From: Archangium violaceum
Lineage (GTDB): Bacteria > Myxococcota > Myxococcia > Myxococcales > Myxococcaceae
Direction of reading: 5' to 3'
Assembly (NCBI RefSeq): GCF_016859125.1
Contig: NZ_CP069338.1
Span: forward strand, 8,311,501-8,375,500
DNA: 64,000 bases
Shown: piece after piece, positions 1 through 64,000 of the stretch
Position numbering within the stretch: the stretch's first letter is position 1
How the letters are laid out: the number at the start of each line of letters is the position of its first letter
Notes under the pieces: generated by a model
Database searches by the model: none
What the model was told of the DNA's origin: nothing
Seen by the model: the letters and a program-made list of their open reading frames with translations, nothing else
Position numbers and translations under genes: made by a program

Positions 1-537
1 TCGCGGCCCAGCAAGCGCGCCGCCGGAGGACTGGAGTCCCTGCGCGCCATCCCCTGGGTGTTCGCGTGGACGCAGAACCGCGCCATCCTGCCGGGCTGGT
101 ACGGCGTGGGCTCGGCGCTGGAGGAGTACGGATCGAGGCCCGAGGGGCTCGCACTGCTCAAGCGCATGTACCGCCAGTGGCCCTTCTTCCACACCGTCAT
201 CGACAACGTGGCCATGGTGCTGGCGAAGTCGGACATGGCCATCGCCTCCCGGTACGCGGCGCTGGCGCCGGAGTCCACGCGCCCGCTGTGGGAGCGCATC
301 CGCGCCGAGTACTCGCGCACCCGCCGTTGGGTGAAGCGGGTGACGGGCGAGTCGCGCCTCCTGGAGGGCAACGCGCAACTGCGGCAGAGCATCGCGCTGC
401 GCAATCCCTACGTGGACCCCATGTCCTTCCTCCAGGTGGAGCTGATGCGGCGCAAGCGGGCAGGGGAGGCGAACTGCGATCGCTCGCTGCTGCTCACGCT
501 GAGCGGCATCGCCGCGGGCATGCGCAACACCGGGTGA
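1..537 (+). CDS. ppc: Phosphoenolpyruvate carboxylase, C-terminal part (partial)
   Basis: The frame is open from base 1 and ends at a TGA at 535-537, so only the last 178 residues are in the window. PEP carboxylase adds bicarbonate to phosphoenolpyruvate to make oxaloacetate, an anaplerotic cytoplasmic reaction. The recognisable elements are SRPSKR near the window edge, the AIPWVFAWTQNR segment, LPGWYGVG, and the closing LRNPYVDP and MRNTG tail that is the conserved end of this family. The upstream two thirds of the enzyme lie outside the window. The next gene is on the opposite strand after about 55 bases. Confidence 0.95.
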   Translation, partial: SRPSKRAAGGLESLRAIPWVFAWTQNRAILPGWYGVGSALEEYGSRPEGLALLKRMYRQWPFFHTVIDNVAMVLAKSDMAIASRYAALAPESTRPLWERIRAEYSRTRRWVKRVTGESRLLEGNAQLRQSIALRNPYVDPMSFLQVELMRRKRAGEANCDRSLLLTLSGIAAGMRNTG

Positions 538-591
538 GCCGTATCCCGGTCCGTTCTCGGTGCGAGGGGGCTGCGTCGTCTCTCCCCTCGC

Positions 592-2286
592 TCAGTCGGA
601 GTATCCGTTCGCGCGAGAGACGGGAGCACTGGTGCTGGAGATGGCCAGGGCCTTTCCCTTCTCCGGCAGGGGATGCATCGAGAAGCCGAACGCCTCCGGG
701 TTCGACTGGAAGGCGAGGAACTCCGCGTCCCGGGCGAATCGCGGGTGCTTGCGAAGCGCGTCATCCAGGAGGATCAGCCCGATCTCGTGCTTCCGGAGGA
801 ACTCTCCGAAGGGCTCCTGGCCGGCGTTCAAGTACACCCGGCGATAGCGAGGACCCAGGTAGGCGTCATATCCGCCCTGCGCCTCGATCATGCCGAGGCT
901 CTTCCCGGGTTCCAGCCGCTCCGTCAGACGGAGGGCCGCGATGGACCGCACCATTCGCAGGTGCTCATCCGTTCTTCCGGGTGATGCGCCGAGTGAGAGG
1001 TCCGGGGTGACCACCAAGAGCCCGAGTCCCAACAGCACGCCGAGTACCCGACCCACGGGCTCGCGCTCATCCCACGTTCCCAGGACGGAACCGAGTGTGG
1101 CCAGGACGGCCGCGACCATCACCCCCTGGATGATGAGGTAATGGGTCCGGGGTTGGATCAGGATGGCGGACAACACGATGGGGATTTCCACGAGCAACAG
1201 CATCCCGATGATGCGTTGGAGCCGTGGCTCCGCCATCGCCGCTCGGAAACGTCTCCACCGCCACGCCAGCAGCGCCATCTGCCAGCCCACGGCCACGAGC
1301 AACAGCAGGCGCCCCACACGCTCCACCGTCCACGCCCCGGCCACCGCCGAAGTGCCCCCATACCCCGCGAAGAAGAGACCCACGGAGACGACGAAGTAGC
1401 GCTTCAGGTTGACCCCGAGGTGCCAGAAGAACTCCCGCGGGTTGCTCCTGAGCGCGGCACCGACGCTGTCCACGTTCCCGAAGACGGAGTGGATCACCTG
1501 ATCGCATTCACCCCAGGCGTCGATGGGGAGCTGGGTGCGCGCGACGTAATTGACGGCGAAGTGCTGGCAGAAGGCATAGAACCGCCGGTTGCTCGTGTTG
1601 CCAAACGGGTTGCCCAACACCAGGAGCAGCACCAGCGTGATGAGCCCGAAACCCGCGACGAGGAACGCGGCTCGTGGGAGCGCGGCGCGGCCCTCGCCGA
1701 GCACCTTCCTGCCCACGAGGAACAGGAAGACGGCGGTGGTGAGGAGGAAGGCCACGAAGAACTCCGGGCGGGCGAAGGACGCCAGCAGCAGCCCCCCCGC
1801 CACCACGGCCCAGAAGCCCTCCTTCGACTCGACGAAGGAGGCGACGAGCCACACGGCCAGCAGGACGAGGAGGGCGAGGAGCGTCGGCCTCGGAAGGGTG
1901 TGGGGGGCCGCCGACAGCAGGTAGATGGCCGAGCCGAGGAGCGCGAGTGTCGGCCTCGCCCCCATTCTCCGCATGAAGGCGTAGGAGCCTCCCACCGTGA
2001 GCAGGAGCAGGAGCTTGTGGTTGGCGTAGTAGAGCGCCACCGGGTCCACCCAGACGCGGGACAGGGCGGAATACCAGATCGAGTACAGCGGCCCCCACTC
2101 CGCGTTGGGGAGGGAGCTCCAGGACAGAATGAGTCCCCGGCGCAGGTAGTCCGCCTCGTCCCACATGCCGAGGTCGAGGACCTGCTCGATAGCGTGAACC
2201 AGCTTCCAGGACGCGAGGAGCAGGACACCGAGGCATCCGACGTCCACGAGCAGGGGATACCGGGAGGGGAGTACGCGAGCCGCCAT
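592..2286 (-). CDS. Polytopic membrane protein, GT-C glycosyltransferase-like
   Basis: A 564-residue protein with about ten hydrophobic segments from residue 12 to about 430 and a soluble C-terminal tail of about 130 residues. An acidic MWDEADYLRRG motif follows the first transmembrane helix. An acidic pair in the first extracytoplasmic loop is typical of GT-C enzymes (PMT/ArnT/YkcB type), which transfer sugars from polyprenyl-phosphate donors at the outer face of the inner membrane. The assignment rests on this topology and motif only; no substrate can be read. It stands alone, in opposite orientation to ppc and separated by about 90 bases from the lipoprotein gene at 2373. Confidence 0.6.
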   Translation of the reverse strand: MAARVLPSRYPLLVDVGCLGVLLLASWKLVHAIEQVLDLGMWDEADYLRRGLILSWSSLPNAEWGPLYSIWYSALSRVWVDPVALYYANHKLLLLLTVGGSYAFMRRMGARPTLALLGSAIYLLSAAPHTLPRPTLLALLVLLAVWLVASFVESKEGFWAVVAGGLLLASFARPEFFVAFLLTTAVFLFLVGRKVLGEGRAALPRAAFLVAGFGLITLVLLLVLGNPFGNTSNRRFYAFCQHFAVNYVARTQLPIDAWGECDQVIHSVFGNVDSVGAALRSNPREFFWHLGVNLKRYFVVSVGLFFAGYGGTSAVAGAWTVERVGRLLLLVAVGWQMALLAWRWRRFRAAMAEPRLQRIIGMLLLVEIPIVLSAILIQPRTHYLIIQGVMVAAVLATLGSVLGTWDEREPVGRVLGVLLGLGLLVVTPDLSLGASPGRTDEHLRMVRSIAALRLTERLEPGKSLGMIEAQGGYDAYLGPRYRRVYLNAGQEPFGEFLRKHEIGLILLDDALRKHPRFARDAEFLAFQSNPEAFGFSMHPLPEKGKALAISSTSAPVSRANGYSD

Positions 2287-2372
2287 GGCGGCGCGAGGGC
2301 TAGCAGGGCCCTCTTCCCGGTTCTACCCGCTCCACGGAAGGAATGTCCTGGAGCGTACTCGCGAGGCGCTCT

Positions 2373-3494
2373 TCAGGGCTTGGGTAGCCGCTCTCTCTCG
2401 CGTGGGGTCATTTCATGGCGCAGCACGCGCAAGGAGGTCGGCGTCCATGCGATCTCGTACAGCCGCCCCTGCTCGTCGATGAAGGACTGGTTCAGGAGCT
2501 GCACCACGAAGTCCTGCCCTGCCTGCCCTCGAACCCGATTCGCCGGAAGCGGGCTGGAGCCGAGCGGGAGCACCTCTCCCGTCTTCCGAGCGAAGAAGAA
2601 CGCCTTGCCCGTGCGCTCCTGCTGGTACCACTCACCCTCCGGCGGGCGAGTGTAGGAGGCGCGCTGCTCCACTCCAAAGATGTCTCCCCGGCCGGGGATG
2701 CCGATGAGGCCTGGCCCTGGAGCTCCCGCGGCCTTGATAGCCGCGTGGGTGCCATCCGAGATGCGCAGGAAGCGGGCCGATGGGCTGGAGGGCGCCTCCA
2801 ACACTCCACCGTCCACCCGGATGATCTGACGCCCCCACGTCGAGCCCGTCAGGGTCCGCCTCTTACCCTCCTGGTAGAGGACCCAGGTGGCGGCGGTGCC
2901 TTCACCCCGCTCGAGGTTGAGCACGGACTCGCCCTCGATGAACGCGGTGCCGTCATATTGAAAGCCCGGCAGTTCCTTCACGGACGTGAGCTCGCCCTTG
3001 GGGGAGACTCCCACCAGGACGAAGTCCTCCATCTTCATGGCCGACGCATTGAAGCGCCGCGAGGCGAGGAGCCGCAGCGTGCCATGGGCGTCGACGGAAG
3101 CCGTGGCGACCAGGAATTCTCCAGGAGCCGTCAACCCGAGTCTCGCGACCAGGTCGTACACCCCGAGCCGGTGCCCCGAGAGATCGTACGCCAGCAGGCG
3201 CAGGGTCCGGTCGTCCGGGCCTCGATCGAAGAGCCACAGTCCCTGGGGATGGAGAACGGGGAGCGGGCGCCGGGCATCCTCCGGACCGAGATCGTCCTGA
3301 ACGAAGGTCAACCCTTCCTTGGCCAGGGTCAGGGAGAAGAGCTGCGTGGGTTCTTCATAAAGCTTGTTGGGCACAAGGGCCTCGCGTGCCTTCGGAGCAG
3401 GCGGCTGCTTGGGTTTTCCCTCGGAGTTTCCGGTGAAGGGGGGACATGCGGTGAGCGCGAAGACCATCACCCCGAGCGACAAAGAGCGTCTCAT
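2373..3494 (-). CDS. Predicted lipoprotein, coupled to the NlpC/P60-like gene
   Basis: The chosen start (ATG at 3494-3492) gives MRRSLSLGVMVFALTACPP, a short signal peptide with a lipobox LTAC, followed by a Pro/Lys-rich linker and about 330 residues of beta-rich sequence. A second possible start lies two codons upstream at 3500. The start overlaps the stop of the upstream hydrolase gene as ATGA, so translation is probably coupled. No family is recognised. A lipoprotein directly behind a candidate cell-wall hydrolase could be a periplasmic immunity or adaptor protein, but nothing in the sequence proves this. Confidence 0.7.
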   Translation of the reverse strand: MRRSLSLGVMVFALTACPPFTGNSEGKPKQPPAPKAREALVPNKLYEEPTQLFSLTLAKEGLTFVQDDLGPEDARRPLPVLHPQGLWLFDRGPDDRTLRLLAYDLSGHRLGVYDLVARLGLTAPGEFLVATASVDAHGTLRLLASRRFNASAMKMEDFVLVGVSPKGELTSVKELPGFQYDGTAFIEGESVLNLERGEGTAATWVLYQEGKRRTLTGSTWGRQIIRVDGGVLEAPSSPSARFLRISDGTHAAIKAAGAPGPGLIGIPGRGDIFGVEQRASYTRPPEGEWYQQERTGKAFFFARKTGEVLPLGSSPLPANRVRGQAGQDFVVQLLNQSFIDEQGRLYEIAWTPTSLRVLRHEMTPRERERLPKP

Positions 3495-5626
3495 CTCCAT
3501 ATGTAGGCCTTGCCGAGTTCCAGACCCTGCAGGGTTCGTCTCCAGTAGTGGAAGGGCATGCGGAGTGCCTTTCGGAGGAAGCGCTGGGTGTCGAGTGGAG
3601 CGGTGACACCGTTGGGGAGTTGATAGGTGTAGCTCCCGTATTCGTTGAAGACCTCGAAGGTGTTGTTGTTGTTCAAGACGTTCGGGCGCTCCTCCGCGCA
3701 CCACACGATGTGGCCGGTATTCGCGATGATGTCGCCCTGTCGGACCCAGTTCAGGGTGTCATCCGTCCCCGGATGGGGGATGGGGCGGGCGTAGGCGGTG
3801 GCGCCCACGAAGTCTCCCGAGCCGACGGTATCGAGCGGGACGCGGTTCGTATTGACGCGGATGGCCGACAGCAGCCCCTGGGGGACCACTCGCATGTTGT
3901 TGGACAACAGGGATTCAGTGATGCAGTTCTGGGTGAAGCCGCTGCAATCACATCCCGTGTGGTAGGGAATCTGGTTGTCGCCGGCCCAGCCATCCTCGGC
4001 CGACATACGGCCCACGCGGTGGCCTTGCTGGTACTCGTCCCAGGAAGCGATACGGCTCCGGTTGCCTTCACCATTCTCCGCGGGAGCGTGGGCGTTGTCC
4101 CGCAGCCGTGCGGCGTACGTCGCGGGCAGATCCTTGCAGCCGAAGCTGTAGGCCACACCGGCACCTCCGTGCGTCCCCGCGTTCTGCGCCAGGCTCTGGT
4201 CATCCAGGATCCGGCGCCCCGTGTTCATGCGTACCCAGCCGGTTCCCGCCGGATGGACGACCTGGGCCCAGTTGCCCTGGAGGGCGGGCGAGGGGAAGCA
4301 CTCCCCCGGCGTCAGGGTGAGCGGCCCCCCCTCCAGCGTCAGATCGGGAGCCTGGGGGGTGGGCTGTGCTTTCAGCGTCGTCTGCGCCGTGCACCGGAAG
4401 CACCAGGTGGTCGCCGCCTGATAGGGCAGGTGCGTGGTGCGGTGGAGCCAGAACGTGTTGTTGTTGATGTAGGAGTCGGCGACCCGGACCATCTCCTGCT
4501 TGAGCCGCTGGACCACCCCTTCATAGAGCTCCGCCAGCCCATCGATGGCGGCCGGCGCCGTATCTCGCCGTTCGCCAATCAGCAGGTGGCGATCGACGAC
4601 ACACCCCTGCGCCGTGTCCGGATCGAACGGCGCATATTGTTTGCGCAGGTAGTCCTCGAGCTCCTGGGACAGACCGATCTCCTGGAGGTCATAGGGGTAG
4701 TCTCCCTTCCCGTCGATGGTCGCGAAGTGCGTGAGATAGCTCCGCAGCACATCCCGGGTCCGCTCGCTGAAGACTCCGTCGAGCGGGATGAAATTGAAGG
4801 GTTGGATGGCCCGGTGCCGGGAGACGACCTCGTTGAGCATCTCCTGGAGCTCGACAATGCCCTCGTTTCGCGGGGTACGTGAGTTGGCTACGGGTTGGAA
4901 CACCCAGAGGTGCTCGGCGGCCTCCTGTGCCAACAGATCGTTCAGCTGTGTGGCCCGCTCGTTGCGGACGATGCGGAGCTCGAGCGCGACTTCCAGGGAG
5001 CTCACCTGCGCCAGGATACGGAGGGTCCGATCGGCCTCGGCCACCTCGGTCGAGGGGTGCTGGAGGGTGACCTCGGCCATGCCATGGGAATCCGTGGTCA
5101 CCGCGTCGTTGCCGGTGAGGGCTTCTTTCGCCGTTCCACTCGCGTCGAGGAAGCGGAGCGCCGCGCTTCCCCGCTCGCGTGACCACTCCACGCGGATTCC
5201 CGAGGCGGGGCTGCCGTCATGGTTGAAGGCGAGGAGGGTCAGTCGCCGGCGTGCGACGAATTGTCCTCCCGCCGCCGCGGTCGCGATGTCGATGTAGAAG
5301 AGATTCTCGAGGGCGGCGAAGCACTGCTCGGGAGGAAGGGTGGGGGGCGCTACGTCGGCGGCGCTATATCCCGGGAGCAGGTCGCGCAGCAGCCTTCGCC
5401 CGCTCTCATCGGCTGTCGTGTCGTCGACGTAGAAGTAACGCGCGGAGTCGCTGGTGGCCGCTTGGGGCTCCGCGGCGGTGCTGTAACCCGGAAGCAGCCG
5501 TTGGAGTTGCCTCGCGCCGGATTGGAATACGGTGTCACGGCTCCTCGGATAGAGGAACAACCACACCGCGGGGGCGAGCTGAACGTAATTGCTGACAGTC
5601 TCTCCGGGAGCGACCTGGAAGAACAT
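3491..5626 (-). CDS. NlpC/P60-like cysteine hydrolase, multidomain, effector-like
   Basis: A 711-residue protein without a signal peptide. Residues about 125-225 look like an Ig-like or Big-type fold (RRRLTLLAFNHDG onward). Residues about 240-300 resemble a peptidoglycan-binding helical module (LQEMLNEV, PLDGVFSERTRD). The C-terminal third holds a GCDCSGFTQN motif with the probable nucleophile Cys561 and a TGHIVW motif with His639, the Cys/His arrangement of NlpC/P60 and CHAP amidases or endopeptidases. Lack of a leader, together with the LysM/PG-binding gene 17 bases upstream and a coupled lipoprotein gene downstream, fits an exported effector of a contractile or type VI apparatus. No VgrG, PAAR or sheath gene is in the window, so delivery is inference. 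Confidence 0.65.
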   Translation of the reverse strand: MFFQVAPGETVSNYVQLAPAVWLFLYPRSRDTVFQSGARQLQRLLPGYSTAAEPQAATSDSARYFYVDDTTADESGRRLLRDLLPGYSAADVAPPTLPPEQCFAALENLFYIDIATAAAGGQFVARRRLTLLAFNHDGSPASGIRVEWSRERGSAALRFLDASGTAKEALTGNDAVTTDSHGMAEVTLQHPSTEVAEADRTLRILAQVSSLEVALELRIVRNERATQLNDLLAQEAAEHLWVFQPVANSRTPRNEGIVELQEMLNEVVSRHRAIQPFNFIPLDGVFSERTRDVLRSYLTHFATIDGKGDYPYDLQEIGLSQELEDYLRKQYAPFDPDTAQGCVVDRHLLIGERRDTAPAAIDGLAELYEGVVQRLKQEMVRVADSYINNNTFWLHRTTHLPYQAATTWCFRCTAQTTLKAQPTPQAPDLTLEGGPLTLTPGECFPSPALQGNWAQVVHPAGTGWVRMNTGRRILDDQSLAQNAGTHGGAGVAYSFGCKDLPATYAARLRDNAHAPAENGEGNRSRIASWDEYQQGHRVGRMSAEDGWAGDNQIPYHTGCDCSGFTQNCITESLLSNNMRVVPQGLLSAIRVNTNRVPLDTVGSGDFVGATAYARPIPHPGTDDTLNWVRQGDIIANTGHIVWCAEERPNVLNNNNTFEVFNEYGSYTYQLPNGVTAPLDTQRFLRKALRMPFHYWRRTLQGLELGKAYIWR

Positions 5627-5643
5627 GAAGCCTCCGTGGGGTA

Positions 5644-6285
5644 TCAGCAGCCGAATCGTTCCGTGAGCTTCTGGCGCGTGGCGGAGTCGAGCTCACCCGT
5701 GACCTCCAGGCCCTGCACGCGCTGGAAGGCGCTCAGCGCGGCCGCAGTACGTGGACCCATCTTCCCGTCCACGGGTCCGGGGTTGAAGCCGAGGTTCCGC
5801 AGACGCATCTGGGCTCCGGATATCCCCCCGTCGTCCGTGTGCTCCATGGGGTTCAACTCCCCCACCGCCAGCTCCATCGTTCGTCCACGGATGACGAGCT
5901 TGCACCGCGTGGCATCGCCAATCTCCTCGTCCAGCAGCCCGTCCTGATTGGTCTTCCCCGACTTCTCTCGCCCCCGCACGATCAGGACGTAGTCCGTATT
6001 GGCCAGCACCGTGCCGTCATGGTCGCGCACGCCCACGCGAAGCCGGCGGGGGCTCCGCTTCAAGGTGAAGACGTGGGTTGCCCCTGCCTTGGCGCTCACC
6101 GTCTTCGCCTTCAAGGGCGGTATGTGGATCTGGTCTCCCGGATAGAGGAGGTGGGGATTCGGCCGGAGGCGGCGGAACTCCTCGTTGTCCGGGTGCTCGT
6201 AGATCGTACGCCAGTCCGAGAAGCCGTGGGACCAGGCGATGGTGGACAGGCACTCGCCCTGTTTCACCGTATGGACCTTCGACAT
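5644..6285 (-). CDS. LysM and peptidoglycan-binding domain protein
   Basis: A 213-residue protein. Residues 3-54 form a LysM module (HTVKQGECLSTIAW to LLYPGDQIHIP). A central beta-rich segment at about 65-135 follows. The C-terminal 60 residues are a peptidoglycan-binding type 1 domain (AQMRLRNLGF, GPVDGKMGPRTAAALSAFQ). There is no signal peptide, although both end domains normally bind murein. Such leaderless LysM/PG-binding proteins often sit beside type VI or phage-tail-like effectors (established context knowledge). It is the first gene of a three-gene set with the NlpC/P60-like protein and the lipoprotein. Confidence 0.8.
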   Translation of the reverse strand: MSKVHTVKQGECLSTIAWSHGFSDWRTIYEHPDNEEFRRLRPNPHLLYPGDQIHIPPLKAKTVSAKAGATHVFTLKRSPRRLRVGVRDHDGTVLANTDYVLIVRGREKSGKTNQDGLLDEEIGDATRCKLVIRGRTMELAVGELNPMEHTDDGGISGAQMRLRNLGFNPGPVDGKMGPRTAAALSAFQRVQGLEVTGELDSATRQKLTERFGC

Positions 6286-6376
6286 TCTTCACCCCCCGCG
6301 AAGGACTCCATCATACCCGCCACACTCCGCTCCCTCCAGCGGAAGCGCTCCGTGGCTCCTTCGAGGAGGCGCCCGC

Positions 6377-7552
6377 TCAGGCCGCCGGACGCCGCAGCCC
6401 GGCGAATCCCAGCACCAGCAACCCCGTGAGCGCCATGCCTCCGCCCACGACGCAGACGCCGATCCATCCCCAGTGGCTCCAGGCCATGCTGCCCAGCCAC
6501 GCTCCCGAGGCGCCTCCCGCGAAGTACGTCACCATGTAGACGGTGTTGAGCCGGTTGCGCGCCTCGGGGCGCAGCGCGTAGACGCGCGCCTGGTTGGCGA
6601 TCTGATTGGCCTGTGCTCCCAGGTCCAGCAGGATGACGCCGAGCCCGATGCCCCACAGCGAGTGGCCGAGCAGCCCGAGCACGATGAAGGAGAGGAACAG
6701 CACGCCGACGGCGAGCATGTTGATGCGCCGATCTCCACGCACGTCGGCGTAGCGGCCCACCAGCGGCGCGGCGACGGCTCCGGCCACGCCCACCACGCCG
6801 AACAACCCCGCCACCTGCGGGCCGTAGTGCTCCGGCATCGACTGGAGATAGAGCGCCAGCGTGGCCCAGAAGGCACTGAAGCTCCCGAAGGTGAGCGCGC
6901 CCAGCAGCGAGTGCAGCCGCAGCAGGGGCTCCTCACGCACCAGGCTCCCCAATGAGCGCAGCAGGGCCGGGTAGGGCAGGGTGGAGCTCGCGGCCTGGCT
7001 CGGCAGCGTGAGCCGCAGCACCACCACCAGGAGCAGCATCAGCGCCGCGGCGATCCAGAACATGGCGCGCCAGCCGAACCGCACCCCGAGCAGGCCCGCG
7101 GCGGTGCGCGACAGGAGGATGCCGATGAGCAGCCCGCTCATCACCGTGCCCACCACGCGTCCCCGCTGGGTCTCGGGCGCGAGGTGCGCGGCGAGTGGCA
7201 CCAGCAACTGGGGCACCACCGTCGTCACGCCCACCACGCCGCTGGCGATCACCATCCACGGCATGTTGGGCGCGAGCGCCACGGCCATGAGCGCGAGGCT
7301 CACCAGCGCGGTCATGACGACGATAGTGCGCCGCCGCTCGAGGCTATCCCCAAGCGGGACGATGAACAGCAATCCCAGGGCATAGCCCACCTGGGAAAAG
7401 GCGGGGATGAGCCCCAGGGCCCGATCGGAGGCCTGGAACGTCCGTCCGATCTCTCCGAGCAGCGGCTGGTGGTAGTACAGGTTCGCGACGGAGAGGCCCG
7501 CGGCGGCCGCCATCAGCCACACGAGCCCCGGACGCAATCGATGAGAGTCCAC
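6377..7552 (-). CDS. MFS transporter
   Basis: A 391-residue protein with about twelve hydrophobic helices and a loop 2-3 segment FIVPLGDSLERRRTI that matches the MFS signature (G-x-x-x-D-R-x-G-R-R type, here GDSLERRR). Family members of this length are proton-driven efflux carriers of the DHA1 group; the substrate cannot be read. The start at 7552 gives a cytoplasmic N-terminus MDSHRLRPGLVW before the first helix. The gene is probably monocistronic: the preceding lipoprotein gene is followed by a hairpin at 7558-7604. Confidence 0.85.
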   Translation of the reverse strand: MDSHRLRPGLVWLMAAAAGLSVANLYYHQPLLGEIGRTFQASDRALGLIPAFSQVGYALGLLFIVPLGDSLERRRTIVVMTALVSLALMAVALAPNMPWMVIASGVVGVTTVVPQLLVPLAAHLAPETQRGRVVGTVMSGLLIGILLSRTAAGLLGVRFGWRAMFWIAAALMLLLVVVLRLTLPSQAASSTLPYPALLRSLGSLVREEPLLRLHSLLGALTFGSFSAFWATLALYLQSMPEHYGPQVAGLFGVVGVAGAVAAPLVGRYADVRGDRRINMLAVGVLFLSFIVLGLLGHSLWGIGLGVILLDLGAQANQIANQARVYALRPEARNRLNTVYMVTYFAGGASGAWLGSMAWSHWGWIGVCVVGGGMALTGLLVLGFAGLRRPAA

Positions 7553-7557
7553 GCGGG

Positions 7558-7604
7558 CCCCTTACATTCCGGACCCATGCTCAACAAGCCCGGAGTGTAG
7601 GGGG
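7558..7604 (-). terminator. Imperfect hairpin between lipoprotein and MFS genes
   Basis: Arms of about 14 bases (7590-7604 and 7558-7572, CCCCTACACTCCGG against its near complement) with one bulge and one mismatch flank a loop of about 17 bases. It lies just after the stop of the minus-strand lipoprotein gene and ends 6 bases before the MFS start codon. It could terminate the upstream gene or act in the 5' leader of the MFS gene. There is no U-run. Confidence 0.35.
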
Positions 7605-7628
7605 CGCGGCCTCCGTCGGGCCTCGCGA

Positions 7629-8513
7629 CTACCGCACGCAGGCCCCCACTCCCGCGAAGTCCTGCAGCGGCTCGCAGCGTCCGCTCGCGCAGCCGGGCTC
7701 TCCCGATGGAGCGCGGCACAGCTTGCGGCACACCAGTCCCGCTCCGTCCTTCACGCACGCGCTCCCGGGCTTGCAGTCGTTCGAGTACGCGCAGGGCGAC
7801 CCGTCCTCCACCGTGCCCGCCGTCACGCACACCGCGCCGCTCCCGGGCGTGGGATAGCACCCCAGCGAGCTCGCGCAGCCCTGCGCCAGCGGATCGCACC
7901 CAGACCCCGCTTCCCCACAGACCCTCGGCAATTCATCCGAGCCCGTGAAGCGCAGCACCTCGACGCAGGCTCGCGGTGCCGTGCACTGCTCGTTCCCGTA
8001 GCAGAACTTCTGGCACGTGAACGTGGTGCCCCCGTCCGGCCCCGTCTGATCCGTGCAGTACAGCCCCGCCTTGCACGTGTCGTAGAAGATGTCGCCCCCT
8101 GGCTGCGTGGTGCTCTCGCAGGCCCCGCCCTCCGTCACCGTCCCGTCCGGCACGCAGCGGCGCGTCGTCTCGCTCCCCTGGCGCACGTAGGTGCACTTGT
8201 TGCCCGCGGGGCAGTTCTGCGCCACCAGATCGCACTCACCGGGGAAGCAGCGGTTTCCCTGACCACCTCCCTCCAGCAGGCCTCGCAAGCAGAGCTCGTC
8301 CGCGGCACAGCCCTGCTGACGCGCCACGTCGCAGACCTGTGGCGTCTCGCCCCCAGCCCCATCCGGTGTCGTCCCTCCGCCTCCATCACGCCCACCGTTG
8401 GAGAGCCCCGAGTCGCTCCCCGCGTCCCCCGTGTTGCCGTTGCCGTTGCGGCACGCTCCAACCATCAGCCCCACGACGAGGACACTGCTCACTAGAAGAA
8501 CATTCGCCCGCAT
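7629..8513 (-). CDS. Cys-rich lipoprotein
   Basis: The ATG at 8513 gives MRANVLLVSSVLVVGLMVG followed by ACRN, a lipoprotein signal with lipobox VGAC; an ATG six codons upstream is less apt. A Gly/Asp/Ser-rich linker (about residues 22-55) leads into some 230 residues with about 25 cysteines in irregular disulfide-type spacing. Such low-complexity-plus-Cys-rich surface lipoproteins are common and mostly uncharacterised in myxobacteria. It has no operon partner. Function unknown. Confidence 0.8.
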   Translation of the reverse strand: MRANVLLVSSVLVVGLMVGACRNGNGNTGDAGSDSGLSNGGRDGGGGTTPDGAGGETPQVCDVARQQGCAADELCLRGLLEGGGQGNRCFPGECDLVAQNCPAGNKCTYVRQGSETTRRCVPDGTVTEGGACESTTQPGGDIFYDTCKAGLYCTDQTGPDGGTTFTCQKFCYGNEQCTAPRACVEVLRFTGSDELPRVCGEAGSGCDPLAQGCASSLGCYPTPGSGAVCVTAGTVEDGSPCAYSNDCKPGSACVKDGAGLVCRKLCRAPSGEPGCASGRCEPLQDFAGVGACVR

Positions 8514-8657
8514 TCCTGTCCCCCACTGCATTCACGAACGGGACTAATAAGACGTTCGGGGAGAAACGGGCCCCCCTTGAACAGGACGTGGGTGACAGCG
8601 GACACTTGTGGCTGTCACGAAGTCCTTGAGAAACACTCCCGAGGGAAGCAAGTGCGC

Positions 8658-9020
8658 ATGACCATGAAGACGGCCGAAGCTGCGGAGTCCCCGGCGGTGA
8701 TGCAGGCCAACCGGAGGACTCACGAGAGGGTGACGGCGACTTTCGACGTGCGCTTCCAGGAAGCTCAGGATGCCGCGCGAGCGCTTCGCGCGTACTCGCT
8801 CAACCTGTCGGCGGGAGGGCTGTGCCTGCGCACGCGCCGCTCCTACGACGTGGGCTCGCGTGTGCGCCTTCAGATGACCGTGAGCGGTGAGGATTTCGAC
8901 CTCGAGGGCATCATCTCGTGGGTGCGTGATGATGCAGAGGCCATCGGCGTGCGCTTCGTCGACGTCTCCGAGGTGGACCAGGCCCGCCTGCAGCGCGTGG
9001 TGACGAGCTTCAAGCGCTGA
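8658..9020 (+). CDS. PilZ domain protein (predicted c-di-GMP binding)
   Basis: About 120 residues. A PilZ fold is indicated by RRTHERV near residue 17, which supplies the RxxxR ligand arginines, and by NLSAGGLCLRT, matching the D/NxSxxG motif, followed by GIISWVR and IGVRFVD strands. These motifs bind cyclic di-GMP in characterised members. An in-frame GTG at 8652 sits nearer to the GAGGGA purine run at 8641-8646 and is an alternative start. The gene stands alone and is followed by a strong bidirectional hairpin. Confidence 0.88.
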   Translation: MTMKTAEAAESPAVMQANRRTHERVTATFDVRFQEAQDAARALRAYSLNLSAGGLCLRTRRSYDVGSRVRLQMTVSGEDFDLEGIISWVRDDAEAIGVRFVDVSEVDQARLQRVVTSFKR

Positions 9021-9023
9021 AGA

Positions 9024-9046
9024 GGCGGGGCCATCATGGCCCCGCC
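9024..9046. terminator. Perfect hairpin between convergent genes
   Basis: A perfect 10-base inverted repeat GGCGGGGCCA / TGGCCCCGCC with a 3-base loop lies 3 bases after the PilZ gene stop and 10 bases before the 3' end of the minus-strand acetyltransferase gene. The position between convergent genes suggests a bidirectional terminator. There is no clear U-run on either side. Confidence 0.75.
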
Positions 9047-9056
9047 GGGTGGTGCG

Positions 9057-9548
9057 CTACTGGCCGTGCTGCCGTTCCAGGTCGGCGTGGCGCATCACCA
9101 GGTTGTCCACCTGCACGAAGCCGCAGGCCTCGTAGAAGTCCCGCAGCTCCACCAGGGCGTAGGCGCTCACCTCGAGCCGCTTCACGCTCAACGCCCGGGC
9201 GCCACAGCGCTCGAGCACCTGCTGCATGAGCGCCCGGCCCACGCCGCGCCGCCGCCAGGTCTCCGTTACCACCAGCTCGTCCACCGTGGCGATGCGCCCA
9301 CGCAGCCTCAGCTGCGGCCGGTGCGACAGCGACACCATGCCCACGGGCCGATCCTGCGGGTCCGCCGCCACGAAGATTTCAATCTCCGGATGGCTGATGA
9401 CCCAATGGACCGTCTGGGCATCCGAGCCGTGGGCATAGCCCATTTCGCGCAGAAGGGAGGCCAGGCTCTCGGCATCACCGCGACGCGCGCGGCGGATGCG
9501 GAAGGGAGGAGCGTCCGGGGCAGGGTTTCTTGAGGGCGTCGATTGCAC
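9057..9548 (-). CDS. GNAT family N-acetyltransferase
   Basis: A GNAT fold of about 163 residues: FRIRRARRGDAESLASLLRE (beta1-alpha1), VDELVVTETWRRRGVGRAL (motif A, acetyl-CoA pyrophosphate loop RRRGVG) and ELRDFYEACGF (motif B). The substrate is unknown. The GTG at 9548 is preferred. An ATG at 9629 adds 27 residues of low-complexity basic sequence that overlaps a hairpin serving the neighbouring operon, so it is unlikely to be coding. The gene is downstream of the E1 pair on the same strand but separated by that hairpin. Confidence 0.85.
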   Translation of the reverse strand: MQSTPSRNPAPDAPPFRIRRARRGDAESLASLLREMGYAHGSDAQTVHWVISHPEIEIFVAADPQDRPVGMVSLSHRPQLRLRGRIATVDELVVTETWRRRGVGRALMQQVLERCGARALSVKRLEVSAYALVELRDFYEACGFVQVDNLVMRHADLERQHGQ

Positions 9549-9594
9549 GGCCCTCGCAGTGTAACCAAGGCGCGGGCAACCTCGCAAAGGCGGA

Positions 9595-9625
9595 GGGCGG
9601 CTCCGGGTGTTTATCCGGGCCGCCC
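9595..9625 (-). terminator. Hairpin after the E1 beta gene
   Basis: GGGCGGC (9595-9601) pairs with GCCGCCC (9619-9625), with additional CCGG/CCGG pairing inside the loop. It lies about 40 bases beyond the stop of the minus-strand E1 beta gene, where a terminator for the two-gene operon is expected. No U-run is visible. Confidence 0.5.
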
Positions 9626-9665
9626 CCACGCGCTTACGCTTACATCCCCACTCGCGGTGTGTGGC

Positions 9666-10721
9666 TCAGGGCTGCTCGGCCGCCAGTGCGCGGATGGCGG
9701 CGGTGATGTCCCCCTGCTGGGGGACCGAGGCCATCTCCAGCGTGTCCGCCAGGCCGATGCCCGGCACGAACTTGCCGGCCAGCAGCCGGGGTGGCGCCAT
9801 CAGCTTGTAGAAGAGCTCTTCCACCGTGCGGCGCACCAGGTGCTCACCGAAGTTGGTCACCTCGGTGTCCTCGTTCACGTACAGCACGCGGCCCGTCTTC
9901 TCCACGGAGCCCTTGATGAGCTCCCAGTCGTACGGCCACAGGGTGCGCATGTCGATGACCTCGGCGTCCACGCCCTCGCCGGCCAGGTCGTCCGCGGCCT
10001 TCTTGCACAGCGGCAGCGTGCGGCCGTAGCTCACCACCGTCACCTGCGAGCCCGCGCGCACCACCTTGCCCTTGCCGATGGGCACCGCGTAGGCCTCGAG
10101 CCGCGGCCACTGCGGCTTCCACTGCGAGCGGTCTCCCAGCGGCGCGTCGATCATCTTCGACAGCAGCTTCTCGTCGTCCGGCTCTCCCGGAATGCGCTCC
10201 TCGCCCTTGATGCGCAGCAGCGCCTTGGGCTCCAGGAACATGACGGGGTTGATCTCCTGGCAGGCGGAGATCATCAGGCCGTACGCATCCAGCGGGTTGG
10301 AGGGGATGACGATCTTCCATCCCGGGATGTGGGTCGCCGTCGCGTCGAAGGAGTGCGAGTGGTAGATGGAGCCGCGGATGCCGCTGCCCACCGGCGTCTT
10401 CACCACCATGGGGAGGTTCCAGTCCCCGTTGGTGGCCCAGCAGGTGTTGCCGGCGATCTTCAGCAGATCGATGGTGTTGTAGATGTAGTCGGCGAACTGG
10501 ATCTCCGCGACGGGCCTGGAGCCGGCCATGGCCAGACCGATGGCCATGCCGATGATGCCGCGCTCGTCCAGGGGCGAGTTCCACGCCGTCTTGAGGCCCT
10601 GCGTGGCGGTGAAGACGCCGCCCAGGGGCGGACCCACGTCCTCGCCGAAGATGTCGGTGACGCCGAGGTGCTCCTCGGCGTAGTGCAGGGCCATGCGAAC
10701 GGCCTGTGCCATGTTGGCCAT
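9666..10721 (-). CDS. 2-oxo acid dehydrogenase E1 component, beta subunit
   Basis: A 351-residue transketolase-like subunit. It forms an alpha2beta2 E1 with the gene upstream and decarboxylates a 2-oxo acid on thiamine diphosphate before transfer to E2 lipoate. Family landmarks are IFGEDVG near residue 24, ERGIIGMAIGLAMAG, EIQFADYIYN, GIRGSIYHSHS and the C-terminal TNFGEHLVRRTVEELF. It resembles branched-chain 2-oxo acid and pyruvate dehydrogenase beta subunits; the sequence alone does not settle the substrate. In Myxococcus the branched-chain enzyme makes starters for iso-fatty acids (established). The start lies three bases after the alpha gene stop. Confidence 0.9.
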   Translation of the reverse strand: MANMAQAVRMALHYAEEHLGVTDIFGEDVGPPLGGVFTATQGLKTAWNSPLDERGIIGMAIGLAMAGSRPVAEIQFADYIYNTIDLLKIAGNTCWATNGDWNLPMVVKTPVGSGIRGSIYHSHSFDATATHIPGWKIVIPSNPLDAYGLMISACQEINPVMFLEPKALLRIKGEERIPGEPDDEKLLSKMIDAPLGDRSQWKPQWPRLEAYAVPIGKGKVVRAGSQVTVVSYGRTLPLCKKAADDLAGEGVDAEVIDMRTLWPYDWELIKGSVEKTGRVLYVNEDTEVTNFGEHLVRRTVEELFYKLMAPPRLLAGKFVPGIGLADTLEMASVPQQGDITAAIRALAAEQP

Positions 10722-10724
10722 GGG

Positions 10725-11750
10725 TTACTTCCTCTCCGCGAAGATGTGGTTCCAGATGGTCTCGGGGGCCGGCAGCGGCTCCTCGCGGACCTGACGGGCC
10801 ATGGCGGCCATGTCCTCGGTGTAGCGGTTGCGCAGGTCGTCCATCTCCTTGCGCGAGAGGACGCCGTGCTTCTCCAGGCGCTCCTCGAAGAGGGCCAGGC
10901 AGTCCGTCTCGTTGCCCACGAAGTTGGCGCCGGACGCGGAGGAGTGGCCGTACAGGCGCGACACCATCGCCTCCATCAGGAACGGCTTGCGCTCCTTGCG
11001 CACGTACTCCATGGCCTCCCGCAGCTCCAGGTAGGCGTTGATGGGATCGTTCCCATCGATCGTCTTGGTGCGCATGTTGAAGGCCTTGCCGCGATCCGCC
11101 ACATGCGTCTCGCCGTGCTGGCCCTCGGCCGACGTGGAGATGCCCCACTTGTTGTTGGTGACGATGATGAGCACGGGCAGCTCGTTGCCGGGGCGCGAGC
11201 TCCACACCAGGCACGAGGCGAAATCGCCCTCGGCCGTGCCCGCGTCACCGCCGGTGACGATGGTGATGCCGTCGCCGCCGTGGCGCTTCTGCGCCAGCGC
11301 CGTGCCCGGGGCCATCACGTACTGCACCTCGATGGGCGAGGACACCGGGGCGATGTTCCACTCGCGCTTGGAGAAGTGGCCCGCGAAGTTGCGGCCGCCG
11401 GAGTAGGGATCAGACGCCACGTTCTTCATCTGCCGCAGGGCCCCGATGGGGTCCTCGCCCAGCGCCATCATCGTGGCTGACTGGCGGTAGTGCGCGTGCA
11501 GGTAGTCGTAGGCCGGGCCCTGGCCCTTCTTCATCAACAGGCCGAGGGGCACATTGAAGGCCTCCTCACCGGGGCCGCCGATCCAGAAGTAGCCGTGGCC
11601 CTGCTTGTACATCTGGATGAGGCGCTCTTCGAGGACGCGCGCCTTCACCATCAGGTCGTGCATCCGGACCAGGAGCTCCCGCTCGAGCGGAAGCGAGTCT
11701 TCTTCGCGATTCAGGAGGCGGGGTTTTGGCACGCGCGTCTCTCTCGTCAT
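10725..11750 (-). CDS. 2-oxo acid dehydrogenase E1 component, alpha subunit
   Basis: A 341-residue thiamine-diphosphate enzyme subunit. The ThDP/Mg motif is GDAGTAEGDF at about residues 168-177 and ends in TNNKWGIS about 30 residues later. GGPGEEAFNVPLG is the usual early helix, and RLYGHSSASG matches the phosphorylation-loop region. It pairs with the E1 beta gene 3 bases downstream. No E2 or E3 gene is adjacent. Branched-chain specificity is plausible but unproven. No promoter motif could be read in the 223-base gap upstream. Confidence 0.9.
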   Translation of the reverse strand: MTRETRVPKPRLLNREEDSLPLERELLVRMHDLMVKARVLEERLIQMYKQGHGYFWIGGPGEEAFNVPLGLLMKKGQGPAYDYLHAHYRQSATMMALGEDPIGALRQMKNVASDPYSGGRNFAGHFSKREWNIAPVSSPIEVQYVMAPGTALAQKRHGGDGITIVTGGDAGTAEGDFASCLVWSSRPGNELPVLIIVTNNKWGISTSAEGQHGETHVADRGKAFNMRTKTIDGNDPINAYLELREAMEYVRKERKPFLMEAMVSRLYGHSSASGANFVGNETDCLALFEERLEKHGVLSRKEMDDLRNRYTEDMAAMARQVREEPLPAPETIWNHIFAERK

Positions 11751-11973
11751 GGGTGGGAATCGGCGGCCCCCCTATAGCGCAAAGGTGCCCCGGAATCTCC
11801 AACGCCCCCGAGGATGAAATGTCCATCGGACATGCCGCGCTGCGGCGTAGGCGGAGGCCTCGTCACGAAGCGTTCACACCTGGCACGAGTCGTTACACGG
11901 ACGTGCCGGGAGGGCTGTTCGAAGCCAGCAGGCGGGCTGATGGGGGCGGGTGACCGGCCCGCGCGTCTCTCTC

Positions 11974-13332
11974 CTAACGGGAGCCCTCGCGCGTCGCTGG
12001 TGGCTCCGATGGGGGTTGCTCCCCGGGAGGGGGATCGGGCTGGGACTCCACGTCCCGCAGGGGGACCAGCCGCGAGAGCAGCGGCCCTCCGTGCTTGAGG
12101 CGCGCGATGCGCTGCGAAGGGTAGATGCCCCGCTGCCCCGTGAGGAGGTAGGCGGTGACGGTGACGATGACGACGTGGGGGAGGACGCCCGCCCCGAGCA
12201 GCTCCACGGCCATGAGGGACAGGGCCAGCGGAGTGTTGGCCGCGGCCCCGAAGAGCGCGGCGAGCCCCACGCCCGCCGCCAGGTCCAGCGGCAGACCGAG
12301 CAGCCGGGCCAGCACGTTGCCGAGCGCCGCGCCCACGAAGAAGAGGGGGGTTACCTCGCCCCCGAGGAAGCCGGCGCTCAGCGTGATGGCGGTGAAGAGC
12401 AGCTTGAGGGCGAAGGCCTCGGACGGAAGGGTGGGGTCCACGAAGGAGCGTTCGATGGTGGGCACGCCCAGGCCGAGGTAGTCGCTCGTGCCCACCCCCT
12501 TCCAGAGCACGACGATCAGGGCCCCGCCCAGGGCCATGCGCAGGGGGAGGGATGGGACGCTCTTCTCCAGCCGCTTCTTGAGGAAGTGGACCAGCTCCAC
12601 GAACACCACGGCCACCCCCGCCACCGCGACACCGAAGACGAGCCACTTGCCGAGCACCCCCGGCGTGAGGGGCAGCGCCGCCGGCGTGGGGTACACCGTG
12701 TGGTGGATGCCGAGCGAGCGGGTGACGAGGTCCCCCACCACCGAGGCCACCAGCGCCGGGACGAGGGCCTCGTAGCTCATGCGCCCCACGCAGACGACCT
12801 CGAGCCCGAAGACGGTGCCCGCGATGGGCGTGCCGAAGACGGAGCCGAAGCCCCCGGCGATGCCGGCGGCGAGCAGCTCGCGGCGGGTGTCGGGCGACAC
12901 GCGGAAGCGGTGCGCCACGGCGTCGGCGAGGCTCGCCCCCATCTGCACGGCGGTGCCCTCGCGCCCGGCGCTGCCTCCGAAGAGATGGGTGAGCACCGTC
13001 CCCAGCAGCACCATGGGCGCCATGCGCACGGGAATCTGCTTGTCACCTTCGTGCACCGTGTCGATGACGAGGTTGTTACCGCCCCGGATGGGGTTTCCCC
13101 ATCGGGCGTAGAGCGCACCGAGGACGAGGCCCGCCAGCGGCAGGGTATGGACGATGGCCTCGTGCGAGGTCCGGAAGTGCGTGGCCTGATCCAACAAATA
13201 CAGGAACACCGCCGAGGCCACGCCGCACACGGCACCCACCACGGAGCCGAGGGCGAGCCACTGCCCGAAGGAACGCGCGCGCTTGTTCAGGGACACCGCC
13301 AGCCCTGTAGGGTTTCCAGGGGGACGGGTCAA
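11974..13332 (-). CDS. ClC-family anion channel or antiporter
   Basis: A 452-residue polytopic protein. The ClC selectivity loops are visible: GGSAGREGTAVQMG at about residue 120 (the family gating glutamate is the E of GREG), GSVFGTPIAGTVFGLE at about 162, and LSAGFLGGEVTPLFFVGAALG at about 340. The usual GREGP proline is replaced by threonine and the first loop reads GGNNLVID. Both are, as far as I recall, more like the fluoride/proton CLC-F branch than chloride ClCs, so fluoride export is a possibility only. The C-terminus is an acidic-proline tail. No fluoride riboswitch pattern was recognised upstream. Confidence 0.85.
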   Translation of the reverse strand: MTRPPGNPTGLAVSLNKRARSFGQWLALGSVVGAVCGVASAVFLYLLDQATHFRTSHEAIVHTLPLAGLVLGALYARWGNPIRGGNNLVIDTVHEGDKQIPVRMAPMVLLGTVLTHLFGGSAGREGTAVQMGASLADAVAHRFRVSPDTRRELLAAGIAGGFGSVFGTPIAGTVFGLEVVCVGRMSYEALVPALVASVVGDLVTRSLGIHHTVYPTPAALPLTPGVLGKWLVFGVAVAGVAVVFVELVHFLKKRLEKSVPSLPLRMALGGALIVVLWKGVGTSDYLGLGVPTIERSFVDPTLPSEAFALKLLFTAITLSAGFLGGEVTPLFFVGAALGNVLARLLGLPLDLAAGVGLAALFGAAANTPLALSLMAVELLGAGVLPHVVIVTVTAYLLTGQRGIYPSQRIARLKHGGPLLSRLVPLRDVESQPDPPPGEQPPSEPPATREGSR

Positions 13333-13501
13333 TCCCGAAGGACCTCACTACCAGCGAAGTTCCGCCCGGACCCGTCGCGAGTCCACCCCTCTGTGTTCCA
13401 ACAGGGGGGACTCGCCTGGCAGGAAAAGTGCGCTAGAGTCGCGGCCTCTCAGAGTCCGATAGCCGTCGCGCTCCCCCCCAAGCGCCGAACAGAGTCCTGC
13501 C

Positions 13502-15244
13502 TTGTCCAACGCCCCTCTGCCCTCCCAACCCCCCCCTGGTGGGCCGGTCGAGCATCCGGAGTCTACCCTTACCGGTACCGCCACCCGTGTGGCGGGCACT
13601 ACCTCGACGACGCTCTCTCCCCTCTATCCAGAGATGACGGGCACCATCGTGGCCCCCCTGGAAGCCGGCGAGCTCCCCGATGTGGCCGCCATCCGCGGGC
13701 TCCGGTTGGATCAGCTCCTCTTCGTCACCACCGGCGTGCTGGTGGGCGTCATCGTGGGCCTGCTCGCCTCCGTGGCCTGGGTGTCCACCAAGTCCCAGTT
13801 CGAGGAGACGTCGGGGCGCTTCACCGAGCAGGTCCAGAACCAGGCCACCGAGCTCGGCCAGACGCTCAGCCATACCCTGTCGCTCACCTCGGCCACCTCG
13901 CTGCGCGACAACAACTACGCCTTCCTCTCCGAGGTGGCGCGCTCCATCATCGCCGACAACCCCAACATCCTCCGCGTGCAGATCTACGACGCGGACAGCC
14001 AGCTCGCGGCGGACTCGTCGCCGGAGGCGAAGCTGGGCACCTCCACCGAGCGCAAGCCGGAGCGGCGCTGGGCCAGCGCGCTCTACCAGGGCAAGCCCAT
14101 CATCGAGTACCAGGAGCCCATCGACTACGGCTCCCAGAGCGGCCAGGGCGTGGTCGTCATCAGCTATTCGCTGGAGTCCCTGCAGAAGCAGCTCCACGAG
14201 CTGGAGACGTCCAAGCAGGAGTCGCTGCGCCGCAACACCACCACCATGGCCGGACTGGGTGTGGGCTTCCTGCTGGTGGCCGGTGTGCTGGTGGCCATCC
14301 AGAGCCGCCGCATCACCCGGCCCCTGGGCGTGCTCACCGGCAAGGTGATGCAGCTGGCCGCTGGAGACCTGGGCGCGCGCGCCGAGGTGGTGCGGGGCGC
14401 CGGGCGCGAGGTGACCACGCTCGGGGTGGTGTTCAACCACATGGCCGAGCGCATCAACGTGCTGCTCGAGGACGTGCGCGCCAAGGCCCAGCTCGAGCGC
14501 GACGTGTCGCTCGCGCGCACCGTGCAGGAGACGCTCCTTCCCGGCCGCGAGGGCTTCCAGGCGGGCCCGCTGCGCATCGCCGGCCTCGTCGTCACCGCGG
14601 ACGCGTGCGGCGGCGACTGGTGGACGCGCGCCGCCCTGGATGATCGGCGCGTGGTGATCGGCATCGGCGACGTCACCGGCCACGGCCTCGCCACCGCCCT
14701 GGTGGCCACCAGCGCCACCAGCGGCTTCGCCGCGGCCATGACGATGCGCCCGCCCGCGGAGATCTCCGCCCAACTCCTCATCACCTCGCTCAACGTCACC
14801 ATGGCCCACGTGGGCCGGGGCGAGCACCAGATGTCGAGCGCGCTGGCCGTCATCGACGTGCAGACGGGCGTCATCGACTACGCGAGCGGCGGCCACCCCA
14901 GCCCCATCGTCTTCAACCGCAATACCCGCCAGGTGGCCTCGCTGCCGGCGCGCGGCGCGCTGCTGGGCGCCTCCGCCAGCTCCCAGTACGCCTCGCGCCA
15001 GGCCCAGCTGCGGCCCGGTGACGTCATCGTGTGGTACACGGACGGCCTCACCGAGTCCCGTGACGCCAGCCAGAAGCAATACGGTACCCAGCGCCTGGCC
15101 TCCGCCCTCCAGGTCAACGCCCACCTGTCCGCCGAGGCCCTGCGCGATGCCATCCTGGCCGATGCGCGTGCTTTCAGCGCCGGCCTCAAGGCGCAGGATG
15201 ACATCACCGTGGTCGTCGCCGAGTTCAGCCCCGCCTCCCCATGA
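13502..15244 (+). CDS. Membrane sensor with HAMP and SpoIIE-type PP2C phosphatase
   Basis: A 580-residue protein starting at a TTG. A transmembrane helix at about residues 72-95 and another at about 249-268 enclose a periplasmic sensor of about 150 residues. A HAMP segment (RRITRPLGVL, then GDLGARAEV) leads to a SpoIIE-like PP2C domain: VQETLLPG, ACGGDWWTR (first metal-binding Asp), GIGDVTGHGLATAL, ASGGHPSP, VWYTDGLTES and the closing KAQDDITVVVAE. Such phosphatases dephosphorylate STAS-type anti-anti-sigma factors in partner-switching circuits. Two ATGA overlaps couple it to the TPR and PhnD-like genes downstream, so those may supply its input. Confidence 0.88.
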   Translation: MSNAPLPSQPPPGGPVEHPESTLTGTATRVAGTTSTTLSPLYPEMTGTIVAPLEAGELPDVAAIRGLRLDQLLFVTTGVLVGVIVGLLASVAWVSTKSQFEETSGRFTEQVQNQATELGQTLSHTLSLTSATSLRDNNYAFLSEVARSIIADNPNILRVQIYDADSQLAADSSPEAKLGTSTERKPERRWASALYQGKPIIEYQEPIDYGSQSGQGVVVISYSLESLQKQLHELETSKQESLRRNTTTMAGLGVGFLLVAGVLVAIQSRRITRPLGVLTGKVMQLAAGDLGARAEVVRGAGREVTTLGVVFNHMAERINVLLEDVRAKAQLERDVSLARTVQETLLPGREGFQAGPLRIAGLVVTADACGGDWWTRAALDDRRVVIGIGDVTGHGLATALVATSATSGFAAAMTMRPPAEISAQLLITSLNVTMAHVGRGEHQMSSALAVIDVQTGVIDYASGGHPSPIVFNRNTRQVASLPARGALLGASASSQYASRQAQLRPGDVIVWYTDGLTESRDASQKQYGTQRLASALQVNAHLSAEALRDAILADARAFSAGLKAQDDITVVVAEFSPASP

Positions 15245-17787
15245 GTCGCATGAGACGCCTCTTCCGACCCCCCGTCCGCCGCCTCGTCGCGGCCCTCGTC
15301 GTCGCGCATTCGCTCGCCGGAACGGCCGCGTTCGCCCAGTACCGCCCACCCCCTATGACCGAGTCGCAGCGGCTCGTCCGGGAAGGTGAGTCGGCCCAGG
15401 TGGACGCCAGCGCCGCCGCCGCCTCGGGCGACAAGAAGCGCGCCGAGACCAAGTACCGCAAGGCCCTGGAGCTCTTCGAGAAGGCGCTCGCCGCCGAGCC
15501 GACCTCCGTGCCGGCCGCCGCGGGCCTGGGCGCCGTGGGCCTCGCCCTCCAGGACTACGCCCGCGTCGCCGAGCGCCTGGCCCCGGTGTACGCGGCCAAC
15601 CGCGACTCGCTCGACCTGGCCTATCCGCTGGGCATCTCGCTCTTCAAGCTCAAGCGCTACGAGGAGGCGGTGCCGGTGCTGCAGCAGGTGACCGTGGCCA
15701 ACCAGCCCGAGCACCTGCTCGTCCACTACTACCTGGGCAGCTACTACGCCCTCATCGCGATGGATGGTGACGCGACGGTGGCGGAGCTGCAGGCCTACCT
15801 GGCCCAGCGCCCGGAGCGGATCGCCGGCAACGACCATCAAATCCACGAGCTGCTCGGCCGCGGCCACCTGCTGAGGAACGACCCGGCCGCGGCGCGCCTG
15901 TCCTTCGAGCGGGCCCAGGTGGGCCGGGCCGAGTCCGTCTCCATCCAGATGGGGCTGGGCGCGGTGCTGGAGCTGGAAGGCAAGCTGGCCGAGGCCATGG
16001 CGCTGCTCGAGGGCCTCACCGTGCGCTTCCCGCAGGTGCCCGAGGTCCGCGAGCGCCTGGGGCGGCTGTTGCTGGAATCGAAGGATCTGCCGCGCGCCGA
16101 GGTGCAGGCGCTGGCGCTGGTGAAGCTGGGCGGCACGCCGGCGGCGCACATGCTGCTGGGTGACGTGCGGCTGGCCCAGGGCCGTCCCGCCGAGGCGGAG
16201 ACCGAGTACCGCAAGGTGCTGGAGCAGGTCCCGAACGACGTGACCGCGCAGATCGCCGTGGGCATGGCGCTGCAGCAGCAGGGCCGCAACGAGGAGGCCA
16301 TCTCCTTCCTGGAGGGCGCCGTGCAGTCGGGCGCGGACAGCCTGGAGCTGTGGGCCACGCTCGGCAGCGTCAATCGCCGCGCCGGCCGCTACGCGCGCGC
16401 CGTGGAAGTGCACCGCCGCGTGCTGGAGATGACCCCCAAGCAGGCGCTCGGTTACGTGCTGCTGGGCGCGGACCACTTCGCCACCGGCCAGTGGGACCTG
16501 ACCATCGACGACTACACCCACGCCCTCAAGCTGGAGCCGGAGCACGCCGAGGCGAAGAAGTGGCTGGCCCGCGCGCTGGCCCACCGCGCCCGGGATCGGG
16601 CCGGCAACGGGCGCGTGGATGACGCCGTGCGCGACCTGCGCCGTGCCTTCGATCTGGAGCGCTCGTCCGCCATGGCGCGCCGGTTGGGCGCCGTCCTCCT
16701 TCAGCAGGGCTCCTACGCCGAGGCCCGCAAGGTAATGGAGCAGGGCGTGCAGATGCCCGAGGCCGCCTGGCGCGAGCACCTGCTGCTCGGCTACGCGCGG
16801 CTGGGCGCGGGCGCTCCCAAGGAGGCGCTCGAGTCCTTCGAGACGGCTGGACGGATGGCCCCGGACGTGGCCTCGCTGGCCGACGTATCCGCCGGCTCGG
16901 CCCTCGCGGAGCTGGAGCTCGGGCAGGTGGATGCCGCCCTCAAGCGGCTGGCCGAGCCCGGCACCTCCAAGCGCGCCATCGAGGTGACGCGCGCCAACCT
17001 CTCGCGCGCCCACCTGCGTCGCGCCTTCGCCCGCCTGGAGGCCGGTGACGGCGCGGGCGCCCGCCAGGACGTGGAGTCCGCGGAGCGCGCCGGGGTCGGT
17101 GGCGGCTCGTCCAGCCTGGGCCGTCTGGCCGCCTTCGCCAAGGCGCTCGCCCAGGCGGAGGAGGGCCGCTTCGCGGAAGCGAGCGCGGGCCTCAAGCGCT
17201 CGCTCACCCCCACGCCCGAGTGGGCCCGTCCCAACACCCGTCAGCTCGCCGACGCCTTCGTCCTCTACCGCCGCGATCTGCTGCCACAGGCGCGCAGGGC
17301 GCTCACGGCCGCCACGAAGCGCCCCATCCCCGAGCAGGCGCAATGGACGGCGGCCTTCACCAGCGCGCTCCACCGCCGCGAGGCCGAGCGCGCCTATGCG
17401 TCCGGCAACATGAGGGCCGCGGAGAAGGCCCTCAAGGCCGCGCTGGCCCTCTCGCCGGACAGCGCCGCCCTGCAGCACAACCTCGCCTGCGTCGCCTACC
17501 GCGGCAAGAAGACCGCGGACGCCGTGGCCATCTGGCGCAAGCTCGAGGGCACCGTGCCCCAGGCCACGCTCAACCTGGGCATCGACGCCCAGGAGCGCCG
17601 CCGCGAGATGGGCGAGGCCGTGGATTCCTATCGCCGCTACCTCGCCTCGGGCGGGCCGCGCGCCGCCGCCGTCCGGGAGTGGAAGGATCGCCTGCAGATG
17701 ATCTACGGCCTGTCCGAGCCGGCGAACCCCGCCCCGACCTCCAACCCCGAGCCCTCCAGCGCCACCGCTTCGGATATCACGCCATGA
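15241..17787 (+). CDS. TPR-repeat protein, exported
   Basis: An 848-residue protein built almost entirely of 34-residue tetratricopeptide-like helices (for example AEAETEYRKVLEQVPND and YARAVEVHRRVLEMTP). The N-terminus has a basic start and a hydrophobic stretch ending in AFAQ, a plausible signal peptide. The ATG at 15241 overlaps the upstream phosphatase stop (ATGA), and its own stop overlaps the start of the PhnD-like gene. TPR proteins scaffold protein complexes; the partner here is presumably a product of the same operon. Specific function unknown. Confidence 0.85.
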   Translation: MSRMRRLFRPPVRRLVAALVVAHSLAGTAAFAQYRPPPMTESQRLVREGESAQVDASAAAASGDKKRAETKYRKALELFEKALAAEPTSVPAAAGLGAVGLALQDYARVAERLAPVYAANRDSLDLAYPLGISLFKLKRYEEAVPVLQQVTVANQPEHLLVHYYLGSYYALIAMDGDATVAELQAYLAQRPERIAGNDHQIHELLGRGHLLRNDPAAARLSFERAQVGRAESVSIQMGLGAVLELEGKLAEAMALLEGLTVRFPQVPEVRERLGRLLLESKDLPRAEVQALALVKLGGTPAAHMLLGDVRLAQGRPAEAETEYRKVLEQVPNDVTAQIAVGMALQQQGRNEEAISFLEGAVQSGADSLELWATLGSVNRRAGRYARAVEVHRRVLEMTPKQALGYVLLGADHFATGQWDLTIDDYTHALKLEPEHAEAKKWLARALAHRARDRAGNGRVDDAVRDLRRAFDLERSSAMARRLGAVLLQQGSYAEARKVMEQGVQMPEAAWREHLLLGYARLGAGAPKEALESFETAGRMAPDVASLADVSAGSALAELELGQVDAALKRLAEPGTSKRAIEVTRANLSRAHLRRAFARLEAGDGAGARQDVESAERAGVGGGSSSLGRLAAFAKALAQAEEGRFAEASAGLKRSLTPTPEWARPNTRQLADAFVLYRRDLLPQARRALTAATKRPIPEQAQWTAAFTSALHRREAERAYASGNMRAAEKALKAALALSPDSAALQHNLACVAYRGKKTADAVAIWRKLEGTVPQATLNLGIDAQERRREMGEAVDSYRRYLASGGPRAAAVREWKDRLQMIYGLSEPANPAPTSNPEPSSATASDITP

Positions 17788-18692
17788 TTTCCTCCCGCTC
17801 GTTCCTCCTGGGCCTCGCGCTGGTGTGCGCGTGGGCGCCCGCCGCTGGCGCGGCCGCCAGGAAGGCCACCCTGGGCGTCTTCCTGCCCACCACCCTCACC
17901 GACGGTCAGCAGCGCTTCCAGTACGCCGAGTCGCTCGCCGCGAAGCTTTCGGCGGCCACCGGTCGTGCCACGGCGGCCAAGAGCTTCGCCCGCTACGAGG
18001 ACTTCTCGAAGGCCGTCTCCGAGGGCATCATCGACTTCGCCGTCGTGGACTCCTGGGCCGCGGTGCAGCTCGGCGCCAAGGCCACCCCGGTGGCGCTCGC
18101 CCCGCTCTCCGGTGAGACGTCCCAGCGCTGGGCCATCATCTCCACCGCGAAGGGCTCGGTGAAGGATCTGGCCGGCAAGCGGCTCGCCATCGTCAAGGGC
18201 GCGGGCGCGACGGATTCCAGGTTCGTCACCAACGTGGTGCTGGCCGGTGACCTGGACGCCAAGAAGCACTTCAAGTTGACCTCGGTGCCCAACGTGGAGT
18301 CCGCCCTCAAGATGCTGGAGGCCAAGGGCGCCGAGGCCGCGCTGGTGCCGCTGGCGCACGTGCCCGAGGGGGTCCGGGTGCTCTTCCGCAGCAGCAAGGT
18401 GCCGGGCGCCGTCCTCGTGGGCATGCGCGGCGACGCGGACGACCTGACACAGAACCTGCAGAAGCTCGAGCCGGTGGCCCCCTTCGGTGCCTTCGTCGCC
18501 GTGCAGGGCAAGGAGCTGGAGGACTTCCGCAAGCTGCTCCAGAGAGGTCCTCCCCGCCGCCAGCCCGTGCTGGTGGAGGCGCCCGCACTGCGCGTGGAGA
18601 CGAGGGCCCTCATGGAGCCCTCCGCCCTCCAGCCCGTTCTTCCTTCCTTCGCCGATGCCCTGGAGGTCTCGGCGGAACAGCCGGATGACTGA
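17784..18692 (+). CDS. PhnD-like periplasmic binding protein
   Basis: A 302-residue protein that starts with MISSRSFLLGLALVCAWAP and an Ala-rich cleavage region. The body reads like a type 2 periplasmic binding fold of the phosphonate/PhnD group: LGVFLPTT, FARYEDFSKAVSEGIIDFAV, RLAIVKGAGATDSRFVTNVVL, and NVESALKMLEAKGAEAALVP. No ABC transporter genes are nearby. With the upstream membrane phosphatase and TPR protein it more likely acts as a sensor or adaptor than as a transport receptor (inference). Coupled by ATGA to the TPR gene and followed by a hairpin. Confidence 0.75.
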   Translation: MISSRSFLLGLALVCAWAPAAGAAARKATLGVFLPTTLTDGQQRFQYAESLAAKLSAATGRATAAKSFARYEDFSKAVSEGIIDFAVVDSWAAVQLGAKATPVALAPLSGETSQRWAIISTAKGSVKDLAGKRLAIVKGAGATDSRFVTNVVLAGDLDAKKHFKLTSVPNVESALKMLEAKGAEAALVPLAHVPEGVRVLFRSSKVPGAVLVGMRGDADDLTQNLQKLEPVAPFGAFVAVQGKELEDFRKLLQRGPPRRQPVLVEAPALRVETRALMEPSALQPVLPSFADALEVSAEQPDD

Positions 18693-18696
18693 CCGG

Positions 18697-18720
18697 GAAG
18701 GGGGGGCGACTTTCCCCTTC
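18697..18720 (+). terminator. Hairpin after the phosphatase-TPR-PhnD operon
   Basis: GAAGGGG (18697-18703) pairs with CCCCTTC (18714-18720), directly followed by TTGAAAAGTT. It lies 5 bases after the stop of the last operon gene. The U-run is short, so this is a moderate candidate for intrinsic termination. Confidence 0.55.
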
Positions 18721-18861
18721 TTGAAAAGTTAGAGTAATCACAATTCAACAACCTGGGCGTTCGGCGACAGCCGACGCAATGACCGCCAGGAAAACGCGCC
18801 ACCCGGCCAGTCCTGGTGTCTCCTGAACGCTTCTCCTTCACCTCGCGGGACGTAGAGAACG

Positions 18862-21084
18862 ATGCACTCGACTCGAATCGCTTGGCTCCCGGCCCTCGTC
18901 GGGCTGATGTGTGGCCTCGCCTCTGGAATTGGGGCGGCGCAGACGAAGAGCGGGCCCACCGCCCAGGCGGCGGATGTCCCGACGGCGCGCAAGCCCTTGC
19001 CGCTGCCGCCTCCCTCCACGTCGAACGTCCCCCAGCGCGCGCCCTTCACGGGTCCGTCCACCTCGCGACCGCTGCCTCCGCCCTCGGGCCTGGCCGGGGT
19101 GGACATTCCGGATCCGCTCTCCGCTACCAGTGACTCCTCGCTGGAGGAGTCCGTGCAGCAGCTGCTCAGCGAGGCGGTGGTGTCCACGGCCTCCAAGCGC
19201 AGCCAGCGCATCGCGGACGTGCCGATGACCATCTCCTGGATTCCCGCCGAGGAGCTGGAGGGCACCGGCCAGTTCACCCTGTGCGAGGCCATCCAGTACT
19301 TCCCCGGCATGGAGTGCCGGCGGGGCTCCATGCGCAAGGCGGCGGTGAGCGCGCGCGGCCTGGGCTCCAACTACCTCTCCAACCGGCTCCTGCTGCTCAA
19401 GGACGGCCGGCCGCTGACGGACCCCTGGACGGGCCAGTTCTACGCGGACGAGACCACGCCGCTGAGCAACCTCAAGCAGATCGAAGTCATCCGGGGCCCC
19501 GGCTCCTCGCTGTACGGCTCCAACGCCTTCAGCGGCGTCATCAACATCATCGAGCGCCAGCCCTCGGACCTGATGCAGGACGGGCGGAACTGGGGCGCGG
19601 ACGCGCGGCTGCTCGCGGGCCAGGATCGCACCTGGCGCGCCCAGGCCACTGCGGCGGGCCGGGGCGGACCGGTGGAGGCGCTCGTCAACTACTACGGCTT
19701 CGGCTCGGACGGCCCCCAGCTCTTCAATGATCCGCGGCAGAACCTCGTGGACACCAACGAGGACTCGCTGGTGCACCAGGTGAGCGGCAAGGTGCAGGTG
19801 AAGGGGCTGCGGCTGGACGCCGACTTCACCACCGCCGAGCTCGGCCGCCCCGGTGGCCACCAGATCTCCACGGTGGGCAACTGCGGCCGCTGCCACTACA
19901 CGCCCGACGACGTCGAGAAGGTGCAGAACTTCAACGCGAGCGCGCAGTTCGACCAGCAGGTGTCCGACAACCTGCGCGTGTTCGCCCAGGCGTACACCCT
20001 CTTCAAGCGCCGCCAGGTGGAGATGGAGAACGCCTTCGACGAGGGCAATCCCCAGGCGCCGCTGGGCAAGCGCCGCCGGCTGGGCGGTGAGGCTCGCGCG
20101 CTCCTCTCTCTGGGTGACCTGACCGTCACCTTCGGCGGTGACTACAAGAACGACCTGGTCAACAACCCCAACGTGCTGCCCGGCCTGTCGCTGGACGACA
20201 CGCGGCAGCAGATCCTCGGCGGCTTCGTCGACGCCGAGTTCCGGCCCGTCAGCCAGCTCGTGCTCAGCGCGGGTGCCCGCTACGACAAGTACATGATTCC
20301 GGAGACGGTCTGGCAGGCACGCACGGATCAGATCTCCCCGCGCGCCAGCGTGGTGTTCCACGCCCGGCCGGATCTGTCCTTCCGCGCCAACTACGGCCGC
20401 GCCTTCCGCGCCCCCACGCTGGCGGAGCTGGCCATCAACCAGCAGATGTACGCGGCCACGCTGCTGGGCAACGGCAACCTGAACGCCGAGACGCTGGACA
20501 CCTTCGAGGCGTCGATCGACTTCTGGCCGTTCGACCGCACGGTGCGCATGACGGGCACGGGCTTCTACAACCTGGCCAAGAACTTCATCAACCAGGAGCT
20601 CCTCTTCGGCTCCACGTCGCAGTTCAAGAACGTGGGTGACGCGCGTGTGGCGGGCTTCGAGCTGGAGGCGGCGGCGCAGGTGGCGGCCATCAACTCGTCG
20701 TTCGACGTGTCGTACCAGTTCCTGAACGCGCGCGCGCTCGCCTTCGAGGGCCGGCCGGAGCGCCCGCTGGACTACGCGCCCCAGCACCGCGTGTACGCGC
20801 GCGGCCGGACCAACTTCGGCAAGTTCGCCTTCGCCGAGCTGTACGCCATCTACGTGGGGGACCGCTTCGATCCGGGGTTCCTGGAGAATTCCGACACGGG
20901 TGAGCTCGAGCAGGTGAAGCTGCCCGGCTACTTCACCGCCACCGCGCGCGTGGGGGCCAATGTCACGAAGGGGCTGACGGTATCGGTGCTTGGCTCCAAC
21001 CTCTTCAACGCGAAGTATGAGGAGTCCCACGGATTCCCCGCGCCCCCGCTGAGTGTATTCAGCGAGGTCAAGTTCCAGTACTGA
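18862..21084 (+). CDS. TonB-dependent outer membrane receptor
   Basis: A 740-residue protein with a signal peptide (cleavage near GIGAAQ), a Pro-rich linker to about residue 85, a plug domain (ASKRSQRIADVPMTISWIP, LLLLKDGRPL, IEVIRGPGSSLYGSNAFSGV) and a 22-strand-type barrel ending in an aromatic residue (SEVKFQY). The plug continues into sequence resembling vitamin B12/colicin receptor types. The substrate is unknown, and no Fur-like site was seen in the 170-base gap upstream. A CxxCH motif (CGRCH) occurs in the barrel, encoded at 19882-19896, with no other cysteine close by. The gene may be monocistronic. Confidence 0.88.
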   Translation: MHSTRIAWLPALVGLMCGLASGIGAAQTKSGPTAQAADVPTARKPLPLPPPSTSNVPQRAPFTGPSTSRPLPPPSGLAGVDIPDPLSATSDSSLEESVQQLLSEAVVSTASKRSQRIADVPMTISWIPAEELEGTGQFTLCEAIQYFPGMECRRGSMRKAAVSARGLGSNYLSNRLLLLKDGRPLTDPWTGQFYADETTPLSNLKQIEVIRGPGSSLYGSNAFSGVINIIERQPSDLMQDGRNWGADARLLAGQDRTWRAQATAAGRGGPVEALVNYYGFGSDGPQLFNDPRQNLVDTNEDSLVHQVSGKVQVKGLRLDADFTTAELGRPGGHQISTVGNCGRCHYTPDDVEKVQNFNASAQFDQQVSDNLRVFAQAYTLFKRRQVEMENAFDEGNPQAPLGKRRRLGGEARALLSLGDLTVTFGGDYKNDLVNNPNVLPGLSLDDTRQQILGGFVDAEFRPVSQLVLSAGARYDKYMIPETVWQARTDQISPRASVVFHARPDLSFRANYGRAFRAPTLAELAINQQMYAATLLGNGNLNAETLDTFEASIDFWPFDRTVRMTGTGFYNLAKNFINQELLFGSTSQFKNVGDARVAGFELEAAAQVAAINSSFDVSYQFLNARALAFEGRPERPLDYAPQHRVYARGRTNFGKFAFAELYAIYVGDRFDPGFLENSDTGELEQVKLPGYFTATARVGANVTKGLTVSVLGSNLFNAKYEESHGFPAPPLSVFSEVKFQY

Positions 21085-21092
21085 GTCGCCAC

Positions 21093-21953
21093 GTGAGAGT
21101 CGCCCATCGCCCGGGGGCCGCCACCGGCCTCCACCTCATCGCGGATCCCTCGCTGGCTCCCGCCTCGCTGGAGCAGGCCGCGCCCACGCTCGTGCGCGGG
21201 GGCCTGCCGTTGGTGACGGGGCGGGCGGGCGTGCCGCGGGAGCCGGTGCGCGAGCTGGTCCTCTTCGACGGTCGTCTGGGGCCGTCCCACGCGGCGCTGC
21301 TGGAGAAAGACCCGGCGGCGCTGCTGCTGGCCACGCGCGAGCCGGGGGGCCTCCCGTCCGCGTGGGAGGTGCGGGTGCTGGCCGCGCTCATGCGGGGCGA
21401 GTCGATGCTGCCTCTCGGGGCGGCCGTGGCGAAGCTGTGGTTGGAGCAGGTGGTGGACATCCAGAGGGCCTCGTCCGAGGCCGCCGCGCGGGTGGAGTCC
21501 TCCCAGGGCAGCCGGAGCGCGGCCCACCTCGCGGCCGAGGTGATGCACGAGCTGGCGGCCAACGCGCTGCTGGACGCTCCGGTGGATGCGAACGGCACGC
21601 CGCTCTATGCCCACCGGCGCGACTCGGTGCGGGCCGTGGCGCCGGAGCACGTCTGCCAGGTGGCGTTCGCGGTGGGCGAGGGCGGCCTCTACCTGGAGGC
21701 GGTGGATCTCTTCGGACGGTTGACGCCCGGGCCCATCGCGCGAGCCGTGGCCTCGCTGGGTGGGCGTCTGCAGGTGAACGCCTCGGGTGGTGGGGCGGGG
21801 TTGGGGATGCGGCGCATCCTGGACGCGTGCGATCTCATCGCGGTGCGCGTCGTGCCAGGGAAGGAGACGCGGATGCTGGGCGTTGTCGGGCTCGGGGAGG
21901 CGCGCCGCCGCGCCGCGCTCCCCAAGTCGTTGCTGTACTTCAAGCCGGAATGA
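21093..21953 (+). CDS. GHKL/HATPase-like protein (anti-sigma-kinase-like)
   Basis: A 286-residue protein beginning at GTG 21093. The second half has a divergent GHKL ATPase pattern: EVMHELAANALLDAP (N-box, ExxxNA), GLYLEAVDLFGRL (D-box position) and GGGAGLGMRRILDACDLI (glycine-rich lid). RsbW/RsbT-type switch kinases and related ATPases share this layout. The first 100 residues are unassigned. Its stop overlaps the start of the STAS-containing kinase gene as ATGA, which suggests the two products act together in a partner-switch. The D-box is weak, so ATP binding should be tested. Confidence 0.6.
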   Translation: MRVAHRPGAATGLHLIADPSLAPASLEQAAPTLVRGGLPLVTGRAGVPREPVRELVLFDGRLGPSHAALLEKDPAALLLATREPGGLPSAWEVRVLAALMRGESMLPLGAAVAKLWLEQVVDIQRASSEAAARVESSQGSRSAAHLAAEVMHELAANALLDAPVDANGTPLYAHRRDSVRAVAPEHVCQVAFAVGEGGLYLEAVDLFGRLTPGPIARAVASLGGRLQVNASGGGAGLGMRRILDACDLIAVRVVPGKETRMLGVVGLGEARRRAALPKSLLYFKPE

Positions 21954-24900
21954 GGAGCGGGACGGTGGAGACGCAGCAGGGTTCCAATGCCACTATCAGC
22001 CGCGTGCGCGTGGGTACCATCAACCACGTCCGCATCGCTGGCGTCATCGATGAGACGTTCCCGCTGACGTCGTCCTCGCCGGACCTCGGTGGGCTCATCA
22101 TCGTCGATCTCGGCCAGGTGGAGCGCATCAGCTCCTTCGGCGTGCGGCGGTGGATCGAGTTCGCCAGCAAGCTGCCTCCTGGAGGCATCGCGCTCTACGT
22201 GGTCAACGCGCCACCGGTGATGGTGGACCAGCTCAACATGGTGGAGGGCTTCGCCGGCGTGATGCGGGTGCTGTCGGTGCTGGCGCCCTACACGTGCCGC
22301 GCCTGCGGCGAGGATCGGCTGCGACTGGTGGATTTGCAGGCGGATGCGCCCATCATCGCCGAGGGCCGCGCCCCCGAGCACTCCTGCCCGGTGTGCGCCG
22401 GCAAGCTGGAGTTCGCGGATCTGCCGAGCGAGTTCTTCGACTACGCCCGGCGCCAGCAGTTCGGCACGGTGGATCCGGTGGTGATGCGCTACCTGCGCGC
22501 CACCACGCCCAGCGCGCCCAGCTCGCTCACCGCGCACCTGAAGATCGTCCAGGACGACATCACGTACATCACCCTCGCCAGCGAGTTGAAGGGGGACCTG
22601 AACGTGCGCCGGCTGGCCTCGGGCCTGGAGGGGCGCGTCGCCTTCGACTTCTCGCACGTCACCAAGGTGGAGCCCGAGGCCGTCCCCAAGCTGGAGCAGG
22701 TGCTCAGCACGGCGGCGCAGGGCGCCAAGGTGGTGCTGTGCCGGGTGCCCCCGCCGGTGCTCAGCGCGCTGGCGCGCTTCACCAAACAGCTCACCGCGCG
22801 GATCGGCACGCTGTGGCTGCCGTGTGAGTGCCGCAACTGCGGCCACGAGCACCACCAGCGCGCCCTGGCCTCCGAGTACCTGGCCAAGCTGCGCGCCAAC
22901 GCCAGCCCCGAGCGCGAGTGCCCCATCTGCGGCGGGACCGCGCGGCTTCCCTCCATTCCCCAGCTGGTGCCGCTTCTCAGCCGCTCGTCGCTGGTGGAGC
23001 AGCCACTGGAGGACCTCGAGGCGCTCGAGCCGCGGGCCCTCAGCCAGTACCTCTTCGGCTCCACCAACGTGGATCCGAACGTCAAGGGCGGCAGCACGGA
23101 CATCAGCAACTCCATCAGTGCCACCAAGCTGCAGATCATCCGCCGGCTGGGCCAGGGCGGTATGGCCGAGGTGTTCCTCGCCAAGCAGGTGGGCGTGAAG
23201 GGGTTCGAGAAGTTCGTGGTGATGAAGAAGATCCTCCCGCAGTTCGCGGAGAACGGGGAGTTCGTCGACATGCTCTTCGCGGAGGCGCGGGCCAACGCGC
23301 GCCTCACGCACCCCAACGTCGTGCAGACCTTCGACGTGGGCATGAACGACGGCGTGGCGTACATCCTCATGGAGTACGTGCGCGGCCCGGATCTCAAGAA
23401 GCTGATGAACGAGCTGCGGCGCAAGGGCCTGGCCCTGCCCATCGAGCACGCGCTGCGCATCGTCGCCGAGACGGCCGCGGGCCTGCACTACGCGCACAGC
23501 TACGTGGACCCCGCTGGCGTGCCCCACCCGGTGGTGCACCGCGACGTGAGCCCCCACAACGTCCTCATCTCGCTCGATGGCGCCATCAAGCTGAGCGATT
23601 TCGGCATCGCCAAGGTGCAGGGCGAGGAGAACACCCAGGCGGGCGTGCTGAAGGGGAAGATTTCCTATATCTCCCCCGAGGCCGCCGCGGGCCGCCCCCT
23701 GGACGCGCGCAACGACGTGTTCGCCCTGGGCGTGGTGCTCTTCGAGCTGCTCACCGGCCAGCTGCCCTTCAAGCGCGACCACGACGCGGCCACGCTCAGC
23801 GCCATCGTGCGCGAGCCGGCGCCCGTGCCGTCGCAGCTCAAGCCGAACATCCCCCAGGACGTGTCGGATCTCATCCTGCGCGCCCTGGTGAAGGATCCGG
23901 CGCGCCGCACGCCGTCCGCCGCGGCCATGCGCGAGGAGATCGAAGCGGTGATGGCCCACCACCGCCTCAATTCGTCGCCAGCGGCGGTGGCCCAGTTCTT
24001 CAAGGCCACGCTGGGCGAGCGGCTCGCGGAGTTCGGACCCACCCAGAATGGTCCGTTCACGGGCTCGTTCCCGAGCGTGGGAGGACAGCAGAGCACGGGC
24101 TCGGGCAGTCCGCCTCGCCCCCTCGTCGCCCCGGGCGGGACGGGCGAGCCCGCGGCGGGCTCGAGTCCCCGGCCTGGCGCCGGTACCGGACAGCCTGGCG
24201 CAATGCCGCAGCCCCAGGCGGTGGCGGCACCGCGTCCACCACCGCCTCCTCCCGGCGCTGCTGGCGCGGACGAGCGCACCGAGGTCTACCGGTCGGCGCA
24301 GCAGGGCCTCATCGCTCCCAATGCCCTGCCTCCCGAGCCTCCCACACTGAACGTCTCGGCTCATGAGCCCGCGGTGCCGGCCGCGCCCTCGCGCTCCATG
24401 CCGGCCGTGCCCTCGCGCTCCGTGCCGGCCGTGGCGCCTCCCGTGCCGCCACCTCCGCCGCCGACCGTGGCGTCGCGTCCGGCGGCTCTGTCCTCGCCGG
24501 GCATGGCCTCCGTGCCCGCGTCCATGCCGGCGCGTCCGTCCCTGTCCGTACCCGCGGTACCGCCCAGGCCGTCCCTGGCCTCCGCGCCCGTGGCGCCTCC
24601 TCGTCCGTCCGGGCCCGCGCTGCAGCCCGCCGTCCCGGTGTCCGGCCGCACTGCGACCCAGGTCTCGCCTGGCGCTCCTCCCGTGGGTGCGCCTCCCAGG
24701 ACTCCGGCTCCCGCGGCGCAGCCCCCCGCTCCCAAATCCTCGCCGCTCAAGTGGATCATCCTGGGCGCCGTCGGGCTCGTGGTCGTGGGTGGGGCCGGCG
24801 TGGTGGTTCCCAAGATGCTCTCGGGCGGCGGTGTCGAGGTGATCAACCGTGAGCCGGGCGAGCAGCTCTACGCCGCGGGCCTCCGGGTGGATGACCCTGG

Positions 24901-25249
24901 CAGCCTCGATCTGGCCGGCGTCAATCAGAACGTCGTCTCGACCGCGAAGAACGGTCAGTTGCGCCGCTTCGGAATCGCGGTGCGCAAGGACCTCATCGAC
25001 GTGCGCACCCTGCCCGAGGCCAGGCCGGAGCCGGGCAGCAAGGGCACGTTGAGCGTCGGCGGGCAGCCGGGTTGCTTCGTCAAGGTGGGCGAGGAGATGG
25101 CGCCCGGTGCGACGCCGGTGTCGATGCCGATCGAGGCCGGCAAGGAGATCGAGGTGATCGTCACCTGCCCCAATCAGCCGGTGTGGTCGCGGTGGGTGAT
25201 GGCGGTGCCGGGGCAGGAGGTGCAGGTCGTCCCGCTGCCGAAGAACTAG
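21950..25249 (+). CDS. Hanks-type Ser/Thr kinase with STAS-like and zinc-ribbon modules
   Basis: About 1099 residues. Order: STAS-like domain (about 17-112; IIVDLGQVERISSFGVRRWI), zinc ribbon (CRAC then CPVC, about 115-147), second STAS-like domain (about 178-285; VAFDFSHVTKVEPEAV), second zinc ribbon (CRNC, CPIC), kinase domain (about 395-665; LGQGGMAEVF glycine loop, VMKK lysine, HRDVSPHNV catalytic loop, SDFGIAK), long Pro/Ala-rich linker, a transmembrane helix at about 933-955, and a C-terminal PEGA-like domain. STAS proteins are targets of switch kinases, so this one chain may join partner-switching and Hanks signalling (inference). ATG 21950 overlaps the upstream stop; GTG 21965 behind GAGGAG is an alternative start. 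Confidence 0.85.
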   Translation: MRSGTVETQQGSNATISRVRVGTINHVRIAGVIDETFPLTSSSPDLGGLIIVDLGQVERISSFGVRRWIEFASKLPPGGIALYVVNAPPVMVDQLNMVEGFAGVMRVLSVLAPYTCRACGEDRLRLVDLQADAPIIAEGRAPEHSCPVCAGKLEFADLPSEFFDYARRQQFGTVDPVVMRYLRATTPSAPSSLTAHLKIVQDDITYITLASELKGDLNVRRLASGLEGRVAFDFSHVTKVEPEAVPKLEQVLSTAAQGAKVVLCRVPPPVLSALARFTKQLTARIGTLWLPCECRNCGHEHHQRALASEYLAKLRANASPERECPICGGTARLPSIPQLVPLLSRSSLVEQPLEDLEALEPRALSQYLFGSTNVDPNVKGGSTDISNSISATKLQIIRRLGQGGMAEVFLAKQVGVKGFEKFVVMKKILPQFAENGEFVDMLFAEARANARLTHPNVVQTFDVGMNDGVAYILMEYVRGPDLKKLMNELRRKGLALPIEHALRIVAETAAGLHYAHSYVDPAGVPHPVVHRDVSPHNVLISLDGAIKLSDFGIAKVQGEENTQAGVLKGKISYISPEAAAGRPLDARNDVFALGVVLFELLTGQLPFKRDHDAATLSAIVREPAPVPSQLKPNIPQDVSDLILRALVKDPARRTPSAAAMREEIEAVMAHHRLNSSPAAVAQFFKATLGERLAEFGPTQNGPFTGSFPSVGGQQSTGSGSPPRPLVAPGGTGEPAAGSSPRPGAGTGQPGAMPQPQAVAAPRPPPPPPGAAGADERTEVYRSAQQGLIAPNALPPEPPTLNVSAHEPAVPAAPSRSMPAVPSRSVPAVAPPVPPPPPPTVASRPAALSSPGMASVPASMPARPSLSVPAVPPRPSLASAPVAPPRPSGPALQPAVPVSGRTATQVSPGAPPVGAPPRTPAPAAQPPAPKSSPLKWIILGAVGLVVVGGAGVVVPKMLSGGGVEVINREPGEQLYAAGLRVDDPGSLDLAGVNQNVVSTAKNGQLRRFGIAVRKDLIDVRTLPEARPEPGSKGTLSVGGQPGCFVKVGEEMAPGATPVSMPIEAGKEIEVIVTCPNQPVWSRWVMAVPGQEVQVVPLPKN

Positions 25250-25295
25250 GGAGAGCCCTCGCTCTCCAGAGGCCCGAAGGGCTGGTGCGTCACCC

Positions 25296-27608
25296 ATGAA
25301 GGGCTGGACTCTCTTTCCCCACCTCGTCGTCCGCACCACGGGGTTTCCCTTCGAGCGGCTGGAGAGCCTGCGCTGTCCCGAGGCGGCGGCGAGCGCCCGG
25401 ACGCTGTGGGCCGAGCAGCGTGCTCTGGAGGCGCTGAAGGCGAGCGGTCCGCGTCTGCACCGGCCTCCGCCCGCCGTCCTGGCGGCGTTGAAGGCGGGGC
25501 GCCCGGTGGAGGTGGAGGGCCTGGAGTCCCCCGGGTTCTTCGCCGGCTACAACGTCCACGCCCGGGCCGCGCAGGAGGCTGCTTCCGCCTTCGAGTCGGC
25601 CTTCACCCGCGAGTCGGCCCGGGTGGAGGAGGCGCTCGCGGCGCTGCGCACGGAGCCCCGCTTCCTGGAGGCGGTGGCCAGCTCCAGCCCTCCGGTGGCG
25701 AGGGATTTGATCGCTGGCCGGGACGGGGCCCGGCTGAAGCGGCAGGTGGCCAGCTACCTGCAGCGCCTGTGCGCGAAGAACGAGACGATGAGCTTCTTCG
25801 GCCCCATCAACTACGGCCGGGTGGAGCCCGACGCCCCCACGGGAGTCACGGTGCGCTGGTCCGGCCCGGAGTCGCTCGTGGGGCGAAACACCTTCGCCGC
25901 CTCGTGGTTGGTGCTGGGTCTGGTGCGCGCCATCGCCGCCGATCCAGAGGTGGCGCCTTGTCTCGTCCTGCGCCTCAAGTCCTTTGCCTCTCTGCCCCCG
26001 AGCAAGGGAGCGGCGCCCCGTCCCGCGAGCGTGGAGGAATTGCTCCCGAGGCTGGTGGAGGCCGTGGATGGGACGCGACCCTTGTCGGCCCTTCGCGAGG
26101 CGCTCGGGGTGGAGTGGCCGCTGCTGCTCGAGACCGTGGGCTTCGGCCTGCGGCGGAATCTGTTCACCCATCAGCTCGAGGTGCCCGCGGCGTCGCACCA
26201 CCCGCTGGAGGACCTGGCCGAGCGGCTCGCTGGTCTCCCCGGCACCGCGGCGCGTGGGCACCTGCGCGCGCTGGAGGGGTTGCTGGGGTTGATGGCTCGC
26301 TATGGCGCGGCGGACGCTGCGGCCAAGATGGCGCTCAACGAGGAGATGGCGAAGCGCGCCCGGGAGTGCTGGAGCGTGGCGCCACAGGCTCCCACCTCGA
26401 CGTCCGCCGAGGGCCACAACTTCTACCAGGACCGTCTCCCGATGCGGGAGGAGTGCGGCGGAGACCTGCGCCTCTCGCTGGGCGGTGAGCGCGCTCGGGA
26501 GCTGGCGCGGCGGCTGGAACCGGCGCTCGGGTTGATGGGCGAGGCGGCGCTGCGCACGCGCGAGGCGGCCCGGTCGGCCGTGGCGGCCCTGGTGGGCGCT
26601 CGGACGGTGCCGTTCTGGAAGGTGGTCGCGGCGTACGGTGAGAAGCCGCTGCCCTATGACACGTCCGTGGCCACGGCGCTCGCGGCGGCCATCTCCGACC
26701 CGGCGGCCTCCCGCGTGGAGTTGGATCCGGCGGTGCTCCCCACGCCTCGCGCGGACGTGGAGCTGCCGATCGTCACCTCGATTGATCTGCTCGTGGGCGC
26801 CTCGGACGTGGAGGCCTGGAGTCGCGGCGACTACGAGCTGGTGGTGGGGGACGTGCATGACACGGCCCTGGTGTGGGGCTGGGCACTGCAATTCCACGAG
26901 GCGCGCGGGCGGGTGGAGAGTGAGATGGTGCGGGCGCTCGGGGCGCTGCGGCGGCCGATGCCCTTCATCACCGTGCTGGCCTCGCGGCGCACCGGCCTGC
27001 TGCCCTCCGAGTTCCCCGGGCCCGTCGTCGAGCTGGGCGGAGTGAGTGCCCGGCCCTCGGCGTGGCGGTTGCCTTTCGATGACCTCCAGGTGGAGAGCGA
27101 CGGGCGCACGGCTCGGCTGATGTCCACGCGGCTGGGCTCGGAGGTGTGTCTCTACAACGGCGAAATGGAGAGCCTGGTGCAGACGGCCTTCGCCCTGCCA
27201 CGCGTCCGGCCCCTGCGAGTCTCGCTGGGGGCGCACACGCCCCGGTTGGTGCTCGGTGGCGCGGTGCTTCAGCGCGAGCAGTGGACGCTGGAGGACTCGG
27301 ACGGGGAGGCGCTCCTCGCATGCAAGGATGACCGGGCCCGGCTCCGGATGGCGGTGGCCATCTGGGCGCGCAGGGGACTGCCGGACCACGTGTTCGCGAA
27401 GTTCCCTGGCGAGCGCAAGCCGGTGCTCATCGACGTGCGGAGCCCGGCGCTGCTGCGCGTCTTCGTCAACCTGCTCGAGCAGAAGGGCGAGGTGGTGCTG
27501 TCGGAGATGCGGCCCTCGCCCGAGCAACTGTGGCTGGGCGCGAAGGACGGGCGGCACACGGCGGAGCTGCGTTGCTGCTTCCTGTGGGGCACGGAGTCTC
27601 GGGAATGA
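25296..27608 (+). CDS. LanB-like (lantibiotic dehydratase N-domain) protein 1
   Basis: A 770-residue protein of the divergent Lant_dehydr_N group. Marks are RTTGFPFERLE at the start, LQRLCAKNETMSFFGP at about 154-169 (the counterpart of the LanB R-x-TPFG segment; many short family members read KNDTxxFFGP), FYQDRLPMREEC at about 377-388, and a C-terminus PSPEQLWLGAKDG. There is no SpaB_C elimination domain. Known LanBs glutamylate Ser/Thr from Glu-tRNA and then eliminate; elimination-less relatives include split LanBs and PEARLs, which add amino acids from aminoacyl-tRNA. The activity here is inferred. It starts 46 bases after the kinase gene and overlaps the next gene by ATGA. Confidence 0.8.
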   Translation: MKGWTLFPHLVVRTTGFPFERLESLRCPEAAASARTLWAEQRALEALKASGPRLHRPPPAVLAALKAGRPVEVEGLESPGFFAGYNVHARAAQEAASAFESAFTRESARVEEALAALRTEPRFLEAVASSSPPVARDLIAGRDGARLKRQVASYLQRLCAKNETMSFFGPINYGRVEPDAPTGVTVRWSGPESLVGRNTFAASWLVLGLVRAIAADPEVAPCLVLRLKSFASLPPSKGAAPRPASVEELLPRLVEAVDGTRPLSALREALGVEWPLLLETVGFGLRRNLFTHQLEVPAASHHPLEDLAERLAGLPGTAARGHLRALEGLLGLMARYGAADAAAKMALNEEMAKRARECWSVAPQAPTSTSAEGHNFYQDRLPMREECGGDLRLSLGGERARELARRLEPALGLMGEAALRTREAARSAVAALVGARTVPFWKVVAAYGEKPLPYDTSVATALAAAISDPAASRVELDPAVLPTPRADVELPIVTSIDLLVGASDVEAWSRGDYELVVGDVHDTALVWGWALQFHEARGRVESEMVRALGALRRPMPFITVLASRRTGLLPSEFPGPVVELGGVSARPSAWRLPFDDLQVESDGRTARLMSTRLGSEVCLYNGEMESLVQTAFALPRVRPLRVSLGAHTPRLVLGGAVLQREQWTLEDSDGEALLACKDDRARLRMAVAIWARRGLPDHVFAKFPGERKPVLIDVRSPALLRVFVNLLEQKGEVVLSEMRPSPEQLWLGAKDGRHTAELRCCFLWGTESRE

Positions 27609-29113
27609 GGCTGCTCGTCCTGCTTCCGCATCGTGACGTGACGTGTGTGCCGGATGCGCCCGAGGGCTGGCGGGTGCTCGACGTAGCGCGAGCCTTCTGT
27701 CAGCGCGTGATGGCACCGGAGACCCTGGCGCGAGCGGTGGAGACGCGGGAGCGCGGGCCCGCCACGCCCGAGACGATGCGGGAGTTGTTGCTGCTGCGCG
27801 CCGCGCTCGTGTTGGGGAAGCGGGGGAGGGCGGATCCACTGCGGCCCCTGCGAGCCCTGGGCGCGGTGCTGACGGCGCTCTCCGGTCCACCGTCGGGCGT
27901 GCGCCTGCGGCTGGACGATATCGAGTTGGAGGGTGGCACCACCGAGCGCTCGGCCGACGTGCTGCGGATTGTCCAGCGGCCCGCGCTCTACGACGAGGAC
28001 CTGTCCCGTACGGTGGAGCACTTGCCGGGCGCGGAGCGGGTGCGGCTGTGGTTGGAGAGGGATCTGCAACTCCCCGCGGCAGTGGCGCTGGCGGCGGCGT
28101 GTCCGGCGTCGGTTCCGCTGGAGGTGGCGGGCCCCTTCGCGGCGATGCATCGCGCGGTGTTGGCGGCGCTCCCTATCTTTCAGCGGGCCTCGTTTCCCGA
28201 GGACGTGGCGCCTCTGCGTTGGAGGGTGGCGGCGCTGGACGCGGCGGATCCAGAGCCGCTCACCTGGGTCCCCGAGAACGTGCGTCCACCGGTGGACGGA
28301 GGGCCCTGGGCGGGCCATGTGCCGCAGGGGGCGTTGCTCGACCCGGAATCCCTCGTGACGAGCGGCTGTCGCACGGCGGTGGTGGGCTTCTGCTCGATGG
28401 ACGAGGGCGGTGTCGTGGGCAGTGATGGCGTGCGTGTGCCGCTGGAGTCGCTGGTCGCTTCGGTGGAACGTCTGCGCTCCGGTGGAGCTCGAGTGGTGGC
28501 GGAGTGGTGGGTGGGGGCTCCCGGTGTGGACGAGGCCGCGCACGAGCGGACCTTCGCGCTGCTCGGGCAGCGTCCCGTGTTCGATTGGGTCTCGGGAGTG
28601 AGGCCGTTCCACTGGACGCGCGGGCGCCCTGGCGAGGACTTCGCGGGCGTGCCGGTGCGCTTCCTCGCGCCGCCCGAGGATCGGGATCTGGCGCGCACGG
28701 TGCCCTTCGAGGCGCAGGGGACGGTGCCTCACGCCCGCCTGCCGGAGTTGCTCACCTCGTTGGCGGGGAGGCTGCTGCAACGCGCGCCGCTCAGCCCGGG
28801 CCGGGTGGCCTGGGCCTCCATCCATCCACCGAGCCCTGGGGCGCCTGGAGGCGACCGGGTGCGCTTGGATGGAGACTGCGCGCTGGTGCAATTGCCGGCG
28901 ACGCTGGACGGCGTGGTGAAACCTTCCTGGTACGCGGCGAACCTGCGTACGGGTGGGGTGCTGGCCATGGACGCGAGGCTCGCGCCGATGGTGGCGGGGG
29001 CGGAGCATCCGGTGACGGTGGGCGAGCTCTTCGCGACACTGCCGGAGGTACAGCGCGGCAAGGTGGATGCGGCGCTGGTGGGGAGGGCGGTCCTCGAGAG
29101 GGTACACGCATGA
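27605..29113 (+). CDS. Unassigned protein between two LanB-like genes
   Basis: A 502-residue protein, ATG at 27605 overlapping the preceding stop, its own stop overlapping the next start. I do not recognise the family. It opens with a hydrophobic strand MRLLVLLPHRDV, has alternating strand/helix segments suggesting an alpha/beta barrel (VRLWLERDL, VPLEVAGPF, CRTAVVGFCSMDEGG, GARVVAEWW), and ends with about 55 residues (VTVGELFATLPEVQRG onward) that could form a small winged helix like PqqD/RRE-type domains. The gross plan resembles radical-SAM RiPP enzymes, but no CxxxCxxC cluster motif is present. It may be a degenerate scaffold or peptide-binding partner of the flanking LanB-like enzymes. 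Confidence 0.7.
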   Translation: MRLLVLLPHRDVTCVPDAPEGWRVLDVARAFCQRVMAPETLARAVETRERGPATPETMRELLLLRAALVLGKRGRADPLRPLRALGAVLTALSGPPSGVRLRLDDIELEGGTTERSADVLRIVQRPALYDEDLSRTVEHLPGAERVRLWLERDLQLPAAVALAAACPASVPLEVAGPFAAMHRAVLAALPIFQRASFPEDVAPLRWRVAALDAADPEPLTWVPENVRPPVDGGPWAGHVPQGALLDPESLVTSGCRTAVVGFCSMDEGGVVGSDGVRVPLESLVASVERLRSGGARVVAEWWVGAPGVDEAAHERTFALLGQRPVFDWVSGVRPFHWTRGRPGEDFAGVPVRFLAPPEDRDLARTVPFEAQGTVPHARLPELLTSLAGRLLQRAPLSPGRVAWASIHPPSPGAPGGDRVRLDGDCALVQLPATLDGVVKPSWYAANLRTGGVLAMDARLAPMVAGAEHPVTVGELFATLPEVQRGKVDAALVGRAVLERVHA

Positions 29114-31401
29114 GCGAGCGCTGGACGCTGGGCGAGGTCTTCGTACTCCGTCACGCGGGTTTCCCTTTCGACTGGCTGGAGGGCCTGGGGTTCTCGGAGG
29201 AGTTGCGCTCCGAGGTGGCGGTGTTGCTCGAGGACGAGCGGGCGCTGGTGGATGCCGTGCGCACCTCCGCGGGCGAGGACGCGGCGCGGACGGCACGTGA
29301 GGCACTGGAGCGGGGCAAGGAGCCCTCGCTGAAGCCGAAGTACGGGCCCGGGTGTGCACAGGCGCTGGAGCGCTACCGTGCGCGGCGGGAGACGTTGTCG
29401 GCCCGGTACGCGGAGGAGCGACAGGAGCTGCGAAGGCGCCTGCGCGAGCGGGCGGCGGATTCCTCCATCCAGGAGGCGGTCTTCTTCTCCAACCCGGCCA
29501 TGTACGAGAACGTCTGGTCGCGTTACCTGGAGGGGGAGCCGAAGCCGGATAACTCGGATGCGCGCCGGGTGGAGCGGCAGGTCTACACGTACCTCCAGCG
29601 TTTCTGCGCGAAGAACGAGACGACGAGCTTCTTCGGTCCCATCTCCTATGGCGAGTGTGATGGGGACGACGGCTCGGACGTGCGCGTGGTGCCGAGTGGG
29701 AATACGCGGCGGCGCACCTTCCTCACCTTCTGGGCCATCACCGAGCTGGCGCGGGCCGTGGCTCGGGAGCGCGGGGTGCGCCCGTACCTGCCGCTGCGTC
29801 CCAATCCGATCTTCAAGGTGGAGGCGGGCCGGGCGAGCTGCGCGCCGTTGAGGCTGGAGGTTGCGCTGTCGCCGGAGGCGGAGCGGCTGCTCGCGGTACT
29901 GCCCACGGCTCCGACGCTGGACGCGGCCTCGCGCGCACTGGGCCTTCCAGTGGAGTCGGTGGAGCGGCTCGTGGTGCCGCTGGTGAAGTCAGCGGTGGTG
30001 CTGCTGGGGCTGCCCTTCGTCCCCAACGACTTCGGTGCCTTCGCGAGCCTGCGTGAGGCCGTGGCGGCGCTGCCCGACTCGGAGGCCCGGGAGCGCTGGC
30101 TGTCGCGGCTGGACGAGCTGGAGCGCCTGCGCGCCGCGTTCGAGGAAGCCGGGCTGGCCCGTCGCCGGGAACTGCTCCAGACGTTGGAGTCGCGCTTCAC
30201 CGAGTACACGGGCAAGCCCGCGAGGCGAGGCGAAGGGCAGGTGTACTCGGATCGGCTCATCCTCTACGAGGAGGCGTCCTCGCCCTTTCGGCTGAAGCTG
30301 GGCCGGCGTTTCAGCGAGGAGGTGGCGGCGAAGCTGTCCGGAGGGCTGGAACTCTCGGCGGCGTACGGGGACAGCGTGCAGCGCAGCTACCGTGAGCAGG
30401 TGCGGGACGCGCTGGGCCCCGAGGAGCGCCCGCTGGACTTCCTGGAGTACGCGGTGCGGCTGCGGCCGGACCAGGTATCGGGGAGCCGCTTCGCGCCGGT
30501 GCCCCCCATCCAGCTCGATGAGGACATGTCGCGAGCCCGGACGCTGCCGGAGGACTTCCTGGGCACCTCCAGGCCGGGAGGCCGCTATGCGCTGCCGGAC
30601 GTGTGTCTCGCGGCGACCGGAGGCGGCTATGAGGTGCTGCTCGCCCGCGTGCACCACCACCTGATGCTGTGGAGTTGGCTGAGCGCCTTCTACCCGGACC
30701 GTGCGCGCTACGAGTCGGTGGCGGGTCAGTGGCTCCAGCGCGAGCCGGCGGCGAAGGGGCTGGTGGGGCTTGCCATCCGTCGGCGCAACAAGGGCTTCTA
30801 CGTCTTTCCGGGGCGGCGGCTGGTGTACTCGGTGTCGGACGTCCTGGACGTGGAGCAGGACGCCCTGAAGCCACACGACGTGAAGGTGTTGCCGACGCCC
30901 GAGGGGCCGGTGCTGATGAATGGGGAGGGACAGCGGCTCTCGCTGTACATGCCGCTGGACGACTTCAACACGTACCCGCCGTTCGCGGCGCTGGCGCATC
31001 CGCAGGTTCTGCACGCGAAGCTGCGAACCGAGGGCCGACACCTGCCGAGGCTGAGCATCGGAGGCGCGGTGTACCAGCGGGAGCGGTGGGAGTTGCCGAC
31101 AACCTCGTTCTCACAGGTGAGCGGGATGGACCTGCTGCTCGCGGTGGAGCGCGAGCGCCACGCGAGCGGCTGGCCCCGCTTCGTATTCGTGCGCAGCACC
31201 ACGGAGCGCAAGCCGTACCTGATCGACACGGCCTCCCCGTTCGCGATGGAGTTGCTGTTGTACCTGTCGCGCGCGGCGGAGCAGCTCTCGGTGGAGGAGA
31301 TGTACCCGGCACCGGAGCAGCTGTGGCTGAAGGACGAGCGGGGCCGCTACACCTGCGAGATGCGAATGCAGGCGGTGCGCTGGAGCGAGGAGCGAGGCTG
31401 A
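29110..31401 (+). CDS. LanB-like (lantibiotic dehydratase N-domain) protein 2
   Basis: A 763-residue paralogue-like companion of the first LanB-like protein. Shared marks: LRHAGFPFDWLE at the start, TYLQRFCAKNETTSFFGP at about 155-174, VYSDRLILYEEA at about 377-389, ARVHHHLMLWSW at about 515-526, YQRERWELP, and PAPEQLWLKDERGRY at the end. It also lacks a SpaB_C elimination domain. The two proteins are clearly diverged, so they probably recognise different tRNAs or different positions on a scaffold (inference). The ATG overlaps the preceding stop and the oxidase gene begins 3 bases after its own stop. Confidence 0.8.
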   Translation: MSERWTLGEVFVLRHAGFPFDWLEGLGFSEELRSEVAVLLEDERALVDAVRTSAGEDAARTAREALERGKEPSLKPKYGPGCAQALERYRARRETLSARYAEERQELRRRLRERAADSSIQEAVFFSNPAMYENVWSRYLEGEPKPDNSDARRVERQVYTYLQRFCAKNETTSFFGPISYGECDGDDGSDVRVVPSGNTRRRTFLTFWAITELARAVARERGVRPYLPLRPNPIFKVEAGRASCAPLRLEVALSPEAERLLAVLPTAPTLDAASRALGLPVESVERLVVPLVKSAVVLLGLPFVPNDFGAFASLREAVAALPDSEARERWLSRLDELERLRAAFEEAGLARRRELLQTLESRFTEYTGKPARRGEGQVYSDRLILYEEASSPFRLKLGRRFSEEVAAKLSGGLELSAAYGDSVQRSYREQVRDALGPEERPLDFLEYAVRLRPDQVSGSRFAPVPPIQLDEDMSRARTLPEDFLGTSRPGGRYALPDVCLAATGGGYEVLLARVHHHLMLWSWLSAFYPDRARYESVAGQWLQREPAAKGLVGLAIRRRNKGFYVFPGRRLVYSVSDVLDVEQDALKPHDVKVLPTPEGPVLMNGEGQRLSLYMPLDDFNTYPPFAALAHPQVLHAKLRTEGRHLPRLSIGGAVYQRERWELPTTSFSQVSGMDLLLAVERERHASGWPRFVFVRSTTERKPYLIDTASPFAMELLLYLSRAAEQLSVEEMYPAPEQLWLKDERGRYTCEMRMQAVRWSEERG

Positions 31402-31404
31402 CCG

Positions 31405-32511
31405 ATGAGCGCGACCCGGGACGTCCTGGTACTCGGAGCCGGAGTGATGGGCCTGTCGGTGGCACGCCGGCTGGCGATGCTGGGGGCGCGGGTGACGGTG
31501 TTGGATCCGATGGATCCAGGAGGGCAGGGCTCGCGAGCGGCGGCGGGGGTGGCGATTCCCTCGGTGCGGCTGCTGGACGACCCGGACATGCTCGCCTTCA
31601 CGAGGGCGGCACACGGGGCACTGTCCGAGGAGCTGGCCGCACTGGGTGAAGGCCTGCATCTGCGCCGGGGACAGGGAGTGCTCCGGGTGGCGATGGACGC
31701 GAAGGGCCGGGACGCGCTCGGACAGAAGGCGGCGAATCACCCCGAGTGGCTGGGAGCCTGGACGGACGCGGCGCGCGTGGTGGAACTGGAGCCCGCGCTG
31801 GAGGGCACGCCCATCCTCGGGGCCTTCCTGACCGAGCAGGGCTTCATGGTGGACACGGAGGCCTACCTGAACGCGCTGTTGCACGACCTGCACCGGAGGG
31901 GTGTGCGGGTGCGCCTGGGCGAGGGAGCGCGAGCGGTATCCGAGGTGGAGGGCGGAGTGGAGGTACGGACGGAGCACGAGACGCTCCGAGCCGGGACGCT
32001 GGTGGTGTGCGCGGGGGCGTGGTCCGGAGGAATCGCCGGGCTGCCGCCATTGCCGGTGAAGCCCCTGCGAGGGCAGATGCTGACAATCTTCCACCCGGAG
32101 GTGCGGCTCACGCGGGTGGTGTCGGGGCCCACGTACCTGGCGCCCTGGCGCATGGGGGAGAGCGTCGTGGGGGCGACGGAGGAGGACGTTGGCTTCGCGT
32201 GCCACGTGACGCCGACGGGCCTGATGCACCTGGGAGCCACGGTGGCGAAGCTGGCGCCGAGACTGCGCGAGGCCCGCTTCGGGAAGGCGTGGGCGGGACT
32301 GCGTTCAGTGACGCCGGGGGGCAAGCCGCTCATTGGCCGCTACCCGGGGACGAAGGCGGTGCTGATCGCCAGCGGGCATGCGGGGCAGGGCATCCTCACG
32401 AGCGCACTGACGGGCCGTGCCGTGGCCGAGCTCATCGAGCACGGGCGCAGCGAGATTGCCGCCGCTTTCGCGCCGGAGCGCGTACTCGCGACAGTTCCGG
32501 AGCGTTCGTAG
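31405..32511 (+). CDS. FAD-dependent amine/amino acid oxidase (ThiO/DAO-like)
   Basis: A 368-residue oxidase of the DAO family, with the dinucleotide motif VLVLGAGVMGLSVARRL at residues 7-23, a GSRAAAGVAIPS flavin-contact segment, TLVVCAGAWSGGIAGLP near the middle, and the C-terminal GHAGQGILTSALTGR loop. Family members such as glycine oxidase (ThiO) oxidise small amino acids or secondary amines to imines with H2O2. In the ammosamide-type PEARL pathway an FAD-dependent oxidase acts on a tRNA-derived glycine, so a similar task on a residue added by the neighbouring LanB-like enzymes is plausible. No free amino acid substrate is indicated. It is the last gene of the coupled run. Confidence 0.85.
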   Translation: MSATRDVLVLGAGVMGLSVARRLAMLGARVTVLDPMDPGGQGSRAAAGVAIPSVRLLDDPDMLAFTRAAHGALSEELAALGEGLHLRRGQGVLRVAMDAKGRDALGQKAANHPEWLGAWTDAARVVELEPALEGTPILGAFLTEQGFMVDTEAYLNALLHDLHRRGVRVRLGEGARAVSEVEGGVEVRTEHETLRAGTLVVCAGAWSGGIAGLPPLPVKPLRGQMLTIFHPEVRLTRVVSGPTYLAPWRMGESVVGATEEDVGFACHVTPTGLMHLGATVAKLAPRLREARFGKAWAGLRSVTPGGKPLIGRYPGTKAVLIASGHAGQGILTSALTGRAVAELIEHGRSEIAAAFAPERVLATVPERS

Positions 32512-32538
32512 GTTCATTGCGCTTTTGGGGGGATTGTG

Positions 32539-32652
32539 ATGGCAGCACCGTCTAGGTCTCAGCCGGTTCCTCAATACACGATCACAACAGTCGAAAAGCT
32601 TCAGCAGGACTATGGTGTCGCACCCCTGACAGGGCCTGCGCCCGATGAATGA
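32539..32652 (+). CDS. Possible 37-residue peptide (candidate scaffold)
   Basis: A short ORF 27 bases after the oxidase stop, with a GGGGGG run 6 to 12 bases before its ATG. The peptide begins MAAPSRSQPVPQYTITTVEK and continues with QQDYGVAPLTG and a PAPDE end. It is soluble, lacks cysteine and has Ser/Thr clustered at positions 5-17. Its position suits a peptide substrate for the LanB-like enzymes, but base use is less GC-rich than the operon, and the reading frame continues after its TGA for another 73 codons. It could therefore also be the front of a nonsense-interrupted gene. Confidence 0.4.
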   Translation: MAAPSRSQPVPQYTITTVEKLQQDYGVAPLTGPAPDE

Positions 32653-32670
32653 GATGCTCTTTTCGGTCAG

Positions 32671-32871
32671 GTGACCTCGCCGACCTTCGAGGCGAACAAC
32701 ATCTGCACCCTCGACGCCACCCGTCTCGGTTTCGCTGCGGGAGCGGACAACAGCCGCCTAAGAGTCAATGCCGCCATCCGCGACATCCTTACCGCCGCAT
32801 TGACCGAGGAGAGCGAAACAGCCGCGCGGCTCGGATACTCGCTCCGGACCATCGAAGGCTTTCACCTGTGA
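32671..32871 (+). pseudogene. Small ORF, same frame as the preceding peptide
   Basis: A 66-residue frame that can start at GTG 32671 but without a good ribosome binding site. It lies in the same frame as the 37-residue peptide, separated only by TGA 32650-32652 and six sense codons. Joined through that TGA the product would be 110 residues. The sequence (LDATRLGFAAGADN, VNAAIRDILTAALTEE) is not recognised. Base composition is lower in GC than the operon, and an AT-rich stretch (32872-32930) follows, so this may be the remnant of an acquired gene. Confidence 0.35.
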
Positions 32872-33135
32872 TACCATAACCTTACAGTTGTAGATTCAAA
32901 AACAAACGGAGATCAACCTTCCTCAAATTGCTCGTCCGCAGGGGCATCGTCGTCCTGTCCCTGTGCTTGCTTTCCCCTGGAAACAGCAGAGGGCGAGGGT
33001 GACTTCCCACGTCACGCCGCTGTAACCACCTGGCAGGGAGGCAGCCATGGGGGCGAACAATTCGAGGGGATGGACGTGACGGCGGAGGTCATGTGGTTCC
33101 ATCCCATGGAAGAAGTCGAGTCCAAGGGGGAACGC

Positions 33136-33255
33136 ATGTCCAAGTCCATCACGGCGGAGTCCACCCGTGTCGTCCCCACCGGCACGGAGGCAACCCTCGT
33201 TGCGAAACTCTCCGAGGCGTTGAAGCGAGTAGTTGTTACCGCGCAGCGTAGATGA
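33136..33255 (+). CDS. Small hypothetical protein
   Basis: A 39-residue ORF with a good ribosome binding site (AAGGGGG, 5 bases upstream). The sequence begins MSKSITAESTRVV and ends in a basic helix EALKRVVVTAQRR. An upstream in-frame ATG at 33070 would extend it by 22 residues. No family recognised. It precedes the zinc-ribbon element gene at 33480 by 224 bases that hold no other gene. It may belong to the same mobile element. Confidence 0.4.
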   Translation: MSKSITAESTRVVPTGTEATLVAKLSEALKRVVVTAQRR

Positions 33256-33479
33256 GGGAGAGCGGCCCGGAATCGGACCGACTGGATGATGGAAAGGGGG
33301 CCCGGGTCGTGGTGCGCCCCATCACCCAGCGGGTTCGGGTAATCGCCTGACGGCCGAAGTAGGGGGAGCCGAGGAGGGCGGAGCTGAAACGGCATGAAGC
33401 CGTCCCCGACGTCCCGGCGAGGGCGGGGAAGAGAAACAGGGGCAGGTACAGGCCAGGGCCCCGGGCTCCGCGAGAGGCG

Positions 33480-34115
33480 ATGGAGAAGCGGACAGCAGGC
33501 CGTCAGCAACTGGTGCGCAGTCGGGTGGGAGTGGACGGGTGGGCGAAGGCCCCGCCGAGCGTGGAAGCGGCAAGGCCGGGGCAATGCCCGAGGTGTGGAG
33601 CGGCCAGTCGGCCGGTGGGAGTCGGCACGGTGTTGCAGGGGCATGGCACGCGCAGCCGTCAGGTGCGAGGCCCTGCGCAACCCGGGCAGCAGGCGCGGGT
33701 GCGGGTGGTGCAGGTGCGGCGCTACCGCTGCCAGGCGTGCGGTGGCACGTGCACGGTGGCCCCCTGGGAGGTGGCGTGGCGGCGGCTGTACTCGGTGGCG
33801 GCGATAGCGTGGGCCCTGGCGCTGTGGGGGTTGGTGGGGATGGGGCTTACGGCCGTGCGCCGTCTGGTCAACCCCTGGACACACACAGGCGCCAGTGAGG
33901 CCGGACGCTGGCGCACGCCGCGGCGCTGGCTGCGCGCCGTGCACCAGGGGCAGATGCTCCCACAAGTGCACGCCCTGCGCCCCTGGCCGCCGCACTGGCT
34001 CCCGCGCAAGGCCGCTGCCCACGTCGCCAGTGTCGTGGCCGGCTACGCCCCGCCCGCCGCTCCCTCCCCGCCGCTGAGTGTGCAGGCATTCCTGGGCGCC
34101 GTGCGCGCTCAGTGA
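33480..34115 (+). CDS. Zinc-ribbon, mobile-element-type protein
   Basis: A 211-residue basic protein with two CxxC pairs (CPRCGAAS and CQACGGTC) about 54 residues apart, consistent with a zinc ribbon, and helix segments after it (RLYSVAAIAWALALWGLVG, LTAVRRLVNPWT, RWLRAVHQG). It resembles short zinc-finger proteins annotated beside transposons (DUF6431-like). I am not certain of the family. An AGAGGCG run precedes the ATG. Start to stop it is intact. No DDE motif is visible, so it is not a complete transposase by itself. Confidence 0.5.
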   Translation: MEKRTAGRQQLVRSRVGVDGWAKAPPSVEAARPGQCPRCGAASRPVGVGTVLQGHGTRSRQVRGPAQPGQQARVRVVQVRRYRCQACGGTCTVAPWEVAWRRLYSVAAIAWALALWGLVGMGLTAVRRLVNPWTHTGASEAGRWRTPRRWLRAVHQGQMLPQVHALRPWPPHWLPRKAAAHVASVVAGYAPPAAPSPPLSVQAFLGAVRAQ

Positions 34116-34216
34116 GGGACAGACCTCAAGCCCAGGGCCCGACAGCTTCACCCACCCGACAAGTCCCCTTCCTGGTCCGCTCCCGGCCGGGCACGCTGGA
34201 GGTATGTCCTGCGCCC

Positions 34217-34248
34217 AGGCCCTGTCGGCCCCGGGGCCGACAGGGCCT
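34217..34248. repeat. 32-bp perfect palindrome
   Basis: Bases 34217-34232 (AGGCCCTGTCGGCCCC) are followed directly by their exact reverse complement at 34233-34248, with no spacer. It lies about 100 bases after the zinc-ribbon gene. It could be a terminator stem, a recombination or element-end site, or the head-to-head junction of a short inverted duplication. Confidence 0.9.
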
Positions 34249-34392
34249 CACCGGAGGCAGCACATGGAGTCTGACTGGTGCTCCGCGAGCCATGGCTGCT
34301 GCCCGCTCCCTGGCTGGCGGGAGTGCCTGAGGGCACCGGCCGGGGCCCTCGGCCTCAACGGCACGTCGACGCCGTCAATCCCAATCCGGTGC

Positions 34393-34428
34393 GAGTCCAA
34401 CTCCAGAAGCAGCGCACCAGTTGGACTC
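34393..34428. repeat. 10-bp inverted repeat with 16-base loop
   Basis: GAGTCCAACT (34393-34402) and AGTTGGACTC (34419-34428) are exact reverse complements. The pair lies between the palindrome and the tandem duplication. It may be a hairpin or a relic of element ends. Confidence 0.7.
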
Positions 34429-34495
34429 CCAGCCATGGCCCCTCATCGGCAGTGCCCTCCCCGCGCGCATGGAAGATGAGGGCTCCATCACCGGG

Positions 34496-34581
34496 CCTGC
34501 TCCAAGCCCGCTCATCCTCGCTGATGCCCATCAGCCAGCCTGCTCCAGGCCCGCTCATCCCCGCTGATGCCCATCAACCAG
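34496..34581. repeat. 43-bp tandem duplication
   Basis: Two adjacent 43-base copies start at 34496 and 34539 (each begins CCTGCTCCA and includes CGCTGATGCCCATCA). They differ at three positions. The repeat lies just upstream of the truncated IS701-type transposase. Confidence 0.8.
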
Positions 34582-34631
34582 CCGGTCCAAATCTCCATCA
34601 ACAAGCGTGCGCGGCAACAGTAGTGGAGTAG

Positions 34632-36104
34632 CTCAATCCGCACTTTCGCCGTCCCGAGACACGGCGAAACGTGGAGGATTTCCTGCGAGCCCTGCTGGCG
34701 CGCGTGGAGCACAAGAACTCCTGGGGGTTGAGCGAGGAGGCTGGCCGTCCCACTCCGTACGCCTTCCGGTACCTGTTGGGGCGCGCCAGATGGGAGCCGG
34801 ACGAAGTGCGCGACTCCATGCAAGCCGATGTCTTGCGCAAGCTGGGCCCCAAGGGGGACCTCATCCTGGATGAGACGGGCTTCCTCAAGAAGGGGGACAT
34901 GTCCGCCGGTGTCGCGCACCAGTACACCGGCACGGCCGGCGGCATCGCCAACTGCCAGATGGGTGTCTTCCTCGTCTATGCCACCGCCCAGGGGCATACC
35001 CTCCTCGACCGGGAGCTGTACCTGCCCGAGGAGTGGACTTCTGACAGGGAGCGCTGCCGCCGGGCGGGCATTGCGGATGAGGTGGAGTTCGCCACCAAAC
35101 CGCAACTGGCGCAAGCGGGCCTTTGAAGCGGGGTACACGCCGCGTTGGGTGCTTGGGGATGAAGTGTATGGCCGGGATGGCAAGTTGCGCGCTTTTCTGG
35201 AGCAACGTCGCCAACGCTATGTCTTGACAGTCGCCTCGAACACTCCGGTTGAGCGAGGACTGCGCAAGATGACTCCCGCCCAGATACTCCTCGAGGAGGT
35301 GCACCCGGAGGACTTCCAGCGACTGTCCGCGGGCGACGGCGCCAAGGGTCCTCGCGAGTCGGATTGGGCTCGGGTGCGGCTCAATCCGGACGTGGAGAGC
35401 CTCAGCCGCTGGCTGCTGGTGCGGCGAGATGTGGACAAAACCCTTGAAACACTCACCCTGAGCAACTACGACTTTTTCCTGGTGCACGCGCCCGCGAATA
35501 CCTCGCTGGAGGCCATGGTGGAGGCGGCGGGAGGCCGCTGGCCCGTGGAGTCCTGCTTTGAATCCGCCAAGCAGGAGGTAGGGCTGGATGAATATGAAGT
35601 GCGCTCGTGGACGGGGTGGTACCGCCACATGACGTTGTGCCTGGTGGCGCACTCCTTTCTCACGACGGCGCGTCTGGAGCTCAATGCGATGCGAATTCAG
35701 GAGCCGGCGAACTCTGGCTCCGGCCACCCGGAGACAGCTACGGCTGACACGCGGGAGCAGTCTCCTGCTCCAGCACACCAGATTCCCGCGCGGGCAGGGA
35801 CTGTGCGGGAGACGGCAGGCCGCAAACGCGCTTCTCCGGAGTCCCTCCTCCCAAAAGTCCTGGGCCCGCCGTGCAAGAAGAGCAGCATGCATCTCTTTCT
35901 GCACCGGCGCGGCCTTCGCTCTCCAGCCTCGGCGTCCAACTCGTCCTCTTCAGCATCCAGGAGGTGAGACGGCTCTTCATCCGTCTGCTGCAATCATGGC
36001 AACCCCTGAGCGCTTTTTCCCTCCGATGGAGTTTCTGGCGACGTCGGCATCAAGCCATTGCCAGGCTCTGTCACTACCGCAAACGCACCTCTCAGCCCAG
36101 GTAG
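34632..36104 (+). pseudogene. IS701-family transposase, broken
   Basis: The remains of a DDE transposase spread over three frames. Part 1 (34632-35126) has WGLSEEAGRPTPYAFRYLL and LILDETGFLKKGDMSAGV, with the first catalytic Asp. Part 2 (from about 35107 to 35967, +1 frame) has RWVLGDEVYGRDGKLR, with the second Asp, and RWPVESCFESAKQEVGLDEY, with the Glu region. Part 3 (about 35950-36104) has EVRRLFIRLLQ and WRRRHQAIARLCHYRKR, the usual IS701 C-terminus. An in-frame stop at 34629-34631 cuts off the N-terminus, and the first frameshift near 35100-35120 also seems to have lost a few residues. No intact transposase can be made. Confidence 0.85.
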
Positions 36105-36170
36105 TGAGCTTGCAAATGATCCTCAGCCTCGTGATAAAGCCGAAGAACGCGGAGGGTACACGGCCCGCTG

Positions 36171-36355
36171 AGCCGAGCAAGCAAGAAGGTCTTCTCCGAC
36201 TTCACCCCGAAGACGCCAGTCGATGTATTGAGTCTCTCCGATGTGGGGAGCGCGGAGCAGTGCCGGGACTTGGCAAAAGGCTACAACGGCGCTTTGTATG
36301 CGCAACACGGTTATCACACCAAGATGTTTACGAACTTCCACGAGGTCAAACAGGT
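36171..36355 (+). pseudogene. YARHG-domain-like fragment
   Basis: One frame reads LSRASKKVFSDF, then SAEQCRDLAKGYNGALYAQH, then GYHTKMFTNF and ends into unrelated sequence. The ALYAQHGY core with a following aromatic segment resembles the YARHG extracellular domain. The frame has no proper start: stop codons and the IS701 remnant lie directly upstream. It probably is the surviving middle of a surface-protein gene cut by the insertion sequence. The lipoprotein gene at 36356 starts in another frame at its end. Confidence 0.4.
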
Positions 36356-37339
36356 ATGGGACGCTCCCGCAGATTCCTGGCTTTCACCACGGTACTTCTA
36401 TGGAGTTGCTCCAGTTCCGGAGGACAGCCGACATCGTCTGTGGCAGGTGCTGCACAGGTTCCTGGTGGTCAGCAGCCGGTCGGTGCTCCTCCTCTCGACC
36501 AGAAACAGGATACGAAGATCGAGAAGGAACTCGCAGAGCAGGGACTGTTGCTCGTACGTGACAAGGCTGGAAAGTGGCAGCTGGGCACTCGCAAGGATGG
36601 GAAACTCCTGCTCTCGAAGCCCTTCGCGGAGCAAGACAAGAGCGTTGACCTGCTTTACGAGCAGCCCAGGCGGCAGACCTTGGTGACGATTCGGTACAAG
36701 CAGGAGGACGTCTCGAGTACCAGTCACGAAATCACCACGACGACACATTCATTGGATGTAGACTTCAGGGACGATGTATTCGTGGTCAGTCGCTGGAAGT
36801 TGCATCAAAGCACCATTGATGTGATGGCGGATGAGCCACGCCAGGAGAAGTTCACGGAACAGGCTGTTGATCTCATTGGAAGGACGTTCACAAAGGTTTC
36901 GGGCCTCAAGGGTACGGCTGGGGCTGTATCGAAATCCTCCTCCATGGAGCCCCTTCCGAACGTCAGTGGGGCTCTCCTTGTCGCGGGTAGCGATTTCGAC
37001 GAGCGTTTGGTCTTTCGCGAGTTCCTACCCGTGTATGGCGAGAAGAGCCGCAAGGACGACAGTGATTTGTCGGCTCAGTTGGTGATGAGTTGGGGAGTCG
37101 ATCGGATTCGGTTCAAGCTGAAGGTGCGTGACGATTTCGTCCGCTTTGGTAAGAGCATCCATGCGGACCACCTCGAACTTTGGGGGCTGATAGCGGGAGG
37201 GTGGCAGAATCTGGTGTATTTTGATGAAGACAAAATCTGGCTCGTTTCCGCGAACTCGCCTACGCCGAAGGGAGTCCTGCGGGGGGAGTACGCCCTGACG
37301 GATGATCCCGCCTTATTCACGAGAGGTGCAGGAGGATGA
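36356..37339 (+). CDS. Predicted lipoprotein
   Basis: A 327-residue protein. ATG 36356 gives MGRSRRFLAFTTVLLWS followed by CSSSGG, a lipoprotein signal. The body is charged and beta-rich (KAGKWQLGTRKDGKLLLSKP, WGVDRIRFKLKVRDDFVRFG, GGWQNLVYFDED). No family recognised. GC content is visibly lower than in the biosynthetic genes. The C-terminal residues run up to the left side of the IS1380-type element, so the gene could be truncated by it; the short GAGG end just before TGA cannot decide this. The ribosome binding site is weak. Confidence 0.55.
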   Translation: MGRSRRFLAFTTVLLWSCSSSGGQPTSSVAGAAQVPGGQQPVGAPPLDQKQDTKIEKELAEQGLLLVRDKAGKWQLGTRKDGKLLLSKPFAEQDKSVDLLYEQPRRQTLVTIRYKQEDVSSTSHEITTTTHSLDVDFRDDVFVVSRWKLHQSTIDVMADEPRQEKFTEQAVDLIGRTFTKVSGLKGTAGAVSKSSSMEPLPNVSGALLVAGSDFDERLVFREFLPVYGEKSRKDDSDLSAQLVMSWGVDRIRFKLKVRDDFVRFGKSIHADHLELWGLIAGGWQNLVYFDEDKIWLVSANSPTPKGVLRGEYALTDDPALFTRGAGG

Positions 37340-37426
37340 CCGGAAAAGGAGGGTGACGCGCCTGACCTCCCGAGTGGTAGAGGGGTGTTGTTCAGACATC
37401 CACAACCACAAGGCAGGAGGCGCGTC

Positions 37427-38865
37427 ATGGGTGAAATCCTCAACGACTTCGGGCTGGAGTTCAACGGCTCCGTGAAGCTGGAGGCGAGGGCGGAGCGGTT
37501 GACGTCGGAGGCAGGTGCGGTGCTGCTGAGGGAGGTGGACGAGCGGTTGGGGCTGACGCGCTGGCTGGGGGAGATGTTGACGGACACGCGAGACGAGAAG
37601 CGGATAACCCACTCGCTGAGGGAGTTGGTGCGCACGGACCTTCTGCTGTTGGGGCAAGGGTGGAGAGACCACGACGACGCGGACGCGCTCAGGAGGGACG
37701 CGGCGTTGAGGTTGGCGGTGTCGGACAGCAAGAGCAGCGTGCCGCTGAGGGGGAAAGAGGGGGGAGCGGAGGGGTTGGCCTCACAGCCCACCTTGTCGCG
37801 GCTGACGGCCATGTTGGCGCGAGAGGAAAACCGGAAGGTGCTGCACGAGGCGCTGGTGTGGCAGACGGGGCGGAGGCTGAGGGCGCAGCAGCCCAAGGGC
37901 CAGAAGCTCAAGCAGGTGACGGTGGACGTGGACGGGTTGCCGGTGGAGGTGCATGGGCACCAGGAGGGCAGCGCGTACAACGGGCACTACGGAGTACGCA
38001 TGTACCACCCGATTGTCGCCAGTCTGGCCGAGACGGGAGACCTGCTGGACGTGAGGTTGCGCGAGGGAAACGTGCACAGCGCCAATGGAGCGCTGGAATT
38101 CATCGACGAGTTGCTGGGGCGAGTGGAGAAGGAGGTGTGTGAGGTGGCGGCGGTGCGCTTCGACGCGGGCTTTCCCGAGGAGAAGCTGCTGGCGAAGCTG
38201 GAGGAGCGAGGCACGCCCTACGTGGCGCGCGTGCGCAACACCAGCGTGTTGCAGCGGGAGGCGGCGCTGCCGCGCTTCATGAATTCGGGAGTGCCGCAGG
38301 GGGAGCCGGGCACCCACCTGTACGAATGGGAGTACCAGGCGCAGGGCTGGAGCCGTGCGCGGCGCGTGGTGTTGGTAGTGCTGGAGAGGAAGGACGAGCT
38401 CTTCCCGCACGCCTTCTGGCTGGTGACGAGCTGGAGCAAGGAGCAGATGCCGGCACAGGCGCTGCTGGAGCACTACCGCCAACGCGGCACGGCGGAGGGC
38501 CACTTCGGAGAGCTCATGGACGTGCTGGCCCCGGCGCTCTCCTCGGCCAGACGGCCCAAGTCCAAGTACCGGGGGCAGCCGCCCGTCCAGCGCGCGGTGT
38601 CCATCGACGCCTTCGCCAACAACGAGGTACGCCTGTTGCTCAATGCCCTGGCCTACAACCTGGTGCACGCCGCGCGCGTGCTGATGGAGCAGGCCACGGG
38701 CGAGGGCTGGGGCTGCTCCGTGTGCGCGAGCGGGTGCTCAAAGTAGCCGCGCGGGTGCTGTTACACGCCAGAAGAGTGGTGCTGGTCATTGGCCGGGAGT
38801 CGGCCAGCCTCTGGCAGAAGCTGTGGACGAAGCTGGGCTCGCTGAGCACAGCGCAAATCACGTAG
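37427..38865 (+). pseudogene. IS1380-family transposase with C-terminal frameshift
   Basis: ATG 37427 follows a good AGGAGG site. The family pattern is clear: SQPTLSRLTAMLAREENR, VTVDVDGLPVEVHGHQEG (first catalytic Asp), YNGHYGVRMYHP, VRFDAGFPEEKLL (second Asp), and LLEHYRQRGTAEGHFGELMD (Glu). The first frame stops at 38746. The expected C-terminus (LLRVRERVLKVAARVLLHAR, then LWQKLWTKLG) continues in another frame from about 38715 to 38865. The shift lies at a GGCTGGGGCTGC stretch and fits loss of one G. Either a mutation or a translational frameshift is possible; mutation is simpler. Clear terminal inverted repeats were not found. Confidence 0.8.
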
Positions 38866-38893
38866 CTGCCTGGAGTCAATTGCAGCTCACGTG
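38859..38893 (+). terminator. Hairpin at the 3' end of the IS1380-type gene
   Basis: CACGTAGCTGC (38859-38869) and GCAGCTCACGTG (38882-38893) pair with a single bulge around a 12-base loop. The stem overlaps the TAG at 38863-38865. It may terminate the transposase transcript or mark the element end. No other feature was seen up to 39009. Confidence 0.4.
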
Positions 38894-39009
38894 TCGCACT
38901 CTCCCCACTCCCCTCTCCATCTCCTCCTGCTTGCTACCCGCTGCCCCGGGGCGGGCTTCCTCTGCCTTGTGCCCGATAACTCAACCCAACGCGCTCGACC
39001 TCAGCCTTC

Positions 39010-39285
39010 ATGCATGTCTTGAGCCAGTCGTCGCGAATATGGTGGGATGATGGGTACGAAGCGAAGTTCGAGGTTCCTTATGACCAGCGGCTTTCACTTA
39101 AGGGCAACGAAGTTCTCGACGGGACCCTTGTCATCTCCGATGCCGACGAAGGCGAAAAGCAGGAGACTCTCATTGCGACTTCGCCTGTCAAACCGAAGCT
39201 CTCGTGGACCTGGGGAATGGTCTACCTCAGAGGGAAGCGTGACCTTCCGGAACTCAGCGCTGAGTTCATAGCTGCTTCCTACTGA
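39010..39285 (+). CDS. Short ORF, probable gene remnant
   Basis: A 91-residue frame with no visible ribosome binding site. The C-terminal 75 residues read like a beta-rich domain (YEAKFEVPYDQRLSLKG, SWTWGMVYLRGKRDL). The N-terminal 15 residues look like noise. It could be the 3' remainder of a gene cut by the IS1380-type element, possibly the neighbour of the lipoprotein at 36356, but no overlap of sequence proves this. Not recognised. Confidence 0.35.
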   Translation: MHVLSQSSRIWWDDGYEAKFEVPYDQRLSLKGNEVLDGTLVISDADEGEKQETLIATSPVKPKLSWTWGMVYLRGKRDLPELSAEFIAASY

Positions 39286-39330
39286 CAGTGGGTACAGCAT
39301 AGGGGCAAACGAATGCGCAGGTGCGTGCGA

Positions 39331-40113
39331 TCAGTCTTGAGGCTCCGCGCGACTCAGCGCTGCTCTCTCGAAGGACACGACGCTCTCCGTCAGCGCCGGG
39401 AAGTCCAGCTCGCGCGCGAGCCTCCAGAGTTGCTGCCGGAACAGGGGCTCGGGGGGCAGCGGCTCCAGGGTGCCCACCAGGATGAGGTTGTTGTACCCCG
39501 AGGCTCCGCGCAGCTTCGCGCAGCCCTCGAATGCGCCGGCGAAGGTCTCGAGCCGCTGGGCCACTTTCCTCGACTCCTCCAGCGCGATATTGAGCACCGC
39601 GACGCCCCCGAGCGCGAGCCTGCGCCGCACGTCCTCGAGGAAGAGTGCCTCCTTCAGGTGGTCCGGCGTCCCGCTGTCCGAGAACGCATCGAGCAGGATG
39701 AGATCGTAGCGAGCCCCCTGCCGTGCCATGAAGCGGGCCCCGTCCCCCACGTGGATATGGAGCCGGGAGTCCTCGCGGACGCCGAAGAAGCGCCGGGCCA
39801 CGTCCACCACCACCGGGTTGATCTCCACCACGTCCACCTGCGCGCGGCGGGGCAGGAGCCGGTGCATCAACATGGGGAACGCGCCCCCTCCGAGCCCCAC
39901 CACCAGCACCCGGGAGCGGCCCCTCGTGAGCGCGAGCCCGGCGGTGGCCACTCGCACGTAGTTCGTGGGAACCGCCAGGGGATCGCTCTTGAGGATGGCG
40001 CTCTGCAGCGCTCCCTCGGGGCTGTCGAAGCGGAGCGTGCGCTGATCGCCCTCGTCCACCACGTACACGGTCCCGAAGGGGGAGGGGGCCTCGTGGACCA
40101 CGGACAGCGACAC
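39331..40113 (-). CDS. Spermidine-synthase-like methyltransferase-fold protein
   Basis: A 260-residue Rossmann protein with VLVVGLGGGAFPMLMHRLLP (nucleotide loop), VDVVEINPVVVDVARRFFG (acidic residue for the cofactor ribose) and YDLILLDAFSDSGTPDHL, matching the polyamine aminopropyltransferase family. Many such stand-alone bacterial members do not make spermidine and are called spermidine-synthase-like. The N-terminal tetramerisation strands are short. No polyamine genes are nearby, so the substrate is open. It is on the strand opposite to its neighbours. Confidence 0.85.
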   Translation of the reverse strand: MSLSVVHEAPSPFGTVYVVDEGDQRTLRFDSPEGALQSAILKSDPLAVPTNYVRVATAGLALTRGRSRVLVVGLGGGAFPMLMHRLLPRRAQVDVVEINPVVVDVARRFFGVREDSRLHIHVGDGARFMARQGARYDLILLDAFSDSGTPDHLKEALFLEDVRRRLALGGVAVLNIALEESRKVAQRLETFAGAFEGCAKLRGASGYNNLILVGTLEPLPPEPLFRQQLWRLARELDFPALTESVVSFERAALSRAEPQD

Positions 40114-40232
40114 GTTTTCTCCTCCGGGAGAGGTTTCAGGGGGGAATCGGTAGCACGACCCGGCGAAGGCCGCGAGCCCCCTCCCCGCGAGCCCCCGTCT
40201 GGGGTGGAGCAGGGTAGAGTTCGCGGCGTCTC

Positions 40233-41855
40233 ATGTTCGTCAGGGAGCTCTGGGTGTCGCGCCTGCTGGGAGCAGTGGTGGGAGTCTTCGTGCTCGTCGT
40301 CTCGGGCTGTGCGCACGAGCCCGTCGGGCCTTCACGCTCCGAGGCTTCCGCTCCCCAAGGGACGCCTGTCCGGGAGCCGCTTCCCACGGGGTCCCTCGTC
40401 CTCCGGGGCGTCGTGACCTGGGAGGGCAAGCCCGTGGCGGGCGCGACGGTGAGCGCCGTGCTCCATGCCGACGTGCCCCTCTCCGCGCGAGACTGTGTCC
40501 AGGGTGAGCCCGGGATGACGATCCTCGACCCCGGGTGCGGTGCCATGAAGGGGGAACTGGCACAGACGGCGGACTGGCTCGGTCGCAGGTCCCCGCTCCG
40601 CGAGACCGTGACGGATGCCGATGGCTGGTTCGAGTTCTCCAACCTCCGGGCCGCGACCTACGACCTCTGGGCCAGCGGACCCAAGGGGACCGCCTTCGTG
40701 GCCGCCATTCCCGCCGGAGCCAACGTGGCCCAGGTCCCGCTGGAAGCGGGCAGGCCCGTCACGGTGGACGTCATGGACGGGAACTCGGGGCAGCCCCTGG
40801 CCGGTGCCCAGGTCGCGCTGCTTCCCCGGGCCGGAGGCTACGCCTTCCTGGCGACCTCGGACGCTGGAGGAAAGGTCGTCTTCCCGCGAGTGCCCACGGG
40901 CGAGTTCCACGCGGTCGCCTCGTTTCCCGGACGCCTCGCGGAGGCGGGCCCGGTGGGTGGGGACGCGCTGTCCCTCCGCCTGCACGTGCCTCGGACGCTC
41001 TCGGGCCGCGTGCTCCGGCAGGGGGAGGGGGCGGCGGGCCTCCGTGTCCAACTCGAGGGCGAGGGATGGCGGCGGCTCGAGGAGACCCGGGCGGACGGGA
41101 GCTTCCGGATGGAGGGTCTGCCACCCGGCCGTTACACGCTGCGGGTGCGTGAGGGGAAGGAGATCGCGACGGCGGCGGTGCGCATCCCCGAGGAGGGGGA
41201 CTTCACGGACGCCCGGCTCTCCCTGGAGCCTTGCGGCGAGGTGACCGGACGTGTCGCGCGTCCCAATGGGGCACCCATTCAGGGCGCGGAGCTGGAGCTG
41301 CTCCTCACCCGTGACGACGTCTGGCGAAGGCTCGTCACCACCACCTCCGCGGACGGGCGGTTCCGCTTCGAGTGCGTGGACCCGGGCCAGGTGGGGCTCT
41401 CCATCAAGGCCGCTGGCCACGTTCTCCCGAGCGAGCCGATGAGGCGGGACCTGGCCGCTGGGAGCTCTGTCTCGGCGGACTTCACCCTTCAGCAGGCCGC
41501 TCCGGTGCGCGGGCGCATCCTGGATCCGGAAGGACGGGGGCTCCGGGGCGTCCGTATCCGCTTCTTCCCGCGCGAGGCGCGAAGCCTCCCCGACTCCGGG
41601 GAAGCGCGGGGCGATGTCCCTCGGGGAGGCAGCGCCACGACGGCCGGGGATGGGAGCTTCGAGGTGGATGGGCTCGCTCCCGGCCGCTACGAATACGAGC
41701 TCTCACCGGATGAGACCTTCTTCGAGGCCCGGGGCGAGGTGCGCCTGCCCGCCACGAACCTGAGGCTCAAACTGCGTCGCAAACCCGTGCCGACCGGAGT
41801 CCTGGAGCGCGGGTCCGAGCGCCTCCGGGCCCGTCTCTCCCTGGCCGGGGAGTGA
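40233..41855 (+). CDS. Lipoprotein with repeated carboxypeptidase-regulatory-like domains
   Basis: A 540-residue protein with a lipoprotein signal ending in VVSGCAHEP. Four or more beta-sandwich repeats of the CarboxypepD_reg type follow: RGVVTWEGKPVAGATVSAV, PVTVDVMDGNSGQPLAGAQV, GRVARPNGAPIQGAELELL and GRILDPEGRGLRGVRIRFF, each ending in a LxPGxY-type turn (LPPGRYTLRV, LAPGRYEYEL). These are outer-membrane or surface lipoproteins with adhesive or structural roles; a precise role is not known. It is preceded by a divergent methyltransferase-fold gene and is probably monocistronic. Confidence 0.82.
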   Translation: MFVRELWVSRLLGAVVGVFVLVVSGCAHEPVGPSRSEASAPQGTPVREPLPTGSLVLRGVVTWEGKPVAGATVSAVLHADVPLSARDCVQGEPGMTILDPGCGAMKGELAQTADWLGRRSPLRETVTDADGWFEFSNLRAATYDLWASGPKGTAFVAAIPAGANVAQVPLEAGRPVTVDVMDGNSGQPLAGAQVALLPRAGGYAFLATSDAGGKVVFPRVPTGEFHAVASFPGRLAEAGPVGGDALSLRLHVPRTLSGRVLRQGEGAAGLRVQLEGEGWRRLEETRADGSFRMEGLPPGRYTLRVREGKEIATAAVRIPEEGDFTDARLSLEPCGEVTGRVARPNGAPIQGAELELLLTRDDVWRRLVTTTSADGRFRFECVDPGQVGLSIKAAGHVLPSEPMRRDLAAGSSVSADFTLQQAAPVRGRILDPEGRGLRGVRIRFFPREARSLPDSGEARGDVPRGGSATTAGDGSFEVDGLAPGRYEYELSPDETFFEARGEVRLPATNLRLKLRRKPVPTGVLERGSERLRARLSLAGE

Positions 41856-42002
41856 GCGGCCTGGCGTCACGCGGTGGGTGTCCGGAGCCTGGCGTGTCGG
41901 GCATCCCTCCGGGTGTGCCTGTTCAACCCAGGGCCGCCCTGGTAGATCCCCGGTGACCCGCCTGGGGGGGAGACCCGCCCCGCGCACCCGAGAGGGAGCC
42001 AC

Positions 42003-42674
42003 GTGGCCGAGCAAGTACCGTTTGGAGCGTTGTCGTTCGCAGAGAACCCGGAGCCGCGCTGTCCGTGCGTGCTGCTGCTGGACACCTCCGGCTCCATGAA
42101 TGGGCGTCCCATCGAGGCGCTCAACGCGGGGCTGCTCCAGTACCGGGACGAGCTGGCCGCGGACAGTCTGGCCTCCAAGCGGGTGGAGGTGGCGGTGGTC
42201 ACCTTCGGGGGCCAGGTGCAGACGCTGCACGACTTCTCCACCGCGGACGCCTTCTTCCCCTCCCCGCTGATGGCCGAGGGCAACACCCCCATGGGCGAGG
42301 CCATCGTCCGCGCCACGGACATGCTGTCGGTGCGCAAGAGCCTCTACCGGCAGAACGGCATCCTCTTCTACCGGCCGTGGATCTTCCTCATCACCGATGG
42401 GGGCCCCACGGATGCGTGGCAGTCCGCCGCCGAGCGCGTGCGCCAGGGCGAGGCCTCCAAGGCCTTCTCCTTCTTCGCCGTGGGCGTGGAGGGGGCCAAC
42501 CTCGACGTGCTGAAGCAGATCTCCGTGCGCGAGCCGCTCAAGCTGGACGGCCTGCGCTTCCGGGACCTGTTCCAGTGGCTGTCCAACTCGCAGAAGGCCG
42601 TGTCCCGCTCGCAGACGACGGACGAGGTGCGGCTGGCCAACCCGGCGGCTCCCGGCGGCTGGGCCTCCGTCTAG
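42003..42674 (+). CDS. vWA domain protein, TerY-like
   Basis: A 223-residue cytoplasmic von Willebrand A protein from GTG 42003. It has a complete [13 protein letters not shown] at about residues 26-33, GNTPMGEA (threonine) and ITDGGPTD (aspartate). It is the first gene of a TerY-P triad (vWA, PP2C, kinase), a set described by comparative genomics as a phosphorylation-signalling unit related to E. coli YegL-YegK-YegI. It is separated by 16 bases from the phosphatase gene. Confidence 0.88.
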
Positions 42675-42690
42675 GGACAGGGCACACCGT

Positions 42691-43467
42691 ATGTGGAGGC
42701 TGCTCCAGCAGTCCCTGGAGGGGACCTCGCACCGGCGCTCGGCCACGCCGTGTCAGGACAGCTGCGCGGGCACGGCCACGTGTCCGGGGCAGGAGTCCTT
42801 CCTGGTGGTGGCGTGCGCGGATGGGGCGGGCAGTGCCGGGCTGAGTCAGGAGGGCTCGGCGTTGGCGTGCCGGCGCTTCGTGGAGGTGGCCTGTGAGGCG
42901 CTCGAGCGCGAGGGTCCGGAGGCACTGCGAGACCCGGAGCGGATCCGCGGCTGGTACCGGGAGGTGCGGCGGACGCTGGAGGAGGAGGCCACGAGGCGCG
43001 AGGTGCCGGTGCGCGAGCTGGCCTGCACGCTGCTGACGGCGGTGGTGGGGGAGAACGCGGCCGTGTTCGCGCAGGTGGGTGACGGGGCCATCGTCGTGCG
43101 CCAGGGCGAGGGCTACGTGCCCATCTTCTGGCCGCAGGTGGGCGAGTACGCGAACACCACCTGGTTCGTCACCTCGCCGGACCTGGAGCAGGTGCTGCAG
43201 GTGGTGTGCGGGGAGCCGGTGGACGAGGTGGCCCTGTTCACCGACGGGCTGCAGATGCTGGCGCTCCACTTCGCGTCGCGCTCGGTGCACCGCCCCTTCT
43301 TCGAGCCCCTGTTCACCGCGCTGCGCGGCGCCGCGCACCCGGAGGACCTGGTGGTGCCCCTGCGCTCGTTCCTGGACTCGCCCGCGGTGAACGAGCGGAC
43401 GGACGATGACAAGACGCTCGTGCTCGCCGTCCGGGAAGGCCGTGCGCCCGTCGAGGGGACGCCATGA
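42691..43467 (+). CDS. PP2C-family phosphatase, TerY-P triad
   Basis: A 258-residue protein. PP2C landmarks are RRSATPCQDSC near the N-terminus, VVACADGAGSAGLSQEGS (metal-binding Asp and Gly), AVFAQVGDGAIVVRQGEG, VALFTDGLQML, and the final DDDKTLVLAV. It lacks any membrane segment. By analogy with YegK it would oppose the kinase encoded next on shared targets, perhaps the vWA protein. Spacing to the kinase gene is 59 bases. Confidence 0.88.
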   Translation: MWRLLQQSLEGTSHRRSATPCQDSCAGTATCPGQESFLVVACADGAGSAGLSQEGSALACRRFVEVACEALEREGPEALRDPERIRGWYREVRRTLEEEATRREVPVRELACTLLTAVVGENAAVFAQVGDGAIVVRQGEGYVPIFWPQVGEYANTTWFVTSPDLEQVLQVVCGEPVDEVALFTDGLQMLALHFASRSVHRPFFEPLFTALRGAAHPEDLVVPLRSFLDSPAVNERTDDDKTLVLAVREGRAPVEGTP

Positions 43468-43526
43468 GCGCCGGGTCCATGCCGTTGTCCGGGTCGGGGC
43501 GCTCGGCCTCTCCAGGCGGGTAGGCC

Positions 43527-45893
43527 GTGTCGCAGACGCTCCTCTTCAACGCGCGAGGTGAGCGGATCGCCCTGGGCCCGGAGCTGGGACGAGGGGGAGA
43601 GGGCGCGGTGTACGCGCTGCCCCGGGATGCCTGGCACGTGGCGAAGGTGTACCTGTCGGCGCCACCGGCGGAGCAGGGGCAGAAGCTGCTGTGGATGGCG
43701 GCCCACGCGCCGAAGGGAGTGGAGAAGCTGGCGGCCTGGCCGCGCGAGGTTCTGCACGAGGGCCGAGCCGGAGGCCCGGTGCGTGGCTTCACGATGCCCC
43801 GGGTGAACGGCTTCAAGCCCATCCACCTGCTGTACTCCACGGCCAGCCGCCGCAAGGAGTTCCCCACCGCGGACTGGGCCTTCCTGGTGCAGACGGCGCT
43901 CAACTGCGCCAGCGTCTTCGAGGAGCTGCACGCCCTGGGTCACCTGGTGGGGGACGTGAACGAGAGCAACCTGCTGGTGTCGCCGAAGGACGCCACGGTG
44001 CGGCTCATCGACTGCGACTCGTTCCAGATCCGGGCGGGGAGCCGGGTGTACCGCTGCGAGGTGGGAGTCCCGCTCTTCACGCCACCCGAGCTGCAGGGCC
44101 AGAGCTTCGCGGGGCTGGAGCGGACCGCGTCGCACGAGGGCTTCAGCCTGGCGGTGCTGCTCTTCCACCTGCTCTTCCTGGGGCGCCATCCCTTCACGGG
44201 CGTCTTCGCCGGACAGGGGGAGATGACACCGGAGCGGGCGATCCGCGAGTTCCGCTTCGCCTACGGGCGCAACGCGCGGGCGCTCCAGATGACGCCACCG
44301 GCGATCCACCTGCCACTGGCCACGCTGCCGAAGGAACTGGCGGGGCTCTTCGAGCAGGCCTTCGCTCCGGAGGCCTCGCGGACGGGGAGGCCAGGAGCCA
44401 CGGCGTGGTACCGGGCCCTCCAGGGGTTGGCGCGAGCGCTGCGCACGTGCCCCCAGGAGCCCACCCACAAGTATCCGCAGCACCTGGCGGCCTGCCCATG
44501 GTGCGAGATGTTGGCCACGCGCGGGGTGGCCTTCTTCACCGCGCCGGGCAATCAGGCGCCGGCGCAGGGCTTCACGTGTGGCTTCCCGGACATCGAGCCC
44601 TTGTGGGTCGAGGCCCAGCGGCTGTTGTCTCCGAAGCTGACCGCGCCGGTGCCCGTTGCGCCGATGCCCGCGTTGCCGGACTGGCTGCCGGAGGATCTCC
44701 AGGCGGAAGTGAACCGGGTGCGGCAGGCGAGCCTGGCCATGCTGGTGGGTGGCGTGCTGGCCACGGTGGGCTGGTGGGTGCTGGTGCTGGCGTCCTCGAG
44801 GGTGGGTCAGCTGATCCTGGTGCCCGCCTGTACGCTGCTGGCGAGTGCCTCGGTGCTGTGGTGGAAGGGCCGGAGGGATCTCCGGCTCCCGGGGCTGATG
44901 GCCGAGCAGCAGGAACTGCTTCGGCAGGCGGAGTCAGGGCTGGCTGCGGCGCAGGCCGAGTACGAGCGCTTCAAGGAGGAGCTGAACCGGCTGGGGGAGC
45001 GGGCGCGCCAGCTGCTGCACGGGCTGCGAGCGGAGTACGGCAGGTTGCAGCCGGAGTACGAGGCCGAGCAGCGCCGGCAGCTCCAGCACCGTGAGGCGTT
45101 GCAGCGCGAGCAGTTCCTGCGCGGAGTGCTCATCGAGGATCAGGAGATCGAGGGCATCAAGCAGGGGCTGAAGTCGAACCTGGTGCGCTGGGGCATCGAG
45201 TCCGCGTACGACGTGTTGAAGGAGGACGTGAGGCAGGTGCCGGGCTTCGGAGCGGTGCGCTCGGCGAGGCTGGTGGCGTGGGCGAAGGAAGTGGAGAAGG
45301 GCTTCCGGTTCGATCCGAGCCTGGCGGTGAGCGAGGCGGAGCGGCGGGCGCTGGTGTCGCACTTCCTGCATCGCAAGGCATCGCTGCGCTCGAGGCTGGA
45401 GGCGGAGGTGGCGCCGCTGCGGACGTGGTCGCAGGAGATGGTGAAGCGCTCGGGAGAGCTGGCGGCGAAGGTGGAGGGGGCGCAGCAGATGAAGATGAGG
45501 GCCACGCTGGGGATGCCGGCGGCACAACCGGCGATGGACGCCGCGCTGAAGCCTCGAGTGTGGGAGGACCCGCGCTGCGTGTTGGGACTGGTCGCGGCCG
45601 TGGTGCTGGGAGGACTGGTGGGCCTGATGACGAGGTCCCCGGGGCGCACGGAGCCGATGACCGTGGCGCGACCTCTGGTGGTACAGGAGCAGGTGGAGCA
45701 CGAACTCCCAGCCGAGGTGCTGCCCCAGGACTGCATGGCGCGGGAGAGGGCGACCACGGTGGCGCCGGTGCTGGAGCGACTCTCGGCGGGGAGCCGGCTG
45801 GAAGTGGTGGCGGAGGAGAGCGGGTGGCGCAAGGTGGTGCTGGCGAGCGGTCGCGAGGGCTGGACGGGCCCGGGCTGCTGGTCCGCGCCTTGA
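43527..45893 (+). CDS. Protein kinase-HhH protein of the TerY-P triad (YegI-like)
   Basis: A 788-residue protein from GTG 43527. Kinase-like domain at about 1-290: LGRGGEGAVYALP (glycine loop), HVAKVY (lysine), LVGDVNESNLLVSP in place of HRDxxxxN, and LIDCDSFQIR in place of DFG, the variant typical of this family. A cysteine pair (CPQEP, CPWCEM) follows. Two transmembrane helices lie at about 405-455, then a long coiled coil (about 460-530), a helix-hairpin-helix segment at about 565-585 (VPGFGAVRSARL), another hydrophobic helix near 690, and a C-terminal SH3-like domain (SRLEVVAEESGWRKV). It completes the triad with the vWA and PP2C proteins. Confidence 0.85.
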   Translation: MSQTLLFNARGERIALGPELGRGGEGAVYALPRDAWHVAKVYLSAPPAEQGQKLLWMAAHAPKGVEKLAAWPREVLHEGRAGGPVRGFTMPRVNGFKPIHLLYSTASRRKEFPTADWAFLVQTALNCASVFEELHALGHLVGDVNESNLLVSPKDATVRLIDCDSFQIRAGSRVYRCEVGVPLFTPPELQGQSFAGLERTASHEGFSLAVLLFHLLFLGRHPFTGVFAGQGEMTPERAIREFRFAYGRNARALQMTPPAIHLPLATLPKELAGLFEQAFAPEASRTGRPGATAWYRALQGLARALRTCPQEPTHKYPQHLAACPWCEMLATRGVAFFTAPGNQAPAQGFTCGFPDIEPLWVEAQRLLSPKLTAPVPVAPMPALPDWLPEDLQAEVNRVRQASLAMLVGGVLATVGWWVLVLASSRVGQLILVPACTLLASASVLWWKGRRDLRLPGLMAEQQELLRQAESGLAAAQAEYERFKEELNRLGERARQLLHGLRAEYGRLQPEYEAEQRRQLQHREALQREQFLRGVLIEDQEIEGIKQGLKSNLVRWGIESAYDVLKEDVRQVPGFGAVRSARLVAWAKEVEKGFRFDPSLAVSEAERRALVSHFLHRKASLRSRLEAEVAPLRTWSQEMVKRSGELAAKVEGAQQMKMRATLGMPAAQPAMDAALKPRVWEDPRCVLGLVAAVVLGGLVGLMTRSPGRTEPMTVARPLVVQEQVEHELPAEVLPQDCMARERATTVAPVLERLSAGSRLEVVAEESGWRKVVLASGREGWTGPGCWSAP

Positions 45894-45933
45894 GACGCGT
45901 GACGGTGCTGCTCCGCGAGGCAGGCGACACGTT

Positions 45934-46368
45934 CTAGTCGTGCAGCATTGCGAGAAACGCCGAGAAGCTGTCCGCGATGGGGTGGATGTCTGTCTCTACA
46001 GTGACGAGAACGATTTTGGGCTCATCAGGCGTGGTTCGGTAGTCGAAGCATACATATTGGCCTCCAGGGGTGTCGCCGAATGGGTATATTCCCGAAGGCA
46101 CATGAGGCTTTAGTGTCTGGTATGCGTTTCGCGCGGAGTACGCGCGCCACTTCTCATCCTCACAGATCGTCAAGAGGGTGTTGAAGACATCGGTGCCCCT
46201 GCCTACATCGAAGACGCACGGTTCAGGGACCATGCCCTGGTGAAGGGATACGATTGTTCTGTATTGCTCGGGGAGCCGTACGCCCCAATGGCGCGCCAGC
46301 AATTCGATCTCATCGAGCGTCGCTGGATGTGGCTTCTGCCAAAGGTAGTTCAGCCATCGAATGGTCAT
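45934..46368 (-). CDS. SUKH (SMI1/KNR4) family immunity protein
   Basis: About 144 residues with the SUKH pattern: TLDEIELLARHWGVRLPEQY, then FNTLLTICEDE, and the conserved YPFGDTPGGQYVCFDY strand-turn. SUKH proteins protect against nuclease and other polymorphic toxins. ATG 46368 is taken; GTG 46380, directly after the upstream stop, is an alternative. It is the last of a three-gene set with a type VI immunity family protein and a candidate nuclease toxin. Confidence 0.85.
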   Translation of the reverse strand: MTIRWLNYLWQKPHPATLDEIELLARHWGVRLPEQYRTIVSLHQGMVPEPCVFDVGRGTDVFNTLLTICEDEKWRAYSARNAYQTLKPHVPSGIYPFGDTPGGQYVCFDYRTTPDEPKIVLVTVETDIHPIADSFSAFLAMLHD

Positions 46369-46380
46369 GGTCTTGAGCAC

Positions 46381-47274
46381 TCAGTCGAGAAAGCGGCGCT
46401 CCCAGCGGCGCATGTCCTCCGCGGCGAGGCTGTCCCGGCTCGGGGGCTCTTGATAGAGCCATGGCTCCAGCACGCGCGCTAACTCGCGATAGAGCGGCAG
46501 GTCGCGGCCCTGCTCGGTGTCGCCCGCTTCGGGCCATTCCCCCAGGGTGACGACGGCCCGCTCGCCTTCCATCTCTTGGACGGAAATGTCCGGAGAAGAA
46601 AGGCGGGAGCGCAGGCCCGTCGAGCCCCCCAACTCGCCGAGCACGGGTTGGCCGAGGAAGGTCAGCCAGGAGGGACCCTTCACCCGCGTGCCGATGTTCC
46701 AGGACAATCTCATCAGGTCGGGAACATCCATCCCCGGGTAACGGAATCGGAGGTGCTGGAGTTCCGGAGGGGTGCCGAGGCGATTGAACGCAAGGCCCGC
46801 ATGGCCGGAGCTGAAGGGCAGCGGAGCGGCGAGTTCCAGCGCCAACTTGCGAACATGGCTCGGGCCATGTTCCTCCAGATACTCCGTGGGCAACCAGAAG
46901 GACACGGCGCAGACGGCGCCCGGGTGGAATGCTTCAAGCCCTTTCCCACAGTACTCGACCTCGTAACCACGGGCGCTATCCGGACTCTCACACAAGTCGA
47001 AGATGTGGCTGCCGGGCCAGCTCTCGTCGGACAACTGTCGCTGGACGACGTCCCATCCCGAGGCATCCAACTCCCACCATTCGCCGTGGTCATCGGGATA
47101 CCAGGCAAGCGCCCGAGGTCCCACGGCGCGCAGGTACACTTCCAACGAGCGCGCCACGGCGGGAGCTACTTCTTCGTGAGAGCGCTGCATATAGAAGCAG
47201 AGACTCAAGCTCTCGCGCATCAACAGCCCGCCATGCCACGAGGTGAGCCGTATTCTCGGATAGTGCTCGCTCAT
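46381..47274 (-). CDS. DUF3396-like type VI immunity family protein
   Basis: A 297-residue protein with the features of the DUF3396 group, now named type VI immunity: a long alpha/beta body, GWDVVQRQLSDESWPGS, AGLAFNRLGTPPELQHLRFR, YPGMDVPDLMRLSWNIGTRV and KGPSWLTFLGQPVLGELGG. ATG 47274 overlaps the stop of the toxin gene (TGATG), and a TTG one codon earlier is less likely. Its coupling to the toxin gene supports a direct antidote role. Confidence 0.78.
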   Translation of the reverse strand: MSEHYPRIRLTSWHGGLLMRESLSLCFYMQRSHEEVAPAVARSLEVYLRAVGPRALAWYPDDHGEWWELDASGWDVVQRQLSDESWPGSHIFDLCESPDSARGYEVEYCGKGLEAFHPGAVCAVSFWLPTEYLEEHGPSHVRKLALELAAPLPFSSGHAGLAFNRLGTPPELQHLRFRYPGMDVPDLMRLSWNIGTRVKGPSWLTFLGQPVLGELGGSTGLRSRLSSPDISVQEMEGERAVVTLGEWPEAGDTEQGRDLPLYRELARVLEPWLYQEPPSRDSLAAEDMRRWERRFLD

Positions 47275-48056
47275 CAATAGATCCTCCAGATGGGAGCCAC
47301 GCGAAAGGGCCTCACTCCCAATGCCCTGTGGTACATCGCCCCTTGATTGGATTCATGATAGGGGTGTCCTTTAGGATAGTCGTTCCACCTGGGCTCATTG
47401 CTGGTGGGGCAGGGGAACTTGAAGTCATAGACCGCCAGGACTTCGAGAGGGTTGCCCGAGTGGATGACCACATCGGGCACGAGCGTCCCCACGAGTTCGT
47501 CAGCGCATCCCTGCTGACGGAGGGCATGTTCTTCCTCGGAGCCGACCAGTTGTTTCTTCCCTGTTTGCTGGTCATAGCGATAGCGCTGCTCCACGCTGAA
47601 TCGCCCCGGTATTCGCGCGCCCAGCTTCTGCTTCGCGCACTGGAGGGCCAGGCGGTGCTTCTCATTGCCCAGTTGCATGGCCCGGGTCACCTTCCTTCCA
47701 CACGGGTCCTTCCCCAACTCCTCCTGGCATTGGCTTCGTGAGGGATTGTTGCCGCCGAAGTGCTGGCGATTGACCGTCTCGTTCGCCCATTCGGCGCACT
47801 CCACCAACTCGCGCTCGATGCTGGACTTCATATTGGGGGTCAGCACCTCGAGGGTGGCCGCCATGGAGGCGACCTCGGCGGCGCCTCGGAGGGTTGTGGG
47901 CACCACGGTTTCCTCGCCCGCGATGCGAGCGCAGTAACCAGGATTCTGCCGACAGGCGCTCGTCGCCGAGTCGAAGGCGTGACCCGCCGAGCCGCGGATC
48001 AGAAGCAGGGTGCTCATGGCGAGCACTGCTGGGTGTGTTTGGAGCCAATGGCGCAT
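47274..48056 (-). CDS. Candidate PD-(D/E)xK nuclease toxin with signal-like N-terminus
   Basis: A 260-residue protein taken from ATG 48056, which gives MRHWLQTHPAVLAMSTLLLI and a possible cleavage after GHA; ATG 48092 is an alternative. The C-terminal third reads LVPDVVIHSGNPLEVLAVYD followed by FKFPC: Asp195 and the D211-x-K213 pair fit a PD-(D/E)xK nuclease. Several cysteines (CRQNPGYC, CQEELGKDPC) may form disulfides. Directly downstream are a type VI immunity protein and a SUKH protein, so a secreted antibacterial effector is likely. The secretion route is not shown. Confidence 0.6.
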   Translation of the reverse strand: MRHWLQTHPAVLAMSTLLLIRGSAGHAFDSATSACRQNPGYCARIAGEETVVPTTLRGAAEVASMAATLEVLTPNMKSSIERELVECAEWANETVNRQHFGGNNPSRSQCQEELGKDPCGRKVTRAMQLGNEKHRLALQCAKQKLGARIPGRFSVEQRYRYDQQTGKKQLVGSEEEHALRQQGCADELVGTLVPDVVIHSGNPLEVLAVYDFKFPCPTSNEPRWNDYPKGHPYHESNQGAMYHRALGVRPFRVAPIWRIY

Positions 48057-48125
48057 GGGATGTCTCGGGCCGGACCTCGCAACCTCCAACATCCTGTCTC
48101 CTGGCACAACCCGTGAAAGTGGCCC

Positions 48126-48131
48126 TTGACT
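48126..48131 (+). promoter_or_regulatory. Possible -35 element of the mxcC promoter
   Basis: TTGACT lies 41 bases before the Fur-box-like site, the same spacing as TTGACA before the third such site at 58775. No good -10 hexamer is seen at 17 bases, so the call rests on the parallel spacing. Confidence 0.35.
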
Positions 48132-48166
48132 TGCCGTGCCGGGACATGGCAAGAGTGCGCTCGCGA

Positions 48167-48199
48167 GATAATGATAATGAGAACCATTCTCATTATCTC
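48167..48199. promoter_or_regulatory. Fur box upstream of mxcC
   Basis: A perfect 11-base inverted repeat, GATAATGAGAA (48173-48183) and TTCTCATTATC (48187-48197), with a 3-base spacer, preceded by another GATAAT. It matches the Fur consensus built from GATAAT hexamers. It lies about 50 bases before the mxcC start codon. Fur with Fe(II) would repress the gene in iron-replete cells (established for Fur boxes). Confidence 0.9.
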
Positions 48200-48246
48200 C
48201 TGGTCATTCAGGCCGGCGGTTTCCGGCCATTGGGAAGAGGGAACGG

Positions 48247-49020
48247 ATGGGAACGACCAACAAGGTGGCGCTGGTGACGGGTGCCGCGCAGGGCATCGGG
48301 GCGGCGGTGGCTCGGGCATTGTCCGAGGGCGCGTCGATCGCGGCGCTCGACACCCGGGAGGAGGGTCTGTCCGTTCTCGTGGAGGAGCTGCGCCAGCGCG
48401 GGTGCCGTGCCGCGGCCTTCAAGGTCGACGTGAGCGACAGCGCCGCGGTCGAGGCGGTGGTCGAGCGGGTCGAACGCGAGCTGGGGCCCATCGAGATCCT
48501 CGCCAATGTGGCCGGGGTGCTGCGGATGGGCTCGGTCGTGTCGCTCAGCGACGAGGACTGGGCGACCACCTTCGCCGTCAACACCCACGGTGTCTTCCAT
48601 GTCTCCCGCGCGGTCGCCCGGCGCATGGTGCCGCGCAAGTCCGGGGTGATCGTCACCGTCGGCTCGAACGCCGCCGGAGTTCCCCGCATGCAGATGGCCG
48701 CCTATGCCGCCTCCAAGGCCGCCTCCACCATGTTCACCAAGTGCCTGGGGCTGGAGCTGGCGCAGCACAACATCCGCTGCAACGTGGTGTCTCCCGGCTC
48801 CACCGACACGGCCATGCAGCGCGCTCTGTGGGCCGACGAGCACGGCGCGCAGGCGGTGATCTCCGGCTCGCTCGAGACCTTCCGTCTGGGCATTCCGCTG
48901 CGCCGGATCGCCACTCCCGCCGATATCGCCGACGCGGTGGCGTTCCTCGTCTCCGACCGCGCCCGCCACATCACCCTGCACGACCTGTGTGTCGACGGCG
49001 GCGCGACCCTGGGCGCCTAG
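48247..49020 (+). CDS. mxcC: 2,3-Dihydro-2,3-dihydroxybenzoate dehydrogenase
   Basis: A 257-residue short-chain dehydrogenase, EntA-type. [16 protein letters not shown] is the NAD-binding loop, [10 protein letters not shown] the NAG-type motif, and the active site is Ser near VTVGSNAAG with YAASKAAS (YxxxK). It oxidises 2,3-dihydro-2,3-dihydroxybenzoate to 2,3-dihydroxybenzoate with NAD. It precedes the mxcD operon and has its own Fur site. Identity as MxcC follows from the following mxcD-G genes and the known Stigmatella order. Confidence 0.92.
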
Positions 49021-49074
49021 CCCTCGATTGCTCGCGGGGCTCCCTCTCCGCGACACCCTTTTTTCACCCAAAAT

Positions 49075-49097
49075 TTGAGAATGGTTTTCATTTTCAA
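49075..49097. promoter_or_regulatory. Fur-box-like site upstream of mxcD
   Basis: TTGAGAATGGTTTTCATTTT with the following CAA forms an imperfect inverted repeat, TTGA...TCAA outermost, of Fur type. It ends 19 bases before the mxcD ATG. It is less perfect than the mxcC site. A site here implies separate control of the mxcD-G-DAHP operon. Confidence 0.75.
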
Positions 49098-49115
49098 TAG
49101 CAGAAGGTGCCTGTG

Positions 49116-50342
49116 ATGAACGAACGTCCCCTGGTGCCACAGATGCTGGCGACGCAGTTGCTCGAGAGTTACGAGGCGGGCTCGTCCTTCTTCTTCGCCT
49201 CGCCCAAACGGACGATGTTGGCACGAGGCGCGTTCGCCACCGTGCCGCATCCCGGAGGCGCGAACTCGCTGGAGCTCCTGCCCGAGCGCGTGGCGGCGGT
49301 GCTCGCCGAGGCCCGCGAGGCCTCCCACGACATCCCCGTGGTGGTGGGCGCGGTGCCCTTCGACGGGGCGATTCCCGCCCAGCTGGTGGTGCCCACGACC
49401 ATCCAGCGCGCGGGGCCGTTGGTGTTCGATACGGATGCGCCCGTGCAGCGCCCGCTGGCGGCGCGTTACACGGTGCAGCCCGTGCCCGAGCCCGCCGCCT
49501 ATCTCAACGGCGTGGCGCAAGCGCTGAAGCTGATGCAGAGCGGACCGCTGCGCAAGGTGGTGTTGTCCCGCTCGCTGCATCTCAACGCCGCCACGCCCAT
49601 TGATCTGCGGCAACTGCTGCGCAACCTGGCCCGGCGCAACCCCGCCGGCTACACCTTCGCGGTGGATCTGCCCCCGCAGCTGGCGGCCACTCCTGGACAG
49701 GGGCAGCGCACGCTGATCGGCGCCAGTCCGGAGCTGTTGGTCTCGCGCTCGGGGTTGCAGGTGCTCGCCAATCCGCTGGCGGGCACGGTGCCGCGCAGCG
49801 CCGACCCGATCGAGGATCAGGAGCGGGCCGCCGCGCTGCTGGTCTCGCCAAAGGATCTCCACGAGCACGCCGTGGTGATCGAGTCGGTCGCGGAGGCACT
49901 GCGGCCGTTCTGCAAGAAGCTGGACGTGCCGGCGGGGCCGTCCCTCGTCAGCACGCCGACCCTGTGGCACCTGTCGAGCCGGATCAGCGGCGAGCTGAAG
50001 GATCCGTCCATCTCGTCGCTGACGCTGGCCGTGGCGATGCATCCCACGCCAGCGGTGTGCGGCTACCCGACCGAGCTGGCCCACGCGGCCATCGGGACGA
50101 TCGAGCCGTTCGAGCGTGGCTTCTACACGGGCACGGTGGGCTGGTGCGACGCGAACGGTGACGGCCAGTGGGCGGTGACGATCCGCTGCGCCGAGGCCAA
50201 CGAACACTCGTTGCGGCTGTTCGCGGGGGCGGGAATCGTGGTCGGTTCGAAGCCGGAGTCCGAGCTGGCCGAGACCGAGGCGAAGTTCCGGACCATGCTC
50301 CAGGCGATGGGGCTGGGGCAGGGCGTCGAGGTGCAGCCATGA
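49116..50342 (+). CDS. mxcD: Isochorismate synthase
   Basis: A 408-residue chorismate-binding enzyme of the EntC/DhbC type. The C-terminal half has [64 protein letters not shown] and [11 protein letters not shown], the usual isochorismate synthase order. It converts chorismate to isochorismate for dihydroxybenzoate synthesis. ATG 49116 sits 8 bases after AGAAGG; GTG codons at 49107 and 49113 are alternatives. The stop overlaps mxcE as ATGA. Confidence 0.93.
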
Positions 50343-51991
50343 CGGGCCCCGGGCAGGAGGCCACTTCGCTCCCGGGCTGCCCCACGTGGCCCGAGGAGTT
50401 CGCCACGCGCTACCGGCAGGCCGGCTACTGGCGCGGCGAGACCTTCGGGCAGATGTTGCGTGAGCGGGCCCAGCGTCACGGTGAGCGCACCGCGATCGTC
50501 TCCGGGAACCAGCGCCTGAGCTACCGCGAGCTCGACGGACGCGTGGACCAGTTGGCCGCCGGGTTTCATGGTCTGGGCATCAAGGCGAGGGACCGGGTGG
50601 TGGTCCAGCTGACCAACGTCGCCGCGTTCTATGAGGTGATCTTCGCGCTGTTCCGGATGGGCGCGCTGCCGGTGTTCGCGCTCCCCGCGCACCGCAGCTC
50701 CGAAATCAACTACTTCTGCTCGTTCACCGAGGCGGTCGCCTACGTCATTGCCGACAAGCACGCGGGTTTCGACTACCGCACGTTGGCCGGACAGGTTCGC
50801 GAAGCGGTGCCGACCCTGCGGCACGTGATTGTCGCTGGAGAGGCGGGCCCGTTCACCGCGTTGAGCGGCCTGTACGCCTCGCCAACCGAGCTGCCGGAGG
50901 GGCCGCGCCCCAGCGATGTGGCGTTCTTCCAATTGTCGGGCGGCAGCACGGGTGTCCCCAAGCTCATTCCGCGCACCCACGACGACTACATCTACAGCCT
51001 GCGCGGCAGCGTGGAGTGCTGCCAGCTCGACGGGTCGAGCGTGTACCTGTGCGCGTTGCCCGCCGCGCACAACTTCCCGCTCAGCTCGCCGGGTGTGCTC
51101 GGCACCTTCTACGCGGGTGGCACGGCCGTGATGGCGCCGCACCCGAGCCCTGATGTGGCATTCCCGCTGATCGAGCGCGAGCGTGTCACGATCACCGCGC
51201 TGGTGCCTCCGCTGGCGATGATCTGGCTGGATTCCGCCAAGACCCGGCGGCACGACCTGTCGAGCCTGCGAGTGCTGCAGGTTGGCGGGGCCAAGTTCAG
51301 CGCCGAGGTCGCGCGGCGGGTGCGCCCCACGCTCGGGTGCACGCTGCAGCAGGTCTTCGGAATGGCGGAGGGCCTGGTCAACTACACGCGGCTGGACGAT
51401 CCCGAGGAGCTCATCGTCACGACGCAGGGCAGGCCGATCTCTCCGGATGATGAGATCCGCGTGGTCGACGAGGACGGTCACGACGTCGCGCCGGGGGAGA
51501 CGGGCCAGCTCCTGACGCGCGGTCCCTACACCATCCGCGGCTACTACAAGGCCGAGGCACACAACGCGCGGGCGTTCACGGCCGATGGCTTCTACTGCAC
51601 GGGAGACCTGGTGCGGGTGACACCAGAGGGGTACCTGGTGGTGGAGGGGCGCGCGAAGGATCAGATCAACCGGGGTGGCGAAAAGGTGGCGGCCGAGGAG
51701 GTCGAGAATCACCTGTTGGCCCATCCCGCCGTCCACGACGCGGCGGTGGTCGCCATGCCCGACCCGTTCCTCGGCGAGCGGACCTGCGCGTTCATCGTCC
51801 CGCGTGAGGCCCCGCCGCCGGCCGCCGCGATCACCGCGTTCCTGCGCGAGCGGGGACTGGCGGCCTTCAAGATCCCGGATCGGGTCGAGTTCATCGATGC
51901 GTTCCCGCAGACCGGAGTCGGGAAGGTCAGCAAGAAGGCGCTGCGCGAGGCGCTCTCCCGACGAAACGCTGTTCTCTCTCCCTCGAGCTGA
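50339..51991 (+). CDS. mxcE: 2,3-Dihydroxybenzoate-AMP ligase
   Basis: A 550-residue stand-alone adenylation enzyme of the EntE/DhbE type. The ATP loop is [19 protein letters not shown], the aryl-acid pocket region includes [16 protein letters not shown] (family N in AHN), and [39 protein letters not shown] and [13 protein letters not shown] (catalytic Lys) follow. It activates 2,3-dihydroxybenzoate and loads the carrier domain of MxcF. ATG 50339 overlaps the mxcD stop. It is followed after 14 bases by mxcF. Confidence 0.94.
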
Positions 51992-52005
51992 AAGGAGTCA
52001 TTCCC

Positions 52006-52917
52006 ATGGCACTCCCCTCCATCTCTCCCTATGCCATGCCCGGCGCGGCCGACCTGCCGAAGAACAAGGTGTCGTGGACGCCGGATCCCAAGCGCGCGGT
52101 GCTGTTGATCCACGACATGCAGCGCTACTTCCTGAATGCCTTCACGCCGGACCACTCTCCGGTGACGGAGCTGCTGGCGAACATCCAGAAGCTGCGGCGG
52201 CACTGCACCGAGCTGGGCATTCCGGTGGTGTACTCGGCCCAGCCCGGCGGTCAGACGCCCGAGCAGCGGGGCCTGCAGCTGGATCTGTGGGGCCCGGGCA
52301 TTCCCGACGGACCGCACCAGAAGCAGATCGTCGAGGCGCTGGCTCCGGCGGAGGGAGACATCCTCCTCACCAAGTGGCGCTACAGCGCGTTCGTCAAGAC
52401 CGAGCTGTTGGAGCTCCTGCGCGCGCGCGGTCGCGACCAGTTGATCATCACCGGCATCTACGCGCACATCGGCTGTCTCCAGACGGCCAGCCACGCGTTC
52501 ATGAACGACGTGCAGGCGTTCCTGGTCGCCGACGCGGTGGGTGACTTCTCGTTGGAGCACCACCAGATGGCGCTGAACTACGCGGCGAAGCTGTGCGCCG
52601 TCACCACCACCGCGCAGCAGGTCATCGACGTGCTGCGGCCCGCGTCCGCGGTGGGCGACCAGGCCCTGAGCCGCCAGCAGGTGCGCGAGGACGTCGCGGA
52701 GATCCTGCTCCAGTCGTCGGCGGCGATCAGCGATGACGAGAATCTGCTCGAGAGGGGACTCGATTCGATCCGGATCATGAGCCTGGTCGAGCGGTGGCGG
52801 CGCACCGGAGCCGAGATTACCTTCGTGGAGCTGGCCGAGCGTCCGACCCTGACGGACTGGTACGCGCTGCTGTCCTCGAGCATGTCGGCGCCTCGGAACA
52901 GCAACCACCCCTCGTAG
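52006..52917 (+). CDS. mxcF: Isochorismatase fused to aryl carrier protein
   Basis: A 303-residue two-domain enzyme, EntB-like. The isochorismatase domain spans about 1-210: LLIHDMQRYFLNAF (catalytic Asp), LTKWRYSAFVKTEL (Lys) and GIYAHIGCLQTASHAFM. The C-terminal carrier domain has GLDSIRIMSLVERW, whose Ser accepts phosphopantetheine. The first domain cleaves isochorismate to 2,3-dihydro-2,3-dihydroxybenzoate and pyruvate; the second carries the aryl acid to the NRPS. A good ribosome binding site (AAAGGAG) precedes ATG 52006. Confidence 0.94.
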   Translation: MALPSISPYAMPGAADLPKNKVSWTPDPKRAVLLIHDMQRYFLNAFTPDHSPVTELLANIQKLRRHCTELGIPVVYSAQPGGQTPEQRGLQLDLWGPGIPDGPHQKQIVEALAPAEGDILLTKWRYSAFVKTELLELLRARGRDQLIITGIYAHIGCLQTASHAFMNDVQAFLVADAVGDFSLEHHQMALNYAAKLCAVTTTAQQVIDVLRPASAVGDQALSRQQVREDVAEILLQSSAAISDDENLLERGLDSIRIMSLVERWRRTGAEITFVELAERPTLTDWYALLSSSMSAPRNSNHPS

Positions 52918-52981
52918 TCCGCGGAACGCGTGGGGCTCTCCCCACACCGGACGCCTTCCCCCCCCTACGGAGTACCTGGCG

Positions 52982-55900
52982 ATGCGCGATTCACAAGATG
53001 CCCGCTGGCCCCTGTCGGCCGCCCAGCACGGAATCTGGCTGGGCCAGCAGTTCGATCTCAACAGCCCGGTGTACAACGCTGGCGAGTGCATCGAGATACG
53101 CGGGCCCGTCGACCCGGTGCTCTTCGAGGCGGCGGTGCGGCAGGCCGTTGGAGAGGCCGAGGCGCTGCACTCGCGTTTCGTGTCCGAAGGGGAGGGGCCC
53201 ACGCAGGTCATCGAGCCACGGGCGGACTGGACCCTGCACGTGGTCGATCTCAGTGGCACTCCCGATCCCTGGGAGGCGGCCCAGGCGTGGATGCGGGAAG
53301 ACCTGTCCCGGCCCGTGGATCTCGGCCGGGGGCCGCTCTTCGCGGAGGCGCTGTTCAAGGCCGCGTCCGATCGGTTCTTCTGGTTCCAGCGGGTCCACCA
53401 CATCGCCATGGATGGTTTTGGCTTCTCGCTGCTGGCACGGCGGGTGGCCGAGCTCTACACCGCGCGGGTCGCCGGCCGGCCCACCACGGGCGGTTTCGGT
53501 TCCCTGCGCGCCGTGCTGGACGAGGACGCGGCCTATCGGGCCGGGCCGCAGTACGAGCTCGACCGTGACTTCTGGACGAAGCGCTTCGCCGATCGGCCCT
53601 CACCGGTGAGCCTGGCGCGGCCCGCGCCCATGTCGTCCAGCTTCGTGCGCCAGACGCGCTACCTGCCGCCCGGGACCGTGGAGCGGCTGCAGGAGGCCGC
53701 GCGCCAGGCGGGCCTGAGCTGGCCGGACCTCGTGCTCGCGGCTACGGCGGCCTGGCTGCACCGGCTGACCGAGGCACCGGAGGTGGTGCTCGGATTGCCG
53801 GTGATGTCGCGGTTGGGTTCCGCCGCGCTGCGTGTGCCGTGCATGGCGATGAACATCGTTCCGTTGCGTGTGCCGGTGCGCCCGGATGCCGGGTTGTTCG
53901 CGCTGGCTCGCGAGGTGGGCTCGGAGCTCCGCGCCATGCGGCCCCACCTGCGCTACCGCTACGAGCAGCTCCGCCGCGACCTGCGGCTGGTCGGTGGGCA
54001 GCGCCGGCTGTTCGGCCCGGTGGTCAACATCATGCCGTTCGACTACGCCCTGCGTTTCGCGGGGATACCGGCCACCGCGCACAACATCTCCGCCGGGCCG
54101 GTCGAGGATCTGTCGATCGGTCTGTACGCCAGGTCCGATGGGGGAGGGCTGCGGGTCGACTTCGACGCCAACCCGGCCTGCTACACCGCCGACGTGCTGG
54201 ACGCCCATCAGCGCGACTTCCTCCAGCTGCTGGAGTCGCTGGTCGCCGCGCCCGAGCAGGCGATTGGCCGGTCCACGGGTCCGACGTCCGTGCTCGATGG
54301 AGGACCGCTCCCCGCGCCGGCTCGCCCGGTGTTGGAGCAGATCTCCGAGAGGGCGGAGGAGCAGCCCGACGCCATCGCCGTGGAGCACGGTCCTCACGGG
54401 CTGAGCTACCGCGAGTTGCTCCAGGCGGCCCACGCGCTGGCGGACCAGCTCGTCGTGGCGGGTGCTCGGTCCGACACACCCGTGGCGGTGATGGTGCCGC
54501 GAGGCATCGATGCCATCATCGCGAGCCTGGGCGTGTTGTTCGCCGGGGCCGGATACCTGCCGATCGATCCCTTCGGGCCCTCGTCCAGGACCACGGCGAT
54601 CCTCGACGACGCCGCGCCCGCGTTGATCGTCACCACCGCCGAGAGCCCGAAGCCCGGTACCGGTCCGATGGCTCCGGGTCACCTCGTCGTCCGGAAGAAT
54701 GAGCGGGCCGTCCCTCGTCCCGCTCCCGAGAGCCCACGAGCGGCTGACGAGCAGCTGGCCTATGTCATCTACACGTCCGGCTCGACCGGCCAGCCCAATG
54801 GTGTGCAGATCTCCCGGGGCGCGCTGGCCCACTTCGTGGCGGGCGCGACGCATCGCTACGGGCTGCGCCGTGAGGATCGGGTGCTGCAGTTCGCGCCGCT
54901 GCACTTCGACGCCAGCGTCGAGGAGATCTTCCTGACCCTGTGCGCGGGCGCGAAGCTGGTGCTGCGCACCGATGAGATGCTCCAGTCGGTGCCGAGGCTG
55001 CTCGACGCCTGCGCCGAGCATGGCATCACCGTGTTGGATCTTCCCACGGCGTTCTGGCACGAGCTGGCCTACAGCGTCTCGACGGGCGTGGCCCGCCTGC
55101 CGTCCTCCCTTCGCACGGTGATCATCGGTGGAGAGGCCGCGCTGCCCGAGCGGGTCGCACGGTGGCGCGCCGCGGTCGGGCCAGAAGTCCAGCTGCTCAA
55201 TACCTACGGCCCCACCGAGGCCACCGTGGTCGCCACCGTCGCCACGCTCAGCGGTGGCTCCGAGCCCGTGTCCTCCGGGGAGGAAGTGCCGATCGGCCGT
55301 CCGCTTCCCGGTGTGCGCGCGGTCCTCCTCGACTCGCACGGGAGGCTCGCCGCTCCGGGCTCCGAGGGCGAGCTGTACCTCCTGGGGGGTGGTCTGGCGC
55401 GAGGCTATCTGGGGCGTCCGGAGCTGGATGCGGCGCGCTTCACCTCGCTCGAAGCGTTGCCGGACCGCCCACGCGCCTACCGCAGCGGAGACAGGGTCCG
55501 GCTGCGCGAGGATGGACAGCTGGTGTTCGTCGGCCGCGTCGACGACGAGTTCAAGATCAGCGGCCACCGGATCGACCCGGCCGAGGTGGAGACCGTGCTG
55601 CTCGGCCACCCCGGTGTGCGTGATGCCGCCGTGGTCGGTCAGGTGTTGCCAGGGGGCACGCGGCGGCTGTGCGCGCACATCGTCGCCGCATCTCCCGCTC
55701 CGTCGGCGGCGGAGCTGCGCCGGTACCTGCTCGAGAAGCTGCCCGCGCCCATGGTGCCCGGCGTCTTCATGTTCTCCGAGCGGTTGCCCCGCACCAGCAC
55801 GGGCAAGGTCGATCGCGCCGAGCTGCGCCGCGCGCTTCCCACCGAGGAGTCCGCTCCGAGCGCGGCGGCGGCCACCGAGCTCGAGCGCGTGGTGCTGCGC

Positions 55901-57304
55901 GTGTGGGAACAGGTCCTGGGCATGAGCGGCATGTCGGCGCAGGACGACTTCTTCGAGCTCGGCGGACAGTCGCTCCAGAGCATCCAGGTGGCGAACCGGC
56001 TGGGCATCGAGCTGGGCCGAGAGGTGCCCGTGGCCACGGTGTTCCGTTACCCGACCGCCGCCGCGTTGGCGCAGGCGCTGGAGGGGGGCACGGAGTCCGG
56101 GGCGGACAGTGGTGGCCTCACCGCCGCCATGCTCGCGGATGCCGAGCTGCCCGAGGAGATCGTTCCTCGCCTGACCGCCAATGGACAGGCCTCCAACTCC
56201 GCGTCGCAGGCCCCGCTGCGGCAGGTCCTGCTGACAGGGGCCACCGGCTTCGTCGGCGCGCACCTGCTCGATCAGTTGCTGCGCCAGACCGACGCACGGG
56301 TGATCTGCCCGGTGCGGGCCCGTGACGAAGCCCATGCGATGGAGCGGATTCGCTCGGCCCTGGTCTCCCAGCGGCTTTCGACCGCGGGCCTCGCCGAGCG
56401 GGTGGTGGCACTGCCCGCGGACCTGACGCAGCCGTGGCTGGGACTCGGCTCCACCCGGTTCCACGGACTGGCCGCCGAGTGCGACGCCATCTACCACAAC
56501 GCCGCGGTGGTCAGCGTCGTGCGCGAGTACGGCAGCCTGCAGGCGGTCAACGTGAGAGGGACTCGCGAGTTGCTGCGGCTGGCCGCCGCGGTGCGTCCCA
56601 AGCCCCTGCACTACGTCTCGACGCTGGCGGTGGCCCCACAGTCGAACCTCAGCCCCGAGGTTCCCGAGGAGTTCGTGCCGCCGCACGCGGGGCTGCGCGA
56701 CGGCTACCAGCAGAGCAAGTGGGTGGCGGAGAGACTGGTCCAACAGGCGGCCGAGCGCGGCCTGCCGGTGGCGGTCTACCGGTTGGGGCGGGTCGTTGGC
56801 GCGCCCGACAGTGGCATCGTCAATCCGCAGGATCTGGTCTGGCGCATCCTGTTGGCCGGCATCCCCGCGAAGGCGCTGCCCCAGCTCGAGGTGGGTGAGG
56901 CCTGGACGCCGGTGGACTATGTGGCGCGGGCGCTCGTGCGGCTCTCGCTGGTGACGCCGTCGGGTGAGGTGTTCAACCTCTCGCCCACGCCGGAGGTGCG
57001 GCTGCCCGAGCTGTTCGGCTGGGTCCGCGACTACGGCTACCCGGTCGAGCTGTACCCGGTCCCCGAGTGGTGCGAGCGCCTGGCGGCGGGCGAGCGCAAC
57101 GCGGACCACAGCACCACGCTGGCCTTCTTCGATCTGCGCTCGGGCTCGGCGGAGCCCACCTTCGGCCTGGGAGCCATTCGTTGCGAGCGGGTGACACGGG
57201 CGCTCGCGGGAAGTGGCATCTCCTGCCCGCCGGCCGACCGCCACCTGCTGTTCCGCTACCTGGACTACTGCGTGGAGCAGGGCCTCCTGCCCGCTCCTCG
57301 ATGA
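52982..57304 (+). CDS. mxcG: Myxochelin NRPS: condensation-adenylation-carrier-reductase
   Basis: A 1440-residue single-module NRPS. Condensation domain about 1-430 with [10 protein letters not shown] (HHxxxDG). Adenylation domain about 450-970: [15 protein letters not shown] (the usual Lys of this loop is Asn), FDASVEEIF (code positions D, A, E, as in lysine-type pockets), [18 protein letters not shown], and [11 protein letters not shown] with the catalytic Lys. Carrier domain [15 protein letters not shown] near 985-1000. Terminal reductase from about 1080: [14 protein letters not shown] and YQQSKWVAE (YxxxK). It condenses two dihydroxybenzoates onto lysine and releases the product by NADPH-dependent reduction. 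ATG 52982 follows GGAG. Confidence 0.93.
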
Positions 57305-57338
57305 CTTCAAGCCCTCCCCCCCTTGAAAGGGCACTTTC

Positions 57339-58721
57339 ATGATGACCCGAAACTGGACCCCACATTCCTGGCGGGAGAAGCCCGTCAAGTACGTCCCGAC
57401 CGACTATCCGGATCCGCGGGAGCTCGCCCGCGTCGAGGGCGAGCTGTCGCACCTGCCGCCCCTGGTGTTCGCCTCGGAGACCCGTCGCCTGACGGCCGCG
57501 CTGGGCCAGGTCTCGCAGGGCAGGTCCTTCCTGCTGCAGGGCGGTGACTGCGCGGAGAGCTTCAAGGAGTTCACGACCAACAACATCCGCGACACCTTCC
57601 GGCTCATCCTCCAGATGGCGGTGGTGCTGACCTTCGCGGGTGGCCGTCCGGTGGTGAAGGTGGGCCGCATCGCGGGCCAGTTCGCCAAGCCCCGCACCAG
57701 CCCCGTCGAGACGATCGACGGAGTCACCCTGCCGGCCTATCGCGGCGACATCATCAACGGCATGGAGTTCGATGCCGCCTCGCGCGTGCCGGATCCGAAG
57801 CGGCTGCTCAAGGCCTACCACCAGTCCTCGGCCACGCTGAACCTGCTGCGCGCCTTCTCCCAGGCCGGCTACGCGGACCTCTGCAACCTGCACCGGTGGA
57901 CCCTCGACTTCGTCGCGGGCAGCCCCCAGGGCGATCGCTACCGCGAGCTGGCGGACCGGATCTTCGAATCCCTGTGCTTCATGAGCGCGCTCGGCGGGCA
58001 CCACCACCCCGAGCAGCAGTCGGGCCAGAACCCGGTCGACCTGTTCACCAGCCACGAGGCCCTGCTGCTGAACTTCGAGGAGGCCATGACCCGCGTCGAT
58101 TCCGCGTCGGGCGACTGGTACGACACCTCCGCTCACATGCTCTGGATTGGCGAGCGGACGCGCCAGCTCGACGGCGGCCATGTGGAGTTCATGCGGGGCA
58201 TCCAGAATCCCATCGGGCTCAAGTGTGGTCCGACGCTGGAGCCGGACGAGCTGTTGCGGCTGATCGACGTGCTGAACCCCAAGGCCATCCCCGGACGGCT
58301 GACGCTCATCGGCCGGTTTGGTTCGGACAAGGCCGCCGAGTGTCTGCCCAGGTTGATGGCCGCCACCCGGCGCGACGGCCGCCCCGTGGTCTGGTCCATC
58401 GACCCGATGCACGGCAACACCCTCAAGGCGAGCAACGGCTACAAGACCCGGCCCTTCGATCGCATCCTGTCGGAGGTGAAGACCTTCCTTCAGGTCGCCG
58501 CCGCCGAGGGCGTCCACCCGGGAGGCCTGCACCTGGAGATGACGGGGCAGAACGTCACCGAGTGCCTGGGCGGCGCCCGGGCGGTGACCGAGGACGACCT
58601 GTCCAGCCGGTATCACACCCACTGCGATCCGCGGCTCAACGCCGAGCAGGCGCTGCAGCTCGCCTTCATGGTGGCCGAGAAGCTCCAGTCCCTGCGCGCT
58701 CCCGAAGCCAGGGCCGCCTGA
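57339..58721 (+). CDS. DAHP synthase, class II (plant-type)
   Basis: A 460-residue enzyme. Class II marks are [24 protein letters not shown] (metal-binding Cys), [48 protein letters not shown]-like sequence, IKLKCGPT-type and [15 protein letters not shown] with the closing [14 protein letters not shown]. It makes 3-deoxy-D-arabino-heptulosonate 7-phosphate from PEP and erythrose 4-phosphate, the first step to chorismate. Location 34 bases after mxcG places extra chorismate supply under iron control. Start is ATG 57339 or 57342. Confidence 0.95.
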
Positions 58722-58734
58722 GTCGAGTTCCTCC

Positions 58735-58763
58735 TTGACATGCCTGCCTGCTCCCGGTTAGAC
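58735..58763 (+). promoter_or_regulatory. Sigma-70-like promoter of the receptor operon
   Basis: TTGACA (58735-58740) and TTAGAC (58758-58763) are separated by 17 bases. Transcription would start near 58770, giving a leader of only about 10 bases before ATG 58781, which overlaps a Fur-box-like site. Confidence 0.6.
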
Positions 58764-58774
58764 GCAACGCGAAA

Positions 58775-58799
58775 TTGAAAATGAGAACCATTTTCATAA
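58775..58799. promoter_or_regulatory. Fur-box-like site over the receptor start codon
   Basis: GAAAATG (58777-58783) and CATTTTC (58789-58795) form an inverted repeat with a 5-base spacer, flanked by ATT and ATAAT, of Fur type. It covers the start codon of the receptor gene, so its coding bases double as operator. Confidence 0.82.
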
Positions 58800-61318
58800 T
58801 CCCGATCGCGTGGTTCCTTGTCGCCGGCCTGGCTCAGGCGGGAGCGCTTCAGGCTGGAGATCCGGGTGCATCCGGAGCGGGGGAGCCCGAAGCGGTCCCC
58901 CCCATTGTGTCACTCAAGCCGCCGAAGCTCGTGGAGTTCGTCGAGGCGCCATACCCGGCCGAGGCGGAGCGCGAGCGGCGTGAGGCGAAGGTGGTCCTGC
59001 GTCTCACCCTGGACGCACAGGGCAACGTCACACAGGCGGAGGTGGTCGAGCCCGCGGGACATGGCTTCGACGAGGCGGCCCGCGAGGCGGCACTCCGTTT
59101 CCGCTTCGAGCCAGCGCAGCGCAACGGAAAGCCGATGCCCTCGCGCATCAACTATACCTATGAATTCCGCCTGCCTCCGCCTCCCCAGGTGACGCCTCCA
59201 CCCCAGGAGCCTTCGCAGGGCGGGCCGTCCGGGTCCGAGCCTCCGCCTGTCGCGCCTGGCCCGGCGGCGGGCGCCGACGAGCCCATCGAGGTCACCGTCG
59301 AGGGCGAGTCGGAAGCGGAGCGCCAGCGCCAGTCCGCCGAAGCGGTGCAGGTCATCGAGATGGAGGAGATGCAGCGCCAGAGCGCCGACATGGGCGAGGC
59401 CCTGTCCCGTACCGAAGGGGTAGGGGTGCGTCGCTCGGGAGGACTCGGCAGCCGTACGCGCTTCTCGCTCGCCGGGCTCACGGATGAGCAGATCCGCTTC
59501 TTCGTCGACGGCGTGCCGCTCGAGCTGGCGGGCTTCGGAACCGGTCTCGCCAACGTCCCCGTGAACCTCGTCCAGCGTGTGGACATCTTCCAGGGGGTCG
59601 TCCCCGTCCGCTTCGGGAGCGATGCGCTGGGAGGGGCGATCCATCTCGTGACCGACCAGGATGTTCACGGCACGGGCGCCGCCGCGTCCTACGAGCTCGG
59701 GTCCTTCGACACGCATCGCCTCACGGCCAGCGTCCGGCACCTGCATGAGCCTTCTGGGTTCCTCGTCCGGGCCAACGGCTTCCTGGATTACGCCAAGAAC
59801 GACTATCCCGTCGACGTCGAGGCGGCCGACTACCAGGGGCGGCTCAGTCCCGTGCGTGTCTACCGTTTCCATGACGCCTACCGGGCCCGTGGTGCCGGTG
59901 TCGAGGCGGGTTTCGTGGATCGTCCCTGGGCCAGGCGTCTGCTCCTTCGTGCCTTCGTGGGTTCGTACGCCAAGGAGCTCCAGCACGGCGCCACCATGGA
60001 CGTGCCGTATGGTGAGGTGGACTCCGGGGAGCTCTCGGGGGGCGCCACCCTTCGCTTCGAGCAGCTCCTCTCCCAGGGGCTCTCGATCGACGCGGTCGCC
60101 GGTTACACCTTCCGCCAGACGAGCTTCAAGGACGTGGGCGAATGTGCCTACGACTGGTTCGGCCGCTGTATCGTCAAGCTCCCGCAGCCCGGCGAGATCG
60201 ATTCCCGTGCCGTCGAGCGGTACGTGGGTCAGCACACCGGCTTCGCGCGGTTCAACCTGGGGTGGAACATCTCCCCCCCCCACACGCTCCGCTTCTCGCT
60301 CGCGCCCACGTTCGTGAGCCGGACTGGCGAGGACGTGCTCCTCCGCGCCCGCCAGGGGATCGACCCGCTCGCCGGTGAGCGCGACGTGTTCTCGCTGGTC
60401 AGCGGTCTCGAGTACGAGCTCGACGCTCTCGACGGCAACCTCGAGAACATCGTTTTCATCAAGGACTACGTTCAGCTGGCGCGCACGGAGAATCTCCTGC
60501 CCACCGGTAACTTCGGGAGGCTCGACCGGGATACGCACGGAGTCGGGGTGGGCGACAGCGCCCGGTTGCGCTTGTCCCGGCAGCTCTACGCGAAGGCTTC
60601 CTACGAATGGGCCACGCGCCTGCCGCGTCCGGACGAGCTCTTCGGCGATGGAGTCCTCATCAGCGACAACCTCGGCCTGAAGCCCGAGACCAGTCACAAC
60701 GTCAACCTCGGGCTCGTCTTCGACAGCCAGCAGACGCCGGCGGGATCGTTCCGGGCGAACGTGACGGGCTTCGGGCGGCTCGCGGACCAGCTCATCGTGC
60801 TCATCGGCCGGGAGAGCTTCTTCACCTACCAGAACGTCTTCGCGGCCCGCTCACTGGGCGCCGCCGGAGCGGCCGGGTGGACCTCTCCGGGGCAATACCT
60901 CGCACTCGACGGCAACGTCACCTGGCAGGACTTCCGCAACATCTCCACCGAGGGCGCCTTCGGTTTCTTCACGGGACAGCGCATCCCGAACCGTCCCTAC
61001 CTGCAGGCCAATGGCAGCGCCCGCTTCCTTCTCAAGGAGCTGTTGAGCTCCCGGGACGAGCTTTCGCTGACGTGGCACTCCCAGTATGTCCAGTCCTTCT
61101 TCCGCGGCTGGGAGGGATTGGGACAGAAGGACTCCAAGCAGGTGATCCCGTCCCAGTTGCTGCACTCGCTGTCCGTCACCTACGTCATCCGCGGCGCCAG
61201 CACCACGCTGAGCTGGTCGGTCGACGCACAGAACCTGACCGATACACCCGCGTTCGACTTCTTCGGAATCCAACGTCCCGGGCGGAGCATCTTCACCAAG
61301 CTCACGGTGGAGCTCTGA
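58781..61318 (+). CDS. mxcH: TonB-dependent siderophore receptor with fused TonB C-terminal domain
   Basis: A 845-residue outer membrane receptor. The leader MRTIFIIPIAWFLVAGLAQA is followed by a TonB_C-like domain at about 45-130 (KLVEFVEAPYPAEAERERRE, VVLRLTLDAQGNVTQAEVVE, AALRFRFEPAQRNGKPMPS), a Pro-rich linker, a plug (GVGVRRSGGLGSRTRFSLAG, DIFQGVVPVRFGSDALGGAI) and a beta barrel ending in FTKLTVEL. TonB C-terminal domains are usually part of the energiser TonB, so fusion to the receptor is notable, though recurrent in delta-proteobacteria. ATG 58781 or TTG 58775 can start it; the operator sits there. It is probably the ferri-myxochelin receptor; the symbol follows the Stigmatella order. 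Confidence 0.85.
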   Translation: MRTIFIIPIAWFLVAGLAQAGALQAGDPGASGAGEPEAVPPIVSLKPPKLVEFVEAPYPAEAERERREAKVVLRLTLDAQGNVTQAEVVEPAGHGFDEAAREAALRFRFEPAQRNGKPMPSRINYTYEFRLPPPPQVTPPPQEPSQGGPSGSEPPPVAPGPAAGADEPIEVTVEGESEAERQRQSAEAVQVIEMEEMQRQSADMGEALSRTEGVGVRRSGGLGSRTRFSLAGLTDEQIRFFVDGVPLELAGFGTGLANVPVNLVQRVDIFQGVVPVRFGSDALGGAIHLVTDQDVHGTGAAASYELGSFDTHRLTASVRHLHEPSGFLVRANGFLDYAKNDYPVDVEAADYQGRLSPVRVYRFHDAYRARGAGVEAGFVDRPWARRLLLRAFVGSYAKELQHGATMDVPYGEVDSGELSGGATLRFEQLLSQGLSIDAVAGYTFRQTSFKDVGECAYDWFGRCIVKLPQPGEIDSRAVERYVGQHTGFARFNLGWNISPPHTLRFSLAPTFVSRTGEDVLLRARQGIDPLAGERDVFSLVSGLEYELDALDGNLENIVFIKDYVQLARTENLLPTGNFGRLDRDTHGVGVGDSARLRLSRQLYAKASYEWATRLPRPDELFGDGVLISDNLGLKPETSHNVNLGLVFDSQQTPAGSFRANVTGFGRLADQLIVLIGRESFFTYQNVFAARSLGAAGAAGWTSPGQYLALDGNVTWQDFRNISTEGAFGFFTGQRIPNRPYLQANGSARFLLKELLSSRDELSLTWHSQYVQSFFRGWEGLGQKDSKQVIPSQLLHSLSVTYVIRGASTTLSWSVDAQNLTDTPAFDFFGIQRPGRSIFTKLTVEL

Positions 61319-61370
61319 GCCGCACGACGCCCCTGTAAGAAAGCAACACCAGACATCAGAAAGGCCCCAG

Positions 61371-62609
61371 ATGAGATTCACGATCCCTCTCCGTTCACTG
61401 CGTCTCGCCATCACGGTGCTCGCCCTTCCGATCCTCGCTGGCTGCCCGGGTGAGGATCCGACCCCCACCCCGGACGGTGGCACCTCCACCCAGTCGGTGT
61501 ATGCCATCACGACGCAGGTCCGCGCGTCGGATGACTCCCAGAGCTACATCATCGTGACGGACTCGGTGGACCACACCGCGCCGCTGTCGTTGGACAACGC
61601 CACCGAGGTTCCCGGGCGTGCGCTGGGGGTGGGCATTCCGAAGTCGGGGTCCCTCTTCGTGGCCGGAAGCGAGGGCCCCACGGTCACCCGCTACAACCTG
61701 ACGAGTGACGGGCGCCTGGAAAAGGGCACCTCCGTGAGCTTCGCGAACCAGGGTGTGTTGTCGATCGGCGAGTACCAGCACCAGTTCCAGTTCATCTCGG
61801 AGACCAAGGCGTACTACTTCGACGGGCGGAACTCGAAGGTCATCGTCTGGAACCCCAGCGACATGTCGGTCACGGGGGCCATCAACCTCACCGGGCTCGC
61901 CGTGAATGGCGCGATCCAGACCTTCGCGACGTTGCCGATCCGCCGTGAGAACCAGGTGATCATGCCGCTTGGGTGGCGTACGACCGAGACGGGCGACATC
62001 GTCACGAAGGTGGGCCTCATCGTCGTCGATACGACCAACGACACGGCGAAGGTCATCACGAAGGACGAGCGCTGCGGCTACGTGCGCGATGGCGTCCTGG
62101 GCCCTGACGGGATGCTGTACCTCGCGACCGAGGTGTATGGTTCGGCCGTGCGCCGGGTCAAGGGGGCGACAGCTCCGCCGCCGTGCCTGCTCCGGTTCAA
62201 CCCCCAGACGTTGGAGTTCGATTCTTCCTTCTTCGTGGAGCTCGAGAAGCTCGTCAACGGAGGCACCGCTGGCTCGCTGCTCCCTGGTCCGAACGGGACG
62301 GTCTACCTGCGCGTCTTCGATGAGAAGAGCTTCGAGGTGAAGGACAGTACCGTTCCCCGCGCCCTGGCGAGCGCGCCGGCGTGGACGTGGTGGCAGATCC
62401 AGCTCGGCGACAGCCCGACGGCCACTCCGGCCGTGGGGCTCCCGGCGAGCAGCGGCAGCACCTTCCTCTTCGAGGCCAATGGTCGGACCCTCTTCACCGA
62501 GTTCGCGACCGACTCGTCGAGCACGAGCCTCCGTGAGCTGACGGATCAGAGCGGAAAGGTGACGGCCACCTACTCTGGCGTCAGCTTCTCCTTCGTGCAG
62601 CTGCGCTAA
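61371..62609 (+). CDS. Lipoprotein of the myxochelin uptake operon
   Basis: A 412-residue lipoprotein (LPILAGCPGED lipobox) with repeated beta-strand units that suggest a beta-propeller (TVTRYNLTSDGRL, YYFDGRNSKVIVWN, GVLGPDGMLYLATEV, LLPGPNGTVYLRVF). It lies 52 bases after the receptor gene and 9 bases before the PepSY gene. A role in iron-siderophore handling at the outer or periplasmic face is inferred from the operon. It probably corresponds to the protein named MxcI in the Stigmatella cluster, which I recall but cannot verify. Confidence 0.75.
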   Translation: MRFTIPLRSLRLAITVLALPILAGCPGEDPTPTPDGGTSTQSVYAITTQVRASDDSQSYIIVTDSVDHTAPLSLDNATEVPGRALGVGIPKSGSLFVAGSEGPTVTRYNLTSDGRLEKGTSVSFANQGVLSIGEYQHQFQFISETKAYYFDGRNSKVIVWNPSDMSVTGAINLTGLAVNGAIQTFATLPIRRENQVIMPLGWRTTETGDIVTKVGLIVVDTTNDTAKVITKDERCGYVRDGVLGPDGMLYLATEVYGSAVRRVKGATAPPPCLLRFNPQTLEFDSSFFVELEKLVNGGTAGSLLPGPNGTVYLRVFDEKSFEVKDSTVPRALASAPAWTWWQIQLGDSPTATPAVGLPASSGSTFLFEANGRTLFTEFATDSSSTSLRELTDQSGKVTATYSGVSFSFVQLR

Positions 62610-62618
62610 GAACACCCC

Positions 62619-63719
62619 ATGTCCAACGACCTCCCCGACACCCCCACTTCGCCCGAGCGCCCGGCGCGTTCTCCAAAGCGCTATCAGCTCGTGATGAAGC
62701 TCGTCCGCCGGACGCACATGTACCTGGGGCTGTTGCTCTTCCCCTGGTTGCTGGTCTTCGGAATCAGCGGGATGCTGTTCAACCATCCCAATCTCGGCGA
62801 GGACGTGAAGGTGCGGGAGATCTCCAGCGAGCAGCTCCGCTCGCTCACCGGTCTGGAGCCGGTGCAGGCCGGTGAGATCGCCCGGGAGGTCGTTGCTCAG
62901 TTGAACGCACAGGGCAACAACGGCCAGGGTGGGGCCTATCAGCTCGACCCTGGCTTCGAGAGCAGCTTCTCGGGCTTCACGGTGCTGCTCGCTCCCGGTG
63001 AGGGTGAGAATCACATCTTCATCGTGGATCTGAACGATGGAACCGCGACGCTGTCGACGCGCACCACCGGCTCCTCGAAGCCTCGGGAGACGGCCCCCTT
63101 CGCGGGGGCGACCGTGTCCCTGCCGGACCACTCGATGGCCGCGATCGAATCCAAGGTGGCCCACCTCCTGCCGAAGCTGGACGTGAAGGCGAAGACGCCT
63201 CTTCGCGCCAGTCCTCGCGGCGCTCCGGAAGTGCGGTTCCGGATGACCGACGCGCAGCAGCGGGTCTGGAACGTCACCTATAACCTGGGCTCGGGCCGCC
63301 TGGATGGCCGTCCCACCGAGGCCACTCCGGAGATCAGCGCCAACGAGTTGCTCACGAAGCTTCACAAGACGCACCACTATCCGCTCGATGCCGGCTTCAC
63401 CTGGGTCTGGGCGTTGTTCGCGGACATCACCGGGTTGATGATCGTCTTCTGGGCGGTGTCGGGTTTGTTCATGTGGTGGCAGATGAAGCCCACGCGTGTG
63501 ATTGGCGTCGGGGCCATCAGCCTCGCGGTCGGCCTGGGCCTGGTCTTCATTGGCGGGACGGTCGCGGAGCTCCAGTTTGGAAACGTGCAGAAGCGCACCG
63601 GCCCGGGTGATGGACAGCCGCCCCCGGCGCAGGCGAAGCCAGCCGCGGCCGCGGTGCGTCCCGCGGGAGCCGTGCCCGCCCCGGAAGTCATGACGCGTGT
63701 CGAGAGCGACGACCACTGA
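62619..63719 (+). CDS. PepSY-associated transmembrane protein
   Basis: A 366-residue membrane protein. The first helix follows VRRTHMYLGLLLFPWLLVFG (with the His-containing RRTHMYLGL seen in PepSY_TM proteins), a periplasmic domain of about 200 residues follows, then KLHKTHHYPL and two more helices (WVWALFADITGLMIVFWAVS and IGVGAISLAVGLGLVFIGG), with a Pro/Ala-rich tail. Related proteins appear in siderophore uptake operons and some reduce siderophore iron or carry haem. The pair of histidines fits this but is not proof. It is coupled to the lipoprotein gene and 14 bases from the ExbB-like gene. Confidence 0.8.
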   Translation: MSNDLPDTPTSPERPARSPKRYQLVMKLVRRTHMYLGLLLFPWLLVFGISGMLFNHPNLGEDVKVREISSEQLRSLTGLEPVQAGEIAREVVAQLNAQGNNGQGGAYQLDPGFESSFSGFTVLLAPGEGENHIFIVDLNDGTATLSTRTTGSSKPRETAPFAGATVSLPDHSMAAIESKVAHLLPKLDVKAKTPLRASPRGAPEVRFRMTDAQQRVWNVTYNLGSGRLDGRPTEATPEISANELLTKLHKTHHYPLDAGFTWVWALFADITGLMIVFWAVSGLFMWWQMKPTRVIGVGAISLAVGLGLVFIGGTVAELQFGNVQKRTGPGDGQPPPAQAKPAAAAVRPAGAVPAPEVMTRVESDDH

Positions 63720-63733
63720 GAAGGAGGACGGTG

Positions 63734-64000
63734 ATGCCCATCGTTGAAATGGTGAAGAATGTCTTCGTGCTGTGGGGCGCCAACTGGATCCTCTGGTTGC
63801 TGTTCGCCCTGTCCCTGGTGAGCGTTGGCATCATCGTCGAGCGCTGGTTCTTCTTCCGCGGCAAGCAGGACGTCCTGCGCGAGCTCTCCAGCACCCTCGA
63901 GGAGTCGCTGGCGAGCGGGGATTTTCCCGGAGCGCTGGCGAAGCTCGAGAAGCGCACGTCCTTGGGTGCCATGGTGGCCCGGGCGGGGCTCCGCCTCGCG
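63734..64000 (+). CDS. exbB: MotA/TolQ/ExbB proton channel protein, N-terminal part (partial)
   Basis: Reads MPIVEMVKNVFVLWGANWIL, a first transmembrane helix WILWLLFALSLVSVGIIVER, and a cytoplasmic stretch KRTSLGAMVARAGLRLA, running off the window end. It resembles ExbB/TolQ subunits that, with ExbD and TonB, energise outer membrane receptors. AAGGAGG at 63721-63727 is a strong ribosome binding site; GTG 63731 is an alternative start. Its place in the receptor operon supports ExbB. Confidence 0.85.
   Translation, partial: MPIVEMVKNVFVLWGANWILWLLFALSLVSVGIIVERWFFFRGKQDVLRELSSTLEESLASGDFPGALAKLEKRTSLGAMVARAGLRLA

Follow-up and report, generated by a model that had tools for sequence, protein, structure and literature searches.

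Dispersed genes of a putative ammosamide/lymphostin-type (pearlin) pathway in Archangium violaceum

Pearlin pathways are a recent discovery and are known biochemically from a few Streptomyces, Bacillus, and Pseudomonas clusters. In the ammosamide (amm) pathway, AmmB2 is a Trp-tRNA ligase, AmmB3 is a Gly-tRNA ligase that acts on the Trp-derived quinone, and Amm14 oxidises the glycyl adduct (PMC12715798, PMC11117183). The amm, ame, and lymphostin genes of Streptomyces lie in one cluster, and in S. uncialis L055, the published ammosester cluster (PMC8210675), the gene order is carrier-TPR-B1-B2-10-B3-TldD-TldE-14. The bha pathway of Bacillus halodurans (BhaA, BhaB7, BhaC1, BhaB5, and BhaG) shares the logic of Trp addition, indole trihydroxylation, Gly transfer to the quinone, and a glycine oxidase.

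We analysed a 64,000-nucleotide stretch of the A. violaceum chromosome (the window). Four of its genes, here called A to D (Table 1), encode proteins of 770, 502, 763, and 368 amino acids, and they are coupled exactly as a preliminary description had claimed, by ATGA overlaps between A and B and between B and C and by a 3-base gap between C and D. A, B, C, and D correspond to B2, 10, B3, and 14 of the L055 cluster. We conclude that they very probably form the core of an ammosamide/lymphostin-type pathway, the genes of which are dispersed over the chromosome. The genome encodes orthologs of AmmB2, AmmB3, Amm10, AmmC1, and Amm14, an AmmA-type carrier, and a TldD/TldE pair, and it shares the A-B-C order with amm, ame, and lymphostin. 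In contrast to those single clusters, the Archangium genes are split over distant loci, no halogenase or methyltransferase gene was seen beside them, and counterparts of AmmB1 (second ring nitrogen) and AmmB4 (Arg tag) were not found in the genome. The remaining SpaB_C-less PF04738 protein of the genome falls outside the B1 and B4 clades on a long branch, so that it could conceivably still be a diverged copy. Further differences from the Streptomyces clusters are the genes next to the carrier (Rieske oxygenase, tetraheme cytochrome, and NRPS) and, upstream of A, kinase/phosphatase and TonB-receptor genes.

Table 1. Features of the A-D locus and of the distant loci; positions are those of the window unless contig G000:C1 is named.
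Feature	Position	Strand	Remarks
HAMP-SpoIIE phosphatase	13634-15244	+	Upstream, same run
TPR protein	15250-17787	+	Upstream, same run
PhnD-like binding protein	17784-18692	+	Upstream, same run
TonB-dependent receptor	18862-21084	+	Upstream in conserved run
286-aa protein	21093-21953	+	No Pfam match; in conserved run by synteny
STAS-STAS-Ser/Thr kinase protein	21950-25249	+	Pkinase E 8.4e-42; Pro-rich and C-terminal region
A	25296-27608	+	AmmB2-type PEARL; predicted function, Trp transfer from Trp-tRNA to the carrier C-terminus
B	27605-29113	+	Amm10 homolog; degenerate cobalamin/radical-SAM-like fold and C-terminal RRE
C	29110-31401	+	AmmB3-type PEARL; predicted function, Gly transfer from Gly-tRNA to the Trp-derived quinone
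D	31405-32511	+	Amm14/BhaG-type FAD glycine oxidase; predicted function, oxidation of the glycyl adduct to an aminoquinone
Carrier peptide	G000:C1, about 47454-47627		57 aa
AmmC1 homolog	G000:C1, 8377263-8379077		TPR flavoenzyme

The neighbourhood conservation that the preliminary description had proposed as a check was found: A-B-C is kept in five other Archangium genomes (78-91% protein identity), in Myxococcus-type genomes (about 50-74%, with B the least conserved), and in the actinobacterium Actinomadura craniellae, where the 4-base A/B and B/C overlaps are identical. Therefore, the gene set is not a chance reading. One of the Myxococcus-type loci belongs to a strain that was deposited under the name Myxococcus xanthus. 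The STAS/Ser-Thr-kinase gene ends 46 bases before A. Wherever an Archangium or Myxococcus-type locus reaches far enough, this gene lies 5' of A, so A-D are the last genes of a longer conserved run. The HAMP-SpoIIE phosphatase, TPR, and PhnD-like genes at the far end of this run are tied to the pathway by proximity only.

PF04738 (Lant_dehydr_N) is the sole domain above cut-off in A (E 4.3e-15) and C (E 4.2e-20); as claimed earlier, both are LanB N-domain proteins without SpaB_C, which is the domain content of a PEARL. They are, however, not the "twins" of that description, as A belongs to the AmmB2 clade (support 100/99) and C to the AmmB3 clade (100/100); judged from their sequences, they are ancient paralogs that serve different steps. 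The glutamylation-domain fold of PEARLs is indicated for A by a profile match to TbtB (6ec7, E 9.5e-9) and was found for C in a model (pLDDT 87.3) resembling TbtB (Z 20.1 over 669 aa), GodF (18.6), MibB (18.4), and NisB (17.9). Comparison of the C and B sequences with those of PDB chains had yielded no useful match. The functional residues of the Trp-adding PEARL BhaBC-Trp are R197, Q201, Y205, and R208 on the helix at the tRNA 3' end, and E813, R815, and R34 (PMC11962472). Equated with this list by motif and spacing and not by alignment to BhaBC-Trp, the residues are R146-Q150-Y154-R157, E757-x-R759, and R13 in A and R153-Q157-Y161-R164, E750-x-R752, and R14 in C. The RxxxQxxxYxxR and ExR motifs and R13/R14, for the tRNA 3' end and for ATP/carboxylate, are kept across A, C, and their AmmB2/AmmB3 relatives; in the modelled ligase both the fold and the aminoacyl-tRNA motif are retained. 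From orthology at 35-40% identity, A is predicted to add Trp and C to add Gly; PEARL amino-acid specificity is not readable from sequence, nor is it predictable whether C aminates the ring at C5 or at C7.

B had been described as a protein of an unknown family. It indeed has no match in Pfam or NCBIfam, but a homolog can be named: S. uncialis Amm10, which occupies the equal position in the gene order. In a model of B (pLDDT 89.4), residues 1-412 share the overall fold of the radical SAM enzymes TsrM (Z 11.0) and AprD4 (Z 10.7), and the C-terminal residues, about 417-502, form an RRE matching that of TbiB1 (Z 7.3), a domain that B has in addition to the TsrM/AprD4 fold. The CxxxCxxC [4Fe-4S] motif is absent from B and from every aligned homolog, and B was therefore rejected as an active radical SAM enzyme. 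Amm10 is retained in a set from which AmmB1, AmmB4, and genes for chlorination and methylation seem to be missing, which narrows the range of its possible duties.

A carrier peptide had been expected near the gene set. Instead, a profile search of this genome located an AmmA-type carrier (...EEIESKIAPLALA) 4.4 Mb from A-D, matching NF033737 (Amm_Lyn_leader) with 54.9 bits against a cut-off of 30. Two other candidates were rejected: the C-terminus of the upstream kinase as a hidden substrate, since the genuine carrier lies elsewhere, and the small ORFs that separate C from D in Myxococcus, which have no Pfam match, are unlike AmmA, and are missing at that place in Archangium. Next to the carrier stand a TldD/TldE pair, a Rieske oxygenase, a tetraheme c-type cytochrome lipoprotein, and a six-module NRPS with a thioesterase. 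The remark that no protease or exporter is adjacent thus holds at the A-D locus, but a protease pair (TldD/TldE) stands with the distant carrier. In the MAG SSF41, neither TldD/E nor NRPS genes adjoin the carrier, and a TonB-dependent receptor homolog shares one contig with the carrier and AmmC1 genes. The AmmC1 homolog of A. violaceum, about 35 kb downstream of the gene set, is 35% identical to the S. uncialis TPR protein (E 4.6e-83). Of 195 Myxococcota genomes, the carrier was found in 34 and C in exactly these 34, a co-occurrence that is phylogenetically clustered in four genera; among 59 relatives, the carrier, AmmC1, and A-B-C coincide in one set of 9. In single-contig genomes the carrier and C are megabases apart and do not form a single BGC. 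This co-occurrence, the gene order, and the orthology of A, C, and D to AmmB2, AmmB3, and Amm14 support the earlier ammosamide-type reading of PEARLs combined with a glycine oxidase. Neither of the two outcomes listed in the preliminary description as refuting was observed: this genome yielded no separate SpaB_C protein, and the ligase model does not lack the expected fold and motif.

The analysis itself establishes homology and orthology, the fold, the conservation of motifs, and the co-occurrence of the genes; the chemistry from Trp addition to glycine oxidation is taken from published amm/bha biochemistry. Once the carrier is made, A would phosphorylate its C-terminal Ala with ATP and add Trp from Trp-tRNA. 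The AmmC1 homolog would then hydroxylate the indole to a hydroxyquinone, C would move Gly from Gly-tRNA onto the quinone ring, and D would oxidise the bound Gly to leave an aminoquinone and glyoxylate. More speculatively, B, with its RRE, probably binds or presents the carrier, and TldD/TldE probably free the modified residue, which the Rieske oxygenase and the NRPS may tailor and use. In amm, TldD/E act after AmmB4 has added Arg; as AmmB4 was not found here, release could differ or not occur. The likely product is a Trp-derived aminoquinone bound to the peptide, which may then be released and handed over to the NRPS.

With the same enzymes, the bound or released aminoquinone could instead be a redox cofactor or signal (cf. 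PQQ, TTQ) and not an NRPS building block. We consider this unlikely, although the cytochrome lipoprotein and Rieske oxygenase at the carrier locus, the linkage to a TonB receptor and a kinase operon, and the single-copy occurrence in all 6 Archangium genomes and in 25 of Myxococcus type, which differs from the patchy distribution of a BGC, would fit it. Against it, the six-module NRPS beside the carrier is conserved in Archangium and NRPS genes occur there in Myxococcus and Citreicoccus too, no quinoprotein partner was identified, and the cytochrome has homologs in genomes without the pathway. A broader version is rather doubtful: a redox cofactor or signal that occurs lineage-wide in Myxococcus and Archangium, made by the dispersed genes and not of antibiotic type, sensed or imported via the linked TonB receptor and kinase/phosphatase, with Amm10 as the pseudo-radical-SAM carrier-handling protein of all such pathways. 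It is quite improbable that the pathway has been repurposed, with A and C adding other amino acids or targeting a protein C-terminus. PEARL amino-acid choice has indeed shifted between related clusters, among Gly, Leu, Asn, and Arg (PMC11117183, PMC12715798). However, the carrier ends in IAPLALA, KIAPLALA is identical in all seven carriers read, and a PLALA terminus is reported to be critical for BhaBC-Trp (PMC11962472); moreover, there is perfect co-occurrence with AmmC1, and the AmmC1 homologs that have been characterised act by hydroxylating the added Trp. The bha carrier shares this terminus, a likeness drawn from published chemistry and not from sequence alignment; in bha, an Ala is added first and Trp after it, while the carrier of the myxobacteria comes with the PLALA end in place.

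D is a DAO-type, ThiO-like oxidase, as first described (DAO E 3e-57). That it is an ordinary thiamine-pathway glycine oxidase and a chance neighbour is very improbable. ThiO (TIGR02352) is its top NCBIfam match, and other genes intervene between C and D in Myxococcus and Citreicoccus. The match of 186 bits lies under the cut-off of 250.8, though, and a second, over-cut-off ThiO is present in six of nine genomes tested; in these nine, D-type copies (186-193 bits) are restricted to genomes with A-B-C. In the tree, D groups with Amm14 (95/94, long branches), apart from bona fide ThiO. Finally, A and C as split LanB glutamylation subunits for lanthipeptide/thiopeptide dehydration are extremely unlikely: both match PF04738 and C has the fold of TbtB and GodF, TbtB itself being a split LanB subunit that uses Glu-tRNA and an eliminase partner to act on Ser/Thr, but the separate eliminase is ruled out by the absence of a stand-alone SpaB_C protein, the two PF14028 domains of the 12.68 Mb genome both being fused in distant full-length LanBs, and both proteins lie in PEARL clades and accompany an AmmA-type carrier with an IAPLALA end.

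We found no paper on a dispersed pearlin pathway in myxobacteria in a literature search with thin coverage of subscription journals. Because the genes are so dispersed, single-cluster tools would report nothing but orphan "lantibiotic dehydratases". The occurrence of the ammosamide-type core in 25 Myxococcus-type genomes and in each of the six Archangium genomes tested brings it into genetically tractable hosts, and the perfect carrier/ligase match over 195 genomes is a direct means to connect the scattered genes.

The genome holding A-D is a single contig of 12.68 Mb, of which the window covers 8311501-8375500. The preliminary description had recorded four coupled genes there, and its coordinates, both ATGA overlaps and the 3-base gap were all reproduced.

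Features of the putative pathway (window positions, or G000:C1 for whole-contig coordinates of the same genome)
Feature	Position	Remarks
A (LanB-like)	25296-27608	PF04738 sole family match
B (Amm10 homolog)	27605-29113	ATGA overlap with A; no family match
C (LanB-like)	29110-31401	ATGA overlap with B; PF04738 sole family match
D (oxidase)	31405-32511	3-base gap after C; DAO family; ThiO match below cut-off
AmmC1 homolog	G000:C1:8377263-8379077	TPR protein; 1.8 kb past window; 35 kb after D
Carrier	G000:C1:47457-47537	span of the one strong match to the carrier HMM in the genome

B was present in all five other Archangium genomes and in four further genera of the family, and was placed between A and C in four of the five B-bearing genera. 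A STAS/kinase gene precedes A in Archangium and Myxococcus-type loci. Scanning GTDB genomes with C revealed homologs beyond Archangium in Myxococcus, Pyxidicoccus, Citreicoccus, one Rubrobacter MAG and several actinobacteria, and the A-B-C trio also occurs in Actinomadura, Actinokineospora and Streptomyces uncialis. The actinobacterial trio is flanked on one side by a small Asp-rich peptide, a TPR protein, joined in three of six cases by an extra LanB-like gene, and on the other by TldD/TldE-type genes and a D-like oxidase; the Actinomadura small peptide matches NF033737, the ammosamide/lymphostin leader family. Because ammosester production is published for S. uncialis DCA2648 (PMC8210675), names can be assigned by gene order: Amm9 (AmmB2) is A, Amm10 is B, Amm11 (AmmB3) is C, Amm12/13 are TldD/E and Amm14 is D.

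Some loci were unusual. In the Rubrobacter MAG (L048), homologs of B (40% identity) and C (50%) precede another, partial PEARL-like gene; this suggests inter-phylum transfer or a misbinned contig. BNCN01000007.1, a record filed under the name Comamonas sp. KCTC 72670, holds a typical Myxococcus-type locus with 72% identity to C and is probably a mislabelled or contaminated assembly. Orphan Amm10 homologs with neither A nor C nearby (L034 8817-10532 and L033 8493-10229) came one from Archangium and one from a pathway-less genome. Between C and D, L045 (6909-8367) and equivalent Myxococcus-type loci encode three small conserved proteins (~150, 133 and 126 aa) without Pfam match.

When 27 PEARL-type proteins were compared in a maximum-likelihood tree, A grouped with AmmB2 (support 100/99) and C with AmmB3 (100/100), both separate from AmmB1 and AmmB4. 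D fell with Amm14 (95/94), separate from ThiO, with long branches flagged by the program. Among nine tested genomes, D-type copies were confined to those bearing A-B-C, and six had a separate over-cut-off ThiO. These placements uphold the earlier reading of an ammosamide-type pathway combining PEARLs with a glycine-oxidase-like enzyme. A third LanB-like protein lacking SpaB_C (844 aa; G000:C1:24520-27054, L036 8521-11055) lies outside the window, 20 kb from the carrier, between two neighbours of ~455-461 aa, and sits on a long branch apart from the Amm clades.

C was modelled with a mean pLDDT of 87.3; the model matched the glutamylation subunit TbtB (Z 20.1, 669 residues, 4.5 A), as well as MadB, GodF, MibB and NisB, and contains an RRE-like domain at ~223-302. 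BhaBC-Trp residues shown or modelled as important for tRNA (R197, Q201, Y205, R208) or lying near ATP and carboxylate (E813, R815, R34) (PMC11962472) correspond, judging from motifs and their spacing, to residues of A (R146, Q150, Y154, R157; E757, R759; R13) and C (R153, Q157, Y161, R164; E750, R752; R14). In the model of B (pLDDT 89.4), residues 1-412 resemble TsrM (Z 11.0) and AprD4 (10.7); a CxxxCxxC motif was not found in B. The substrate of TsrM is tryptophan, which may be a coincidence. Residues 414-502 resemble the RREs of TbiB1 (7.3) and PbtF (6.8), scores that alone lie within the range called common by the tool. This picture of B as a whole is in line with a published remark on Amm10 (PMC12715798), and the RRE assignment leans partly on that remark.

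The carrier is a 57-aa ORF preceded by a purine-rich stretch and ending in EEIESKIAPLALA-stop; the Trp-adding PEARL reportedly depends critically on a C-terminal PLALA (PMC11962472). To one side of it lie a TldD homolog with HEVCGH, a TldE homolog, a lipoprotein-like protein bearing four CxxCH motifs and a Rieske/VanA-type oxygenase. On the opposite side are an NRPS of six condensation/adenylation modules and then a thioesterase; Myxococcus-type (G027) and Citreicoccus genomes likewise have NRPS genes at this position. Of 59 relatives, nine have the carrier, AmmC1 and A-B-C, and each of the three is confined to these nine. Carrier and C occurred in the same 34 of 195 Myxococcota genomes (Archangium 6, Myxococcus-type genus 25, Citreicoccus-type genus 2, and the MAG SSF41), and the remaining 161 had neither; as only four genera are spanned, these are not 34 independent pieces of evidence. 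In single-contig genomes the two are megabases apart. In Myxococcus, D is adjoined by the AmmC1 homolog, which resembles the flavoenzyme BhaC1/AmmC1 in being a TPR protein (PMC11117183). In SSF41 this homolog is adjacent to the carrier, on one contig with a TonB receptor that has a homolog upstream of A in the window.

After D, at 32538-39000, lies a gene remnant whose start is similar to a 1481-aa neighbour in L026, followed by transposase genes (34828-35967, 37427-38746). No transposase genes were found at the equivalent site in sister genomes, so this region has been rearranged in this strain. Further on, the genes at 48247-58721 read like a putative 2,3-dihydroxybenzoate/NRPS siderophore (myxochelin-type) cluster.

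Judged by their characterised orthologs (PMC11117183, PMC12715798), the enzymes would act in turn: A would add Trp to the carrier, the AmmC1 homolog would form a hydroxyquinone, C would add Gly to the ring and D would oxidise this adduct to an aminoquinone. AmmB1 (second ring nitrogen) and AmmB4 (Arg tag) appear to be missing here, and a mono-aminoquinone is therefore the expected product. TldD/TldE may release it, and the NRPS or the redox proteins may use it. New here are the exact sequence of proposed steps, the carrier, and a dispersed gene architecture that is lineage-wide.
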